From Cephalotus follicularis (lineage: Eukaryota > Streptophyta > Magnoliopsida > Oxalidales > Cephalotaceae): DNA of 64,000 nt. The DNA lies in contig BDDD01000272.1 of NCBI GenBank assembly GCA_001972305.1, positions 186,001-250,000 of the forward strand, written 5' to 3'. The notes below the pieces were generated by a model. The model worked only from the letters and a program-made list of their open reading frames with translations. It was not told the origin of the DNA and did no database searches. Of the stretch, positions 1-64,000 are shown in pieces (position 1 is the stretch's first letter; every line of letters starts with the position of its first letter). A program made the translations under genes and the position numbers.

Positions 1-1122
1 CCTAGTGATTTCGGGTATGGTACCAGAATTACAAAGACACTACGAGAAACTTCAAACTCTTGGAGACATACTTCTCCGTCTTCGGGAATTGTATGGATCC
101 CGATCTAGAACCGAGAGGTTTAACTTATCCCGTCAGCTCTTTTCTGTGAAGATGACCGAGGGAGCTTCAGTCCACGCACATGGGCTGAAGATGATATATC
201 TCATTGAGCAGCTACATCAGTTAGATCTCACCATGGACAATGATTTTTACATTGACCTGGTGCTTTGCACTCTTCCACTGTCATACTCCCAATTCATCAC
301 AAATTTTCACATGAACAAGGTGGACACGGATCTACCTGGGCTTGTGGAAATGCTTTGTACGGCCAAAGTAACCATGGGAAATCCAAGTCTAATGTGATGC
401 TTCTACCTTCTACTTCTTCTCGAACAACTCCTAATAAGAGCAGATCGAGAGGATCTAAGTCCAAGGGCAAGGCGCCCATGATTCCTAAAGGGAAGAAGAA
501 GAACAAAGGAAGACAACCTACTAGGTCGGTGGGGCGAGTGGTTAGGGGAGCCATCCTAACATTGATCCAAAAGCTTCAGGATGAAGGCTGTTGCTTCTAT
601 TGTGGGAAGCAAGGTCATTGGAGATCTCAATGCCGAGAGTTCGAACAATCCAAATCAGAAGGTGCCTCAGGATCAGGTACTTTTATGATTGAGCTTTTTC
701 TAGCTGAAAATGTTAGTTCAACTTGGGTTTTGGCTTCAGGTTGTGTGACTAATATTTGCAACTCTTTGAAAGGACTAAGAGAAGCTAGAAAGCTTGATGA
801 TAGGGAAGCACTGGACTTATGCCTTGGTGATGGGTCGAGGATTCACACCACTTTTGTAGGCGTTTTTGAATTGTTTTTGTTGAATGAGCATGTATTAAAA
901 CTTGATCCTTGTTTTTATGTCAGGAACCTTGTAAGGAACATCATATATGTTTCCTATTCATATAAGATGGACATGGAGCTCACTTTTACTGCATTTACTT
1001 GTAGTCTTATGCATAACAAAGCTCTTATATGTGAGGGACACATAGACAATAGGATTTATGTTTTAAAGACAAATCAACAAATGGTTTTTACAATTCAAAC
1101 TGGAACTAGCACTAGAAGATAG
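1..1122 (+). pseudogene. gag: copia A gag and protease (broken)
   Basis: Codons 1-130 are a UBN2/copia-type Gag core ending at a stop at 395. A frameshift near 380 moves the reading into a second frame open to 1122. That frame has a basic linker, a CCHC zinc knuckle at 592-633 (CFYCGKQGHWRSQC) that would bind RNA in the virus-like particle, then the protease. The protease motif at 724-741 reads WVLASG: the expected catalytic Asp before Ser-Gly is Ala, so the protease is dead even apart from the frameshift. Gag assembles the particle and the protease would cleave the polyprotein. The start lies upstream of the window. Confidence 0.85.
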
Positions 1123-1149
1123 AGAGATAAGCGATATAAATCCTTCATA

Positions 1150-1733
1150 AATATGTCATTGTAGATTAGGTCATCCTAGTGTTGCTAGATTAACACGTTT
1201 AGTTACAGATGGTCTTCTTGACATCCAGGACATGGAGTCCTTTCCTACTTGTGAGCCATGTCGTATTGGAAAGATGACCAAATCTCCCTTCTCCGGGGTA
1301 GGAGAAAGGACAGTGGACATACTAGAGCTTGTCCACACCGACGTCTACGGACCTATGTCAGTCAATGCTTATGGAGGTTATCCCTACTTCATTACCTTCA
1401 CCGATGACTTGTCATGGTTTGGGTACGTTTTTATGATGAAACACAATTCTGAGGGCTTTGAGAGGTTCAAAGAATCCAGACTAGAAGTAGAAAAGTAAAT
1501 GGGTAAACCCATTAAGATCCTTCAGTCGGATCGAGGTGGAGAATACATGTCTGCTGAATTCTTGGGTTATCATAGGGATAACGAAATTCGCTTTCAATGG
1601 ACACCTCCCGGAACACCACAACATAATGGTGCGTCCGAGCAGAGGAATAGGACCTTCATGAAAATGGTCTGGTCCATGATGTGTTTTACATATCTGCCTA
1701 TATCATTCTGGGATTATGCGCTGCAAGTGGCAG
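1150..1733 (+). pseudogene. pol: copia A GAG-pre-integrase and integrase core
   Basis: The GAG-pre-integrase zinc region starts in decayed sequence (about 1157-1270; HPS, CEPCRIGK). The catalytic core follows: HTDVYGP holds the first Asp, SDRGGEY (about 1527-1547) the second, and GASEQRNRT the Glu. One in-frame TAA at 1496-1498 splits it. The D,D,E triad itself is intact. The reading stops at 1733, where a solo LTR is inserted, and resumes at 3967. Integrase would insert the cDNA into host chromatin. Confidence 0.88.
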
Positions 1734-1830
1734 TGTTATGACCCAAATTTCCATTAAAGATATTAATTATAGAAAATGTTTGCTATTGTGTGAATTGGCA
1801 AATAGTTCAAGGGACCCGTAGTATGACCCT

Positions 1831-1940
1831 GCGCTCGAGGGGTTCGGGGGTTCTGCTCCCGTGCGAATGGACGAGGGGTCCCGCTGCCCGGTCAATGGGC
1901 AGGGGCTCGGGGGCAGTGCCCCCGAAAGAAAATGGAATTT
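1831..1940 (+). repeat. GC-rich hairpin cassette inside solo LTR
   Basis: An island of about 110 bp, strongly G- and C-rich, in an AT-rich LTR. It contains the near-perfect inverted repeat GGGGGCAGTGCCCCC at 1909-1923 and a second one built on CTGCCC/GGGCAG. A similar cassette lies at 39851-39960 in a related LTR, but the sister solo LTR goes straight from its GTATGACCCT to GGCTAAG (about 5918-5921) without it. So it is an optional module, gained or lost as a unit. Confidence 0.75.
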
Positions 1941-1974
1941 GGCTAAGTGATGAGAAGGAAAAACTATCTAAAGC

Positions 1975-2190
1975 GCTGACGGTTTTATTTAAAGAGTCGA
2001 CGCTTTGGGCAACGGACGACGCTCTAATTTTAAACGTCGATGAGTTGAAGTCAAGTGTCTCTGTTGACCTGGATGAAAACTTAAAGCGATGAAACTTTGT
2101 AAGAAATTGTCAGCGCTTTAGTCGGGATAGAAGTGAAAAACTCAGGTCAAGCCCGTGACCAGCGACGCTTAGACAGAAAACGTCGACGCT
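1975..2190 (+). repeat. GTCGAC-core palindrome cluster, type AAGCGTCGACGCTT
   Basis: Six-base cores start at 1975, 1996, 2015 and 2036 (steps 21, 19, 21), with a later pair at 2161 and 2182 (step 21). Arms approximate AAGC/GCTT, and most departures are C-to-T or G-to-A changes at CpG. The cluster lies upstream of the TATA-like box, in U3. Function unknown. Confidence 0.8.
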
Positions 2191-2413
2191 TTGAGCTACA
2201 GACAAAATGCAAAATCTGACTTTTTGGCATTTTGTGAGTGAAAATCTTTAATTTTGGACATGTGGCAGGCCAGGGGAGGATGAGATGAGATGTTATCAGG
2301 TGATCTAACATGTGTAATCACTTGGATTCGTTGAATTTGAGCACATGGGCTACCAAGAGAGGGAATTGAGTCATGTGCGAGGGGGAGAAAACTTGCCTCA
2401 CAAGTAATCCTTC

Positions 2414-2421
2414 TATTTAAT
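2414..2421 (+). promoter_or_regulatory. TATA-like box of solo LTR copy 1
   Basis: TATTTAAT lies about 40-50 bp upstream of the GA-rich leader and recurs at the same place in the sister copy (6379-6386). Its position between the palindrome cluster and the leader suits the U3/R boundary. This is inferred from position. Confidence 0.45.
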
Positions 2422-3966
2422 GGCTAAGAGGGTTGAACTCAGTGACTTTGGCTGAGAAAGAAAGTACTCCTGCTGAGAGTGAAGTGGAGAATTCGTGGAG
2501 AGAAAGAGAGAAAGAAATTCTAAAGCAAAGTAAGGAAATTCTATACCCATTCTCTACAAAGCATCCCCTGTTTTGCTTTAAATTATGCAGCAGATTGTTC
2601 TATTGATATCTTGTTCAATTATTGATGAAATTTTGAATGGTTGGATGTTCTGGAAACTTTACGATGTCCTCTTCAACTTTTATGCTTTGCCTGTTTGAAG
2701 ATGCTATCGTTTTCTTGATGAAAATTTATGTTTTAAACTGCTGTTTGGGTACTATTTTATTCTTATATTATGCAGAAACTTCTTTAAATCATATATTTCT
2801 CATTTATTGATGCAAAATTAAATGGTTGGATGTTTTGAAAACCTTAAGATGTCATATTTAATTGTTATGTTTTATGTATCTCGAAATTCTTTCGAATTCT
2901 TGATGAGAATTGATGTTTCACTTTACTGCTCATGCCCTGTTTTCATATGGAACTAGCCACTTTCAAAAATTCATAACGGATTCAATTCGCAACCAATTGT
3001 CATGATCTTGAGCTTTCTGAATTCTTAAATAGGTCTACTTTAATGTTTATGTTTTAAGTTTTCTCTGAAAATGCTTATTTCTATATGAATTATCAGTTTT
3101 CGTATAGCTATGCAAAACTGTTTTATGAACTCATTTGAGTCATTTACTCAAATGAAGAGAAAAGTTTATGAATTGTGAAAGAAATGCTATGAAATGATTT
3201 TTATGAATTATTTGAGCTGATCACTCAAAGTATATGATGAATGAACCTCCCTTGGATTGTGATACAAGGGGAATGGAGCGAAATGCTCAATGTTAATGGA
3301 GCGTAAAGTGTCACGGACATGCATGTGATGTAAGGATAGTAATCGGGGAGTGCACAATGCCCCGGTGAAGCGGTGTAAAGGGTTCATTAAGTTTTTTATG
3401 AATTTCATGTTTACGAAATGATCTAGTTATGATATTAACTAGAAAAGTAATATATTGTATGAAATGTTCTAGTTATATGTATTGACTAGAAAAATGTTAT
3501 GATGAAACGTGTTTACTATAAAAACACCTTACTGAGCTATTTTGAGATCATTCCTTTCAATGTTGTTTTCAAATAAAATGTTTTCAGGAAATGAATGAAT
3601 GGAGATTACGAGCTTAGAGGAAGCTCTTAAGAAGGAGTTTTTGTGAAAGAAAGGCTATGCGATGATATTTGCAGTAATGTTTTGATATGTAATAAGAACA
3701 AAGTTTTCCGCTGTATTATATGTTTATGTAGAAGAATGATCCTGTGTAATGTAGACGAACTGTATGGTTATGACATCTTTATATAAGATGATTATGTGGA
3801 AAGTTTGAATTTAAGATTATGTATGATGTTGCAAGACATGAGTTTATGATGTAGTGTACTTTTAGAGAATAGTACCAAAGGAGGTAACGTTTCACACCCA
3901 ACGTAACGCAACCGATCCTCGGAGTTCACTTTGAGCTATTAGCGAGCTCAAGTCGGGGTCGTTACA

Positions 3967-5821
3967 GGCAGCGTACATCCTAAACCGGATTCCTTCTAAA
4001 TATGTCCCCTCCACTCCTTATGAGGTATTTAAAGAGAGGAAACCCAACCTAAACCATTTGAAGGTTGGGACTGTCCAGCTTATATGAAGAAGCAAGAGGC
4101 TTCTAAGCTGGAGGCACGAGTGGATTGTTGCCAGTTTCTGGGGTTTTCTAAAGAGACAAAAGGATACTACTTTTGCCATCCCAGCGAACAAAAGGTTTTT
4201 GTTTCGTGACTGCCACATTCCTAAAGAAGGAATACCTGCTTGCAGGGAGTAGTGGGAGCAAGGTGGAACTGAGAGAGTTATCACCTGGTGAAAGCCCATA
4301 GGATGAAGAGGAATTGGAGATTGAACCCTCTAGAGACATAATTGGGGAAGGGCCCCAACCTGAAAAAGGATCTCAAAAAGGCACTCCTCTAATGAGGAGA
4401 TCAGGCCGAGTTTCAACAACACCTCAGAGATATGGTTTTCTCATTGAGGGCACTGATGAACTCAACAACATCGATGATGACAAGCCTGTCAGCTACAAGG
4501 AAGCAGTGAAGAGCACTGAATCCGAGGCATGGCTTGAAGCCATGAAATCCGAAATGGACTCCATGAACGCCAACCAAGTATGGAACTTGGTAGATGCACC
4601 TGAGGGTGTTAACCCTATTGGTTGCAAATGGATCTTCAAGAGGAAGATTGGAGTTGATGGTAAGATAGAGACTTATAAAGCGCGATTGGTCGCAAAAGGG
4701 TATAGGCAAAGACACAGAGTTGACTATACCGAAACTTTCTCACCAGTCGCTATGCTTAAGTCCATCCGGATATTGCTTGCTATTGCTGCTCATTATGATT
4801 ATGAGATATGGCAGATGGATGTTAAGACAACATTCTTGAATGGCTATCTTGAAGAGGACATTTATATGTCCCACCATGAGGGGTTTACATCCAAGGAGCA
4901 TCCACAGAGAATGTGCAAGCTCCAAAGGTCTATTTATGGCCTTAAGCAAGCATCTTGTAGCTGGAATATCCATTTTGATGAGACCGTTAAGACTTTCGGT
5001 TTCATCAAAAACGTAGATGAGCCTTGTGTCTACAGAAAATAGGATGGCCCAAACATCACTTTCTTGGTACTATACGTGGAAGACATACTAATCATAGGGA
5101 ATGATGTGGGTATGTTACAGTCCGTTAAAGTATGGTCATCCAAGAACTTCTCCATGAAGGATTTGGGAGAGGCTTCCTATATATTGGGTATAAAGATCTG
5201 TAGAGACAAATCTAATAGGTTACTAGGGCTCTCCCAAAGCAAGTACATCAACAAGATACTGAAACGGTATGGCCTTGAGAATTCCAAGAGTGGCCTACTA
5301 CCAATTGGTCAGGGAATTCACCTCTCAAAGATGATGTCTCCACAGACAAATGAGGAGAGGGCACACATGAGTAGACAGCCATATGCTTCAACTGTTGGCT
5401 CCATCATGTACGCCATGCTGTGTGCTAGGCCTGATGTCGCTTATGCCTTGGGCATGGCTAGTTGATTTCAGTCCGACCCCGGTGAGAAACACTGGGAAAT
5501 AGTCAAAGGGGTTCTCAAATACCTGAGAATGACTCAGGATACCTTTTTGACTTATGGAGGAGATAGTGAATTGAAATTCGAGGGTTATACCGACTCTAGC
5601 TTCAACAGTGATACAGATGATCACAAGTCCATTTCAGGATTCGTTTTCGTCCTGAACAGTGGTGCTGTGAGCTAGAAGAGTTCGAAGCAGGAAACTACTG
5701 CGGACTCCACAATGGAAGAAGAGTATGTTGCAGCCTCTAATGCAGCTAAGGAAGCTGTTTGGATGCGAAAGTTCATTACTAAACTTGATATGGTTCCTAC
5801 CATTGCCCGTCCGGTTGTGGT
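3967..5821 (+). pseudogene. pol: copia A integrase end, reverse transcriptase, RNase H (first part)
   Basis: The integrase C-terminal part (AAYILNRIPSK, then a GYYF region) is frameshifted before 4314. The reverse transcriptase is open at 4314-5042 and, after one stop, at 5064-5465 (motifs WKWIFKRK-like, ETYKARLVAKGY, QMDVK, IYGLKQAS). The catalytic YVDD box reads YVED at 5073-5084, so the first catalytic Asp is Glu. RNase H follows from about 5590 (GYTDSSF, HKSISGFVF), broken by a TAG at 5673-5675 in the Trp position before KSSKQ. The reading ends at 5821, where the second solo LTR enters. RT/RNase H would make the cDNA from the element RNA. Confidence 0.88.
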
Positions 5822-5951
5822 TGTAATAACCCAAGTTTCTATGTACGATATTAATTATGGAAAATGATTTCTATTGTGTAAATTGGCAAATAGTTTAAGG
5901 CACCCGTAGTATGACCCTAAAAGGCTAAGAGTTGACAAAACTGTCTAAAGC

Positions 5952-6151
5952 GCCGACGGTTTTATTGAAAGAGTCGACGCTTTGGGTAACAGTCGATGTC
6001 CTAATTTTAAACATCGACGCGTTGAAGTTATGTGTGTAAGTGACTTAAAGCGGCGAAGCTTTGTGATAAAGCGTCAGCGCTTTAGTCGGGATAGAGGTAA
6101 AAGACTCAGGTAAAACCCTTAGGCGCCGACGCTTAGAAGGAAAAGGTCGAC
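5952..6151 (+). repeat. GTCGAC-core palindrome cluster (solo LTR copy 2)
   Basis: Cores start at 5952, 5973, 5992 and 6013 (steps 21, 19, 21, as in copy 1), then 6053/6073 and 6125/6146. Arms are of the AAGC/GCTT type and differ mainly by CpG transitions. The cluster lies upstream of the TATA-like box at 6379. Confidence 0.8.
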
Positions 6152-6378
6152 GCTTTGCACTACAGACAAAACACAAAATCTGACTTTTTGGCATTTTGTG
6201 AGTAAAATTCTTTAATTGGGGACATGTGGCAGGACAGGGGAGGATGCTATAAGGTGTTATCTGGGGATGTAACGAGTGTAAACACTTGGATTGGTTAAAT
6301 TTTGTCACATGGGCTGCCAAGAGAGAGAATTGATTGTGTGAGAGGGGGGAAGAAACTTACCCCATAAGCCATCCTTCT

Positions 6379-6386
6379 ATTTAATG
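6379..6386 (+). promoter_or_regulatory. TATA-like box of solo LTR copy 2
   Basis: TATTTAAT, at the place matching 2414-2421 of copy 1, ahead of a GA-rich leader. Confidence 0.4.
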
Positions 6387-7925
6387 GCTAAGAGTGTTGA
6401 AACTCAGTAATTTCTGCTGAGAAAGAAAGTGTTCCTGCTGATAGTGAAGTGATGAATTCGTGGAGAGCAAAAGAGAAGGGAATTCTAAAGCAAATGTAAG
6501 GAAATTCTTTACCCATTCTCTACAAAGCTTCCCCTGTTTTTTTCTTAATTTTACAGCAGATTCTTTTATTGATAACTTGTTCAATTCTCAATGGATTTTC
6601 GAATGGTGGGATGTTCTGGAAACTTTAATATGTCCTCTTTAAATGTTATGTTTTGTATGTTTCAAGATTCTATCGTTTTCTTGACGGAAATGCATGTTTA
6701 AATTTACTGTTCAGGTACTATTTTATTTCTGGATTATGCTGCAGATTTTTAAAATCATATCTTGCTCATTTCTTGATGAAAAATTTAATGATTGGATGTT
6801 TTGGAAACCTCAAGATGTCTACTTTAACTGTTATGTTTTATGCATCTCGAAATTCTATCGAATTCTTGGTGTAAAGCTATGTTTTCTTCTACTGCTCATG
6901 TCCCGTTTTCTTATGCAACCAGCCACTTTCAAAAAAAATTATAGAGGATTCAATTCTCAACCAATTGTTATGATCTTGAGTTTTCTGAAATCCTCAAGAT
7001 GTATACTTTAATGTTTATGTTTTGAGTTTTGTCCGAAAATTCTTATTTCTATATGAATTATCCATTTTCGCAAAGTTGTGCAAAACTGTTTTCCAAAAGA
7101 TTTTTGAGTTAATTACTCAAATGATGAGAAAGGTTTATGAATTGTGAAAAAGATGTTATGAAATGATTTTTATGATTGCTTTGAGCTGATCACTCAAAGT
7201 AAATGATGAATGAACCACCCTTGGTTTGTGATCCAAGGGGAGAGGAGCGAGATGCTCAATGTTAATGGAGCCGAGCGTGCTCACGGACATGCATGTGATG
7301 TAAGGATAGTAATCGGGGAGTGCAAAATGCCCCGGTGAAGCGGTGTAAAGGGTTCATTAAGGTTTTTATGACTTTTATGTTTACGAAATTATCTAGTTTT
7401 GATATTAATTAGAAAAGTGATATGTTTTATGAAATGTTTCTAATTATATGTATGGACTAGAAAAAGTCATGATGAAATGTGTTTACTATAAAAACACCTT
7501 ACTGAGCTATTTTGAGCTCATTCCTTTCAATGTTGTTTTCAAATAAAATGTTTTCAGGAAATGAATGAATGGAGATTGCGAGCTTAGAGGAAGCCCTTAA
7601 GAAGGAGTTTGTGAGAATGAAAGACTATGAAATGATGTTGCATTAATGTTTTATTATGTAATAGGGATCAAGTTTTTCCGCTGTAATGTAAAAGAATGAT
7701 CCTGTGTAATGTAGATTAACAATATGATTATGACATCTTCATATAAGATGATTTTGTATAAAGTTTGAATTTAATGTTATGTATTATGTTACAAGACGTG
7801 AGTTATAATGTAGTGTACATTTAGAGAATAGTACCAAAGGATGTAACGTTTCGCAACCAACGTAACGCAACCGATCCTCGGAGTTCACTTTGAGCTATTA
7901 GCGAGCTCGGGTCGGGGTCGTTACA

Positions 7926-8198
7926 GTGGTATACTATGACAACGATGTGGTTGTTGGACAATCCAAAGAGCCACGGACTCATCATTGCTCCAAACACATA
8001 TTGCGACAGTATCATCTGATCAGAGAGATCATTGACAGATCAGACATCATTTTAGAGAGAGTTACCACGGAGGCAAACTTAGGAGACCCACTTTCCAAGG
8101 CTTTGAGCTGCACTGTACTTGAGAGACACAGAAGTGCAATGGGCTTGGGCTATAGGTCATTATGGCTTGAAGGACCAAGTGGGAGATTGTTAGATTAA
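7926..8198 (+). pseudogene. pol: copia A RNase H end
   Basis: Continues the RNase H frame from 5821: YYDNDVVVGQSKEPRTH, then KHILRQYHLIREI, then the family's C-terminal ending with SLWLEGPSG. It stays open to a stop at 8196-8198. The purine tract at 8178-8187 overlaps the last codons and would prime plus-strand DNA; the 3' LTR begins inside the end of the reading frame, as in other copia elements. Confidence 0.88.
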
Positions 8199-9388
8199 AG
8201 GTGTCCCTACATGCCACGTGGTGTGCTACTTGTGTTTATACACTCTTCGTTTATACAGTTATGTATTCCATTTATGTTCTATGTGTAAATTTATTTATAT
8301 TGGCATGATTATATGGCTCATCCCAACCAACCAAAAGGAACAGAATAATGAATTTTAATTAACTGTATGCCATATATTGCCCTGTCACATCAAATGGTTG
8401 GATCTCTTGCCATGGAGGCCAAGAGAATGAGATCCTTATTCCCTGTGACTTAACTGTTCCAAGTCATATGTTCACTTTCTTTGGGCCATTGTTGAACCGT
8501 GATAAAGACTTGCCACATTATGCTTGCTCCTAGTGAGGGAGGATGGATCATCCATGGTCCATTCGGTATTATCCTAAAGCTAATGTGGGGTGTGTGCGTG
8601 GATGCATGATACTGAACTGACCCACCAATAGGATCCCTATTTGGATAGTCAATACCCATGTCAATAGGGATTCCTATGGTCTCAGTAGTGTATAGTCAAT
8701 GGTGACTAGTAGGTCTATGCCTGCGTTGTCTCCTTTGACTTGAGCAGCTAGCATGCAATGTGTGGTGACTGCTGACTTTGATTTTCGCCTTCCCCAGCAA
8801 TAGCCACGTGCTGGAAAAAGGGTTATCTTTGGGTTTTGTTGAATATGCATTGAGATGTACGAGCGAGTACGCAACAAGGGATTGTCACACATGGGCTGAG
8901 GGTGACCAGCTCTATTTATCCATGTATGTTACAGACTTAAAATCCTGTACAAGTTATAGATGGACCAGAGATGGGGTAGTTTCCATGGGAGATCTGTCAT
9001 AGTCTCAATGTGACCATAGATATTTAGTGTCATGACTAAATCTAGGGGTGACATTCATCTAAACCCTAGACCGTTGCTCGGAGCTAAGTATGACGAGGGA
9101 AACATGACACATATGCCGATGACTGGATATAGTGACTGGCTATTCGATCCCTGATTGATAGACGTTGTAATACACAAATCCGGGGGTAATTGGAGATCAC
9201 ACCAGAGCTATTTTAATAGTCGGTGACTATTATTATAGTCGTACCAGACAAACGAGATGATCTGGGAATTTACCATCATACTGGAGATCAACAGGCTTTC
9301 GGGTCCTCCCTGACTTTGAACTGGTTGTCGTGTAGAGAAACATGTCATTTAGTGAAAGGTTGACATCAACGAGATGCTACTTTTCTAG
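8188..9388 (+). mobile_element. 3' LTR of copia A, 3'-truncated
   Basis: Starts TGTTAGATTAAAGGTGTCCC directly after the purine tract. It aligns with 58811 to about 60070, including the blocks around CAAGTCATATGTTCACTTTC and CTTCCCCAGCAATAGCCACG. Similarity ends near 9388, where a different LTR-like sequence begins, so the downstream half of the LTR is missing. No gene is present. Confidence 0.75.
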
Positions 9389-10380
9389 TGAATATTTTAT
9401 TTGCTGGATTCGGGTCCATGCAGTACCACGATAAAATATTCCAAGCAAAGGGTTGTTATGAATTTACATTAAGTGCTTCAGAACTTATTGTAATGAAAGA
9501 GCTTTTGGCTAGGGATTTAATCCCATGTCTTGGCCGAATTTTGAGCCAAAGGGTGGACCAATTTTTCTTGTCATTTGGGCTCAATATTGTTAAATGTTGG
9601 CAGGCCCAAATGATACCCAATTTGTAGTCTTCATGTGTTGACTTTGTCAACTCAATTTCTTCATCTCGCGTCTCACGACATTGCACATTTGAGTCATTCT
9701 TGCATTAAATGCTAGAAGACAAAAGGGAATTATAGCATAAATGACAAATGCATTAAGTAAGATATTTTTGAAACTTACTTAAACTACTTTGCTTTTGTCT
9801 TGAAAAACATACACGGCAATATTGCATTCTCTCTTGCAATCTCTCCCTCTCACATATTGCTCTCTCTCCCATCTCTCTCTAGTGCTTTGCTTCTCCTTTT
9901 TCAAAGAGAGCTCAAGCCACTTTGTCTCCAATAAAGAGAGATTACATATCAACAAACCTTTATACACTTCCTTAGTCATTTTAGGTGGAGATTTCTTTGT
10001 GCATTACATTGGATCTTTACCTAGATTGATTTAGTCTATGTTAAACATAAAACCTCTCCATCTTCTCCTCCTTGTCGTGGTAAAAGGAAGGTCTTGGAGA
10101 TTTTGGTTTTGGATTGAAGACTAGAGGGAGCTTGACTTGAAGGTAGGAGATCTTCACTTTGGTAATATTTTCTTCTCCTTCTTTTCTATTTATGATTTGA
10201 AGTTTCATGATGCTTGGGGATGGTTTTGATTGTTTGCTTAATTAGTGATCTTGGACATTATTTGGGACTCTTTGATAATAGGTTTTAAGGATTTCCCATT
10301 GCTTGGGAATTAACTACTCGGTTGGAATTAAAGGTAATCACCCTAATGCTGAAAATTCAAATTGAGTGCTTCTGCTTCCT
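9389..10380 (+). mobile_element. probable partial gypsy-type LTR, plus orientation
   Basis: No coding sequence. The order is that of the other LTRs here: AT-rich part with GGGCTCAATATTG- and GGCCCAAATG-like words, then a CT-rich leader (9820-9900), then a GAAGGTAGGAG sequence (about 10138-10150) like the leader splice-donor region elsewhere. No terminal repeats or duplications are found, so the ends are estimates. Confidence 0.4.
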
Positions 10381-10793
10381 TATGAGCCATACGTTCCCAA
10401 ATCACTTGGCCAACACGGGTGGGTACGCATGGTAACGCATTGTCAAGCTCAGCTCTAGTCTATGCATTCTCTAACGCATGGTAACTCGGTAGCTCGGTGC
10501 TTGGCACACTCATGCTCATGTCATGGACCTTGGAATGGGGAGCTCAGCGCATACCATACATGCTCGGATGCATGCAGGACAATGGAGAGCTCGTTGCCGT
10601 TGCATGCTCGGGATGCCCACAGTGGAGAGCTCGACATGATGCTCAGTGTGTTAGTGCATGGATCCCATGCTTGGATGCTCACTTGGCATGCTTGGATGCG
10701 TACGCATGGTAACGCGTGGCATGCTCGGACGTAATGGAATGCATGGGATACCCGGGCGTCATGGTTTGGACGCGTGAACTGGAAGTGCAGGAC

Positions 10794-10824
<31 letters not shown>

Positions 10825-11518
10825 CATTCACGTAATTAGGTAGCCATAAATTCTAAAACCATAATACCCATTCCAATCATTCTCCCGATTCTAGAGTCAG
10901 CCATAACAATTCATAAACAATGCACATAAAGGATAAAGGCTATGAGTAGGAAATAGATCCTACCTCAAATCTACAGGAGTTGATTATGCCTTCCTGTGCT
11001 TCCTTGCTTTTGCACTAAGCTCCTTCTTCACTTCTCTTTCCTTTGCTCATTCACTGGTAGCTTTCCTTGTCTCTTTCAAGGGCTGGGAGTAAGGGGATTA
11101 AATGAGAGTGGAAGGGAGGAGACAGGAATTCTCCGGAACTTACCCTCCCTTTGTCTCTTTCTCTCCAATTTGTCAACAACCATCCCAACATTCCTTACTT
11201 TCCATTATATAAGCATTCGGTAGAAAGCTCTGGAACCTCCCACACAATTCTATCAATTCTTTCATAGAATGGGCTGAGAGTTGGGGGTCAGACCAACACT
11301 CTCTTTTCTCTTTTAAATCCAATTTGGCCCATCATCCCCCTTTTCTTCCTTAAGTAAATTCAGCCCAAAAGTATAGGAATAATTTCAAGGCCCAAAATAC
11401 TATTTCTTCATAAATCCGATTCTAGCCCGACAATACATTTTAAGCCCAATTTCCATTCTTTAATGAAGAGGGCTTACATACATACATGCATTTATTTATA
11501 AAATTCTGGGTGTTATAG
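10381..11518 (-). mobile_element. probable partial gypsy-type LTR, minus orientation
   Basis: The right end, read on the minus strand, starts TATAACACCCAGAAT, close to the TGTAACGCCC start of other LTRs here. It is followed by a TATA-like GCTTATATAATGG (about 11205-11217), a GA-rich leader (about 11030-11180) and GAGGTAGGATC. A motif-dense stretch lies at 10430-10800, rich in GAGCTC, GCATGC and ACGCATGGTAAC words. Its place downstream of the leader matches the second palindrome cluster of the other LTRs. The left boundary is not defined. Confidence 0.45.
10799..10822. repeat. (TA)n microsatellite
   Basis: About twelve TA units in uninterrupted succession. Confidence 0.95.
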
Positions 11519-11990
11519 TACATGCCCCCAGTACGCACCCCGCATTAGATTTAGGGGATCTCCCCAAGTGGCAATGAGATACTCCACCCTTCCTATACTC
11601 AGAAGCAAGCATAACGTGCGAAGTCTATATGGTTTCACTAATGCACCATGAAAGTGAACCTACGACTTGGAACATTTTTGTCACATGAAGTAAGGTAGTC
11701 GTTCTCATAGCCCCAGGCACGACATCCAGCCCTTTGAGTGACAGGGCACCATATATGTATGCAGATAATAATTTAAACTGATATGATAATAGGATAAAAT
11801 GCATACAGCTTGCCACAGATAATACAAATTTGCATAGTGTAACATGAATGGAATTTAGACTGTATTTTTAAAGAGTAATGTACATATATAATCAACCACC
11901 TAATGGTTTACAAGTTCACCCTCTATCTAACATGCACAGGCAAGGGAACCCCGGTCTCACCTGCAATTCAAACAAATTTAGTTACGCTAT
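11519..11990 (-). mobile_element. copia LTR fragment, same family as copia A, minus strand
   Basis: The reverse complement aligns with the first half of the copia LTRs at 8188 and 58811, with diverged blocks around TTCCAAGTCGTAGGTTCAC, GACTTCGCACGTTATGCTTG and GTGCCCTGTCACTCAAAGGG. It is cut on the left at 11518 by the minus-strand LTR-like block. Divergence is greater than between the other two copies, so it is older. Confidence 0.65.
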
Positions 11991-12008
11991 CTTTTTATCC
12001 AAGGGATC

Positions 12009-12163
12009 ATGGATAGAGGAGATTTTTATCTTAAGAGTGTCACCTTAGAGGTGAACATAGAAGATCCACTAACCAAAGCTCTCAGCAGCTTAACTTCCGA
12101 GAATCGTTGCAGGGCGATGGATTTGAATTTTAGGTCCTTGTGGCTTGAGGGCCAAGTGGGAGC
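12009..12163 (+). pseudogene. pol: copia RNase H terminal fragment
   Basis: The codons match the last 50 or so residues of the copia A polyprotein (DPLTKALSS, then SLWLEG before AAGTGGGAG). The frame is open here and runs on meaninglessly into the neighbouring LTR-like sequence. It lies head to head with the minus-strand copia LTR fragment at 11519-11990, so the two cannot be parts of one undisturbed element. Confidence 0.75.
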
Positions 12164-13753
12164 ACAGTGTAACCATGCTCTGGCGTTTAATAGTCTCGAG
12201 TGCATATATATATACTACAATTTTTAATGGGAACGGTGCCTGCACACGAAGACGCCATACTTGCTATGCATCTGAGCACACTTTACACCAAGCTCTCCAC
12301 TGTGACGGCGCTAAGCTCTCCACGCATGCATCCTCAGCATGCAACGCCGTCGAGCACTGTCCAGAGCATGTATGTGCCATGGCCACCCAAGCATTCCATG
12401 GCACCAAGCTCTTCACCGTGAGTGTCTAAGGCGCCAACCATGACTCTCCAGTACCATGTGCTGAATTACCAATAGTACTGCACATGGTTCTCCACTGTTA
12501 TGCCAGAGGTCCCACTGTTAAACGCCCGAGCAGCCATGGCAGAGGTGCTGAGCGTCCATGGTAGAAGTGCCAAGCTCTCCACTACAATGGCGCCGACCAC
12601 GCCAAAGTGCCGGGGATGCCGTTGTCCTTTGTACGAGTCTCGTCCAGTGCTAAAAGCCAGAGGACACAAGCCGAGGTGCCCAGTGCCGAGGGGAGCCATG
12701 CCTGTGCCCGAGGTGCGCCGAGGTGCCAAGGTGCGGAGGATGCCATTGTCCTCTGCACGCGTCCCGCACCACTGCAACGCCCGAGGACACTATGTGCGGA
12801 GTACACCATTGTCCTCTTCCATGTGTCCCGTCCACTGGCATAGCTCTTGGGACGCACCAGTGCCATTACCGAGGACATTGCTGAGGACGCACTAGTCTTG
12901 TGCGTCCAAGGAAGCCATGCCATGCATCCCAAGCATGGCATAGTGCATGAGCTCTCCACTTTGGCGCCCCTGAACTCTCCTCGGTCGTACGCCGAGGATG
13001 CGCCAGAGCAGAGCACCAGAGCAACGCCAGTGTATACAATACCCATGAGCCTCCCTTGCATGCCATGATTCCAAACAGTGTCCAGAGCATGCATACCATG
13101 CATATGTCATCCCTTGCCTTAATGTTGAACTCTCTTGGAAACGCTGAGATCTCCTCTTCCCTGGCATGCGTCCAAAATGTGCCATGTATATAACAGTGCT
13201 CCGCATGCATTCATTGCATGCGAGCAAGCACGATGCAAAGTGAAAGTATGCATACACCCGAGTCATGTGTCGAGCGTGCCCTGTGTCTAGGGTCCCATGC
13301 ATACATCTAGGACGTGTGTGCCCTTGCATGCATCTCTGGCTACAGATATCGGGGATGGCAATAATGAAAAAGGGATTATTTTAATAGAAATAATGATAAG
13401 TGCAGTGATAAGTGAAATATATATAGGGATGATAAGTGTAGAATAAAATAGTATAAATGTAGTGAAGTAATAAAGGCAGACCTCCATGTAGAGTGATAAT
13501 GTAGTGTCATTGTACTGTTAATGTATTGTGAATGTACTGTAATGTAGTGTTGATGTAGTGTCAATGTACTGTACTGTGCCTGATCACCAATTGAGATGAG
13601 CTGACTGATCACCGACTGAGATGAGCCGTCAGATCACCAATTGAGATGAGATAACTGATCACCGATCGAGATAAGCCACAGTGACTGAATGCTATTGTTA
13701 CTGTCACTGTCACTATTACTGTTACTGTTATCGTATAGCGTACATGTTCCTCT
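12164..13753. mobile_element. motif-rich LTR-like sequence, truncated on the right
   Basis: Starts near TGTAACCATGCTCTGG, just after a copia purine tract. It is non-coding: the long minus-strand open frames come from GC-rich repeats. From 12240 to 13330 it is packed with CCGAGGAC/GTCCTC, GCCGAGGTGCC, GCATGC and CTCTCCAC words. From 13340 it becomes AT-rich with TGTACTGTAATGTAGTG repeats and a 25-bp tandem repeat. It ends where the minus-strand LTR at 13754 begins. The motif matches that LTR, so the two are probably related. Confidence 0.4.
13582..13681 (+). repeat. 25-bp tandem repeat, four copies
   Basis: Units start at 13582, 13607, 13632 and 13657, each beginning GATCACC and containing GAGATGAG or GAGATAAG. 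Units 1 and 3 resemble each other more than 2 and 4, suggesting a 50-bp higher-order duplication. Confidence 0.85.
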
Positions 13754-16168
13754 TGTCATAACCCGTTCCCGCTCTACTATGGGACATGTGTCCTACCGGG
13801 GATGGCACTCCTCTGCCAACAACTCTATCAGCTCTAACTACTCAAAACAACCCTCAAAGGATCGCTCTAGGGATGTATTACCTGAAAGCCCGAGCATAAG
13901 GGCCTGGCAAAGCGCGTAACATTTGCGGGGCGTAAAAGGACAGGGGACAAAAGGAACCTGAGGACTCAAACTCCCCATTCCATTAAGTCACCACTACCTT
14001 GTCCAAGGACTCCAAAACACACCGTATGGATTAACATATGAGGAGGACGTTTATGATATCACACAAACACAACTAAAGACTAAGATCTGCTCAACATCTA
14101 TGGACACACTTGTCCTCGGCTCATTCTCATCTGCTATGCTCCAGGGAAAGTTCCTCAACAACACTTAACATTAGAATCTAAATGCGCAAAGTAACTAAAC
14201 CTAAACTACTGTTGCTCTATAGCTTCAAGTCATCCTCGGACCTTTCTCTTTCTTGGATCCTCTCACTTTATCCTGAGGACTCCTTCTCGGCCCCATACAA
14301 CAAAAGGCCCAATAACGCCCGAGGACATCATGTTTCCTCGGGTAAAACCTCTTAAGGTTAAACCGTCATCCCATGCCGTACTCTACTATCCCCTGGTATG
14401 CTGTCTTCTACTATGCTATCCGAGGACTCCCTAGCTCGACATGATAACAAAAAACTCATAACATAAAACATTCCTCAAGACAGAAGACAAAACTAATCTA
14501 CTAACTTAGAACATTAAAATCTTTCTTGAAAGTGTGAAATCATTACATGATTATCCTCTGACAAAACATACATTGCCTTCTCTGCTCGGCAAAAGAAAAC
14601 ATAACTTTCTTGATTTAACTTATCAAAAACAAAAGTAATAGCTCTCGGCTGACGTCCCGAGGTGCCGAGCTCAAAAAAAAAAACTTTACTGAACTTTCTT
14701 TTGCTGGGTTGGAGGATCTCCTCTTGCTAGTTTATCTGCAAAACAACCTGTGAGGGGATTAGTCCAATTGACTCAGTGATTTAGAACAAAACATCCTCTG
14801 GTATATTCTCTAAAAAGGAATGTGCTGAAGAAAGCTTACTATGAACATAAATGAGATCCCAACTGGGGAAAGAACTATAAACAATAATATGTCATGTCAT
14901 ACAATAAAGAAAAGCTCAAAGTACTTGAAAAACTTACTCTTTCTATGCTTAGCTAATACTAGAGTGCTATGAAACTCAATAAAATTCAAGAAAACAACCG
15001 TTAAAAAGAGTCCTCTGTAAGGGTGTCCTTCTCTGCTAAAATGCCGAGGAGAATGACTAAGTTGGAAACTAGCTTTTCTCTTCTATGATTTGCTTTGCTA
15101 TTTACATAATATAGTTACCAAGTTGTAGTGGCCTGAGCTGAGCTGATCTTTGGCCTTAGCCATAACTAGGCAGCTTACCTGTCGAGAACCCTCGTTCTCC
15201 TCTGTGCTTACTTGAGCACTGAAAAGAGTAACCGAGGACTAGCTCCTCCACTTGAAAACCTACTAAAGTCTCTATTCTCTATTCTTAGGTAATTTAGCTC
15301 TGTTGTACTCAAACCGCTTTACACTGTCCTAGCAATAGTGTCAACAAGATGCAAGTATGGAACCCGGGGACAGACTCGCTCGTCTTCTTATCCTAGTGAT
15401 GAGGAGTCCGAGGACGTAAGAGCTATGTACATGTGTACTCTCCTAGCCACAGTGTAAAGAAGATCCATGTATGGAACCTGGGGGCAGACTCACTCAACAA
15501 CCCATCTTAAAGAATGGTTAAGCCGAGGAGGGGGGTGAGCACGTACTGTTACCACTCAGGAAAATGACTAATCACTTGGAACAAAGTTTGAGCTCTAATG
15601 CTCAGAATCACTCCACTCACAAAGGAGATTTACATAAAACATTAGGGAAAACAACTCCCAGCAAAAACTCACTTACTCCTCTGAAAAGAAAACAGGAAGA
15701 GACTCATCAAGAAATATCAATAAGGATTAAAACAACTTATAAGGAAAGGATGTCCCACTCACAGTTCTTGCTACTTCCTTTTTCTGCTACGTTCCTATGC
15801 TGGCTTGAGTGCTTCACTTCATTCTTCTCTTCTGCTTCTTCCTCGGCCATGCTCAGGAAGGTTCAAACTACTACTGGTTCAGGCGCTAAGGGACGGGGAA
15901 GAAGAAAAAGAAAACCAAAAATCTCTCTCTCTTTCTCTCCCTAACCGGTTGAGGCTAAGGGAAAGAAAATACAAACCAAGAAAATATCTTTACTAAACCC
16001 ATCTTAAGCCATCATTTGCCTTGAAAATTGTAATCTTCCTCAACAAGCTTTGCTCTTTAGTCCTCAAACATTCTAAAATCTCACTTAAGCCTTGGCTCAT
16101 ATATGCTCATCTTGATCATAACTATACTTAAGCCCAAATGAAATCATGCTAGGTTATGGGGCATTACA
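13754..16168 (-). mobile_element. gypsy LTR, minus orientation, with CCGAGGAC motif array
   Basis: Read on the minus strand it starts TGTAATGCCCC at 16168, directly after a polypurine tract (16169-16184 on the plus strand, AAGTAGGGGAGAA reversed), and ends GGGTTATGACA at 13754. It is therefore a 3' LTR of 2415 bp. A GA-rich leader lies at about 15900-15950. At least a dozen CCGAGGAC or GTCCTCGG words (for example near 14110, 14230, 14320, 14420, 14665, 15235, 15405) are scattered through it. No coding sequence. Confidence 0.75.
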
Positions 16169-16859
16169 TTCTCCCCTACTTAAGAAATTTTGCCCTCAAA
16201 ATTCTTCAAGTCAAGCTATGGGAAGAACTATTCTATCATCTCTGGCTTCCCTACAACTCTTCTTAAACTAAAACAAATACTATAACTTAACTTATCCTAC
16301 TAAAAAGGAAACTCAAATGCAAGGTCTCACCTGGTGTTATATCTGGAGCTGTTATGTCCTCTCCTCTGGCAAGAGAGAAAACTCTCGTTATAGGTCCTGG
16401 TCTGCTTGGAGGTCTGCCACTACCTGTTCTGGCCGTACTGCTCTGAGGTGTAGAGAAGCTTGCTCTCAGCACTGCCAACTGCTGACATGGTCATGTTACT
16501 CCGCTGCTCGTAGTCTGCTTCTCTACTGGGGCTGCCACTGGAGTCATTGCTTCACTAAGAGATTGCTGAGGACAATCTCTCTTTATGTGCCCAACCTTGG
16601 CACACTTGTAGAATCCAGAACTTCCTTTCATGCATTCTCCCGAATGCAAATTGCCACAAACTCCACATTGAGGTTGCCTGTTGCTCTAATAAGAACTCCC
16701 TAATACATTTCTGGTAACTGTGGCAGTCTGTGTCTGCTGAGATGCTCCACCTCTAACGTTGCCCGAGGACTGAGGTCCCCACTGCTTCTTAACTTTGGAG
16801 GGATTCTCTGCTTCTTCGGATTGGTACACAGATCTCTTCCGGCCTTGCTCTTTACGCAT
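16169..16859 (-). pseudogene. gag: gypsy gag/protease remnant upstream of the minus-strand LTR
   Basis: On the minus strand about 16690-16500 encodes a Cys/His region (CGVCGNLHSGEC, then YKCAKVGHIKRDCPQ), a Tekay-type double zinc knuckle whose second unit has lost its first Cys. Then 16478-16287 reads through RVFSLARGED and APDI, the start of the protease-like region. The rest of pol is missing: the next recognisable sequence is the polypurine tract at 16169. The 5' side is cut at 16859 by another LTR. Confidence 0.7.
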
Positions 16860-18546
16860 TGTAACGCCCGGTATTTTCCTGGATGTAATATTTCTATTTA
16901 TGATGTAATCATTAATCTTGATTTAATAAGAATGTTGAGTTTCGACTCGAAAGATGCTTAAAACCCTAATTACGGACTTGGAAATGGAATGTGTATGTTA
17001 AGCTTGAAACGACAACGTTCTGGGAGAAAGACATCGACGTCTTTTGGAAAGACGTCGACGTCTTTGTGGGCTAGGGCACACGTGATTGCATGGGCATGCA
17101 CGTCGACAACTGAAGAAGGCATCGACGCCTTCTTACAAAACGCAAAAGACATCGACGTCATGGGAAAGACATCGACGCCTTTGTGAGAATGGCCAGCACG
17201 TTCTTCGTAGGCAGAAATAACATGCAAGGAGGATTATTTAAGGGCCTTACCTACCGCCTTTTTGAGTGCGATTCGACGTGTTAACCATGTCTGCGTATTG
17301 CCAGGAATGGCCAGAACATGTCCTCACATGTAACATGCAAGGATTGATGCCATCCTAACATGCAATCTGCAAAGGAAGATTAGAATATGAAAAAGAATAG
17401 GCAGAAAGAGAGAAAGTGGGAGAGATTTCGGGAGTAGCTGTCCAATGACAGAAGAAATGTGTTAGGTGGGAGGAATCTGCATAAGAACTACCCTCCCTAC
17501 CTATCTCTCTCGTTTTATAACACCAGAAGAGAGAGAGAGAATTGGACAGTGTGTATTCCTCCATTGTTGAGTTCTTGGAGCTTGGAGCTTGGAAACACTG
17601 GTGCAGCTTCGGGACGGACCTAGAGAGGCTGCTGTGACTTCTTAGAGTACTAAAAGAGGTGGAGTTTAGATTTCTAACTTGAAATCAAAGGTAGGGGAAA
17701 GTGGTGGATTTATATGTGCATTTTAAGTTCTAAGTTAATGTATAGCATGGTGGATTGCATGTTAATGATTGGATTGAAATTCTGGACTTGCTATAGTGTC
17801 ACTGTGATGCACTAAATTGATCTTGCATGTAGGATTACATGAATTTGTGTGTGGGAATGGATTTGATAATTGCCTGGCGTGTTAAAACCGTGAAAACCCC
17901 GTTCTGTGTGGTAAAAGACATCGACGTCTTTGTAGAAGACGTCGACTTCTTTTCTGGGAGATCGTTGAACTGTGATGTCTACTTCAGATGGCCATTTTAG
18001 CCACTTGGAATTACCTGTTTGATTTCGGGTGGATGTTATGGTTGTATACATATTAACCAGTAGCATACCTTATACGTTTATGGAGTGAGATTCGTGGTTA
18101 TGATGGATTAAAATTTGATGTGCTTTTTAAAAGAGTAATTAAATTATTTAATTACCTGAGAATTCTATTTTGAAATTTTGAAATCTTATTATCTTTTAAA
18201 TTAACGTTTACCGCTTTTACATTTTATATTCTATAACCGTACTGAAGTTTGCTCAGTCGCGTTTTTCTTTCTATGTGGCAGGTTATCAGGAGCATTCGGG
18301 GCATGTGTGATGAGAGATTTACCCCTATGGCAGAGGATCATTTAGGAGTTTGATCCTATTGAATAATAATTGTTTTATGGTCGCATGTGGACCGAAGTTA
18401 TAAATAGGTTTTTTTATTTTTATTTTGAACTTGTGTTAAGGATTATGTGATTTCAGTTTTTGAACCACTGCGTTATTGAATAAAAGTTAATTCATGTCTT
18501 AATGAGTTTTATAAGTATGTCCTATGAACACTCCCACCAATAGGGA
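16860..18546 (+). mobile_element. gypsy LTR with GACGTCGACGTC palindromes
   Basis: Begins TGTAACGCCCGG. Three palindrome pairs (17033-17177) lie in U3, then a GA-rich leader near 17400-17550, the conserved leader block ending AAAGGTAGGGG (17647-17698), another pair (17920/17941), and a 3' part (18080-18546) nearly matching 39270-39720 of the gypsy C LTR. Its start does not resemble that LTR, so it is a mosaic of two LTR types. No duplication was found, and the 3' end is cut by the minus-strand LTR at 18547. Confidence 0.7.
17033..17177 (+). repeat. palindrome cluster, type AAAGACGTCGACGTCTTT
   Basis: The perfect 18-bp palindrome AAAGACGTCGACGTCTTT lies at 17048-17065. Core starts are 17033/17054, 17102/17121 and 17151/17171: three pairs with inner steps 21, 19 and 20, and pair-to-pair distances 69 and 49. 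A further pair lies past the leader at 17920/17941. Confidence 0.85.
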
Positions 18547-18977
18547 TGTCAAAATATATATAACGATCATTTTCCAAAACTCAAGTATCAAAATACTTGT
18601 AACAATACACTATAGTAAAACCCAGCTATTTGAACTACATTCAAATACCACAAAATACATATTTGTATATCAGTTCGCAATCTCTCGAAAGCCATTTTCG
18701 CAATCCTTTTGGAAACCATTTTCCAAACAACTAATGATTTTAATAAACCATTAACCAAACACATTTTCACAATCCTTTTGGAAACCATTCTCACAATCTT
18801 TCGAGAATATGTACATATCTCAAAACGTACATTTCACATAAAGTAATTATTTATGTAAATCACATTTGCACTTCCAAAAAGGGTAAAACATTTCACAATC
18901 CTCAATAACCAACTTGAAATACAATTTAACACAGTACAATATGCACACATATTCTCACAATGCAAAACGATCCCAAA

Positions 18978-19465
18978 CAGTCGGCTGTTTCTCACCGACA
19001 GTCGGCTGTTCTCCTTCAACAGTCGGCTGTCCCACACTTGGCAGTCGGCTGCCCTTAACCACCAGTCGGCTGCCCTCCTTGGCAGTCGGCTGTCCCTTGC
19101 CAATAGTCGGCTGCCCTCCTTGGCAGTCGGCTATCCCACACTTAGCAGTCGGCTGCCCTCTTCAGGTAGTCGGCTGGTCCAATACAATACACATTCCTTG
19201 CTGCTACCTGTGTCAGTATACCTGGTAGGGTGACACGTGGACAGTCGGCTGTTACCCAAAACAGTCGGCTGGACCACCCACAGTCGGCTGCCTTCCTCTG
19301 GCAGTCGACTACCCAATCAACAGGAACAAACCTGCAATTCCAGGCACAAACAGTCGACTGGCTCCAATGCCCAGTCGGCTGTTCTCCTTGGATAGTCGGC
19401 TGTTTCTCACGAACAGTCGACTGCTAGCCTTGGACAGTCGGGTATCCTCCCTGGACAGTCGACTG
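18978..19465 (-). repeat. phased array of 20 CAGTCGRCTG sites
   Basis: Sites start at 18978, 18999, 19020, 19042, 19063, 19083, 19104, 19124, 19146 and 19167, then 19242, 19262, 19281 and 19302, then 19351, 19372, 19393, 19414, 19435 and 19456. Steps within blocks are 19-22 bp, mostly 21. The 10-bp site is conserved while the spacers of about 11 bp are different, pyrimidine-rich sequences. Three sites are the perfect palindrome CAGTCGACTG (19351, 19414, 19456). Confidence 0.9.
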
Positions 19466-20001
19466 CCCCTACGGGCAGTGCCCAAAAACAGAAGCAAAAC
19501 ACACACTTCAATCCACATTTAAACCATTCAAAACCACAAACACTATCACCACAACACATATCCATGCTTCTATCACAATATCACATATGCATTTCACTCA
19601 TAACATCATTATAAATGACTTTGAATCACAAATATAGCTTTCCCCTACCTTAGAACTCCAAGTTAGGAGTTGCAATCCACCTCTTTAAGTCCTAGATCCG
19701 AGGTCCTTGCACCTTCAAACGTGTCCAGCAGCCTTCCACGAGTCCGGCTCCTCCACTAGTCTGAGCCTCCAAGCCACGGTTCAACACCAAGCTCCGTATG
19801 TCCTCCACATGCACACACACTTTCACTCTCAAACTCACCTTGAAACACACTTGAATCACAGAGGAAGATGGAGATTGAGGAGAGGAAGTTGTGTTTTTAT
19901 CAAGGAGACCCGGCCCCCCTCTCTGCCTTATGTCCACAAATGCCAAAACACCCTCTTTTCATCACTTAAAGGCTGACAGCACGTGGCTGTCTGGCGCATG
20001 G

Positions 20002-20133
20002 CAGTCGGCTGCCATGGCATGGTAGTCGACTGTTTCTGTCGACACTCAAAACAGCCGGCTGCTTCCTCACAGCAGCTGGCTGCCACCATCACCAGGGGAG
20101 TCCAGTCGGCTGCCTCCCTGTGGCAGTCGGCTG
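20002..20133 (-). repeat. three pairs of CAGTCGRCTG sites near the LTR start
   Basis: Starts at 20002/20023, 20052/20073 and 20103/20124: each pair is 21 bp apart and the pairs are 50-51 bp apart. Variants include CAGCCGGCTG and CAGCTGGCTG. This is the U3-side cluster of the minus-strand LTR. Confidence 0.88.
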
Positions 20134-20364
20134 CCCCCTGAACCAAAAGCACACTAACACACTTTTTCTTCCAACTTTCAACACACCAAGGGGAAAAACA
20201 CAATTCTCATTAATTTCACGTATAAAATTACATTTAAAAATGCAATATTACACCTTAACGAAAATCCCGGGCGTTACAATTTTCCAATTTACAATGTTAG
20301 CAATTTGTGTAAGAGATGTTAAGGTTATTGCGTGGATGTAAAAATGCAAGAAACTGGCCTAAGT

Positions 20365-20510
20365 GTTGATGCCTAGGATCAAAGCGCTGACGCCAAGGGA
20401 TGCATTTGCGTGTGTAAGAGACAGGCACACAAAGCGTCGATGCCAAGAAGTAGCGTCAATGCCAATGAGTGAAAATGGCTTAAGCGATGACGCAATGGGT
20501 AAGCGTCGAT
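20365..20510 (+). repeat. palindrome cluster, type AAGCGTCGACGCTT, U3 of gypsy B 5' LTR
   Basis: Pairs at 20365/20386, 20436/20455 and 20486/20505, with inner steps 21, 19 and 19 and pair distances 71 and 50. This is the same layout as the 3' LTR, although many individual sites carry CpG transitions. Confidence 0.82.
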
Positions 20511-21290
20511 GCTTAATGGCGAATCTCAGTCACGTTTAAACACTGACAGAAACATGTGCAAGAGGCCAGGTTGAGGCCACTTTTCAGGCACCTTAACATG
20601 CAATTTGAGACGTGTTGGACATGCTATCACGCCACCTGCATGCATCCTGACTACTAGCCTTCAGTGACTGAACTGGAAGGAGGTATGTGACACCTTTGTG
20701 TCATGCACATGAGAGGGGAGAAGGCAGAATCTGCCATGCATGCGGCAGAAGAAGGAAAGAGAGAGAGGTGAACGCTTCACACCATAAAACGTGTTCCTCT
20801 TCTCCTCCTTCGTACGCTATCTGGAGAGAAAGAAAGAACAAGAGAAACAGAAGGAGATCATAGAAAGAAACAGTGAAATATCAGGAGAGAGAGAGGAGAA
20901 GGAGAGAAACCATTCCTCCATTGTTAAGCCAACTTGGAGCTTGGAGTTGGAAACTGGACTGGAGCAGCTGGGCCTGGTAGAGCTAATGGGGAACTCAGAC
21001 ACTACTGTTCGAGGACTAAAAGTGGTGAAGTTTCAAATTCCTAACTTGGAACGAAAGGTAGGGGATTTATACTTGCATATTTGAGTTCAAGAATAGTGTT
21101 TTATCATTGATGAAATGTATGGTTTTCCTGGACTGTGAACTGTGATGTGATGCCATGGTTACTGTTAAATGATAACATGCCATGCATGTCGAATATTGAG
21201 TGAATATTGAACTAGAATGCATGTACCCTTGATTGATTTCCCCGGGTATTGTGTTAAACATGGAAGAAGATGTTCCTGGACTGCGTAAAC

Positions 21291-21580
21291 GTCGATGCTT
21301 AAGATGGAAGCGTCGATGCTTAGACCTGTTATACGAAGAACACATACCGATTTCACGATAAATGTCGACGCTTAGAGAAAGCGGCGATGCCCTGTTTGGA
21401 TATATGCGTAAAGGTGGAGACATGGACGTTGACGCCAGAGGTCCTACCTCAAAGCGTCAACGCCAAAGTGGTAACCGTCGACGCTTACGGATCCTAACCT
21501 TGAGACGTCGACGCCCAAGACATGTATTGACGCGTAAGGTTCTGGAGTAAGCTCTGACGCTAAGGATGGAAGCGTCGACA
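21291..21580 (+). repeat. second palindrome cluster, gypsy B 5' LTR
   Basis: Cores at about 21291/21312, 21364/21383, 21428, 21456/21477, 21507 and 21553/21574. The pairs step by 19-21 bp. The cluster lies downstream of the leader block, in what may be a leader intron. It ends at the foreign segment. Confidence 0.8.
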
Positions 21581-21715
21581 TTTAGAGGACATAGTGGGTC
21601 TGGTTTGGGGTATCATGGTGCTATGGGTTTTGGATTGATTGTGACTTTTGTTTTACTGTTAACGATTTCGATTACAGGTTAGCGGTGAGCTGTGGTTTGT
21701 TGTTTTTTTGTCTGT

Positions 21716-21754
21716 TTTATTTTTATTTTTATTTTTATTTTTATTTTTATTTTC
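21716..21754 (+). repeat. (TTTTTA)n microsatellite
   Basis: About six TTTTTA units in the GT-rich left part of the foreign segment. Confidence 0.9.
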
Positions 21755-22787
21755 ATTGTGGTTCTTATTGATTGATATGTGAATGTGTAAGCGACAGTGG
21801 GGCTTGACGATGGTGGTTGTGTTCGTTGTGCAGTGGCTATTGGGGAGTTTGTTTGTGGTTTCGGTTTGACATATTTATTTATTTATTGTTTTTGTTTCCA
21901 TTGATGTTGACTTTGGTGTTGGGGAGGACCTATGTTACTGGTGTCGTGTTTTTTCTTTTGCAGGTGCGGTGGTGTTGTGGTGGGTGGTCTGTTGGTACTC
22001 TGTTTCTGATGATGGGTGAGGTGGTTGATAATGGCAGGGAAGATTGTGGATGATGTTCATGGAGTGTGTGAAGGGTAGTGTGAACGGTAGTGGTGTGACT
22101 GTTGTCTCTGTCTGGTATTGGGACTCGGTTTGGATTTTGGTTTGATTATGTGCTTCAATTTATGTATATTTGCAGGTTTTGTTTTGGTTTGTTTATGGGT
22201 ATTGTAGCTGGTGTGATCTTTTTTCTTGTGTGTTTTTTTATTCTCAGGAATAGTGGAAATCTCTCATTTTTATTAACTACCTATAATTCCCTTTTTGAAG
22301 GTTCAAATGTCAAATGAGGAAAAAAAAAAGTTTCCAATGTCAATGCTGAAAAGAAATCATGTTAAGAAATCATGTTAACTATGTTTTGGTGTTGTTTTCC
22401 TCTGTCACATTCAATTTCCATCATTCCAGAGCATTAAAGGTCATTCTCAAGTTATGGTCTCGACATCTTGCCGAAACAGTTTGTGAGAGAGAATGATCTG
22501 GATACGATCCAGCCCTTTAGCATTTTGCATAAAGCGGCCACCCCCTAAACTTTTATAATTGTATTAGACAAACGGGAATTATTATACACTAACCCAGGGA
22601 GAGCGGATTAAAGGAAATTATTCAAATGGCTGAGAGATTGTGTTTAATTTAGTGGATGAGGTTGCTTTCTTTTGACTTAATTATACAGCACGCTCTCTTT
22701 ACTAAAATTAGGTTAACTCTGTCATTGAATTTGCCTGCAAACATGATTTTATTTTATATGCGGTTTTCATTGTTTGATGTTATATAG

Positions 22788-23306
22788 GTTGTTCATTTTC
22801 GATCTTTGGAGAAACCAAAGGATGATGATTTTTGTATGGAGCTGTAAGTACTTTTATCACTAACTGTTGTTCCACATTGTGGAAGAATCCTTGTTGTTGG
22901 GTAGATATAATCCATCTGTTTTCAACTTTCAAGGTCAAAGCTACATAGTTATGACGAGGTTGTGGAAAGAGTGGCTTGCCGAATTGGTTTGGATGATTTG
23001 TCGAAAATCAGGCTCACAGCTCACAACTGGTACTCTCAGCAACCTAAGCCTCAGCCAATTAATTATCGAGGATTAGAGAATTTATCAGATATGTTAATCG
23101 ACTACAGTCAGGTTGATAAGCAATATATTGAGTGCTTTCCTCATTTAATCTTCTCTCGCGTAATAAAAATTAACTCGTCATCTTTCTATTTGTTTCATTG
23201 ACAGAGGACTGACATTTTGTATTATGAAGTTTTGGACATTCCTTTGCCAAAACTACAAGGCCTAAAAAATCATAAAGTTGATTTCCATCAAGCTGCAAAG
23301 GAAGAA
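22788..23306 (+). pseudogene. UBP12/13-like: UBP12/13-like deubiquitinase fragment, three exons with introns
   Basis: Exon 1 (22788-22843) reads VVHFRSLEKPKDDDFCME. Exon 2 (22934-23111) joins in phase at a split codon and contains YDEVVERVACRIGLDDLSKI and YSQQPKPQPINYRGLENLSD. Exon 3 (23205-23306) reads RTDILYYEVLDIPLPKLQ and continues to KEE. The splice sites are present: GTAAGT, GTTGAT and GTATGT donors, each with an AG acceptor. The residues are those of the C-terminal ubiquitin-like domains of plant UBP12/UBP13 (orthologues of USP7), past the catalytic domain. No upstream or downstream exons are found, so it encodes no enzyme. Kept introns mean DNA-level capture, not retroposition. The exons have no stops. 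Confidence 0.85.
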
Positions 23307-25466
23307 GTATGTTTGAAAACTATACCAGTCTCTTCTTCCTATCCCTTATGTATGGATCAATTTTATCCTTATGATCTGGTAATCGTATTTATTTTATTCC
23401 ATGTGGTAATTCACAGAGAAAGCAACCAATGAAGAATGGAAGAATATGATGGACTTTATCTCTGATATTTCTGCAACCTTGGACTTTTATTGAGTGTTTT
23501 CTTAGTTTGTTTTTGTAATGGCCATATGGCCTTATTAAAACCTTTACTATCAAATTCTCTTTTTGCTGTGTTAAACAGGTTGATCCGAATTAAATCGGAA
23601 CCTTAAAGCCAAACTCGTTAGCTTCACGAGTACCTATTTGGAACTTATTCGGTTGGATTGTGGTTTCGTGAGGTGATTGTTTCGTGGGTATGGATTGTGA
23701 GTCACACTTTGAACTTGTTAAAAAAAACCAAAAAATTATCAGTAAACAAACTGTACCATTGTAAAAGAAGAAGAAAAAAAATATATAAACAGAACAAAAA
23801 CTAAAAAAGAAAAAGAATAGTGATCTATTGTAAAAAAAAAAAAAACAAAGCAAAGGAGAGAAAATAAATGAAAATTTATCGTGATAGAATTGGGGGATAT
23901 GCAAAATGAGCCTGAAGGTCTCAAACTATATAAGATAAATGAAAATTTATCATGATAGAATTACTCGTATTTTAATAACATATTCTTCATGATAATTTTT
24001 TATTTTCAAGTACTGTTAACATTAATATGTATTTTTGCATTATTTATGTAACTTAACAATTATTATAAAAATTTTGTTATTGTTAATTTATTAATCATCT
24101 TATGTAATATTAATCATTATTATATTAATATATAAAGACATATATACATGGTAGGTAGCGTAATGAATATTTGTTTTGTTGATAAAAAATCTAATTTATA
24201 TTTTTTTAATAAATTTCTCCAATATAAAAAAAATGATATGAATCCGTCTCTGATATAAATGATGTAACTTGATAAGAATTTTTATGAATTTTAATATTTG
24301 ACAAAGAAAAGTAATAAATAATCTAAATTCACAATTTAAAGGACAAAAATTATGGATAGTATGAATTTTATTTAGGTTTGTTACCAATAACTAATCAAAA
24401 TAAACATTTATAATTTCATGTATATTTCAGTCATTTTAAATGTCCACAACAGTTTTACAAAAATATATTTACCAAACCCATATTCACTGCAGAAGCACTT
24501 TTATATTGAATTTACCAAACGCTTGCAGCTTCCTCACAGCACTTTTTACAAAAGCACTTTTACTAAAAGTACTTTCAGAAATCACTTTTAGAAAACACAC
24601 AGCATTACCAAACACACCCTATCTGCGTGACAGAGGTTGCCATGGATGGCTAGTGGCAGGGTTAGGCCCTAGGGGCTAGGAGATGGCCGGGGATACCCAC
24701 AGTTGATTACTTAGTTGTTGTGCTACTGTTGACTTGCTTGGAGCCGACCGAAGATGGGGTTGAAGTGTGGAGTGCGACGTTGGGGCCAGGAGATGGCGAC
24801 GCTCTCGTACGTACTGATTGAATTGAGTGGTCCTTTGAGAACATGATTGCTGGATTGTGTTGATGTAGCCCTAATAGGGTTGCACCTGTACTGTGAATAT
24901 ACATATAGATATATATGTATATACTGTTATATATACTGTACTGCATCACTGTGCATCCATTCGTGACATGCATTATTATTTACCATAAACTGTACATATA
25001 TCTTCTCTACTTAGCCAAGTGAGGACAAAGGCTAACCCCCTACAATTTCAGATTGATGCAGTGGGACTCACATGGACAAGCCTGGAGAAGAATGAAGTTG
25101 TAATAATGTTATCCGATGGACTTGTATTTCCTGTTGGAGTTATTAAACTGTTATTTTAAACTTGGAACAATGTCTATTGTATTTGATGGATAATTGTTAA
25201 GTATGGATTACTATATTGAATGAGATTTGATGGATAATGTTTTGATCACGCTCCGTTTGAGGGCAATTAACAATGGAAATATTGCATTTTATTAACATCT
25301 AGTATGGGATGCTTGTTACGTTATATTTTCAGCTTATATCTTGAATGCTTTCGCAGATATTAACCGTTTGAAAAGTTTTAAATTATTCGTAAAATTGCAT
25401 AAGCTGAATATATATGTTGATTGCCACCACCTATGTGTCATATACGAAAATGGGGTGTGACAGCAG

Positions 25467-25479
25467 TGGTATCAAAGCC
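25467..25479 (+). other. primer-binding site of gypsy B
   Basis: TGGTATCAAAGCC, five bases past the LTR end at 25462, matches the 3' end of initiator methionine tRNA except for one G-to-A change. It would prime minus-strand DNA synthesis. Confidence 0.85.
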
Positions 25480-25579
25480 ATATATGAATATTATATGCTT
25501 AGCTTGGATAAGTTCCTTGGCAATTAACGAATTGTTTCCTTGAGATGATTGCTAATGACATCTTTCCTTACAGGAACAA

Positions 25580-26640
25580 AAATGGACAGAAGGACACGTG
25601 CGAGAGCTAGAACTGTGGAGAGGAATGCCCCCCAAGAGGCAAATATCCCTCAAGAACCAAATGACAGGAGGGAACCGTTAGATTGCATTACCGATTAATT
25701 TCAGCAGCAAATGGTTGTTAATGCTGCTCATGCGAAGGAGATTCACCGCTTTACGCTAAAGCTCAGCCTCGACACAGGGTTCCTGATCATTGCCCACGTG
25801 AGGATGGGAATTCATTTGGGAGAAATCTGGAGAGGTTTATGAGACAGAACCCCCCTAGCTTCAAGGGAGAACTTGATGCTACTATTGCCGAGAGTTGGCT
25901 ACAAGACCTCGAGAAAATCTTTGAAGTAATGGACTGCACGGATGACCAAAAGTTGAAGCTTGTTGTATATCGACTATGGGGAGAGGCCACTCACCTGTGG
26001 GAGATGGTCAAGGCAAAGTGGGAGTCAGATGGACTCGACAGTACATGTGAGAGGTTCAATTGGGAGTTCCTTAATACTTATGTACCCTGGATTGAGCAAG
26101 AATGGAGAGAGATGGAGCTCTTGGAGTTGCGTCAAGGAGAGATGACTGTGGCCGAGAATCAGGCCAGATTTATGGAGCTAGCCAGGCATTCAGCCTATCT
26201 GGTGGCAGACGATAAGAAGAAAATCTGGAGATTCTTGAAGGGCCTACGACCAGATCTTTTGTCAAGGATTAGGGCCATGGAGCTGGGAACTTTTGTTCAA
26301 GTTGCTCAAAAGGCAAGATTGTTGGAGAGCATATCTAGCGAAGACCGTGCAGAGAGGGCTCGTATACAGCAGAGCAAGCAAAGCCCTACTCAGTCTAGGC
26401 CAGCTTCATCGAAGTGGCAAGTGGTTCCCCATCGAAATCATCAAGGAACAAATCTCAATAAACAGCTTCACAGGGTTCTCCCAACCAGGGTAGCAATGTG
26501 AGGTCTGGAGTCTGTTTCCATTGTGGTCGTGTGGGCCATCAGCATAAGGATTGTTGGAAGATGAACTGATTGTGTTTGAGGTGTGGGGCATCTGGTCATT
26601 CCGTGAAAGATTGCCCGAAGAGTCAGACAACAGTGCCTAG
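25580..26640 (+). pseudogene. gag: gypsy B gag (broken)
   Basis: The N-terminal basic region starts around 25582 and hits a stop near 25700. After a frameshift the retrotransposon Gag core is open from before 25839 to 26501 (PPSFKGELDATIAESWLQDL, then RFMELARHSAYLV and FLKGLRPDL). The open frame then leaves the true frame. Two zinc knuckles follow at about 26513-26555 (CFHCGRVGHQHKDC) and 26578-26616 (CLRCGASGHSVKDC), with a stop between them at about 26566. Gag would package the RNA. Order and motifs are Tekay-like. Confidence 0.85.
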
Positions 26641-26762
26641 GGGGACGACGAGTAGTAGTGGTGCTGCAGCGGGATCTTCATAGAGGAGGGATACCGGCAA
26701 GGGCATCATGAAAGGTAGAATTTTCACCCTTACATAGACAGAAGTTCCAGAGTCTACTTCTG

Positions 26763-29700
26763 TTGTTGGAGGTACACTATATGTCTATGGTTTTTTCTGC
26801 TAGAGTATTGATGGACCCTGGGGCATCGCATTCATTTATTGCCTCACATTTTGCATCATGCTTAGATGTAACGCCTGATTGTATGCCATATGGGCTTGAT
26901 GTGAGTACACCTTCTGGAGATTCCATGTGTACAAATTCAGTGTACAAAAGCTGCGAGATTTCTATGGAGAGTGTTCCACTATATGCGGATCTAATTGTAT
27001 TGCCCATTTGTGACTTCGACGTCATCTTGGGAATGGATTGGCTGCCAGCCCATCGTGCTCGCATGGACTGTTACAGCAAGACAGTGGATTTTTGTCTGCA
27101 CGACGGTATTGTTTTCCAGTTTAAGGGGGACAAAGGATTTTCTACGCCGATTATATCCTTCATTCGTGCATCGAGGTATCTTGAGAAGGGATGCGAGTGG
27201 TATCTGGCATATGTGATTGACAGCAGGAAGGAGAAAGGTATAAGCCTTGAGGAAATTCCCATTGTAAATGAATTTGCTAATGTATTTCCTGCAGATTTAG
27301 TGTCCTTATCATCAAAGAGGAGTATTGAGTTTGTCATCGACCTCGTGCCTGGTACAATGCCTATTTCTAAGGCACCGTATAGAATGGCTCCTACGGAACT
27401 GAGAGAATTGAAACTGCAGTTGCAAGATTTGATTGATAAGGGCTTTGTTCGACCCAGTGTTTCCTCGTGGGGCGTACCAGTTTTATTTGTGAAGAAGAAA
27501 GATAGGTCGATGAGGCTATGCATCGATTATTGAAAGTTGAATAAGGCGATGATCAATAACAAGTATCCTCTTCCACACATCGAGGAATTGTTCGACCAAC
27601 TACAGGGGTCAAGAGTATTTTCTAAACTCGATTTGAGATCGGGTTACCATTAGCTGAGGGTAAGGGAAGGAGATGTTGAGAAGACTGCCTTCTGGACACG
27701 GTATAGTCACTACGAGTTTCTAGTAATGCCGTTTGGTGTCACCAACGCACCGACAGCATTCATGTCATTGATGAATGATGTATTCTGACCATACATGGAC
27801 CAGTTTGTGGTAGTGTTCATCGATGATATATTGATATATTCAAGGAACGAGGAAGAGCACGCATACCATATGAGAATAGTTTTAAAGATTCTCAGAGAAC
27901 AGCAGTTGTACGCCAAGTTCGGCAAGTGCAAATTTTGGCTTGACTATGTGATCTTTCTTGGTCACATAGTATCCGGAGAGGGTTTGACGGTGGATCCATA
28001 GAAGACAGAGGTTGTGCAGGATTGGCCACAATCGAGGAATGTGGTCGAGGTACGTAGTTTCCTTGGATTGATAGGGTATTATCAGAGGTTCATCCAGAAT
28101 TTTTCAAGGATAGCCGTGCCATTGACACAATTGACCCAGAAGAAGACCTTGTTTGTCTGGGATGAGGATTGTGAAGTGAGCTTTCGGGATTTGAAGGACC
28201 GGTTGATTTTCGCTCCTATATTGGCATTACCTGATGGTAATGAGGATTTTGTAGTGTACAGTGATGCTTCGGGTAGAGGTTTGGGTTACGTGTTAATACA
28301 ATGTGGTAGAGTGATTGCTTATGCTTCATGGAAGCTAAAGCTATATGAAGGGAATTACCTTACGCATGATCTCGAACTGGAAGCTATTGTGTTTGTTCTT
28401 CAAAAATGGAGACATTATTTGTATGGAGCGCTGTTTGAGATATTCACTGATCATAAGATTCTGAAGTACCTGTTATGCAAAGATGCACTAAACATGAGGT
28501 AGCGAAGATGGGTGGAGTTCTTTAATGATTATGATTGTACCATCCAGTACCAACTTGGGTAGGTGAATGTTGTTGTTGATGCATTGAGTCGTAAAGCTAT
28601 TATAGCTAGTACGATGGTGTCTCAGTGGAGGATGCTGGTGGATTTCCAGAAATGGACTTCGTTTGCACGATCACCTGGAGTCTTTATTGCTAGTAATCGA
28701 GTACAGCCAGCATTGCTTGACGAGATAAAGAATGCTCAGATGTATGATCCCGAGTTGCAGGAGATTTGAGAGAATCTGGGACCGGAGTCCGATTTTCAGA
28801 TGCATCCTGATGGTATATTAAGGTTTCGTGGATGGGTGTGTCTTCCAGATGAAAATGGGTTTAATAGTGAACTACTACATGAGGCTCACAAATCTCAGTA
28901 CAGTGTCCATCCTGGTAGCACCAAAATGTATCAGGATATGAAGAGGAATTACTGGTGGTCCAACATGAACCGGCAAATTACGGAGTATGTTGCTAAGTGC
29001 TTGACTTACCAGAAGGTCAAGGCCGAACATCAGGCAGAGTTGAAATGGGAACATCTGACTATGGATTTTGTTTCTAGTTTTCCGTTGACACAGAATCGTC
29101 ACAATGCAATGTGGGTCATTGTTGACAGACTTACAAAATCAGCTCACTTTCTACCTACACACGTTATTGATTCAGCGAGCAAGTTGGCTCAGCTATATAT
29201 AAAGGAGATTATGAGGCTGCATGGTGATCCTGTTAGTATTGTGTGTGATCGAGACTCGATCTTCACTTCCAACTTTTGGAAGAGATTCCGATACCAAGTT
29301 GAACCTCAGCACAGCTTTTCGCCCACAGACAGATGGTCAGTCAGAGCATACCATCCAGACCTTGGAGGATATTCTCCAAGCATATGTGATTGACTTCACT
29401 GGTACTTGGGAAGATCATATTCCCTTGATAGAGTTTTCGTACAATAACAGCTATCATTCAATCATTGGTATGGCTCTGTACGAAGCTCTTTACGGACGGA
29501 AATGTAGATCGCCTATCTGTTGGGATGAGGTTGGCGAGCGACTGGTGCTTGGGTTGGATCTGGTGGAGGAGACTTCTGAGAAGGTCAAAGTTATCAAGGA
29601 GAAGTTGCTTGCAGCTCAGAGTCGGCAGAAGAGCTATGTCGACAGTGTGAAAAGGAGACCCTTAACTTTTGATGTTGGGGATCATGTGTTTTTGAAAGTT

Positions 29701-30090
29701 TCTCCTTGGGAAGGTGTGCAAACATTTGGGAAGAAGGGCAAGTTAGGTCCATGCTACATTGGTCCTTTTGATATTTTGGAGAGAGTTGGGGAGGTAGCTT
29801 ATCAGCTCGCCTTACCTCCTGCATTGTCGAATATACATGATGTCTTCCATGTATCGATGTTGCGAGGTTATATCTGAGATCCATCACATGTCTTGGATTA
29901 CGACTCAGTTTCTGTGCAGGATGATTTGTCTTGCGAGGAATTGCTTGCAAGGATTTTAGTTTGGAAGACGCAAGTATTGAGGAACCGGGCCATTTCTATG
30001 GTGAAGGTTCAATGGCAGTTTCACCAACCTGATGAGGCTACTTGGGAACATGAGGATGATATTCGAGAGCGTTACCCTCACTTATTTTAG
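26763..30090 (+). pseudogene. pol: gypsy B pol: protease, RT, RNase H, integrase, chromodomain-like end
   Basis: 26763-27533 has the protease (MDPGASHSFI, catalytic Asp at 26814, Pro in place of Ser/Thr; then VILGMDWL) and the RT start. RT continues past a stop to FIDDIL, with both catalytic Asp codons intact at 27822-27827. RNase H (28014-28502; [10 protein letters not shown]) is broken by stops near 28501 and 28560. Integrase (28800-29877) has HHCC with the last Cys changed (CLTYQ) and a short deletion just after it; the core keeps MDFV, CDRDS and TDGQSE across a frameshift near 29300. The C-terminus (29890-30090; KVQWQFHQPDEATWEHE) is chromodomain-like. The order RT-RNase H-integrase-chromodomain defines a chromovirus. 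Confidence 0.88.
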
Positions 30091-30300
30091 TAATGTTTAA
30101 ATTTCGAGGACAAAATTTGTTTGAAGGAGGGGTGTATGTAACGCCCAGGATTTTCATTTGATGTACTGTTGTAATTCTCATTGTAATTTTATCATAAATT
30201 ATTGAGAATGATGGATTTTCAAATTTACAATGTTGACAATTTGAGTAAGGGATGTTAAGATTATTGTATGGATGTAAAACTGCAAGAAACTGGCTTAAGC

Positions 30301-30446
30301 GTCAACGCCTAGGATCAAAGCGTCGACGCCAAGGTATGCATTTGAACGCGTAAGAGACATACACGCAAAGCGTTAACGCCAAGAAGAAGCGTCGACGTGA
30401 ATGAGTGAAAAAGGCATAAATGCTGACGCTATGGGTAAGCGTTGAC
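30301..30446 (+). repeat. palindrome cluster, U3 of gypsy B 3' LTR
   Basis: Pairs at 30301/30322, 30372/30391 and 30422/30441, with inner steps 21, 19 and 19 and pair distances 71 and 50. The core at 30322 is the full GCGTCGACGC. Others read GTCAAC, GTTAAC, GCTGAC or GTTGAC. Confidence 0.85.
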
Positions 30447-31223
30447 TCTTAATGTTGAATCTCTGTCACATTTAAACACTAACAGAAACATGTGCAAGGG
30501 GACAGGTTGAGGCCACTTTTCAGGCGCCTTAACATGCAATTGGGGACGTGTTGGACATGCTATCATGTCACCTGCATGCATCCTGACTACTAGCCTTCAG
30601 TGACTGAACTGGAAGGAGGTATGTGACACCTGTGTGTTATGCGCACGAGAGGGGAGAAAGAAGATACTGCCATGCATGCGGCAGAAGAAGGAAAGAGAGA
30701 GAGGTGAACGCTTCACACCATAAAACGTGTTCCTCTTCTCCTCCTTCGTACGCTACCTGGAGAGAAAGAAAGAAAGAGTGAAACAGAAATAGATCATAGA
30801 AATAAACAGTGAAATATCAAGAGAGAGAGAGGAGTAGAGAAACCATTCCTCCATTGTTGAGCCAACTTGGAGGTTGGAGTTTGAAACTGGACTGGAGCTG
30901 CTGGGCCTGGTAGGAATATTGGGGAACTCAGACACTACTGTTCGAGGACTAAAAGAGGTGGACTTTCGGATTCCTATCTTGGAACCAAAGGTAGGGGATT
31001 TATACTTGGAAATTTGAGTTGAATGATAGTGTTTTATCATTGATGAAATGTATGGTTTTCCTGGACAGTGAACTGTGATGTGATGCCATGGTTACTATTA
31101 AATGATAACCTGGCATGCATGTCGAATATTGAGTGAATATTGAACTGGAATGCATGTACCATTGATTGATTTCCCCTGGTATTCCGTTAAGCACGGAAGA
31201 TGGTGTTCCTGGACTGCGTAAAC

Positions 31224-31565
31224 GTCAACGCTTAAGATGGAAGCATCGGCGCTTAGACCTGTTACGCGAAGAACATGTACTGGTTTCACGATAAACGTCG
31301 ACGCTTAGAGAAAGCATCGACACCCTGATTGGATATATGTGTAAAGGTGGAGAAATGGACGTTGATGCCTGAGGTCCAACCTCAAAGCGTCGATGCCAAA
31401 GTGGTAAGCGACGACGCTCAAGGATCCTGACCTTGAGGCGTCGACGCCTAACACATGTATTAACGCGTAAGGTTCTGGAGTAAGCCCTGACTCTAAGGGT
31501 GGAAGCGTCGATGCTTATAGGACATAAGCGTCGATGCCTAGAAGTTAAACGTCGACGCTTAAGCT
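31224..31565 (+). repeat. second palindrome cluster, gypsy B 3' LTR
   Basis: Cores at 31224/31245 and 31297/31316, then several to about 31560. It includes the perfect 14-bp palindrome AGGCGTCGACGCCT at 31436-31449. The cluster lies downstream of the leader and its donor-like GTAGGGG. Confidence 0.82.
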
Positions 31566-32821
31566 ACTTTTTGGATAATTTCGCTTAGATGACGTGCGAT
31601 GACCCTGAATTAAGCCTAGATGCAATTGAGCATATGTTTGCATTGCATATTGATCTGTTAATTGAACTTTGGATTGAAAGGCGATTGATTTCTAAAAGTG
31701 TTTTATCATTTTAGAAATACATGCATGATTTTGAACAAATCATTATTTTGTACGAAAATGTATATTTTCGAATGGTTGGAAAAATAATTTCCAAAGATTG
31801 CGAACTGTTTATAGGATTTTCTAGACAATGAAAATGTATTGTTTCAAGTGTTTATAACTTTTAAACGACTTGAAAAACGGACTGATATATATTTGACAAA
31901 TATATTTGATCAAGTAATTATGTTATAAAATTGATTGAATTGGACGGTGATTGGTACTGCTGTCGTATTAGCTGCGTGGCGGAGGTTGCCACGGATGGCT
32001 AGTGGCAGGGTTAGGCCCTAGGTGCCAGGAGATGGCTAGGGATACCCACTGTTGATTACTTAGCCGTCGTGCTAGTAACCTGTACTATTGACCTGCTTCG
32101 AGCCGACCGGAGACGGGGCTGAAGTATGGAGTGCGACGTTGGGGCCAGGAGATGGTGACGCTCTCGTACGTACTGATTGAATTGATTGGTTCTTTGAGGT
32201 CATGATTGCTAGATTGTGTTGATGTAGCCCTGATAGGGTTGCACCTGTACCATGAATATGCATATAGATATATATGTATATACCGTTATATATACTGTAC
32301 TACATCACTTTGCATCCATTCATGACATGAATTATTATTGACCTCGAATTGTACATATATATTCTCTTCTTAGCCGAGTGAGGACAAAGGCTAACCCCCT
32401 ACAATTTTAGATTGATACAGTGGGACTGACATGGACAAGCCTGGAGGAGAATGAAGTTGTAATAATGTTAACTGATGGACTTGTATTTCCTATTGGAGTT
32501 ATTAAACTGTTATTGTAAACTTGGAACAATGTTTATCGTATTTGATGGGTAATTGTTGAGTGTGGATTATTGTATTGAATGAGATTTGATGGATAATGTT
32601 TTGATCATGCTCTATTTGAGGGCAATTAACAATGGAAATATTGAATTTTAGTAACATGTAGTATGGGATGCATGTTACGTTATGTTTTCAGCTTATATCT
32701 TGAATGCTTCCGCATATATTAACCATTTGAAAAGTTTTAAATTATTCGTAAAATTGCATAAGCTGAATTTATATGTTGATTGTCACCACCTATGTGTCAT
32801 ATATGATAACGGGGTGTGACA

Positions 32822-33840
32822 CATGTAGTTGAGGATAATGCACCGGTTAATGTTCAGGCTGATAGGGGATTTGAGGACCGGCCCGACACTCCTGCATGTG
32901 TTTGGCTTAAGGGGTTCCAGAAAAAGAGGCCCCGGTCCTTCAATTCAGCACCGACACCTGTGGTGGCTGAACAATTGATGCCCAGATGAGAAAATATTTG
33001 ATGTGTTGGGGTGTGGTGATGATCAGAAGGTGAAGTTGGCTACTTATAAGTTAGAAGGCGATGCTCAGAGATGGTGGAAGACTTTGACGATAGCTAAGGG
33101 TGGAGGTTTTATTGATGCTCTTTCATGGTCCGAGTTTTGTGAAGTCTTTTATCAGTAGTATTTTCCCACTTCTGATAAAGAGGCTTATGCTCCGGAGTTT
33201 GTGTCAACAAGGCAGAAAGATGGTGAATCCGTCACAGAATTCTTGGCCTGGTTTACCAGATTGGCTGGCTTTGTTGGACTTGCGGTGGGGACTGCAATGG
33301 ACCAAGCAAAAAAGTTTAAGTGGAAACTACATTATCGGCTCAGGGGAAAGTTGATAAATAAAAGATTTCCTTATGTATCTGAGGTTGCAAATGCTGCAAA
33401 GAATATTGAGATGGAGAGATTGGACTTTCAGGAATCTCGAGAAGAAGGGGAAAGAAAATGGAATAGGAGTGATCAAAATTCCGGACAGCAGAATAAGGGT
33501 CAGGGCGGTCAGTGGAACAAGAGCCGTGATGGTAAGAAGCATAAGAAAAATCACAATTAGAACAGGGATGGAGGCCAACAGCGACAGCCGAGTAATGATC
33601 AGAGGCATGTTCAGGGTGCTGCAGGTGGGGGTAACCCTAATAATATTCCAGTTGCCCGATGTGATATTTGTGGGAGGCAGCATCCTGTTGGAACATGTTA
33701 TAAAGCCAGTGGGGCCTGCTTTGTGTGTGGCCATATGGGTCATTTTGTTAAGGATTGTCCAGATCCTCGTGCAAGGGATAGAAGAGCAAGAGGTGGTAAT
33801 ACAGGGCAGCATAACGTTGGAGGCAGAGTTTTTTCCATGA
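32822..33840 (+). pseudogene. gag: gypsy C gag (5' part missing, broken)
   Basis: Begins abruptly after the gypsy B LTR. A stop follows about 160 bases in. The Gag core reads DVLGCGDDQKVKLATYKLEG, then a stop near 33157, then an open stretch 33201-33560 (TEFLAWFTRLAGFVG and a Lys/Arg/Gln-rich tail). After a frameshift come two zinc knuckles: CDICGRQHPVGTC (33660-33698) and CFVCGHMGHFVKDC (33717-33759). No primer-binding site or 5' LTR belonging to this copy was identified. Confidence 0.83.
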
Positions 33841-36800
33841 TGACTCATCAGGCTGCAGATGCTCCAGGTACATTTTTGGGTTTTCTTTCTGTTGGTAATC
33901 ATAGGGCTTTTGTGTTTTATGATACTGGATCAATACCAAGATCCTTTGTTCGGCATCTTGGGGTGCCTTCTCAGTCTCTTAATCCGGTCTTGGTTCTTTC
34001 GACCCATATGGGGACTTCTATTGTTATATCTGAGTATTTTTGTGGTTGCCCTATTACGTTCGATGACAAAATTCCTGAGGGGGACCTTCTTTCGATGGAT
34101 ATGCATGATTTTGATATGATTCTTGCCATGGATTGGTTGGATCGTCATCAAGCTTCGATCGACTGTCAGGCCAGGAGAGTTCTGTTTGGGGACGTGAATT
34201 GACCTGAGTTTGTGTATCAGGGCTCACAGCCGAGGAAGTCAGTTAAGATCATTTCAGCTCTGAAGGCTCAAAAGTTGGTGGCTAAAGGTGCTGAAGGGTT
34301 CTTAGCTATTGTGAAGGATGTCACTAAGGATGAACCTCGCCTTGAGAATTATCCTGTTGTTAGTGAATTTTCATATGTGTTTTTGAAGGAGTTACCGGGA
34401 TTGCCACCGCAACGGGAGGTTGAGTTTACCATCGAACTCATTCCCGGAGTGGGACCTGTATCCAAGGCACCATATAGGATGGCATCGCTAGAGTTGCAAG
34501 AATTGAAGGAACAGGTGCAAGAATTGTTGGACTGAGGTTTTATCCGGCCGAGTGTTTCACCGTGGGGTGCGCCAGTTTTGTTTATGAGAAAGAAGGATGG
34601 TTCTATGCGGTTGTACATTGACTACAGGGAGTTGAATCAAATCATAGTCAGAAATAAATACCCCAGATTGATGACCTGCTTGATCAACTCCAAGGTGCAA
34701 GGTATTTCTCCAAAATATATTTGAGGTCCGGATATCATCAGCTGCGAATAAGAGATGAAGATGTACCTAAGACAACTTTTCGCATACGGTATGGGCATTA
34801 CAAGTTTCTAGTGATGCCATTTGGACTTACCAATGCACCAACAGTCTTTATGGATTTGATGAATCGACTTTTCCATGAGTACCTAGATAAGTCCGTGATT
34901 GTGTTTATTGATGATATTCTGGTGTACTCTAAGTCGAGGGATGAACATGAAGAGCAACTTCGCACGGTGTTGGGGATTTTGAGGAAAAATCAACTATGCG
35001 AAGTTTTTTAAATGTGAGTTTTGGTTGTAGCGGGTGGCATTCTTGGCCCACGTGGTAACAGTGGAAGGCATCAGTGTGGATCCTGCAAAGGTTGAGGCTA
35101 TTACCAAATGGCTGAGACCCATTTCTGTGTCAGAGATGAGAAGTTTTCTAGGGTTGGCTGGTTACTATAGGTGGTTTGTGGAAGGCTTCTCCTCGATAGC
35201 CTTGCCATTGACACAGCTTTTGAGGAAATGTGCTAAATTTGTGTGGAATGAGGAATGTGAGAAGAGTTTTGATAAGTTGAAAAACGGTCTTGTATCGGCA
35301 CCAGTTCTTAGGTTACCGTCTGGGTCGAGTGGATATCAGATTTACAGTGACGCCTCCAAGAAAGGTTTGGGTTGGGTTTTGATGCGCATGGTCATGTTAT
35401 AGCTTATGCTTCGAGACAACTTAAGCCCTATGAAAAAAATTTCCCTACACATTACCTCGAGTTAGCGGCAGTGGTTTTTGCTTTGAAAATATGGAGACAT
35501 TATCTGTACGGAGAAACTTGTGACATTTTTACCGATCACAACAGTCTCAAGCACATTTTCACCCAGAAGGAACTGAATATGCGACAGAGACGATGGTTGG
35601 AGCTTCTTAAAGATAGCAATGTCAATATTCAGTATCACCCAGGTAAGGCGAATATGGTGGCTAATGTTCTTAGCAGGAATAGTTCAGGGAGTGTGGCGGC
35701 TTTTCTTACACAATCTCAGTTGGTATCAGATATGGAGCGTTTGGAGTTGAATTTGTTCATTCGGGGTTCAGAAGGTTTTGTTGCTGGTATCAATGTAGAA
35801 CCCACTCTTATATCTCAGATGAAGGTGGCTCATAGTGAGGATGGTGAATTGTGGGCTCTGACCCAGAATATGGAGGGTAAATAGTTGGAATTTCGTGTGG
35901 ATGATCATGGGGTTATATGGTTGGGTAAACAATTATGTGTGCTTGCTGATCCAAAAATCAGAGAATCCGTTTTGTCTAAGGCACACAGTGCGCCGTTCTC
36001 TTTACATCCTGGTCCTACTAAAATGTATAGAGACTTGAAGAGAAATTTCTGGTGGAATGGGATGAAGAAAGATGTAGCTAAATTTTTTGGGAGATGTTTG
36101 ATTTGTTAGCAAGTTAAGATCGAACATCAGCGAACTAGTGGGATTTTACAACCTTTGGAAATTCCTGTGTGGAAATGGGAGAGCATTATTATGGATTTTG
36201 TTATGGGGTTGCCAAGAACATTCAGGAGGAATGATGCTCTATGGGTAGTAGTGGATCAATTGACCAAATTGGCTCACTTCCTAGCTATATGAGATCTTTC
36301 AGCAGGCACACTGTGGACCGATTAGCAGAGATCTTTCAGTAGGAGATAGTGAGACTTCATGCGACGCCTATATCCATTGTATCGGATAGGGATCCCTGTT
36401 TCACTTCTAGGTTATGGAAAAGGATTTCAGAAGGCGTGGGGTCGCGGCTTAATTACAGCACAGCTTTCCACCCATAGACGGATGGACAGTCTGAGAGGAC
36501 CATCCAAACTTTAGAGGATATGTTTAGGTCTTGTGCTTTAGAATGGACTGGAAACCGGGATGAATATTTGAGTCTTGTGGAGTTTGCTTACAACAATAGT
36601 TGGCATGCTAGCATTCGGATGGCTCCTTTTAAGGCTTTGTATGGAAGGAAGTGTCGAGCTCTGGCGTGTTGGGATGAGGTAGGAGAAAGAATCATCGAAG
36701 GACCCGAGCTAGTCCATATCACTACTGAGAAAGTGACAATAGCTAGGGAAAGATTGAAGGCAGCTCAATCCCAACAAAAGAGTTATGTAAACAAACATAG

Positions 36801-37240
36801 GAGGGATTTGGAATTTAAGGCAGGTGAACATGTATTTCTGGAGGTTTCACCTTGGAAAGGAGTCTGTCGGTTTGGTTTGAAAGGGAAGTTGAGTCCTCGG
36901 TTTATAAGGCCTTTTCAAGTTTTGGAGAAGGTTGGCACAGTTGCTTATCGGTTAGCTTTGCCTCCACAGTTAGCTCATGTCCACGATGTGTTCCATGTGT
37001 CTATGCTGAGGGGTTATCAGTACCATCCCTTGCATGTGGTCCACGATCCTTTGGACAAGATTTAGGAGGATTTGTCTTGTGAAGAAGAGGCCGAAGCTAT
37101 TTTGGATCGACAAGAACGGGTTACGTGAAGTAATACCATTCCATTTGACAAGGTTTTGTGGAAGAACCATACAGAGCGAGAGGCTACGTGGGAGTTAGAA
37201 GAACATATCCGAGAGGAGTACCCTAGTTTGTTTGAGTAAG
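33841..37240 (+). pseudogene. pol: gypsy C pol with chromodomain-like end
   Basis: Protease: FYDTGSI with an intact Asp-Thr-Gly (about 33917) and MILAMDWLD, ending at a stop at 34202. RT: 34212 onward with a TGA near 34534, catalytic FIDDIL with Asp codons at 34910-34915, and a frameshift near 34990. RNase H: 35034-35680 ([10 protein letters not shown]), with a frameshift near 35390. Integrase: HHCC with H-X3-H and CLIC (about 36000-36110), a stop after it, MDFV, SDRDP, and a stop inside TDGQSER, then open 36520-37065. The C-terminal chromodomain-like part is 37066-37240 (DKVLWKNHTEREATWE), with two more stops. Domain order as in gypsy B; Tekay-like. Confidence 0.87.
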
Positions 37241-37435
37241 GTATGTGTTTATCTGTGATTTTGGGAAGAAATCTTTTTTTAGGGGGAATGGATGTAATAT
37301 CCCATTTTGTTGCGTTTGTGTTTATCTGATTGTGGTGTCTAAATGTTGAGAATTGTCATATGCTATGTGTTGTTTCGTTGGACCGTTTGATTTTGTTTCA
37401 TTAACTCTTTTATTTTTACGTTCTAGGTGTTAAGC

Positions 37436-37579
37436 GTCAACGCCCTTGCCGTAAGCGTCGACGCCTTAGCACCTGTATCAGTATTCTTTTAGTAGTGAAA
37501 TACGTCGACGCCTTAGCCATAAACGCCGACAATTTTGTTGAAAAAGAGTTAGGCGTTGACGCCTTGTTATAACGTTGAC
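37436..37579 (+). repeat. palindrome cluster, U3 of gypsy C LTR
   Basis: Pairs at 37436/37457, 37504/37525 and 37555/37574, with inner steps 21, 21 and 19 and pair distances 68 and 51. The site at 37457 is AAGCGTCGACGCCTT. This is the same three-pair layout as gypsy B and the LTR at 16860. Confidence 0.85.
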
Positions 37580-38171
37580 GCTTAAAACCAAATTTCCTGA
37601 TTTGAGTGTGGTCGGTGCGAATTTTGGCCCAATTAGGTAAGTTGATTCTAGCTAATTTGAAAATATTTGTTTCCCTTTTGTGTCAGCTGAGTTATCTGCC
37701 TATAAGGACAGCTTTAAACCAATGTGTTTTTGCCATAAAAAATCCACGTTTTTATCCTTTTAAAAACACTGTCACTGCATTGTTTTCAAAACCAGTTGCA
37801 GCCATTCTTTTGCCATCGTTCTCCTCATCATTTTCATATCATATGAAGGTATCTTTTGACAATGATTTTATTTTCGTCATATATTATTTTTTTTTTGTTG
37901 AATATAAAGTATATAGATTGTTCAAACTTTGCTGTTAATCCATGAAAACTGCTGTAAGTCATGAACCATGTTTTAAAACTTCCTGTTCATATTTTCAATC
38001 TGTAAATCCCTATGTTTATACGTTTGAATTATTTATACAGATGTTATCAAATAGAAAAGTCTTGTTTTAGAACCTATATACTACTGTTTTATGATTTACA
38101 TATCGAAACTGGATTCTGTTCATAATTGTAACTGATACATCAACGCATTTTTCAAGTTTTTAACCCAAAGA

Positions 38172-38406
38172 GTTGACGCCTATATCGTATACGTCGACAT
38201 CTGTGCATAGAAAAACTTTTTTCATCGTCTTGCATGTATATATGCGTCGACTGTTTTAGTTTCCTATCGACGCCTTAGCCAAAACCATCGACGCTTTGTT
38301 ATGAGCGTCGACACTTTTGTCGTGTATTGTCATGTTTTTGTCGACGCCTTCCTTCAGCGTCAACGCTTGAGTCGTAAGCGTCGACGCCTATGTCGTGAAT
38401 GTTGAC
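38172..38406 (+). repeat. second palindrome cluster, gypsy C LTR
   Basis: Cores at 38172/38193, 38246/38266/38287/38307 and 38340/38359/38380/38401, with steps 19-21 bp within each set. The site at 38246 (GCGTCGACTGTTT) has a left arm of one type and a right arm of another. Confidence 0.85.
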
Positions 38407-39184
38407 GATTTTCCTCCTAGAATTATGTAATCAGCGCCTGTTGTATTGTAACACGAATTGGTTTTTCTGTTTAGGGTTTCTTAACAACTGTGGTGGAGAT
38501 TAGAAGATTCTGTGTGTGCTTTGAGTAATTCTTGGGATTATTTAGTTTTGAACGACTAAGCTACGGATTCTTCGACTTTGATTATCATCCTTTGATATGG
38601 TTTGAACATAGTCAGTTTTATATTTTTATGAATAAAATTGAATATTTCTGACTTTTCAAATTCAGTTTTGATTTGTATAAATGAAATATTGATTTCATTA
38701 TTATCATCTTTTTTTAATTAATTGTGAAATTAAATGAGTTGATTTATGATTATGAAAGTATGTGCGACTTTTATCTATGCAAATATGAATCATTTGATAA
38801 TGATTTTGGAATTGTTCGGTAAACCATATATATGTTTTGAATTAATTTTTGAATAAAATTAATATTTTGAAATGGTGACATACTGAGTTGTACCCACCTA
38901 TGGGGAGTACCATAGGCATGTCCTTTCGCATATAGGCATGACACTATCTGTGGCGGTGTGATCGGTCCATGACGTTTCTTATGTTATGATATCCTTTGTG
39001 GAGGATTATGGATCCGATATGTGGTCACCTGAGTGTGACAACTATGATAAAGGCGTATGGGTCGGCCCTAGGAAGACTATGATATGTTATGTTAGGAGAA
39101 TTGATTGTGTAGTGCCGTACACGTCATTCTATATGGCATGTGGACGTCGCGAATTCCTTGCATATGTGTTTCTGATATGTTTAG

Positions 39185-39224
<40 letters not shown>
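39185..39224. repeat. (AT)n microsatellite
   Basis: About twenty AT units in the 3' half of the gypsy C LTR, absent from the matching part of the LTR at 16860. Confidence 0.95.
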
Positions 39225-39229
<5 letters not shown>

Positions 39230-39723
39230 ATGCGCAGTATGGAATGATATGTTTTGAAAGGTATGGATTGATTTTATACGATAATTTTGATGTGCTTATT
39301 AAAAGCGTAATTAAATTATTTAATTACATGAGATTTCTATTTTGAATTTTGGAAATCTTATTATCTTTTAAATTAAAGTTTACCGCTTTTACATTTTATA
39401 TTTTATATTCGTACTGAAGTTTTCTCAGCCGCGTTTTTATTTTTATGCGGCAGGTTATCAGCAGCATCCAGGCATGTGTGATGAGAGATTTACCCCTATG
39501 TCAGATGATCATTTAGGAGTTTGATCCTATTGAATAATAATTGTTTTATGGTCGCATGTGGACCGACGTCATAAACAGTTTTTTTTTGTTTTTTTGCACT
39601 TGTGTTAAGTATTTTGTGATTTCAGTTTTCGAACCACCGCGTTATTGAATAAAAGTGAATTTATGTCTTAATAAGTATTGTACGTATGTCCTGTGAACAC
39701 TCCCAACCAATAGGGGTGTTACA

Positions 39724-39756
39724 CCGTGCATACAGTAGGTCCACGCATACCATATC
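39724..39756 (-). mobile_element. 33-bp fragment of the gypsy D LTR
   Basis: This short stretch between two LTRs matches 52022-52054 in the gypsy D LTR with a few mismatches (shared word GTAGGTCCACGCATACC). It has the same orientation as the long copy, so it may be what remains of the other LTR of gypsy D. Confidence 0.55.
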
Positions 39757-40066
39757 TGTAATGACTGGAAAATTTTGTTAAAGTTATATGGAAATATGAT
39801 TGCCATTGTTAAGGTTGGAAAATATTTTATGGGTCCCGTAATATGACCCGAACGCTCAGGGGGTTCGGCGTTCCGCTCCCCGGTGAGTGGACGGGGGTTC
39901 CCGCTGCCCGGACAGTGGGCAAGGGCTCGGGGCAGCGCCCCCGAAAGAAAATTGAAATTGGCTATTTGTTTTGGACTGGAAATTTTGTTGAAGTCATTGT
40001 TATATGGTTGTTCTAGAGCTTGTAACGTGAGAAAACGTTTGGCGCATGTTTTGAAACATTGAAAGC

Positions 40067-40131
40067 GTCAACTACCAAGAAGAAGCGTCGACAGTTTACA
40101 AAGCGTCGACTGCCTATTTTAAAGTGTCGAC
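40067..40131 (+). repeat. GTCGAC sites with mixed arms
   Basis: Cores at 40067, 40087, 40105 and 40126 (steps 20, 18, 21). Arms combine AAGC on the left with CAGTTT or TGCC on the right, for example AAGCGTCGACAGTTT and AAGCGTCGACTGCC: a half-and-half form between the AAGC and CAG types. Confidence 0.82.
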
Positions 40132-40523
40132 AGTTTGCCTTGGTTATGCGGTGAAATTCCGTAAGTGTCGACTAATTTCAAGACAAACGTTTTAGCCAAA
40201 AAGTGCCAACGCGTTTAAGCGTTTTTGTCGACAGTTAAAGCCCATTTTCTTTGTTAATGAGTTTAACCGGTGACGCTTCGTGGTCTAAGCGGCAGCGCTT
40301 TGGGGCTAAAGAGGCGACTCTTAGCGCTTAACCTCCGACTCTTAAGGAATATTTCTCAAAAATTCCAGTTGTTTTGTCGTTTAGCGCATTAATAATTTTA
40401 AGAAAGGACGCGTGTCGAGCAACGGGTGGAAGGCGGTAAAAATTCTAGCCGCCTTAAGTAAAAAGACGCCACATGTCATTTTTTTATGGTGAAGAGTGAC
40501 GTGGGGCGGCTGAAGACTCTCCC

Positions 40524-40531
40524 TATAAATA
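40524..40531 (+). promoter_or_regulatory. TATA box of LTR at 39757
   Basis: TATAAATA inside CCCTATAAATAGGGAG, a small inverted repeat, 28 bp upstream of the GA-rich leader. Best TATA match in the window. Confidence 0.7.
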
Positions 40532-40985
40532 GGGAGGTAACTTCGGCAGATTTTACAGCAAGAGGAGAGAAAGAGAGAAAGAGGAGAGAAAGAGAAGAGA
40601 AAGAGAGAAAGAAGTAAAGAAAGAGGAGAAAGGAGAGGGAAAGTTCTGCTGAAATTATTTCAGTGTAGAAAAGAAGAGAAGGAGATTAAAGCAATGTAAG
40701 GAAAAAATCTTACTTTCGTCAAAGTATTTTATTCCATTTATTTTCTAAATTATTAAATGTTGTATTTTCTGATATTTTGTTATAGTTTTATTTACTAGTT
40801 AAAATTTACGAATTCGTTAAAATATTTACGTTAACTTTATTTACGAGTTTTAGCTTTCTAAATTCGTTGAGATATTTACCTTAATGTTATACTTTAATTT
40901 TTTTATCATGCTTTATGTATTCCGAAATTCTGCCAATTTTTATATGATTATATTCTACTATTACGGAAGTTATGATTTTATCATT

Positions 40986-41600
40986 TGAAGTTATCACAAG
41001 GCAGATGCTGATCCCATAGGCTGAGTGGTAAGGCAAGCATGTAGGCAACTACGCCTACTCCCTCTTCATGTCATTCCACCAAATTGAGTTTCAGATCTTG
41101 GCACATCTTGCTAATCACTGGATGTACTGAGAAACTGGAGCAATAGGACTACGACCACAGCTCATCCTTCAGCTATTTCTTGTAAAGGATAAGAACTCTA
41201 CCATGGGATCTTATCAATTCGCCACCATGAATCGAGAATTCGGGTTTGAACTCATCTTCATCATGTATTGCAGCCTTAACCACAATGCCATCCATCTTCT
41301 TTGTCTTCCATATGAGGTGCTATCCTCAATAACTCAATAAACTTAGTCTTACATTGGCTACCATCAATTTACAGCCACTTGTCGCTGCACCATTCCATTC
41401 ATTTGGCTATCATGCCATGCATCTCTCTTAAATAATCTCTAGGCTCTTCTTGAGCTGAAACAACATGTTCTACTTCTTGGGCCACACTTTCCTGTTTCCA
41501 CAATTCTATTAGCTATGGTCCGTCCAGTCGTCGGCCTGGCTCTAACTCCTCTTGCGGTTCTTCCGCGTTAACCTTCCATATTTATACCTTGTATAAGAGA
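40986..41600 (-). pseudogene. gypsy D interior remnant: Gag N-terminus fused to an integrase piece
   Basis: On the minus strand, about 41580-41290 gives a broken Gag N-terminal region (EEPRDYLREMHGMIAK). Then about 41110-41040 gives traces of the integrase zinc-binding region (SVHP, KMCQDLK). Protease, RT and RNase H between them are missing, so a large internal deletion has joined the two. All of it is frameshifted. The tract lies downstream, on the minus strand, of a primer-binding site and the long LTR to its right. Confidence 0.55.
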
Positions 41601-41762
41601 CAACAGTCAACAATCAACTTCCATAACCATAATTCCAATAAACTTATTATAACACTTATCATTTCTGCGATTCCAAATAACTCCAAATAGTACTTTATCT
41701 CCATAAATCAATCCCAATTCCCATAGCCAAGGACCCTATCCTGGCGTATCCAGAATAGGCCA

Positions 41763-41775
41763 GCTCTAAAACCAA
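41763..41775 (-). other. degenerate primer-binding site of gypsy D
   Basis: The minus strand reads TTGGTTTTAGAGC, two mismatches from the methionine-tRNA primer site TTGGTATCAGAGC. It lies directly beside the end of the minus-strand LTR. Confidence 0.6.
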
Positions 41776-42123
41776 ACTTTCACGCCCAGAACCCCAAGGG
41801 AAACCCCCAAGGTCCGACACGTGATATACTGTTCGTTCAACCCATTCAATCATATATAAACCATACTCCAAAAAATGCTATAAATTTAAAGCATTAAACA
41901 TTCATATCATGTCAACGGAAAGAATCATCCCATATAAAAACTAACTCTTAAAATGTGACGACCCGAATTCCCTTTTGTACTGTTCATGCGTACATCGTAC
42001 CATATTGCACCGTATTAGACCGTACTGATTTGTATTGAATTGAGGTATTCTAATACCTATTGATATTGTATTGACAACATGCATGTATAGTCGGTTTTTG
42101 GGCCGAGTTACAGAGAGTTGATC

Positions 42124-42146
42124 GAATTGACTATATAAGTCAATTC
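42124..42146 (+). promoter_or_regulatory. TATA box in a perfect inverted repeat (gypsy E 5' LTR)
   Basis: Arms GAATTGACT (42124-42132) and AGTCAATTC (42138-42146) are perfect complements around ATATA, so TATATAA forms the loop. A CT-rich leader follows directly. The arrangement is unchanged in the 3' LTR. Confidence 0.75.
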
Positions 42147-42173
42147 TTTCTCTTCTTACTCTCACATTTCTCA

Positions 42174-42177
<4 letters not shown>

Positions 42178-42212
<35 letters not shown>
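42178..42212 (+). repeat. (TC)n microsatellite in the leader
   Basis: Runs just after the TATA box. The 3' LTR has a shorter run at 48249-48274. Confidence 0.95.
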
Positions 42213-42216
<4 letters not shown>

Positions 42217-43498
42217 TCTCGCTCCCTCTTGATGGCAGCTCCATCTTCCACCATTGCAGCCCTGGATTGCATCTCCATCGACAAGAACAGTGATTGCAAG
42301 GATTCGATTGGTGATTAAACGACATAGAAACAGATTGAGTGATTGGAAGCTTAACTTTTGAAGCTTCAGTGATAGGTATGACTTCTTTATTGAATTTCCT
42401 ATTGCTTTATTGATTGAATGACTGAATTGCATGATTGATTGAGTGTTTGAGTGATTAAATTGAGTGAATTGAGGTTTTTAGGGTTTATAGCTAATCCTCT
42501 TTTAAAGCTAGTTTTCCACTTCTTTTCACATCGCCACTTGACCGGAGCCTCACTTGAGGTGTTCAAGTGTTTGAAAACAGTTTTAATGATTGTACTTACC
42601 GATTGATTGCTTGAGTCATGAGTGTTGCTGTGAGTCTAAGTCGGTAAAATGGACGCACGTTCTCATCCCTCCATTAGGCACCACCACTTATCGACTTTGT
42701 TTCGACATTGTATTGATACATTGATCGATTGATTGTGCCATGAGTGTCGTTGTGAGACTAAGTCGGTACGATGGCCGCACGTTCCCATTACTCCATTGGA
42801 CACCACCACTTATTGACTTTACTTAATATTGTATTGACTCGATTGATTGATTAATTGTATTGTATGGATCCTATAGAGTGACCTTGTGGTTTATGTCGGC
42901 ATGTTAGGTGGACTTTGTCCATCTATTCCATCGATCATTTCTTGTATTGTATTGTCTTGCTGACGAGCATGTGCTGACGAGCACGATTGATTGACGATTG
43001 ACACTCGCTGAGGGTCGTAGCTCCCTAACGGAATCAGTAGCTCCCTCATTTGTAGCTCATCGAGATTGTATTGGCCAAGCCATAGGCTAGAAGATCTATG
43101 TGTTCCAGACCTGATCAGCCTGAGAACCGTAGGTAGATCTCCCACCCTTTTGAAGGACTACCTTCTGTGGGATTGATCACTGGTAACTCATTTACACTGA
43201 ATTGATAACGGTCACACGCTCTATAGGATATTGATTGATTGATTAGGTGTTTCATACACCGCCATTGAGTGTCTGCCATTGATTGATTGTCTGTTATAGA
43301 TCCTATCCGTATGCTCTGTTATGGGCCACTGTCATACGGGTAGTCTGATCGCCAATTGTACATGTACATTTTCCATGTCATGCATTCATATTGTACACCG
43401 CACGTTGATATTGTATTGTTTGTCATCGATATTCCACATTATACATGCATACATGCTGCATGGGGTTTCTGCTTAGCCAGTGTGGCTAACCCCATCCT

Positions 43499-44790
43499 TT
43501 GGAGACAATTGTGTGCCACCATGGCACAGATGCATACTCTCATGGGACGCCAACAGGCTAGAGTGGAACGTAGACCAAGGAGGGAAGACATGTTGAGCCG
43601 TTTCTTAAAGTTACAGCCTCCAGCATTTGTAGGACTCCCTGATCCTACTCTTGCTGAGTCTTGGCTAACCCATCTGGAAAAGATCTTTGAAGTCATGGGA
43701 TGTGATGATGAACAGAAATTGGTATTGGCAGTGTATATGCTCCAAGGAGAAGTCAAGCACTGGTGGGCTATGGTTAATACAGATTGGACAAGGAATGGTA
43801 CAGTCCGCTCTTGGTATGCCTTCAAAAGTGAATTCTATGCAAGGTACTACCCTCAGGTAGAGATAGACAGAAGAGAGATTGAATTTGCTAACTTGGTACA
43901 AGGAAGCATGACAGTTGCTGAGTATGAGGCGAGATTCACGCAATTAGCCCGATCCGCCCCGTACTTAGTGGAAAGCCAAGAGCGTAGAGCAAAGAAGTTC
44001 CTTCGGGGACTGAGATTGGATTTTAGGAGGCAACTGACCCCCTTCGGGTTGACCTCCATATCGGATATTTCTTCCCTAGCTATGCAGCTTGAGGATATTT
44101 CAGTTAAGGCTAAACTGATGAGGAATACAGCCCGTACCAGGCCTACTCCTTCTTCTTGGCAGAGTGGTAGTGACAGTGGCAGCGCTAAATCATAGAAGAC
44201 TGATAGTAGCTCCTCACCTAGTTCTCAGGGTAGCAATCAGGGTAGCGGGAATACGTCATGTTCTTGAACAAGAGGCATATCGAGGAACGCACGCCGAGGA
44301 GACCGATCTTCAGCACCTAGTCAGGCTACACCCTCAAGATTTTCTGGGATTTGTAATCAGAGTGCTACGGTTCCTTGTGTGCATTGCCAAAAAACTAACC
44401 ATACTTCTAAGAATTGTAGATGGTTCTTGGGCCATTACTTGGTTTGTGGTGGTCCCGACCACATTGCTAGAGATTATAATCGGAGTTCTCGTCCTAGAGG
44501 ATTTGATCAGACACAGCGGGTACCGCCTCCACCAGGATCGACAGCTAGTGTACCATCTTCTTCCAGTGGGACTTCGCAGTCCAGGGGGAAGCAACCTATG
44601 AGTTCTGCTCTGACAGTTCAGGCTAGAGTGTTTGCTATGGAACCGAGTGCTGCAGTAGGGTCAGATGTTGTGATTGGAGGTACCATTCGACTCTTTCAGC
44701 TTCCAGCACGGGTTCTTATTGATCCGGGTTCATCCCATTCATTCATTGCATTGCATTTTGTCTCCCGTGTTGGGTTGAGACCCGAGTAAC
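43499..44790 (+). pseudogene. gag: gypsy E gag and protease start
   Basis: The Gag core is open to 44195 (PPAFVGLPDPTLAESWLTHL, RFTQLARSAPYLV, KKFLRGLRLDF), starting within the deletion joint, so the N-terminus is missing. A TAG near 44193 and frameshifts follow. Two zinc knuckles lie at about 44374-44480: CVHCQKTNHTSKNC is complete, while the second ends in DYNRS and lacks its final Cys. The protease motif IDPGSSHSFIA follows at about 44720, and a stop at 44790 ends this stretch. The protease has Pro after the catalytic Asp, as in gypsy B. Confidence 0.87.
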
Positions 44791-47700
44791 TTCCTTTCTT
44801 TATGGAGGTATCCACACCTCTCGATGAGTCAGCGACCACCGATCGAGTGTGTAGGGATTGTATTGTTGAGATTGATGATCGTTGCTTATTAGCTGATCTT
44901 ATTGTTTTACCGATGGATTGCCTAGATGTGATTCTTGGCATGGATTGGTTGTCTGCTAGCTTTGCTCAGGTGGATTGTCATCGGAAAGTAGTGGTTTTTA
45001 GTCCTCCAGGACGACCACCTTTTCGGTTTCTTGGCACCTTAGAGCCATTGTTTGTTTCGATAATTTTGGCTTTGCATGCGGACAGATTGTTACGATAGGG
45101 ATGCCAGGGGTTTCTGGCACATGTGCTCGATACTGACAGATGGCGGCCGGAACTGGAAGATATTCCAGTGGTTTGCGAGTTCGGAGATGTTTTTCCTCGG
45201 GATTTGACGTCGTTGCCGCTAGAGAGAGAGATAGAATTTGTGATTGATCTGATACCAGGAACTGCACTGATTTCTCGAGCACCGTATCCAATGGCACCGA
45301 TAGAATTGAAAGAGTTAAAGATACATTTACAGAATCTTCTCAACAAAGGTTTTATAAGACCTAGCGCTTCACCATGGGGAGCACCTATTCTTTTTGTCAA
45401 GAAGAAAGATGGATTGCCCCGTATGTGTATTGACTACCGACAGCTCAATAAAGTTACAGTGAAGAATAAGTACCCTCTACCGTACATTGATGAGCTGTTT
45501 GACTAGCTTAGAGGAGCGACAGTGTTTTCTAAGCTCGACTTGAGATCGGGATACCACCAGTTGAAAGTCAGACCGGAGGATATTCCGAAGACGGCTTTCA
45601 GATCGAGATATGGCCATTATGCGTTCTTAGTTATGCCTTTTGGTGTGACTAATGCTCCTGCGACTTTCATGGACCTGATGAACCGAGTGTTCAGACAGTA
45701 TTTGGATCAGTTCATTGTAGTGTTCATTGACGACTTCTTGATCTATTCCAGGACCGATGAGGAGCATGCCCAACACCTCTACATTGTATTGCAAATTTTG
45801 AGGGATCATCGACTGTATGCCAAATTCAACAAGTGCAAGTTTTGGCTATCGGAGGTTTCTTTTCTAGGGCATATTGTTTCTGGTGACGGTTTATCAGTGG
45901 ATCCATCGAAAGTAGAGGCAGTGAAAGATTGGAAACGACCGGCGAATGCTTCCAAAGTTTGCAGCTTCTTGGGTTTAGCATGGTATTATCGTCGGTTTGT
46001 TGAGGGATTTTCCCATATTGCAACACCGTTGACCAGATTGACACAGAAGAACGTTGCCTTTGTATGGGATAGTGATTGTGAAAGAAGTTTTCAAGAATTG
46101 AAAGACAGATTGATTTCCGCTCCTGTCCTAGCCTTGCCAGATGGGAACGAAGACTTTTTTGTATACACCGATGCTTCTGGAAAGCAGCTTGGTTGCGTTC
46201 TTATGCAATACGGCAAAGTGATTACATATGCATCGAGGAAGATCAACCCACATGAGGAAAACTACCCAGTGCATGACTTGGAACTGGCGGCCATTATCTT
46301 TGCTCTTGGAAAATGGCGCCACTACCTTTATGGGACCAAGTTCACAGTTTTTACTGATCATAAGAGTTTGAGATATCTCTTTTCACAGAAGGAATTGAAC
46401 ATGAGACAGAGAAGGTAGTTTGAGCTTCTTAATGATTATGATTGTGACATTGAATACTATCCTGGAAAAGCAAATGTTGTTGCAGATGTATTGAGTCGCA
46501 AGCTATCTTGTATGACGCTTTCCCATATTCAGGTGCAACCTGCATTGCTTGACCGGATTAGAGATGCACAGATAGTGGATATTGAATTACAAAAAGTGGC
46601 TACTTCTATTGATGAAGTATTGAAACCCGATTTCTCTCTTTCTACAGATGGGTTATTGAGATACAGGAACAGAATTTGCATTCCAGCCGATAGCGAGTTG
46701 AAGGAAGAGCTTCTGTCTCAAGCTCATAAATCTCGTCTCTCTGTCCATCCAGGGAGTACGAAGATGTATCGTGACCTAAAACTTAGCTATTGGTGGGTTG
46801 GCATGAAGAGAGAAATCTCAGAGTTTGTATCGAGATGCCTCACTTGTCAGCAAGTTAAGGCAGAGCACCAGAGACCGACAGGTTTGCTTCAGCCTTTGAT
46901 CATTCATGAGTGGAAATGGGAGCACATTACCATGGATTTCGTTTCTGGGTTGCCTCTGAATCGTGACAGACATGATGGTATATGGGTTGTGGTCTATCGA
47001 CTCACGAAGTCGGCCCACTTTCTACCGATTCGGATAACTTTTTCTAGAGAGAAGTTGTCCAGATTATTTATGAAAAAGATTGTTAAAGCACAAGGACCTC
47101 CTATCAGCATTGTTTCAGACCAAGACTCTCGCTTCACTTTCGAGTTTTGGAGGAAGTTACAGGTAGCTATGGGTACAGAATTGAGTTCCAGCACTGCTTT
47201 TCATCCCCAAACAGATGGTTTGTCTGAAAGGACCTTTCAGACATTGGAGGACATGCTTCGAGCATGCGTGCTCAACTTTGGGGGTAGTTGGGATGACTAC
47301 TTGCATTTGATTGAGTTCTCATATAACAACAGTTATCACGAGAGCATACAGATGGCTCCCTACGAAGCCCTATATGGTAGGAAGTGTCGATGGCCAGTTT
47401 GTTGGGATCAGGTCAGTGAAAAGAGTATTTAGGGGCCAGAGATTGTACAGATTACCGCAGAGAAAGTGAAATTAATAAGAGACCGACTGACTGTTGCATA
47501 GAGTAGACAGAAAAGCTATGCTGATGTTCATCGTAGAGGCTTGGAGTTTAGTGTTGGTGACCATGTTTTCCTCAAAGTGTCACCAACTAAAGGAGTCATG
47601 AGATTCGGGAAGAAAGGAAAGCTTTCTCCTCATTTTTTTGGACCTTTCGAGGTGTTGAATCGGATTGGCCGACTTGCTTACAGGCTTGCCTTGCCTCCAG

Positions 47701-47971
47701 CATTGCGAGAGTGCACGATGTGTTCCATGTTTCTCAGTTGAGGAGATATGTTCGAGATCCTTCACACATCATTGAGTATGGTCAGATTCAGTTGGAACAT
47801 GACTTATCATTTACAGAGACTCCTATACAGATTGTCAATCGACAGATCAGAGTATTGAGGAACAACACCATCCCTTTGGTCAGTGTTCTATGGCAGTATC
47901 ATGGTTCTATGGAGCGCACCTGGGAGAGCGAGGACGATATGAGAGAGACATATCCTTTCCTATTTGATTGA
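44791..47971 (+). pseudogene. pol: gypsy E pol with chromodomain-like end
   Basis: Protease C-part (VILGMDWLS, about 44928). RT: open 45123-45506, a TAG, then open 45522-46418 with catalytic FIDDFL (Asp codons 45729-45734) and RNase [15 protein letters not shown] at about 46418 replaces Trp in RQRRW. Integrase: open 46491-47432 with HHCC (H-X3-H, CLTCQQ), MDFVSGLP, SDQDS and TDGLSERT, so D,D,E is present. Stops follow near 47432 and 47502, and a frameshift near 47706. The chromodomain-like tail is 47711-47971 (SVLWQYHGSMERTWESEDDM). Only about five lesions separate it from a full frame. Confidence 0.92.
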
Positions 47972-48024
47972 TTGATCGTTTGACCGATGAATCTGGGGAC
48001 CAGATTCCCTTAAGGAGGGGAGAA

Positions 48025-49904
48025 TGTGACGACCTGAATTCCCTTTTGTACTATTCATGCGTACATCGTACCGTATTGCACCATATTGGACCGTACTGAA
48101 CTGTATTGAATTGAGATATTATGATACCTATTGATATTGTATTGACCACATGCATGTATAGTCAGGTTTTTGGGCCGAGTTTTGGACAGTTGATCGAATT
48201 GACTATATAAGTCAATTCTTTCTCTCCTTACTCTCATATTTCTCATTTTCTCTCTCTCTCTCTCTCTCTCTCTCCCTCTCTCTCTCCCTCTTGCTGGTAG
48301 CTCCATCTTCCACCATTGCAGCCCCGGATTGCATCTCCATCGACAAGAGCAGCGATTGCAAGGAGTGGATTGGTGATTGAACGACATAGAAACCGATTGA
48401 GTGATTGGAAGCTCAACTTTTGAAGCTTCAGTGATAGGTAGGACTTCTTTATTGAATTGCCTATTTCTTTATTGATTGATTGACTGAATTGCATGATTGA
48501 TTGAGTGTTTGAGTGATTGAATTGAGTGAATTGAGGTTTTTAGGGTTTATAGCTAATCCTTGACCTAATTGTTAATTAAAGGATTGAAATTGAATTTGGA
48601 AGGTTGTAACTAGTCTTACTAATTGAGGTGTTCAAGTGTTTGAAAACAGTTTTAATGATTGCACTGACCGATTGATTGCTTGAGTCATGAGTGTTACTGT
48701 GAGTCTAAGTCGGTAAAATGGACGCACGTTCTCATCCCCCCATTAGGCACCACCACTTATCAGCTTTGCTTCGACGTTGTATTGATACATTGATCGATTG
48801 CTTGTGCCATAAGTGTCGTTGTGAGTCTAAGTCGGTACGATCGACGCATGTTCCCCTTTCTCCATTGGACACCACCACTTATTGACTTTACTTAATATTG
48901 TATTTACTCGATTGATTGATTCATTGTATTGTACGGATCCTATAGAGAGACCTTGTGGTTTACGTCAGCATGTTAGGTCGACTTTGTCCACCTATTCCAT
49001 CGATCGTTTGTTATATTGTATTGTCTTGCTGACGAGCACGATAGATTGATGATTGTCGCTTGCTGAGGGCCGTAGCTCCCTATCGGCATCAGTAGCTCCC
49101 CCAGTTGTAGCTCATTGAGATTCTATTGGCCCAGCCATAGGCTGGAAGATCTATGTGTTCCATACCTGATCAGCCTGAGAACCGTAGGTAGATCTCCCAC
49201 CCTTTTGAAGGACTACCTTCCGTGGGATTGATCATTGCTAAGTGATTTACACTGAATTGACAACGGTCACACGCTCTATAGGATATTGATTGATTGATTG
49301 GGTGTTTCATACACCGCCATTGAGTGTCTGCCATTGATTGATTGTCTGTTAGAGATCCTATCCGTATGCTCTGTTATGGGACACTATCATACGGGTAGTC
49401 TGATCGCCAATTGTACATGTACATTTGCCATGTCATGCATTGATATTGTACACCGCACATTGATATTGTATTGATTGTCACCGATATTGCACATTGTACA
49501 TGCATACATGCTGCATGGGGTTTCTGCTTAGCCAGTGTGGCTAACCCCATCCTTCGGGGTGGGGCTGTGTTGTACCTTCGTGTGCGGCATAGGTAGGGCA
49601 GCAGGTAGCAGCGGACAGAAGGACTGAAGACTCGATGGATCGTATGACTGCTTGGGTACCGCAGGACTGGTTATGAGATTGTAGTGAAGTTTGGAATGTA
49701 ATGTATTGTAATACTGTATTGAAGGATTGATAATGTATTGTAAAAGACTGTACTGTAAAAGATTTGTATTGTATCTTCCGCAAGTGTTATGTATTGTAAA
49801 GTTTTATGTTTTCCGCATTTTTATATTGCTAGTCCCGACCATTGTATTGTGTATTGGATTGAGAGTAATGCCACATGTCCGCCCTGCGGGCGCGGGGTGT
49901 TACA
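48025..49904 (+). mobile_element. 3' LTR of gypsy E
   Basis: 1880 bp from TGTGACGACCTG, after the purine tract TTAAGGAGGGGAGAA, to GGGGTGTTACA. Rich in GATTGATTG words. It keeps the 350-bp end that the 5' LTR has lost. Confidence 0.92.
48196..48218 (+). promoter_or_regulatory. TATA box in a perfect inverted repeat (gypsy E 3' LTR)
   Basis: Identical to 42124-42146: GAATTGACT, loop ATATA, AGTCAATTC. Surrounding positions have changed between the LTRs while this block has not. Confidence 0.75.
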
Positions 49905-51059
49905 TAAAATCTCTCAAAATTTGGGAATGATGTATTCGTTTATCGGACTATATCCCCCTGTAAAAAAAACACTGTTTATATAACCACACTCCCGACAGAG
50001 AAATCAGCAGTTTATATATGGGCTCAGCCCTCAGTAACCACAACTTTAACTCATAATTACATCATACCCATAGGAAGATAATTACTCAACTCCTCAATAT
50101 GATGGGCCTATCCATATCTAATACATCAACACACATATATATAAGCACTGCCACAAGCCGGCAGGTCAATAGCTGAAATAAAACATATCTCTTATATAAC
50201 ATTTGTACATTTACAAAAACTACATTTATACAATGTAGGTTGGAGGAGATGTAGATCCTTACTCTGCGATTTAGCATGACTGATCACTGCGGCGCGTCAC
50301 TTGTACCTGAACCTGATCCATTTCATAACAATGAAATGGATCAACAACCCGAAGGTTGTGTAGGATATACATATGCAAGAAAAATATAGAAGTGCAACAG
50401 ATATGTGTACAATATGTGAGATGCATGCCATGAAAACTGGCATTTAGAGGCATACCCTTTTCCATAATAATCATCATTCAATAACCATATCCATACGATT
50501 TTGATGCAATTCTATTATCATCCAGCATCCATATCATTCAAAAATCCTTTCAATGCATATATAAGTTCTTCTCGACCTTTCTTGTCGAGGAAACAGACTA
50601 GCGCGCTTGGCGTCCTAGGCAGAGGTTCTCATTCCACTGGCAGACTAGCGTAGCATTCGTAAGTAGAGCAAAGAAGAGAAGATGGACCTTCTCTAACGCT
50701 GGTCTCTCTAGCTACAGCCACCATCACTATCCATATACCATCAATAACTATCGATAACAATCAATAGCCATTCACATTCATGACAGGCCAACTTATTCAT
50801 CTGGTAACATTCAAAAGGTTAACTACATATATATACTATCTCATTCTAGTATATATATATATATAAGTTTTAACCAACACCCCATAACCATACCTTGCCG
50901 TAACCATACCTTACCCATTATGTAACCATACCGTATCCTGTAACCATAACCGCATATCCATAACCGTACAATCCATAACCCTTCAATCCATAACCACTTG
51001 ATCCGTAACTGTATGATCCATAAAAGTTCAACCCGTAACCGTACGATACACATTTGTAC

Positions 51060-51275
51060 GATCTGTAACCATATAAACCATAACAATGCAATCCATAACA
51101 ATATAATCCATTACAATGCAATCCATAACAATACAAACCATTACAATGCAATCCATAATAATACGAATCCATAACAATTCAGTCCATTACAATGCAATCC
51201 ATAACAATACAATCCATAACAATTCAATCCATTACAATGCAATCCATAACAATACAATCCATAACAATTCAATGC
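51060..51275. repeat. short tandem repeats of CCATAACAAT type
   Basis: Imperfect units of about 15-16 bp containing AATCCATAACAATACAATCC and ATTACAATGC, inside the gypsy D LTR. Open frames here are translations of the repeat. Confidence 0.85.
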
Positions 51276-51620
51276 AATCCCAGTTCCTCGAAGGTCATGG
51301 TCCGATGATGATGCAATCCCAGTTTCTCGAAGGTCATGGTCCGATAATGATGCAATCCCAGTTTCTCGAAGGTCATGGTCCGATAATGATGAAATCCCAG
51401 TTCCTCGAAGGTCCTGGTTCGATAATGATGCAATCCCAGTTCCTTGAAGGTCCTGGTTCAATAATGAATGCAATCCCAGTTCCTCGAAGGTCCTGGTTCA
51501 ATAATGAATGCAATCCCAGTTCCTTGAAGGTCCTGGTTCAATAATGAATGTAATCTAGTTCCTCGAAGGTCATGGTTCAATAATGAATGCAATCCCACTT
51601 CCCCAAAGGTCCTGGTTTAA
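51274..51620. repeat. minisatellite, about nine 39-40-bp units
   Basis: Each unit has CAATCCCAGTTCCTCGAAGG followed by TCATGGTCCGATAATGAT or TCCTGGTTCAATAATGA. Early units carry the first ending and later units the second, so the array grew from two founders or drifted along its length. Confidence 0.92.
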
Positions 51621-51639
51621 TATCATCCATAAGTGTTTA

Positions 51640-51960
51640 CCGTAACTGTTCTCCGTAACCATAACCATAGCCATCCATAACCATAACCATAGCTATCCGC
51701 AACCATATCCATGGCCATCTGTAACCATAACCATAGCCATCTGTAACCGTATCCATAGCCATCCGTAACCATATGATCCATGGCCATCCGTAACCATAAC
51801 CATAGTTATCCGTAACCATAGTCATAGCCATCCGTAACCATAACCATAGCCATCCCTAACCATATCCATAGCCATTCGTAACCATAACCATAACCATCCG
51901 TAACCATACGATCTATCCGTAACCTTACGATCCATTCCATAACGATCCATAAGGTTCATT
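51640..51960. repeat. CCGTAACCATAACCATAGCC repeats
   Basis: Degenerate units built from CCATAACC, CCGTAACC and CATAGCCAT words. A similar but sparser stretch lies at 50880-51060. Confidence 0.85.
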
Positions 51961-53317
51961 CCAGTATCTACACACTCTCCATGTCGTAGACGAATAGGGT
52001 GGAGATAACATTGACCACACTGTGCATACCGTAGGTCCACGCATACCGTATCCATACCATATGATGTGATCTAACATTCATGACCTTCATGACAGAGATA
52101 AGGGTCATGAATGGGTTATCTCATTTAGTCTCATACAATACAATCAATGATGCATAACCGTAACAATCCATTTAGCACACAATCATCAATGAACAACATA
52201 TCAATCCACACAATCCGTTCAAAATGCATGAATGCAAGCAAAATAGTGTAACCATACTCTAGTGATCTAGCATTCGTATACTACCGTCTCATACCGGCGT
52301 ATACGAAAGGGATCGAGTCAATAATCATCTGGGGCAAGTACCATCAAAGCATATGTAACCCTACTTGTTAACAATTAAGCTTGCATGTTGGGAGGACTTG
52401 CAGCGGAATCCATGAACTGCCATCTCCTCTAAACTTCACTCATTGTCATGAGCATAGCTCCTTATTGTGCCAACAGAGTTCTTTTTCTCTTTTAGCATCA
52501 CTGAAATAACCATCGCACTTTCGTTACGACCTGCATACCGAAAGCAACACACTGTCATCACGGGAGCTCCAGCCAGATTTTGACCAACACATCGGAACTC
52601 CGGCCATGCCAAAAACAGGCTCCAAATTGGCCGATCTATTCAATGCTATCGAAGAACTGTCATGACTCACTGTGAATCGCGTAGTCACAACCGACAATGA
52701 GTTCGACTTACTGAGTCGACTCGTCAGTCATCCACAATTGCGACTGCTTCACAAAAGTGCCGCAAAACAGCGGGCTCTAGGCGTCTCTACCCATAACTTG
52801 CCGAGACTCAGCACTGGTTCGCCTCGCCGAAGCTCCGACCAGTTCGTCTAGCTCTGCTCACGCCATAACTGGCATTAAAAGTCTTCGATCAAACGGTTGG
52901 GGATCGAGAGTCATCGTGACTAGGCATGAAAAGCCGTGTCACATGCTTCATCACATCAAACCCACTGGGTTGACTCAGCCTTCACATTCCGACTGATTTC
53001 GATCGAAAATCGCATCAACAGTCATCAAAAGAGGAAGAGCTGGTCTTCACGGCAAAAACTCGCTCCAACCGTGACAATGTTTGATGGTGATACATACGAC
53101 ATCGATGGCGACAATGACGTAAGGTGTCGGAGAGAAGAAAATAAAAGAAAAAGAAAAGAGGAGAGAGGTTACCGTCGGTGGTAGATCTCCACCGCACGCT
53201 TCAGGCCGTCGAGCTCCTCGCCCAACATCTTCTTCCTTCTCCGGCACCATTTCTCTCTTCTCCTTGTATCTCCCATTCTCTCCCTCACTATATCTCCCCT
53301 TTCTTCCTTTCTTTCAT

Positions 53318-53364
53318 ACGGGCGCTTTATGCGCCCGTGTTCCTATTTTGTTTTGTTTATATAT
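53318..53364 (-). promoter_or_regulatory. TATA box and start-site hairpin of the gypsy D LTR
   Basis: The minus strand has TATATAAA at 53364-53357, 13 bp after the LTR start. A perfect hairpin follows at 53338-53318 (arms ACGGGCGC/GCGCCCGT, five-base loop), about where transcription should start given usual TATA spacing. A GA-rich leader comes next. Confidence 0.5.
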
Positions 53365-53377
53365 TCGGGGCATTACA

Positions 53378-55751
53378 CTGTAGGTAGAATGTCTCATTCT
53401 CTTATTTATTTGTTCTTGAAATTCTTGATGATGGATTTGTGACTTTATTGTGATTCTTTTATCTGATATGACTTGTTGATAGTTTGATTTGAAATCGATT
53501 CCTTAATCGTTTACTTTGAATCCTTTAAATGTATTTTGATTGAATGCTCATATTGATTTTACACATTACCAGTTGTATATTCATTATGACTCTGCTATTA
53601 TATCCGCTTAGCTCACAAAATAGATATTTTCTTCTTTTGCTACTGCTATATTCATTCTATTTCGGTATTGTTATACTTGAGCTTCATTGTTGGTGCCGTT
53701 GAGCAATTCCTATCTTTTCCTAGAAATTGTTGTTATGTGGCGATGTGCCTTTGAACATTCTTGTTGTGAATGGGACATTCCCTTCTTTTATTCTATTGTC
53801 TTTGAGACTACTGTTTGATATGTTCCCTTTCATACTTGTGTATCAGAATTTGAATCTCGCATGTGTTATGTTGAGCATGTTCTATGATTGAGATGTGGTT
53901 GCTGAGCATATGAATGCTCCAGCTCTGGGCGACAATGTCACCTTCATCTTCTATGTATTATCGTGATTCATGATATCGTGTTTTGTGCTCTGATGCTGGG
54001 TACCTTGTGATCTATGACATGTGTTATCGGCCTAGGGTGAGGTGTACGTACGACACCCAACTCTCCTTAGCAGGCCCATTATCTAAGATGGGGTGTTATG
54101 TGGGACTACCATAAGCTTCCATAGCCTGCATCTATAGCATACCATTGGTCTATGATGGTATGCTAAATGTGAGTGTAGCAGGGCTCCGTTACTCATTTAT
54201 CGAACCGTATTTACTTATCTAATGATATTGTGATATTTGCACGTAGGCCCCTCGCAAGGGTGCAGTGACATGTGAGCTTCTCGACGAGGGTGGGGTGCGT
54301 GCAGTGACACGTAGGCCCCTCATGCGAGGAATGGTTGTTAAGGGTGAGCCTCTCAGCAAGGTTGGGGTGCATGCAATGACACTTAGGCCCCTCATGAGGG
54401 GAATGGTTGTTACGTATGATATATATTTATCCATAGGCACTTTGCACCGGTGTATAAAGGATGATGTACACATCTTGTAGCCTATTGGCCGTGATTATTG
54501 CTGCAGCTATTATATGATGATGACATTATATATGATGATGACGTATGACATGATATGAGATGAGATGATATGATATGATATATGATGACATGACAGTGAT
54601 ACCAGCATCCCCGGATATTATGATTTTAGGGGCATATTTCTTGATTTATGATTGTTGATCATATCTGTGATTCTTGATATTTTTATGTACTCTGATTTTA
54701 TTGTGATTCTATTGTACTCTTAGAGTACTATCTTGAGCATTGAGATTTTTTAGCGGAAATACCATTGTTGAGTATCGAGATTCCTTTCATGGATTTCGTT
54801 TACACTTGTGTATCTCATTTACGTTTGAGAATCGCATTTACATTGTGGACCCCGTTTACATTTGCATATTTCGTTTACATTTGTGAAACTTGATATCCTT
54901 TGTGGTTCTTGATTTCCTCTGTGGATCTAGATGTCCTTTGTAGATCTTGATGTCCTTTTGTGGATCTAGAGTACGTTTATGGATCTTGTTAATTTGTGGA
55001 GTTCATTTCTTGTGATTGTGATTTCATTCTATCGAGATTGTTTTTTCGTGGATTTCATTTTATTGTACTTTGAGCATTATTTCTGTGGAGCCACTTGTTG
55101 AGATATGAGCTTTCTTTCTATGGATTATATTTACCTTGTGTTTATACTATGATGCTCTATTTTTTTCAACACATCCCAATTATTTGAGGGATGTACCAGG
55201 GGATATTTTGTTTTTACTCACTTAGTCATTTGGACTAACCCCCTCATTTATTTCCATTTCAAACTGTGGCTAAGCCTGTTTCAATTGATGTTGGACCACG
55301 AGGGCATGCTTACCAGAGTTCCAACACGTGCATAACATCCACAACATCAGTATTTAAATTATGCATTTTTATGTTTTTATAGTTTTGTGTTTGAAGGGCT
55401 GAGCCCTATTTATAATTCATGCTTTGATAATATGGTTAAGGCGGAGCCCAACCCATGCATATTTTTTTCCTTTTTTCTTGTGGTCTGCTGAGGGCAGAGC
55501 CCATTCTATGAACAATGTTTTTCTTTACATAGGGCATAGTCTAATAAAGGGATACTAAATGCCCGATTTTCATAAAAATTTAAGAGTTAGAATTATTTTC
55601 AAGTTTTAAAAAAAGTTTTAACTTATGAGCTTTTAATGTGACTATGGTATTGGGAAGTCTTCAAACCAGTTTTAACATATCACGTGGAGGTTTTCGAAAG
55701 GAGGCTTGCCACGTGATGGTCACATCCGCCTTGATCGAGATGGGTGTGACA
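53378..55751 (+). mobile_element. LTR of gypsy F, plus orientation, 5' end uncertain
   Basis: Ends GATGGGTGTGACA, followed within a few bases by TTGGCATAAGAGC, a two-mismatch version of the methionine-tRNA primer site. It has a CTAACCCCCTCATT word near 55235 like other LTR 3' parts here. No coding sequence. The left end abuts the gypsy D LTR and no clean TG start is visible. Confidence 0.6.
54241..54420 (+). repeat. imperfect repeats with CCCCTCATGAGGGG palindrome
   Basis: Two and a half copies of a unit of about 76 bp containing GTAGGCCCCTC, GCAGTGACAC and GAATGGTTGTTA. The last copy has the perfect 14-bp palindrome CCCCTCATGAGGGG, and the first reads CCCCTCGCAAGGG. Confidence 0.75.
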
Positions 55752-56519
55752 TTTTTGGCATAAGAGCTTTTGGTTTTAGATTCTCCAGACTTTTAAAGTG
55801 GAATGTTTTCAAGATTTTGAAGAAAAAGAGAAAATTATTTTAAATTTTCCAACTCATGCATGTCATGCATTACATATAGGCATTCATATCAGAGTCACAT
55901 GTCAGGTAGCATGCCTCGTGGTCAGGGGGACAAACCCATACAATGAGATAAGTGCTACGACCATGTTGGCTTACTTGATAGACGGATTATATAGAACCAT
56001 GATTAGATACGGAGTATGAGATTATGAGATTCGAGTCTCCTATATGGGATAATTCTACAGTACCTTTGTTTATGCTAGCAGCTGAGTTAGCTGCATAGTT
56101 GTCACCTCCCCCTAAACCTTTAATGATTGATGTGTTTAGGCCAGAGTTCCAATAGGCCGTAGCTTTGCTCTCTAGGCTTATTCATCACAAAAGCCTTGAT
56201 ATATCTTGTGAACACGTCAAAAGCCTTGGAGGCACTACCTTCATGGGTTTTATGAATCTCGTCGAGGCAGAGGTCAAGATTTCAAGCATATGGAACACGT
56301 GTTCGAACAGATAGAGATCGGACAAGATTGGAGAGTGCATTCTTTTTTCACGCAATTGTGCACATGATGCTTCAATTGCCCACTTAGATTATCCACATGA
56401 GGAGTTTTAACTCATTCTTATTTCATGCCTACCGGTGTAAGCATTGGTTCTCTCTATGTTTCCACATGTTTGATGTTGACTATTCATCGTTTTGATTTGT
56501 GGTTCATTTAGACAACCTT
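55752..56519 (+). pseudogene. gypsy F gag remnant
   Basis: Heavily decayed. After the primer-binding site a short reading includes SHVR-like and LSPPPKPLMIDVF words. Near 56230-56350 the translation GFMNLVEAEVKISSIW followed by FSRNCAHDA recalls the start of a retrotransposon Gag core. No frame stays open for long. The assignment rests mainly on position between an LTR plus primer site and the pol remnant at 57444. Confidence 0.4.
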
Positions 56520-56947
56520 TTGCTTTGTGTACGTTTGGGCGTTTCCGTGGTATTTTGGATGTGTGGCTTGGTTGACTCCATGTTGATTCATCGAACTGTC
56601 AATGCGCACACCTCTTCAGTTCTTTTTGTCCTCGGGCGTCTTTAATGCTATTGGTAGGTTGTGTTTGAGATCCTATGTTTCATACCTATGAAATGGAAAC
56701 CTAATATCCCTCGGTAGTTGTTATGTTCCAAGCATACGTTGTTTATTCGACGTTGTTGTGGGCCATAAGATTTTTCTCGTGCAGTCAGATACGGAATATC
56801 AAATGGGCGTGGGACTTCATTCCTTATTCGCCTGGCCAAGCTTTCGTCGCTTGACACTTATGGTGTTCATGTGCCTTGCTGACCCCCAAACGTTCCTGTT
56901 GATTTAAATGGGTGGCTCATGTGGTTTTTGAAGTTGCGTGGGAATGC
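56520..56947 (+). other. probable rDNA external transcribed spacer, 3' part
   Basis: This stretch runs without a break into the 18S start, and its last bases (GTGGGAATGC before TACCTAGTTG) look like the end of plant 5' external transcribed spacer. The left limit is a guess. Minus-strand reading frames here are chance. Confidence 0.4.
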
Positions 56948-57443
56948 TACCTAGTTGATCCTGCCAGTAGACAGATGCTTATATCAAATATTAAGCCATG
57001 CATGTGTAAGTATGAACTAATTCAAACTGTGAAACTGTGAATGGCTCATTAAATCAGTTACAGTTTGTTTATCAGTATCTGCTACTCGGATAACCGTAGT
57101 AATTCTAGAGCTAATACGTGTAACCAACCTCAATTTCTGGAAGGGATGCATTTAGTATATAAAAGGTCGACGCAGACTCTGCCCGTTGCTTTGATGATTC
57201 ATGATAACTCGGTAGATCGCATGGCCATCGTGCCGGAGATGCATCATTAAAATTCCTGCCCTATCAACTTTCTATAGTAGGATAGTGGCCTGCAATGGTG
57301 GTGACGGGTGATGGAGAATTAGGGTTTGATTCCGGAGAGGGAGCCTAAGAAACGGCTACCACATCCAAGGAAGGCAGCATGAGCGCAAATTACCCATTCT
57401 TGACATGGGGAGATAGTGACAATAAATAACAATACCGGGCTCT
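56948..57443 (+). rRNA. 18S rRNA (partial): 18S rRNA 5' fragment, degenerate
   Basis: Starts TACCTAGTTGATCCTGCCAG, the 5' end of plant 18S rRNA, and follows it through TTAAGCCATGCATGTGTAAG, GAATGGCTCATTAAATCAG, GTAGTAATTCTAGAGCTAAT, CATGATAACTCGGTAGATCG, GAGGGAGCCTAAGAAACGGC and AATAAATAACAATACCGGGC, where it stops. This is about the first 25-30 % of the gene. Scattered changes, many C-to-T or G-to-A at CpG, plus small indels show it is a non-functional copy. A retroelement RNase H remnant begins within a few dozen bases. It is a displaced rDNA piece, not part of an array. Confidence 0.95.
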
Positions 57444-58219
57444 ACACAGATCTTTAAAGACAGGGATTTGAACCTCAAGCAGAGATGGATGGAGATGATT
57501 GAGGACTATAATTTTGCCAATGAATACTTTAAGGCAATGCAAGCATTGTTACTGATGCTTTAAGTAAGAAGATTTCTACTTCTCTTGCTTATCTTCGAAT
57601 GAGTTATCCACTTTATTGGAGGAGTTAGATCCTTGCACATGAACTTGTCAGCCTCTGGCAGTCAAACTCTATCGACTACTCACTTGAGATAACAGAACAC
57701 TGATGTATGGGGACAAGTTATATGCGTTTCACAAGGAAGCCATCAAACGTAAGTTTTTGAGATGGCCATAACTCATCTTACGCGATGCATCCTAGTAGTA
57801 CCAAGTGTATCATAACTTGAGGGAGCACTTCTGGTAGGGCGACATGAAGAGAGATATCATAGCTATGGTAGCCAACTGTTCAACATACCACTAAGTTAAT
57901 GCAGAGTAATAGCAAACTTCAAAACCATTTTAGCTACTCTATATTCTCGACCAAAAGTATTGGTGCATTAGTCTACCAATTCAACTTATCTTTAGAGATG
58001 GTATATATATATATATATATATACATCCATGATAGCTTCCATATATCAGTGTCGAGGAAGTATGTTTTAAATTTCTCTCATGTATTGGACACTCTGATGG
58101 ATTTGTGAGAAAGTATCATTATCGATCCATGTCAAACGAGATGAGCAGTCTGTACCCAGATAACTTCACCATGTGAAGTAAATAAATTTTGAAGACAAAA
58201 TTTCTTAAGGGGGGAGAAT
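57444..58219 (+). pseudogene. pol: gypsy F RNase H end and integrase remnant
   Basis: About 57475-57620 reads QRWMEMIEDYNF and VTDALSKKISTS, the end of RNase H. About 57780-57900 recalls the integrase zinc region (MKRDIIAMVANCSTYH) with the Cys pattern damaged. The integrase core and tail are mostly missing. A purine tract (about 58203-58219, CTTAAGGGGGGAGAAT) precedes the 3' LTR. A (TA)n run lies at 58003-58022. Confidence 0.65.
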
Positions 58220-58347
58220 TGTAACACCCGTGTTCCAATTAGTTTGGTATAGTGTATTCCGAAAAATCATTAACAGTGGTTGTAGCATATGGTTCTAGAT
58301 TTTTGGGGAGAGAGATACGTGTGTGGATCACAGAAATGTGCTGAGTG

Positions 58348-58392
<45 letters not shown>

Positions 58393-58810
58393 AATGAAAT
58401 GAAGTGCTGAGCGTTTTCTAAAAAATGCCAGGCGCTTCATTTGTAAAAGGAAAAAGAGATACAAGAGCGAGGGCTGACGAAAACGATATAGAGTGGGAGA
58501 GAGAGACGTGCAAGGCGTCGGGGGCCGGGGAGTGAGACGACGATCAGTTCACCGTCGGGTACGTCGTCTTCTTTCCTTCTCATCTTTCTCTTTCTCTTTC
58601 TCTTTTTTTCCCTTCTCTCGACAGCAAAACTGTCTCTTCTCCACCGCCGATATCATTGTCGGTGGAGCGGGTTTTCATCGTGAAGATGGACTACACCAAT
58701 TTTGATGAAAGTTGAGGCATTTTTTGATAGAAATCGATCGAATTTAGGCAACTGAGTCAACACGATCATTTTGACTCTCCGCCGGTAGAAGCTATGTGTT
58801 ATGCGCTGAG
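58220..58810 (+). mobile_element. 3' LTR of gypsy F, cut by copia G
   Basis: Starts TGTAACACCCGTG right after the purine tract. Has a GA-rich leader near 58440-58510 and a CT-rich stretch at 58560-58620. It stops at about 58810, where the copia LTR begins. Confidence 0.72.
58349..58390. repeat. (ATT)n microsatellite
   Basis: About fourteen ATT units inside the gypsy F LTR. Confidence 0.95.
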
Positions 58811-61365
58811 TCTATTAGAGTAGGGGTGTCCCTGCATGCCACGAGGTGGCTCTGAACAAATATATATGTATGTATGAGATGCACTCCTTAACTGGAGATA
58901 TCTCTTTAAGCCGTGGGGCGGCTGCATGTGTGTATATTACACTCTCTATTTATACAATCTGAATTCCTTTTCATGTTTTATAGTGCATATTCAATCAACA
59001 ATGGCAACCCGCTATATGTATATCCCAAAACATCTTAAATGGATCAGGTGATCACCATATCATCCGAGTACACATATAGTGCCCTGTCGTTCGAGGGGTT
59101 GGATCTCATGCCTGAGAGGTTATGAGAATGAGATCCTTACTCCCTTCTGATAGAACGTTCCAAGTCATAGGTTCACTTTCTTAGGGAAATTGTTGAACCG
59201 CAAAGACTTGCCGTATTATGCTTGCTCCCGAGTTTAGTGGAGGATGGATTATCTCGTTACCATTTGGATTTATCCTAAAGCATAATACAGGGTTTGTGCT
59301 AAGGATCATGAGACTGAACAGACCCACCATAGGAAACCTATTTGGAAAGTCTTACCTATGTCAATAGGATTCCTATAGTCTCGGTAGTGTATAGTCTTCG
59401 TGACTAGTAGACCATTTGTGGAGCTACGTTATATTGTTAGACCTGAGCGGCTGGCATGCATTATGTTGTAACTACTTGGCTTTGATTTCTGCCTTCCCCA
59501 GCACTAGCCACGTGCTGGCAAAAGGGTTGTCTTTGGGCCTTGTACGAGCTTCATTGAGATGTATGGGCGAGTTCGCAATAAGGGATCGTCACACCCGTAT
59601 GAAGGGTGACCGGCTCTATATTATTTATGTCCGTTAAGACTCATAAAACCCTGATCAGGTATAGGCAGACTGGAAACGAGGTTTCCGGGGATGTTTGCCG
59701 AAAGTATCAAAGCGTACGTGAATTTATAGTTATCGAGAATTTACCTAGGGGTGACATTATTCTGAACTCTAGGTTGCGGTCAAAGCTAAGTATGACGTAG
59801 GATACATGACACATATACCGATGACTGGATAAAGTACTTGTTTACTGGATGTCGACTTATAGAAGTAGTTAATTCTACAGATCCGGTGGGTGATGGGATT
59901 CACACTGGGGTCATTCTGATATTCGAGGACTATCAGGGTGGTTGTACCAGAACTCCTGGGATGTTCTAGGAAATTTATAGTCATATCGGATTCAAACTGG
60001 GCTTACGGGTCCCACCTGATTATTGGAAAAGCGATGCATGCTACACACATGCTAGCTTGGCGAAAATTCTAGTTTTAACTAGTATATATTAATTTGGCAT
60101 TAGTGGTTTGTTTATTTATTTAAATTTACCACCGTATTGTCAAATTGATATATTAAGAGAAACCACAGTGGGAGTATGTTTAACATATGTTGTGCGGGGT
60201 GCACATAATTTAAAACAAGAGAGATTTTTTTTTTAATAAAAGAGAATAAGACAAAAGGAGAAAATAGCTTAATATTCATTAAGTCTCCCTTTTCTTCTTT
60301 GTGCGTACGGGACACGCCAAAATGGTGAGAGAAACGTACTGGTGTGCGTTGCGCGCTGCAGGCGCGCTTCCTGGCCGGAGAAGACGACACCTTCGGCGTC
60401 GGTGGCTAGGAAAGTAGTTGTGCTTCCATCCACGGTACTCTCCTCTCTCTTCTCTTCACGTTTTCTCTTCTTCTCTCTTTGTTTTGCCGTGGTATTTCTT
60501 CATCACCACCCACTGTTGCGGCTTCTCTTCCATTGCCGGTGGTCTTGGTAGGTGGAGCCATGCTTGGCTCTGCATAATTTGGCCTTACACTAGGTGATAC
60601 CGGCGCTGCTTGGTCGGGTTTTTTGCGCACTGAGTCGACCAGAGACACTCAGTACGGTGTGCGCTGTGGCTTGGAGTTCTAGCACGAGTCACGGTGAGTC
60701 TGAGGTGTGGGTGTGAAGAGGTGAAGGAGTTGAGACGTTTGGTGGCTTGGCGGCCGGTGTTGGTGAATGGCGAGTCAACTCAATGATTCGCCGCCGGCCG
60801 TTCTGGATGTTCCAGGCTGATTCTCGCCGAGTCTCGGCCGCCGGTGTGTAGATCGGGTGTTTGTGGTCCACATATGTTGCAGCCGGTCAAGGACGTGTTG
60901 ACCGTGACTCACTGAGTCCGAACTCAGTGAGTCACCGCCACTGTTCGCTGTCTTCCGGGGCACTTCCCGGCGAGTCTCCGCCAGCAACGGTAGAGCAGTT
61001 TTTTTGGAGTCCGTTGGTGTCTTGGTTGAAGTTTTCTTGGACTGACCAGAAACCGGTAGTGGAGCTGGCAACCGGCAGTTGCTTCGGCAAGCGTGTAACG
61101 GCAAAGTGATGGAGCCACCAACGTTGGTATGGTTCCTATTCTTTTGTTTTTATTGTTTACCGAATTGGTTTCGGTTAAGTGGATGTATGCTTGATGTTTT
61201 CGTTGTTCGATTGAATATTAAAAGGAGATCCTAGGCGCATAGATTTTGGTAGTAAGATGTAATTGTCAACCTGGACTTGCAGTCTTGGTGTTTTTGAAAA
61301 ATTAAAATTATACATACTTGCATGCTAGACCCAAAATCGACCGGGACCCCTCCCAGGTTCCAACA
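58811..61365 (+). mobile_element. 5' LTR of copia G, same family as copia A
   Basis: About 2555 bp ending CCAGGTTCCAACA before a primer-binding site. The first half aligns with 8188-9388. The start is decayed (TCTATTAGAGTAGGGGTGTCC against TGTTAGATTAAAGGTGTCC). The second half, from 60200, is a transcribed-leader type region with CT-rich runs and a GC-rich, GAGTC-rich block (60620-60980). Open frames there are not conserved anywhere else in the window and show no recognisable domain. Confidence 0.82.
60904..60935. repeat. perfect 14-bp inverted repeat with CCGA loop
   Basis: GTGACTCACTGAGT at 60904-60917 and ACTCAGTGAGTCAC at 60922-60935 are exact reverse complements separated by CCGA. It lies in the GAGTC-rich part of the copia G LTR; in RNA it would form a strong stem. 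Confidence 0.92.
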
Positions 61366-61367
61366 AG

Positions 61368-61378
61368 TGGTATCAGAG
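61368..61378 (+). other. primer-binding site of copia G
   Basis: TGGTATCAGAG, an exact match to the start of the methionine-tRNA primer site, three bases after the LTR end. Confidence 0.88.
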
Positions 61379-64000
61379 AAATCCGTTTTAATATCAATTA
61401 GACTTTAATTTCTGTTTTTGGTGACTATTTTGGAATGATTAAAGTAGCTGAGATTCTAATTTAATTCCCTTCCCATTGTTGTTTTATAAAATTAAGTTTT
61501 TCTTAAATCGAGGGAAACTGGATTTTAAATAATTTAGTGGGAGTTTTATTGGAATGTCGGCGAACTTCTCCGGATTATTTTGATTGGTCATCGGAAATTG
61601 AAATTGCTAGTGTTTATTTAAATTCTATTGTGGATATAGATTTAAATGTCTTATGCATGATGGTAGGCAATGTGATTGAACCTAGCTTTTGGTTTCTTTT
61701 GTGAATGGTTTAAATTTGCTTTATTATCATGTACTTTATTTGGTCTGTAATATGGTTGCCTGCAACCACCATTTTTTCTTTTTTGTGTTATTCTCTCTCC
61801 CCCTCCATTTGTATTCTATTCTTTAATTTTTTTTAAATGTATTTTGTGAAAATTTCATTTTGTAAATAAAAGAAGAGAAGAATCGCAAAGGAGCTTGTAG
61901 AGGAAGATCAAGGAAATTGCATGCATGGTGTATTTTGTAATAAAGTAGTTTTAAATAGTTCTCTTAGAAGAACGGGTGATCACAGTAGGTCGTGTGATCT
62001 CTCATAGATTTAATCCCTAGCCATGCCATTTTATATTTCTATGTGGATCATAGGATGCATGAGATGGATGTTTACTTTTTGCAAACAATCCAAACACGTC
62101 CAAAATAATAAGCTGTTTTCAAATGGACAGGAAGATAAAATCTATTATTAAATGGCTTTGGTAATTTAAAATTTGATGAGACCTTAAATTCCTACAATTG
62201 TAAATAATAAGTCCATAAGCGGTGGGACACTAGGGTGTCTTGTCATTGGCCTTCCACGCCTTCGTTTACTAATATGGATATATTGGGGATAGCGCTGCCA
62301 AAGCAGAGGTCCCCCGTATGACCATTTCTACTAAATATCAGTACTGCGGTAGTACTGGAAGGAAGTAGCCATGTTTCAGTACCGATGGCACGCAAACGGG
62401 CGGGTATCAAAACGGGCTTATTTCTTTGAGGGTAGTGGTTCTGACTTATACAGAGTTCATACTATTGGCAGCGCCAAAGCGTTGGACTGTATGGGTCGTG
62501 AGGCCGAACTTGTATCAGATCTTGCATTTCAAGGGTGAGGCCCTAATGCAAACTTGATGCTAAATGCCTACCTATTTGGTATTATGGTTTGTCTAGCCAT
62601 AGCGGAGACCATGATATTGCAAGATAGATTCCGATCCCCACTAGGAAGCGGGTGCTTCCCGAATTCTACATGGAGGTGTGGGATACGATTAGAATAGTGG
62701 GACGAGTCATAATTACTCAAGACCGATGGTTATGGTAATAACATAAAATCGAATGATCTGCTAAATTACTCTCTTGTTTCTTCTAATAAGGTGTTAGATA
62801 ACATATTCTATATACTCAAATGGCAGACAACACCTTTATTTGGCATGTTTTTTTTTATTTTCTTACGTGACATAATCCACGTTTTTTGAATGGTTGCCAA
62901 AGGAACTCACGAGCATGAGAGTTGCTCTTGTTATGACTGAGATACCCCCATATTAGAGATCAATGCATCTGACCATCACAAGGCCATGGTGGCTAAGTGG
63001 TGAGATGACGATCATAGACCTCAATACATGGCGAGTGTTGCCTTGATGCCAAACTGGCATACGCAATGTATTTCTTCATAGACCTTATGTGCTGTGTTTA
63101 TACAACTTGAGGAGTTGTTTGGCACACGGTCGAGGACTGTCAAGGTAGTTTTGGACCAGTCTGGATCAAAACAATCTATGAAACCTATTCCTTCTTCTGG
63201 AATAACCTCAACCAGAGCTGGATCGAGAGGATCTAGTTCCAAGGGCATGGAGCCCGTAAGGAAGAAAGAAAAGGAACCACTTCACGTGGTTTAGGGATTC
63301 CATTCATGAGAGGATTAAACAGCTTATTAAGGAGATAACTTGCTTCTTTGGGGAAGCCAGGTTATTGGAAGAGAAATTACGAACAATTTCTTGCTTCCAT
63401 TGTAGATGGTGCCTTGCGGTTATGTACCGTCATATTTTTATATTCCACTTAGCTTAAAATGTAAGTTCAATTTGGGTTGTGTACTCAGGTTGTGAGACTA
63501 ACATTTGTAACTCTTTGCAGATGCTAAGAGAAGCTAGGCAACTGGGAGCTGAGGATGCAATGGACCTATGACATGAAGATCGGGGATCTACTTTAATGTT
63601 ATAGGAAATTTTGATTTGTATGTATAAAACAATGTGGCTTATGTATATAGACTTAAACTTTGTAAACATTGTAAAGAACTTTTGTTCTAAACTTTGATTA
63701 GCATATTCAACGTATATTTTGTAAATCTGGGAGCTTTTTATTTATTACAAATGGATAGTGGCTATTATTTCTGGTTGTGTATCAATCGACACTAATTAAC
63801 TAGATAATGGGTTTTAAGTATTAAATACTAATCAAACAATAGCACTAGCTATTGAGAAAGGAATTAATAATAAAAGACTACGAGAGATATGATATAAACC
63901 CTTCACTTTTCTTATAGCATTATTGATTGGGTCATTCTAGCGATGCTAGATAAACACGCTTGGTTAAGGATGGACTTTTGGACATCTAGGACGGGGAGTA
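61379..64000 (+). pseudogene. gag: copia G untranslated leader, gag and protease, heavily decayed
   Basis: 61379-62880 has no recognisable coding sequence. From about 62890 fragments of Gag are readable (ASDHHKAMVAKW, then LEELFGTRSRTVKV), followed by a basic linker (63160-63292). Next comes a damaged protease region near 63470-63560, where WVVYSG stands at the active site (Tyr for Asp) followed by NICNSLQMLREARQL. The last 70 bases match the GAG-pre-integrase region at about 1160-1235. There are many stops and shifts. The copy continues past the window. Confidence 0.72.

Follow-up and report, generated by a model that had tools for sequence, protein, structure and literature searches.

Palindromic site arrays in the LTRs of six retrotransposon families of Cephalotus follicularis

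LTR retrotransposons in the window

The analysed window, a stretch of 64 kb from the genome of Cephalotus follicularis, is a nest of LTR retrotransposons. LTRs were placed by self-comparison of the window and by inspection of LTR ends, and the families, denoted by capital letters, are arranged as follows.

1734-3966, plus strand: solo LTR of family E (copy 1), with target-site duplication GGCAG
5822-7925, plus strand: solo LTR of family E (copy 2), with target-site duplication GTGGT
16860-18551 (presumed right end), plus strand: LTR A, beginning TGTAACGCCCGG
~18552-20278, minus strand: LTR D, a single copy whose left end is not certain
20279-21593 plus tail at 24620-25462, plus strand: 5' LTR of element B (B5), first 78 bp missing, broken at 21593
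25467: primer binding site (PBS)-like site of element B, following the 5' LTR tail
25722-30093, plus strand: decayed coding region of element B with several ORFs (gag, protease, RNase H, integrase, SH3_Tf2-1)
30137-32821, plus strand: 3' copy of LTR B (B3), TGTAACGCCC...GGGGTGTGACA
37292-39723, plus strand: LTR C
from ~39757 (start guessed): family F
41954-43502 and 48025-49557: LTR family G, used for comparison

The 5' and 3' copies of LTR B seem to bound a single element. Its domains are arranged as gag, RVP_2 protease, RNase H before integrase, and SH3_Tf2-1, which is the order of Ty3/gypsy elements (Pfam). A chromodomain-like end in frame 0 of positions 29215-30136 was spotted by eye only. 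We take the element to resemble the Tekay/Del lineage. When its protease ORF was used as the sole protein in a search for relatives, the best 30 matches were proteins of C. follicularis (72-82% identity over 63-85% of the query), and no relatives of ORFs from element B (28770-29390) or from the element at 46419-47429 were found in viral_contigs. The middle of the B 5' LTR is split from its tail by positions 21594-24619. Inside this interruption an ORF (22911-23198) matches the USP7 ICP0-binding domain (Pfam, E = 3e-9) and may be a captured piece of a gene.

No coding region was assigned to A, D, E, and F. The two E solo LTRs, with their 5-bp target duplications, share 85% identity over ~2 kb aligned and flank copia-type coding DNA (RVT_2 at 4302-5039). 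A GC-rich block of ~100 bp (~1830-1945 in E copy 1 and 39850-39964 in F; 80% identity over 1768-1945) sits upstream of the site arrays described below and is missing from E copy 2. Another repeated word, CATGCATG, which is presumably of the RY-element type, has 12 occurrences against ~1.6 expected, five of them in the LTR B copies (20735, 21181, 30671, 31114, and 31720) and seven at other positions.

Site arrays, spacing, and layout

Eight LTR copies, representing six families, carry arrays of palindromic sites with the core GTCGAC or close variants of it. Sites were accepted at a matrix score of at least 6 and a spacing of at least 12, and the matrices that gave the site centres had been fitted to these very arrays, whose limits were drawn by eye.

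17033-17176, plus strand: family A, U3 array with six cores (17033, 17054, 17102, 17121, 17151, 17171)
17920-17946, plus strand: family A, second array consisting of a single pair (cores 17920 and 17941) that lies ~410 bp downstream of the TATA-like box
20365-20510, plus strand: family B 5' LTR, U3 array with six sites in three pairs
21291-21579, plus strand: family B 5' LTR, second array, 10 scored sites
30301-30446, plus strand: family B 3' LTR, U3 array with six sites in three pairs
31224-31556, plus strand: family B 3' LTR, second array, 12 scored sites
37436-37579, plus strand: family C, U3 array with six sites in three pairs
38172-38406, plus strand: family C, second array, 10 scored sites
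20004-20131, minus strand: family D, first array, three pairs at offsets 0/21, 51/72, and 101/122
18980-19463, minus strand: family D, second array, 20 scored sites, mostly 20-22 bp apart
1975-2187, plus strand: family E copy 1, eight sites in four pairs
5952-6151, plus strand: family E copy 2, eight sites in four pairs
40067-40339, plus strand: family F, 11 scored sites with mixed arms

The scored sites thus number 8 in A, 16 in B5, 18 in B3, 16 in C, 26 in D, 8 in each E copy, and 11 in F. The arrays are non-random: the window contains 40 exact copies of GTCGAC where 6.05 are expected, a count not reached in any of 100 shuffles, and 34 of these occurrences lie in the array-bearing copies (A, B5, B3, C, D, E5, E3, and F), with one in LTR family G and five across the other 44.8 kb. 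When one mismatch is allowed, 90 of 238 words fall inside the 13 arrays. Other palindromic hexamers with links of 19-22 bp outside the arrays were mostly AT-rich runs (ATATAT with up to 10 links), apart from CCATGG and TAGCTA links near 51.66 kb that sit in a tandem repeat; three shuffled windows yielded 2-3 such links. In a motif-agnostic dyad scan of the window the signal was swamped by TATA-type runs. Two cores 21 bp apart were also encountered in at least 120 stretches of viral_contigs and in 60 of genome_contigs (with bacterial titles), and these were taken as chance occurrences in GC-rich DNA.

The original prediction had listed 24 GTCGAC-core sites in the U3 regions of A, C, and both B LTRs. 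At the positions given, all of them exceed the cut-off for their family motif (lowest score 7.1), with a symmetry of 2 to 8 of 8 pairs, and the quoted pair-to-pair distances of 69/49, 71/50, 71/50, and 68/51 were confirmed. The sites are therefore real, but only six of the 24 have an exact GTCGAC core and some B5 sites carry two mismatches; many of the inexact cores look like products of CpG decay. Likewise, the common layout does recur in the four LTRs, but these represent only three families, since the two B LTRs appear to belong to one element. The feature is at the same time somewhat richer than first noted: the second arrays in A, B, and C (downstream of the TATA-like box) and in D, the families D, E, and F, and the 21-bp spacing inside pairs were all absent from the prediction.

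Counted from the LTR start, A, B, C, D, and E copy 2 have their first site at 133-176 bp; in E copy 1 (~243 bp) and F (~312 bp; both by subtraction) it sits deeper, behind the GC-rich block. TATA-like boxes were assigned as pattern matches only, C offering three additional candidates, and the pattern was not found in D or E copy 2. A, B, C, and F have their first array 158-481 bp upstream of such a box, and in A, B, and C the second array follows 406-834 bp downstream of it.

The main rule governing the arrays is the spacing of neighbouring sites. Among adjacent gaps within arrays (sites with at most one mismatch to GTCGAC), 45 of 77 measure 19-22 bp and 29 exactly 21 bp, although the 77 gaps are not all independent because both B and both E copies were counted. 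Random placement of sites in the same arrays gave means of 6.6 and 1.6 and maxima of 17 and 8, respectively, in 5000 runs. With matrix-scored sites and one copy per family (B5 and E5 being left out here and in the analyses of arm information and arm symmetry), 33 of 55 gaps of up to 24 bp are 21 bp long. Over all copies, 106 of the 111 scored sites have a neighbour 18-23 bp away. This distance of 21 bp corresponds to two helical turns. The gaps between pairs form loose clusters near 30, 40, and 50 bp, for which a weak, non-significant helical phase was obtained (best R 0.41, P = 0.054), so that a same-face rule applies inside pairs only. In the second array of D, part of which was called as a tandem repeat with a period of 41 or 21 bp, ten CAGTCGGCTG-type sites form a near-regular 21-bp array at 18980-19176, a segment that also received a 41-bp tandem repeat call.

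The U3 sites of A, B, and C are placed at nearly the same offsets (A 0/21/69/88/118/138; B 0/21/71/90/121/140; C 0/21/68/89/119/138). If the arrays were independent, such an agreement would arise in ~0.001 of trials, or 0.002 under a looser rule, with inter-pair gaps drawn from the other arrays and a rule that was framed after the layout had been seen; a kept layout, as originally proposed, is thus supported. The layout of D differs (0/21/51/72/101/122, with pairs starting at 0/51/101), and E with its four pairs and F with its longer, more irregular array differ again. The spacers between the sites were compared in the six pairs that A, B3, C, and D can form, and none aligned better than shuffles (P 0.17-0.74). 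Over the initial 77-80 bp, however, LTR A matches B (72%) and D (74%), and a 36-bp stretch surrounding the first pair in B matches C (81%), which indicates that the LTRs are probably related and that the layout of A, B, and C outlived the spacers. A different pattern is seen at the other end of the LTRs, where the last ~440 bp of A (18111-18549) and C (39283-39719) are 90% identical; together with U3 spacers that do not align, this suggests LTR recombination between families.

Core, arms, and decay of the sites

The consensus sites of the families are AAAGACRTCGACGTCTTT for A, TAAGCGTCGACGCTTA for B, AAGCGTCGACGCTT for C, AAAGCGTCGACGCTTT for E, and CAGYCGACTG (in the sense of the element) for D, while F is mixed. 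The core is common to the families and the arms are family-specific: pooled information, with families equally weighted, peaks at ±1 and ±3 (1.3-1.9 bits), and between-family divergence peaks at ±4/±5 (0.57-0.72). Only three or four arm types occur. In A, B3, C, and D, which were used for both the arm-difference and the spacer tests, arms differ by 0.37 within an LTR (n = 60 site pairs), and between LTRs by 0.633 for the same slot (n = 36) and 0.619 for different slots (n = 180). There is hence no slot effect.

Between families, the consensus arms change largely, but not wholly, symmetrically. The consensus pair at ±5 is A-T in A, G-C in B, C, E, and F, and C-G in D, and is thus complementary in all six families, as is the pair at ±7; complementarity extends to five of six families at ±4 (not F) and to four at ±6 (not C and D). 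Changes on both sides affect ±5 in A and D, and ±4 and ±7 in D. Mismatched consensus pairs are found at positions 2 (D), 3 (A), 4 (F), 6 and 8 (C, D), and 9 (B, C, D, E). Within families, site-by-site covariation of the arms was not detected (0.577 observed against 0.568 shuffled, P = 0.31). The sites are also directional. Short left and long right arms are present in 6 of 16 sites in B5, 5 of 18 in B3, and 4 of 16 in C, the reverse in none of these LTRs, and the D core reads GCCGAC in the sense of the element in 18 of 26 sites and never the reverse. Such a directionality is expected of duplicated direct repeats even without any binding.

The arms had originally been described as GAC/GTC in A and GC/GC in B and C, a difference regarded as hard to explain by drift. 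This description holds in part. GAC/GTC is present on both sides at three of the six U3 sites of A, but of the remaining three, one reads GAC/GCC, one GGC/GCC, and one resembles neither type. A GCC right arm is common in B and C, that of B often reading GCCTA or GCCAA, but GCC-type half-sites occur in A, too. In register, A and B differ by symmetric transitions at ±5 and ±6, equivalent to a one-base shift of AAG, and the right arms of A and C differ at +5 only. The argument against drift was too strong for A versus B and C: arms of A and C differ by 0.41-0.48, compared to 0.39 within C. As the arms of A resemble those of C nearly as much as C sites resemble one another, and A has GCC half-sites, the change is a small step rather than a new motif. 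The real arm contrast is that of D, the minus-strand LTR that the prediction had left out. Its core variant GCCGAC presumably resembles the DRE core.

Comparison of the copies of a family provides a view of the decay that followed insertion. Between the two B LTRs, changes of the C-to-T type affect 17 of 40 CpG within sites and 14 of 33 outside, and between the E copies 8 of 22 and 9 of 42, respectively. Differences of all kinds amount to 45 of 256 bases at sites and 98 of 1056 outside in B, and to 21 of 128 and 256 of 1854 in E. After insertion, the sites have thus decayed no more slowly than the remainder of the LTR, and, as CpG loss is not lower at the sites than outside, nothing suggests that the sites of these copies stayed unmethylated.

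Interpretation and comparison with known systems

The arrays are most likely cis-regulatory, serving one or several dimeric DNA-binding proteins and being homogenised within families. We assign a probability of roughly 0.55 to the reading that LTRs of six families carry arrays of dyad sites read by a dimeric, sequence-specific DNA-binding protein. Adjacent dimers of such a protein would sit 21 bp, or two helical turns, from each other and face the same side of the DNA helix. Related binding proteins would have the common core GTCGAC as their shared target, with family specificity set by positions ±4 and ±5 and, to a lesser degree, ±6. Because a dimer reads both half-sites, these would shift together, and local duplication or copying of sites and pairs would both enlarge the arrays and keep them uniform within a family. 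Protein binding, a host origin of the protein, and an effect on transcription are what we infer from the patterns described above. The kept layout combined with non-aligning spacers, and the common core combined with family-specific arms, make putative co-ordinated sites of a dimeric protein the best reading, in agreement with the original suggestion of several co-ordinated binding sites. We know of no named plant transcription factor that fits the sites.

Concerted evolution without function is a possible but rather unlikely alternative. Here, a short, roughly palindromic unit would have been amplified by slippage and spread over the LTR by template switching, the layout would stem from descent, and families would differ because different unit variants spread. 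The directional sites fit this scenario, as do the partial tandem repeat structure of the second D array (41-bp period, 4.2 copies, 79% matches, and also a 21-bp period), the downstream pair of A, which nearly repeats the first U3 pair, and the arms, which track the family and not the slot. However, slippage alone should alter the spacing and drag the spacers along, whereas A, B, and C keep their layout and their spacers do not align. The two-sided arm changes at ±4, ±5, and ±7 are not predicted either by half-sites that drift independently, although other positions are asymmetric. A role of the palindromes as hairpins appears improbable. According to this explanation, palindromes selected for folding in RNA or single-stranded DNA would act as or attract siRNAs, as has been proposed for the palindromes in maize Sirevirus LTRs, on which an excess of small RNAs is reported (Bousios et al., 2016, as cited in excerpts of PMC10760457). 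The predicted RNA folds of 11 of the 13 arrays (all except the second array of B5 and that of E copy 1) were stronger than those of 60 shuffles each on both strands (z from -1.6 to -14.0), but any palindrome folds and fold energies consequently do not discriminate. Moreover, the centre of the sites, which would form the loop, is most conserved and the arms are variable, and the arms lack the site-by-site covariation that was sought, a comparison whose power is limited by decay after insertion. A known integration preference for palindromes (excerpts of PMC6911290) was also considered, but it does not explain arrays inside LTRs.

An equally doubtful explanation is that the elements themselves encode a family-specific anti-silencing or activator protein that co-evolves with the sites, as VANC does in VANDAL elements; the original prediction had drawn this parallel loosely. 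The VANC targets offer a precedent for a motif that is amplified in non-coding DNA, differs between related elements, and changes jointly within an element (PMC5735166, excerpts), and an additional ORF is reported for Tekay elements of sunflower (PMC12844716, excerpts). In the one decayed copy of element B, however, gag-pol leaves hardly any free space between the PBS and the 3' LTR: ~245 bp separate the PBS-like site from the first gag ORF (255 bp when counted from the start of the PBS-like site), and the pol frame, with the C-terminus of integrase, ends ~45 bp before the 3' LTR. A Pfam search of five sense ORFs of B identified only gag, protease, RNase H, integrase, and SH3_Tf2-1 and no extra domain, and the longest antisense ORF of C (33327-33926), among five C ORFs scanned, matched no Pfam family. 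The CpG decay at the sites, which is not below that outside, also speaks against a self-encoded anti-silencing factor. With no self-encoded regulator seen among the sense ORFs scanned in this copy of B, the dimeric reader proposed here would be more simply accounted for by a host protein. A more far-reaching version, which we regard as quite unlikely, is that Ty3/gypsy-type families share an array grammar (21-bp pairs, three U3 pairs, and a downstream array) for a dimeric regulator. Its specificity at ±4 to ±6 would have shifted along with the elements, leaving each family under the control of its own paralogue or co-evolving factor; this would be the retrotransposon counterpart of the divergence of VANC targets.

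If the regulatory reading is correct, the arrays offer a testable rule for promoters in plant LTRs, consisting of a conserved spacing grammar, a common core, and changeable arms. One could then ask by which host proteins the promoters of retrotransposons are read, whether these proteins are divided up among families, and whether copia and gypsy elements gained palindromic boxes independently. Three or four arm types in one genome would be a good set for finding the binding factor.

Host transcription factor sites are known from plant LTRs, for example the heat-responsive element of ONSEN and the W-boxes of EVADE (PMC12786077, excerpts). As in these elements, where the sites recruit host factors and drive transcription, the sites described here lie in LTRs, their role being putative; as a difference, the sites described here vary between families within one genome. 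The VANC target motifs of Arabidopsis VANDAL elements evolve via tandem repeat formation, change jointly within a family (PMC5735166, excerpts), and differ between related families (PMC5735166 and PMC10398659, excerpts). They resemble the arrays in being repeated in non-coding DNA, in differing between related families, and in their array dynamics. VANDAL elements, however, encode their own binding protein, whereas no such gene was seen in element B. The sites in the window are palindromic, and the word palindrome is absent from the main text of PMC5735166. VANC systems are further defined by a loss of DNA methylation upon motif binding, for which the CpG decay in B and E given above is only an indirect counterpart.

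The closest known system is that of the repeated-motif (RM) boxes in the LTRs of Sireviruses (Ty1/copia). According to excerpts of Bousios et al. (2010; PMC2829016), these boxes are palindromic and CpG-bearing, number eight or more per element, lie mostly upstream of the TATA box within the first half of the LTR, and vary in sequence between elements with diverged flanks. The authors could name no binding factor, proposed that small changes of the boxes may alter which factor binds, and called the boxes Sirevirus-specific in a comparison within Ty1/copia. Similarly, families A-F have at least eight palindromic copies per LTR, and the first array lies upstream of a pattern-based TATA-like box in A, B, C, and F. 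The core CGG-CCG, present in 12 of the 13 Sirevirus elements listed (the list includes CGGTCGACCG for a Vitis element), is replaced here by GTCGAC or close variants, mostly GCCGAC in D. Since this core is not CGG-CCG and the carrier B is a Ty3/gypsy and not a Ty1/copia element, the B arrays are not members of the Sirevirus RM boxes. No description of such arrays in Ty3/gypsy LTRs was found among the open-access papers listed by literature searches. The 21-bp pair spacing, the shared pair layout, and the second, downstream array also set the arrays apart from the Sirevirus boxes, for whose spacing the excerpts give no value. The arrays look like a variation on a known theme, since comparable boxes occur in another class of plant transposable elements.
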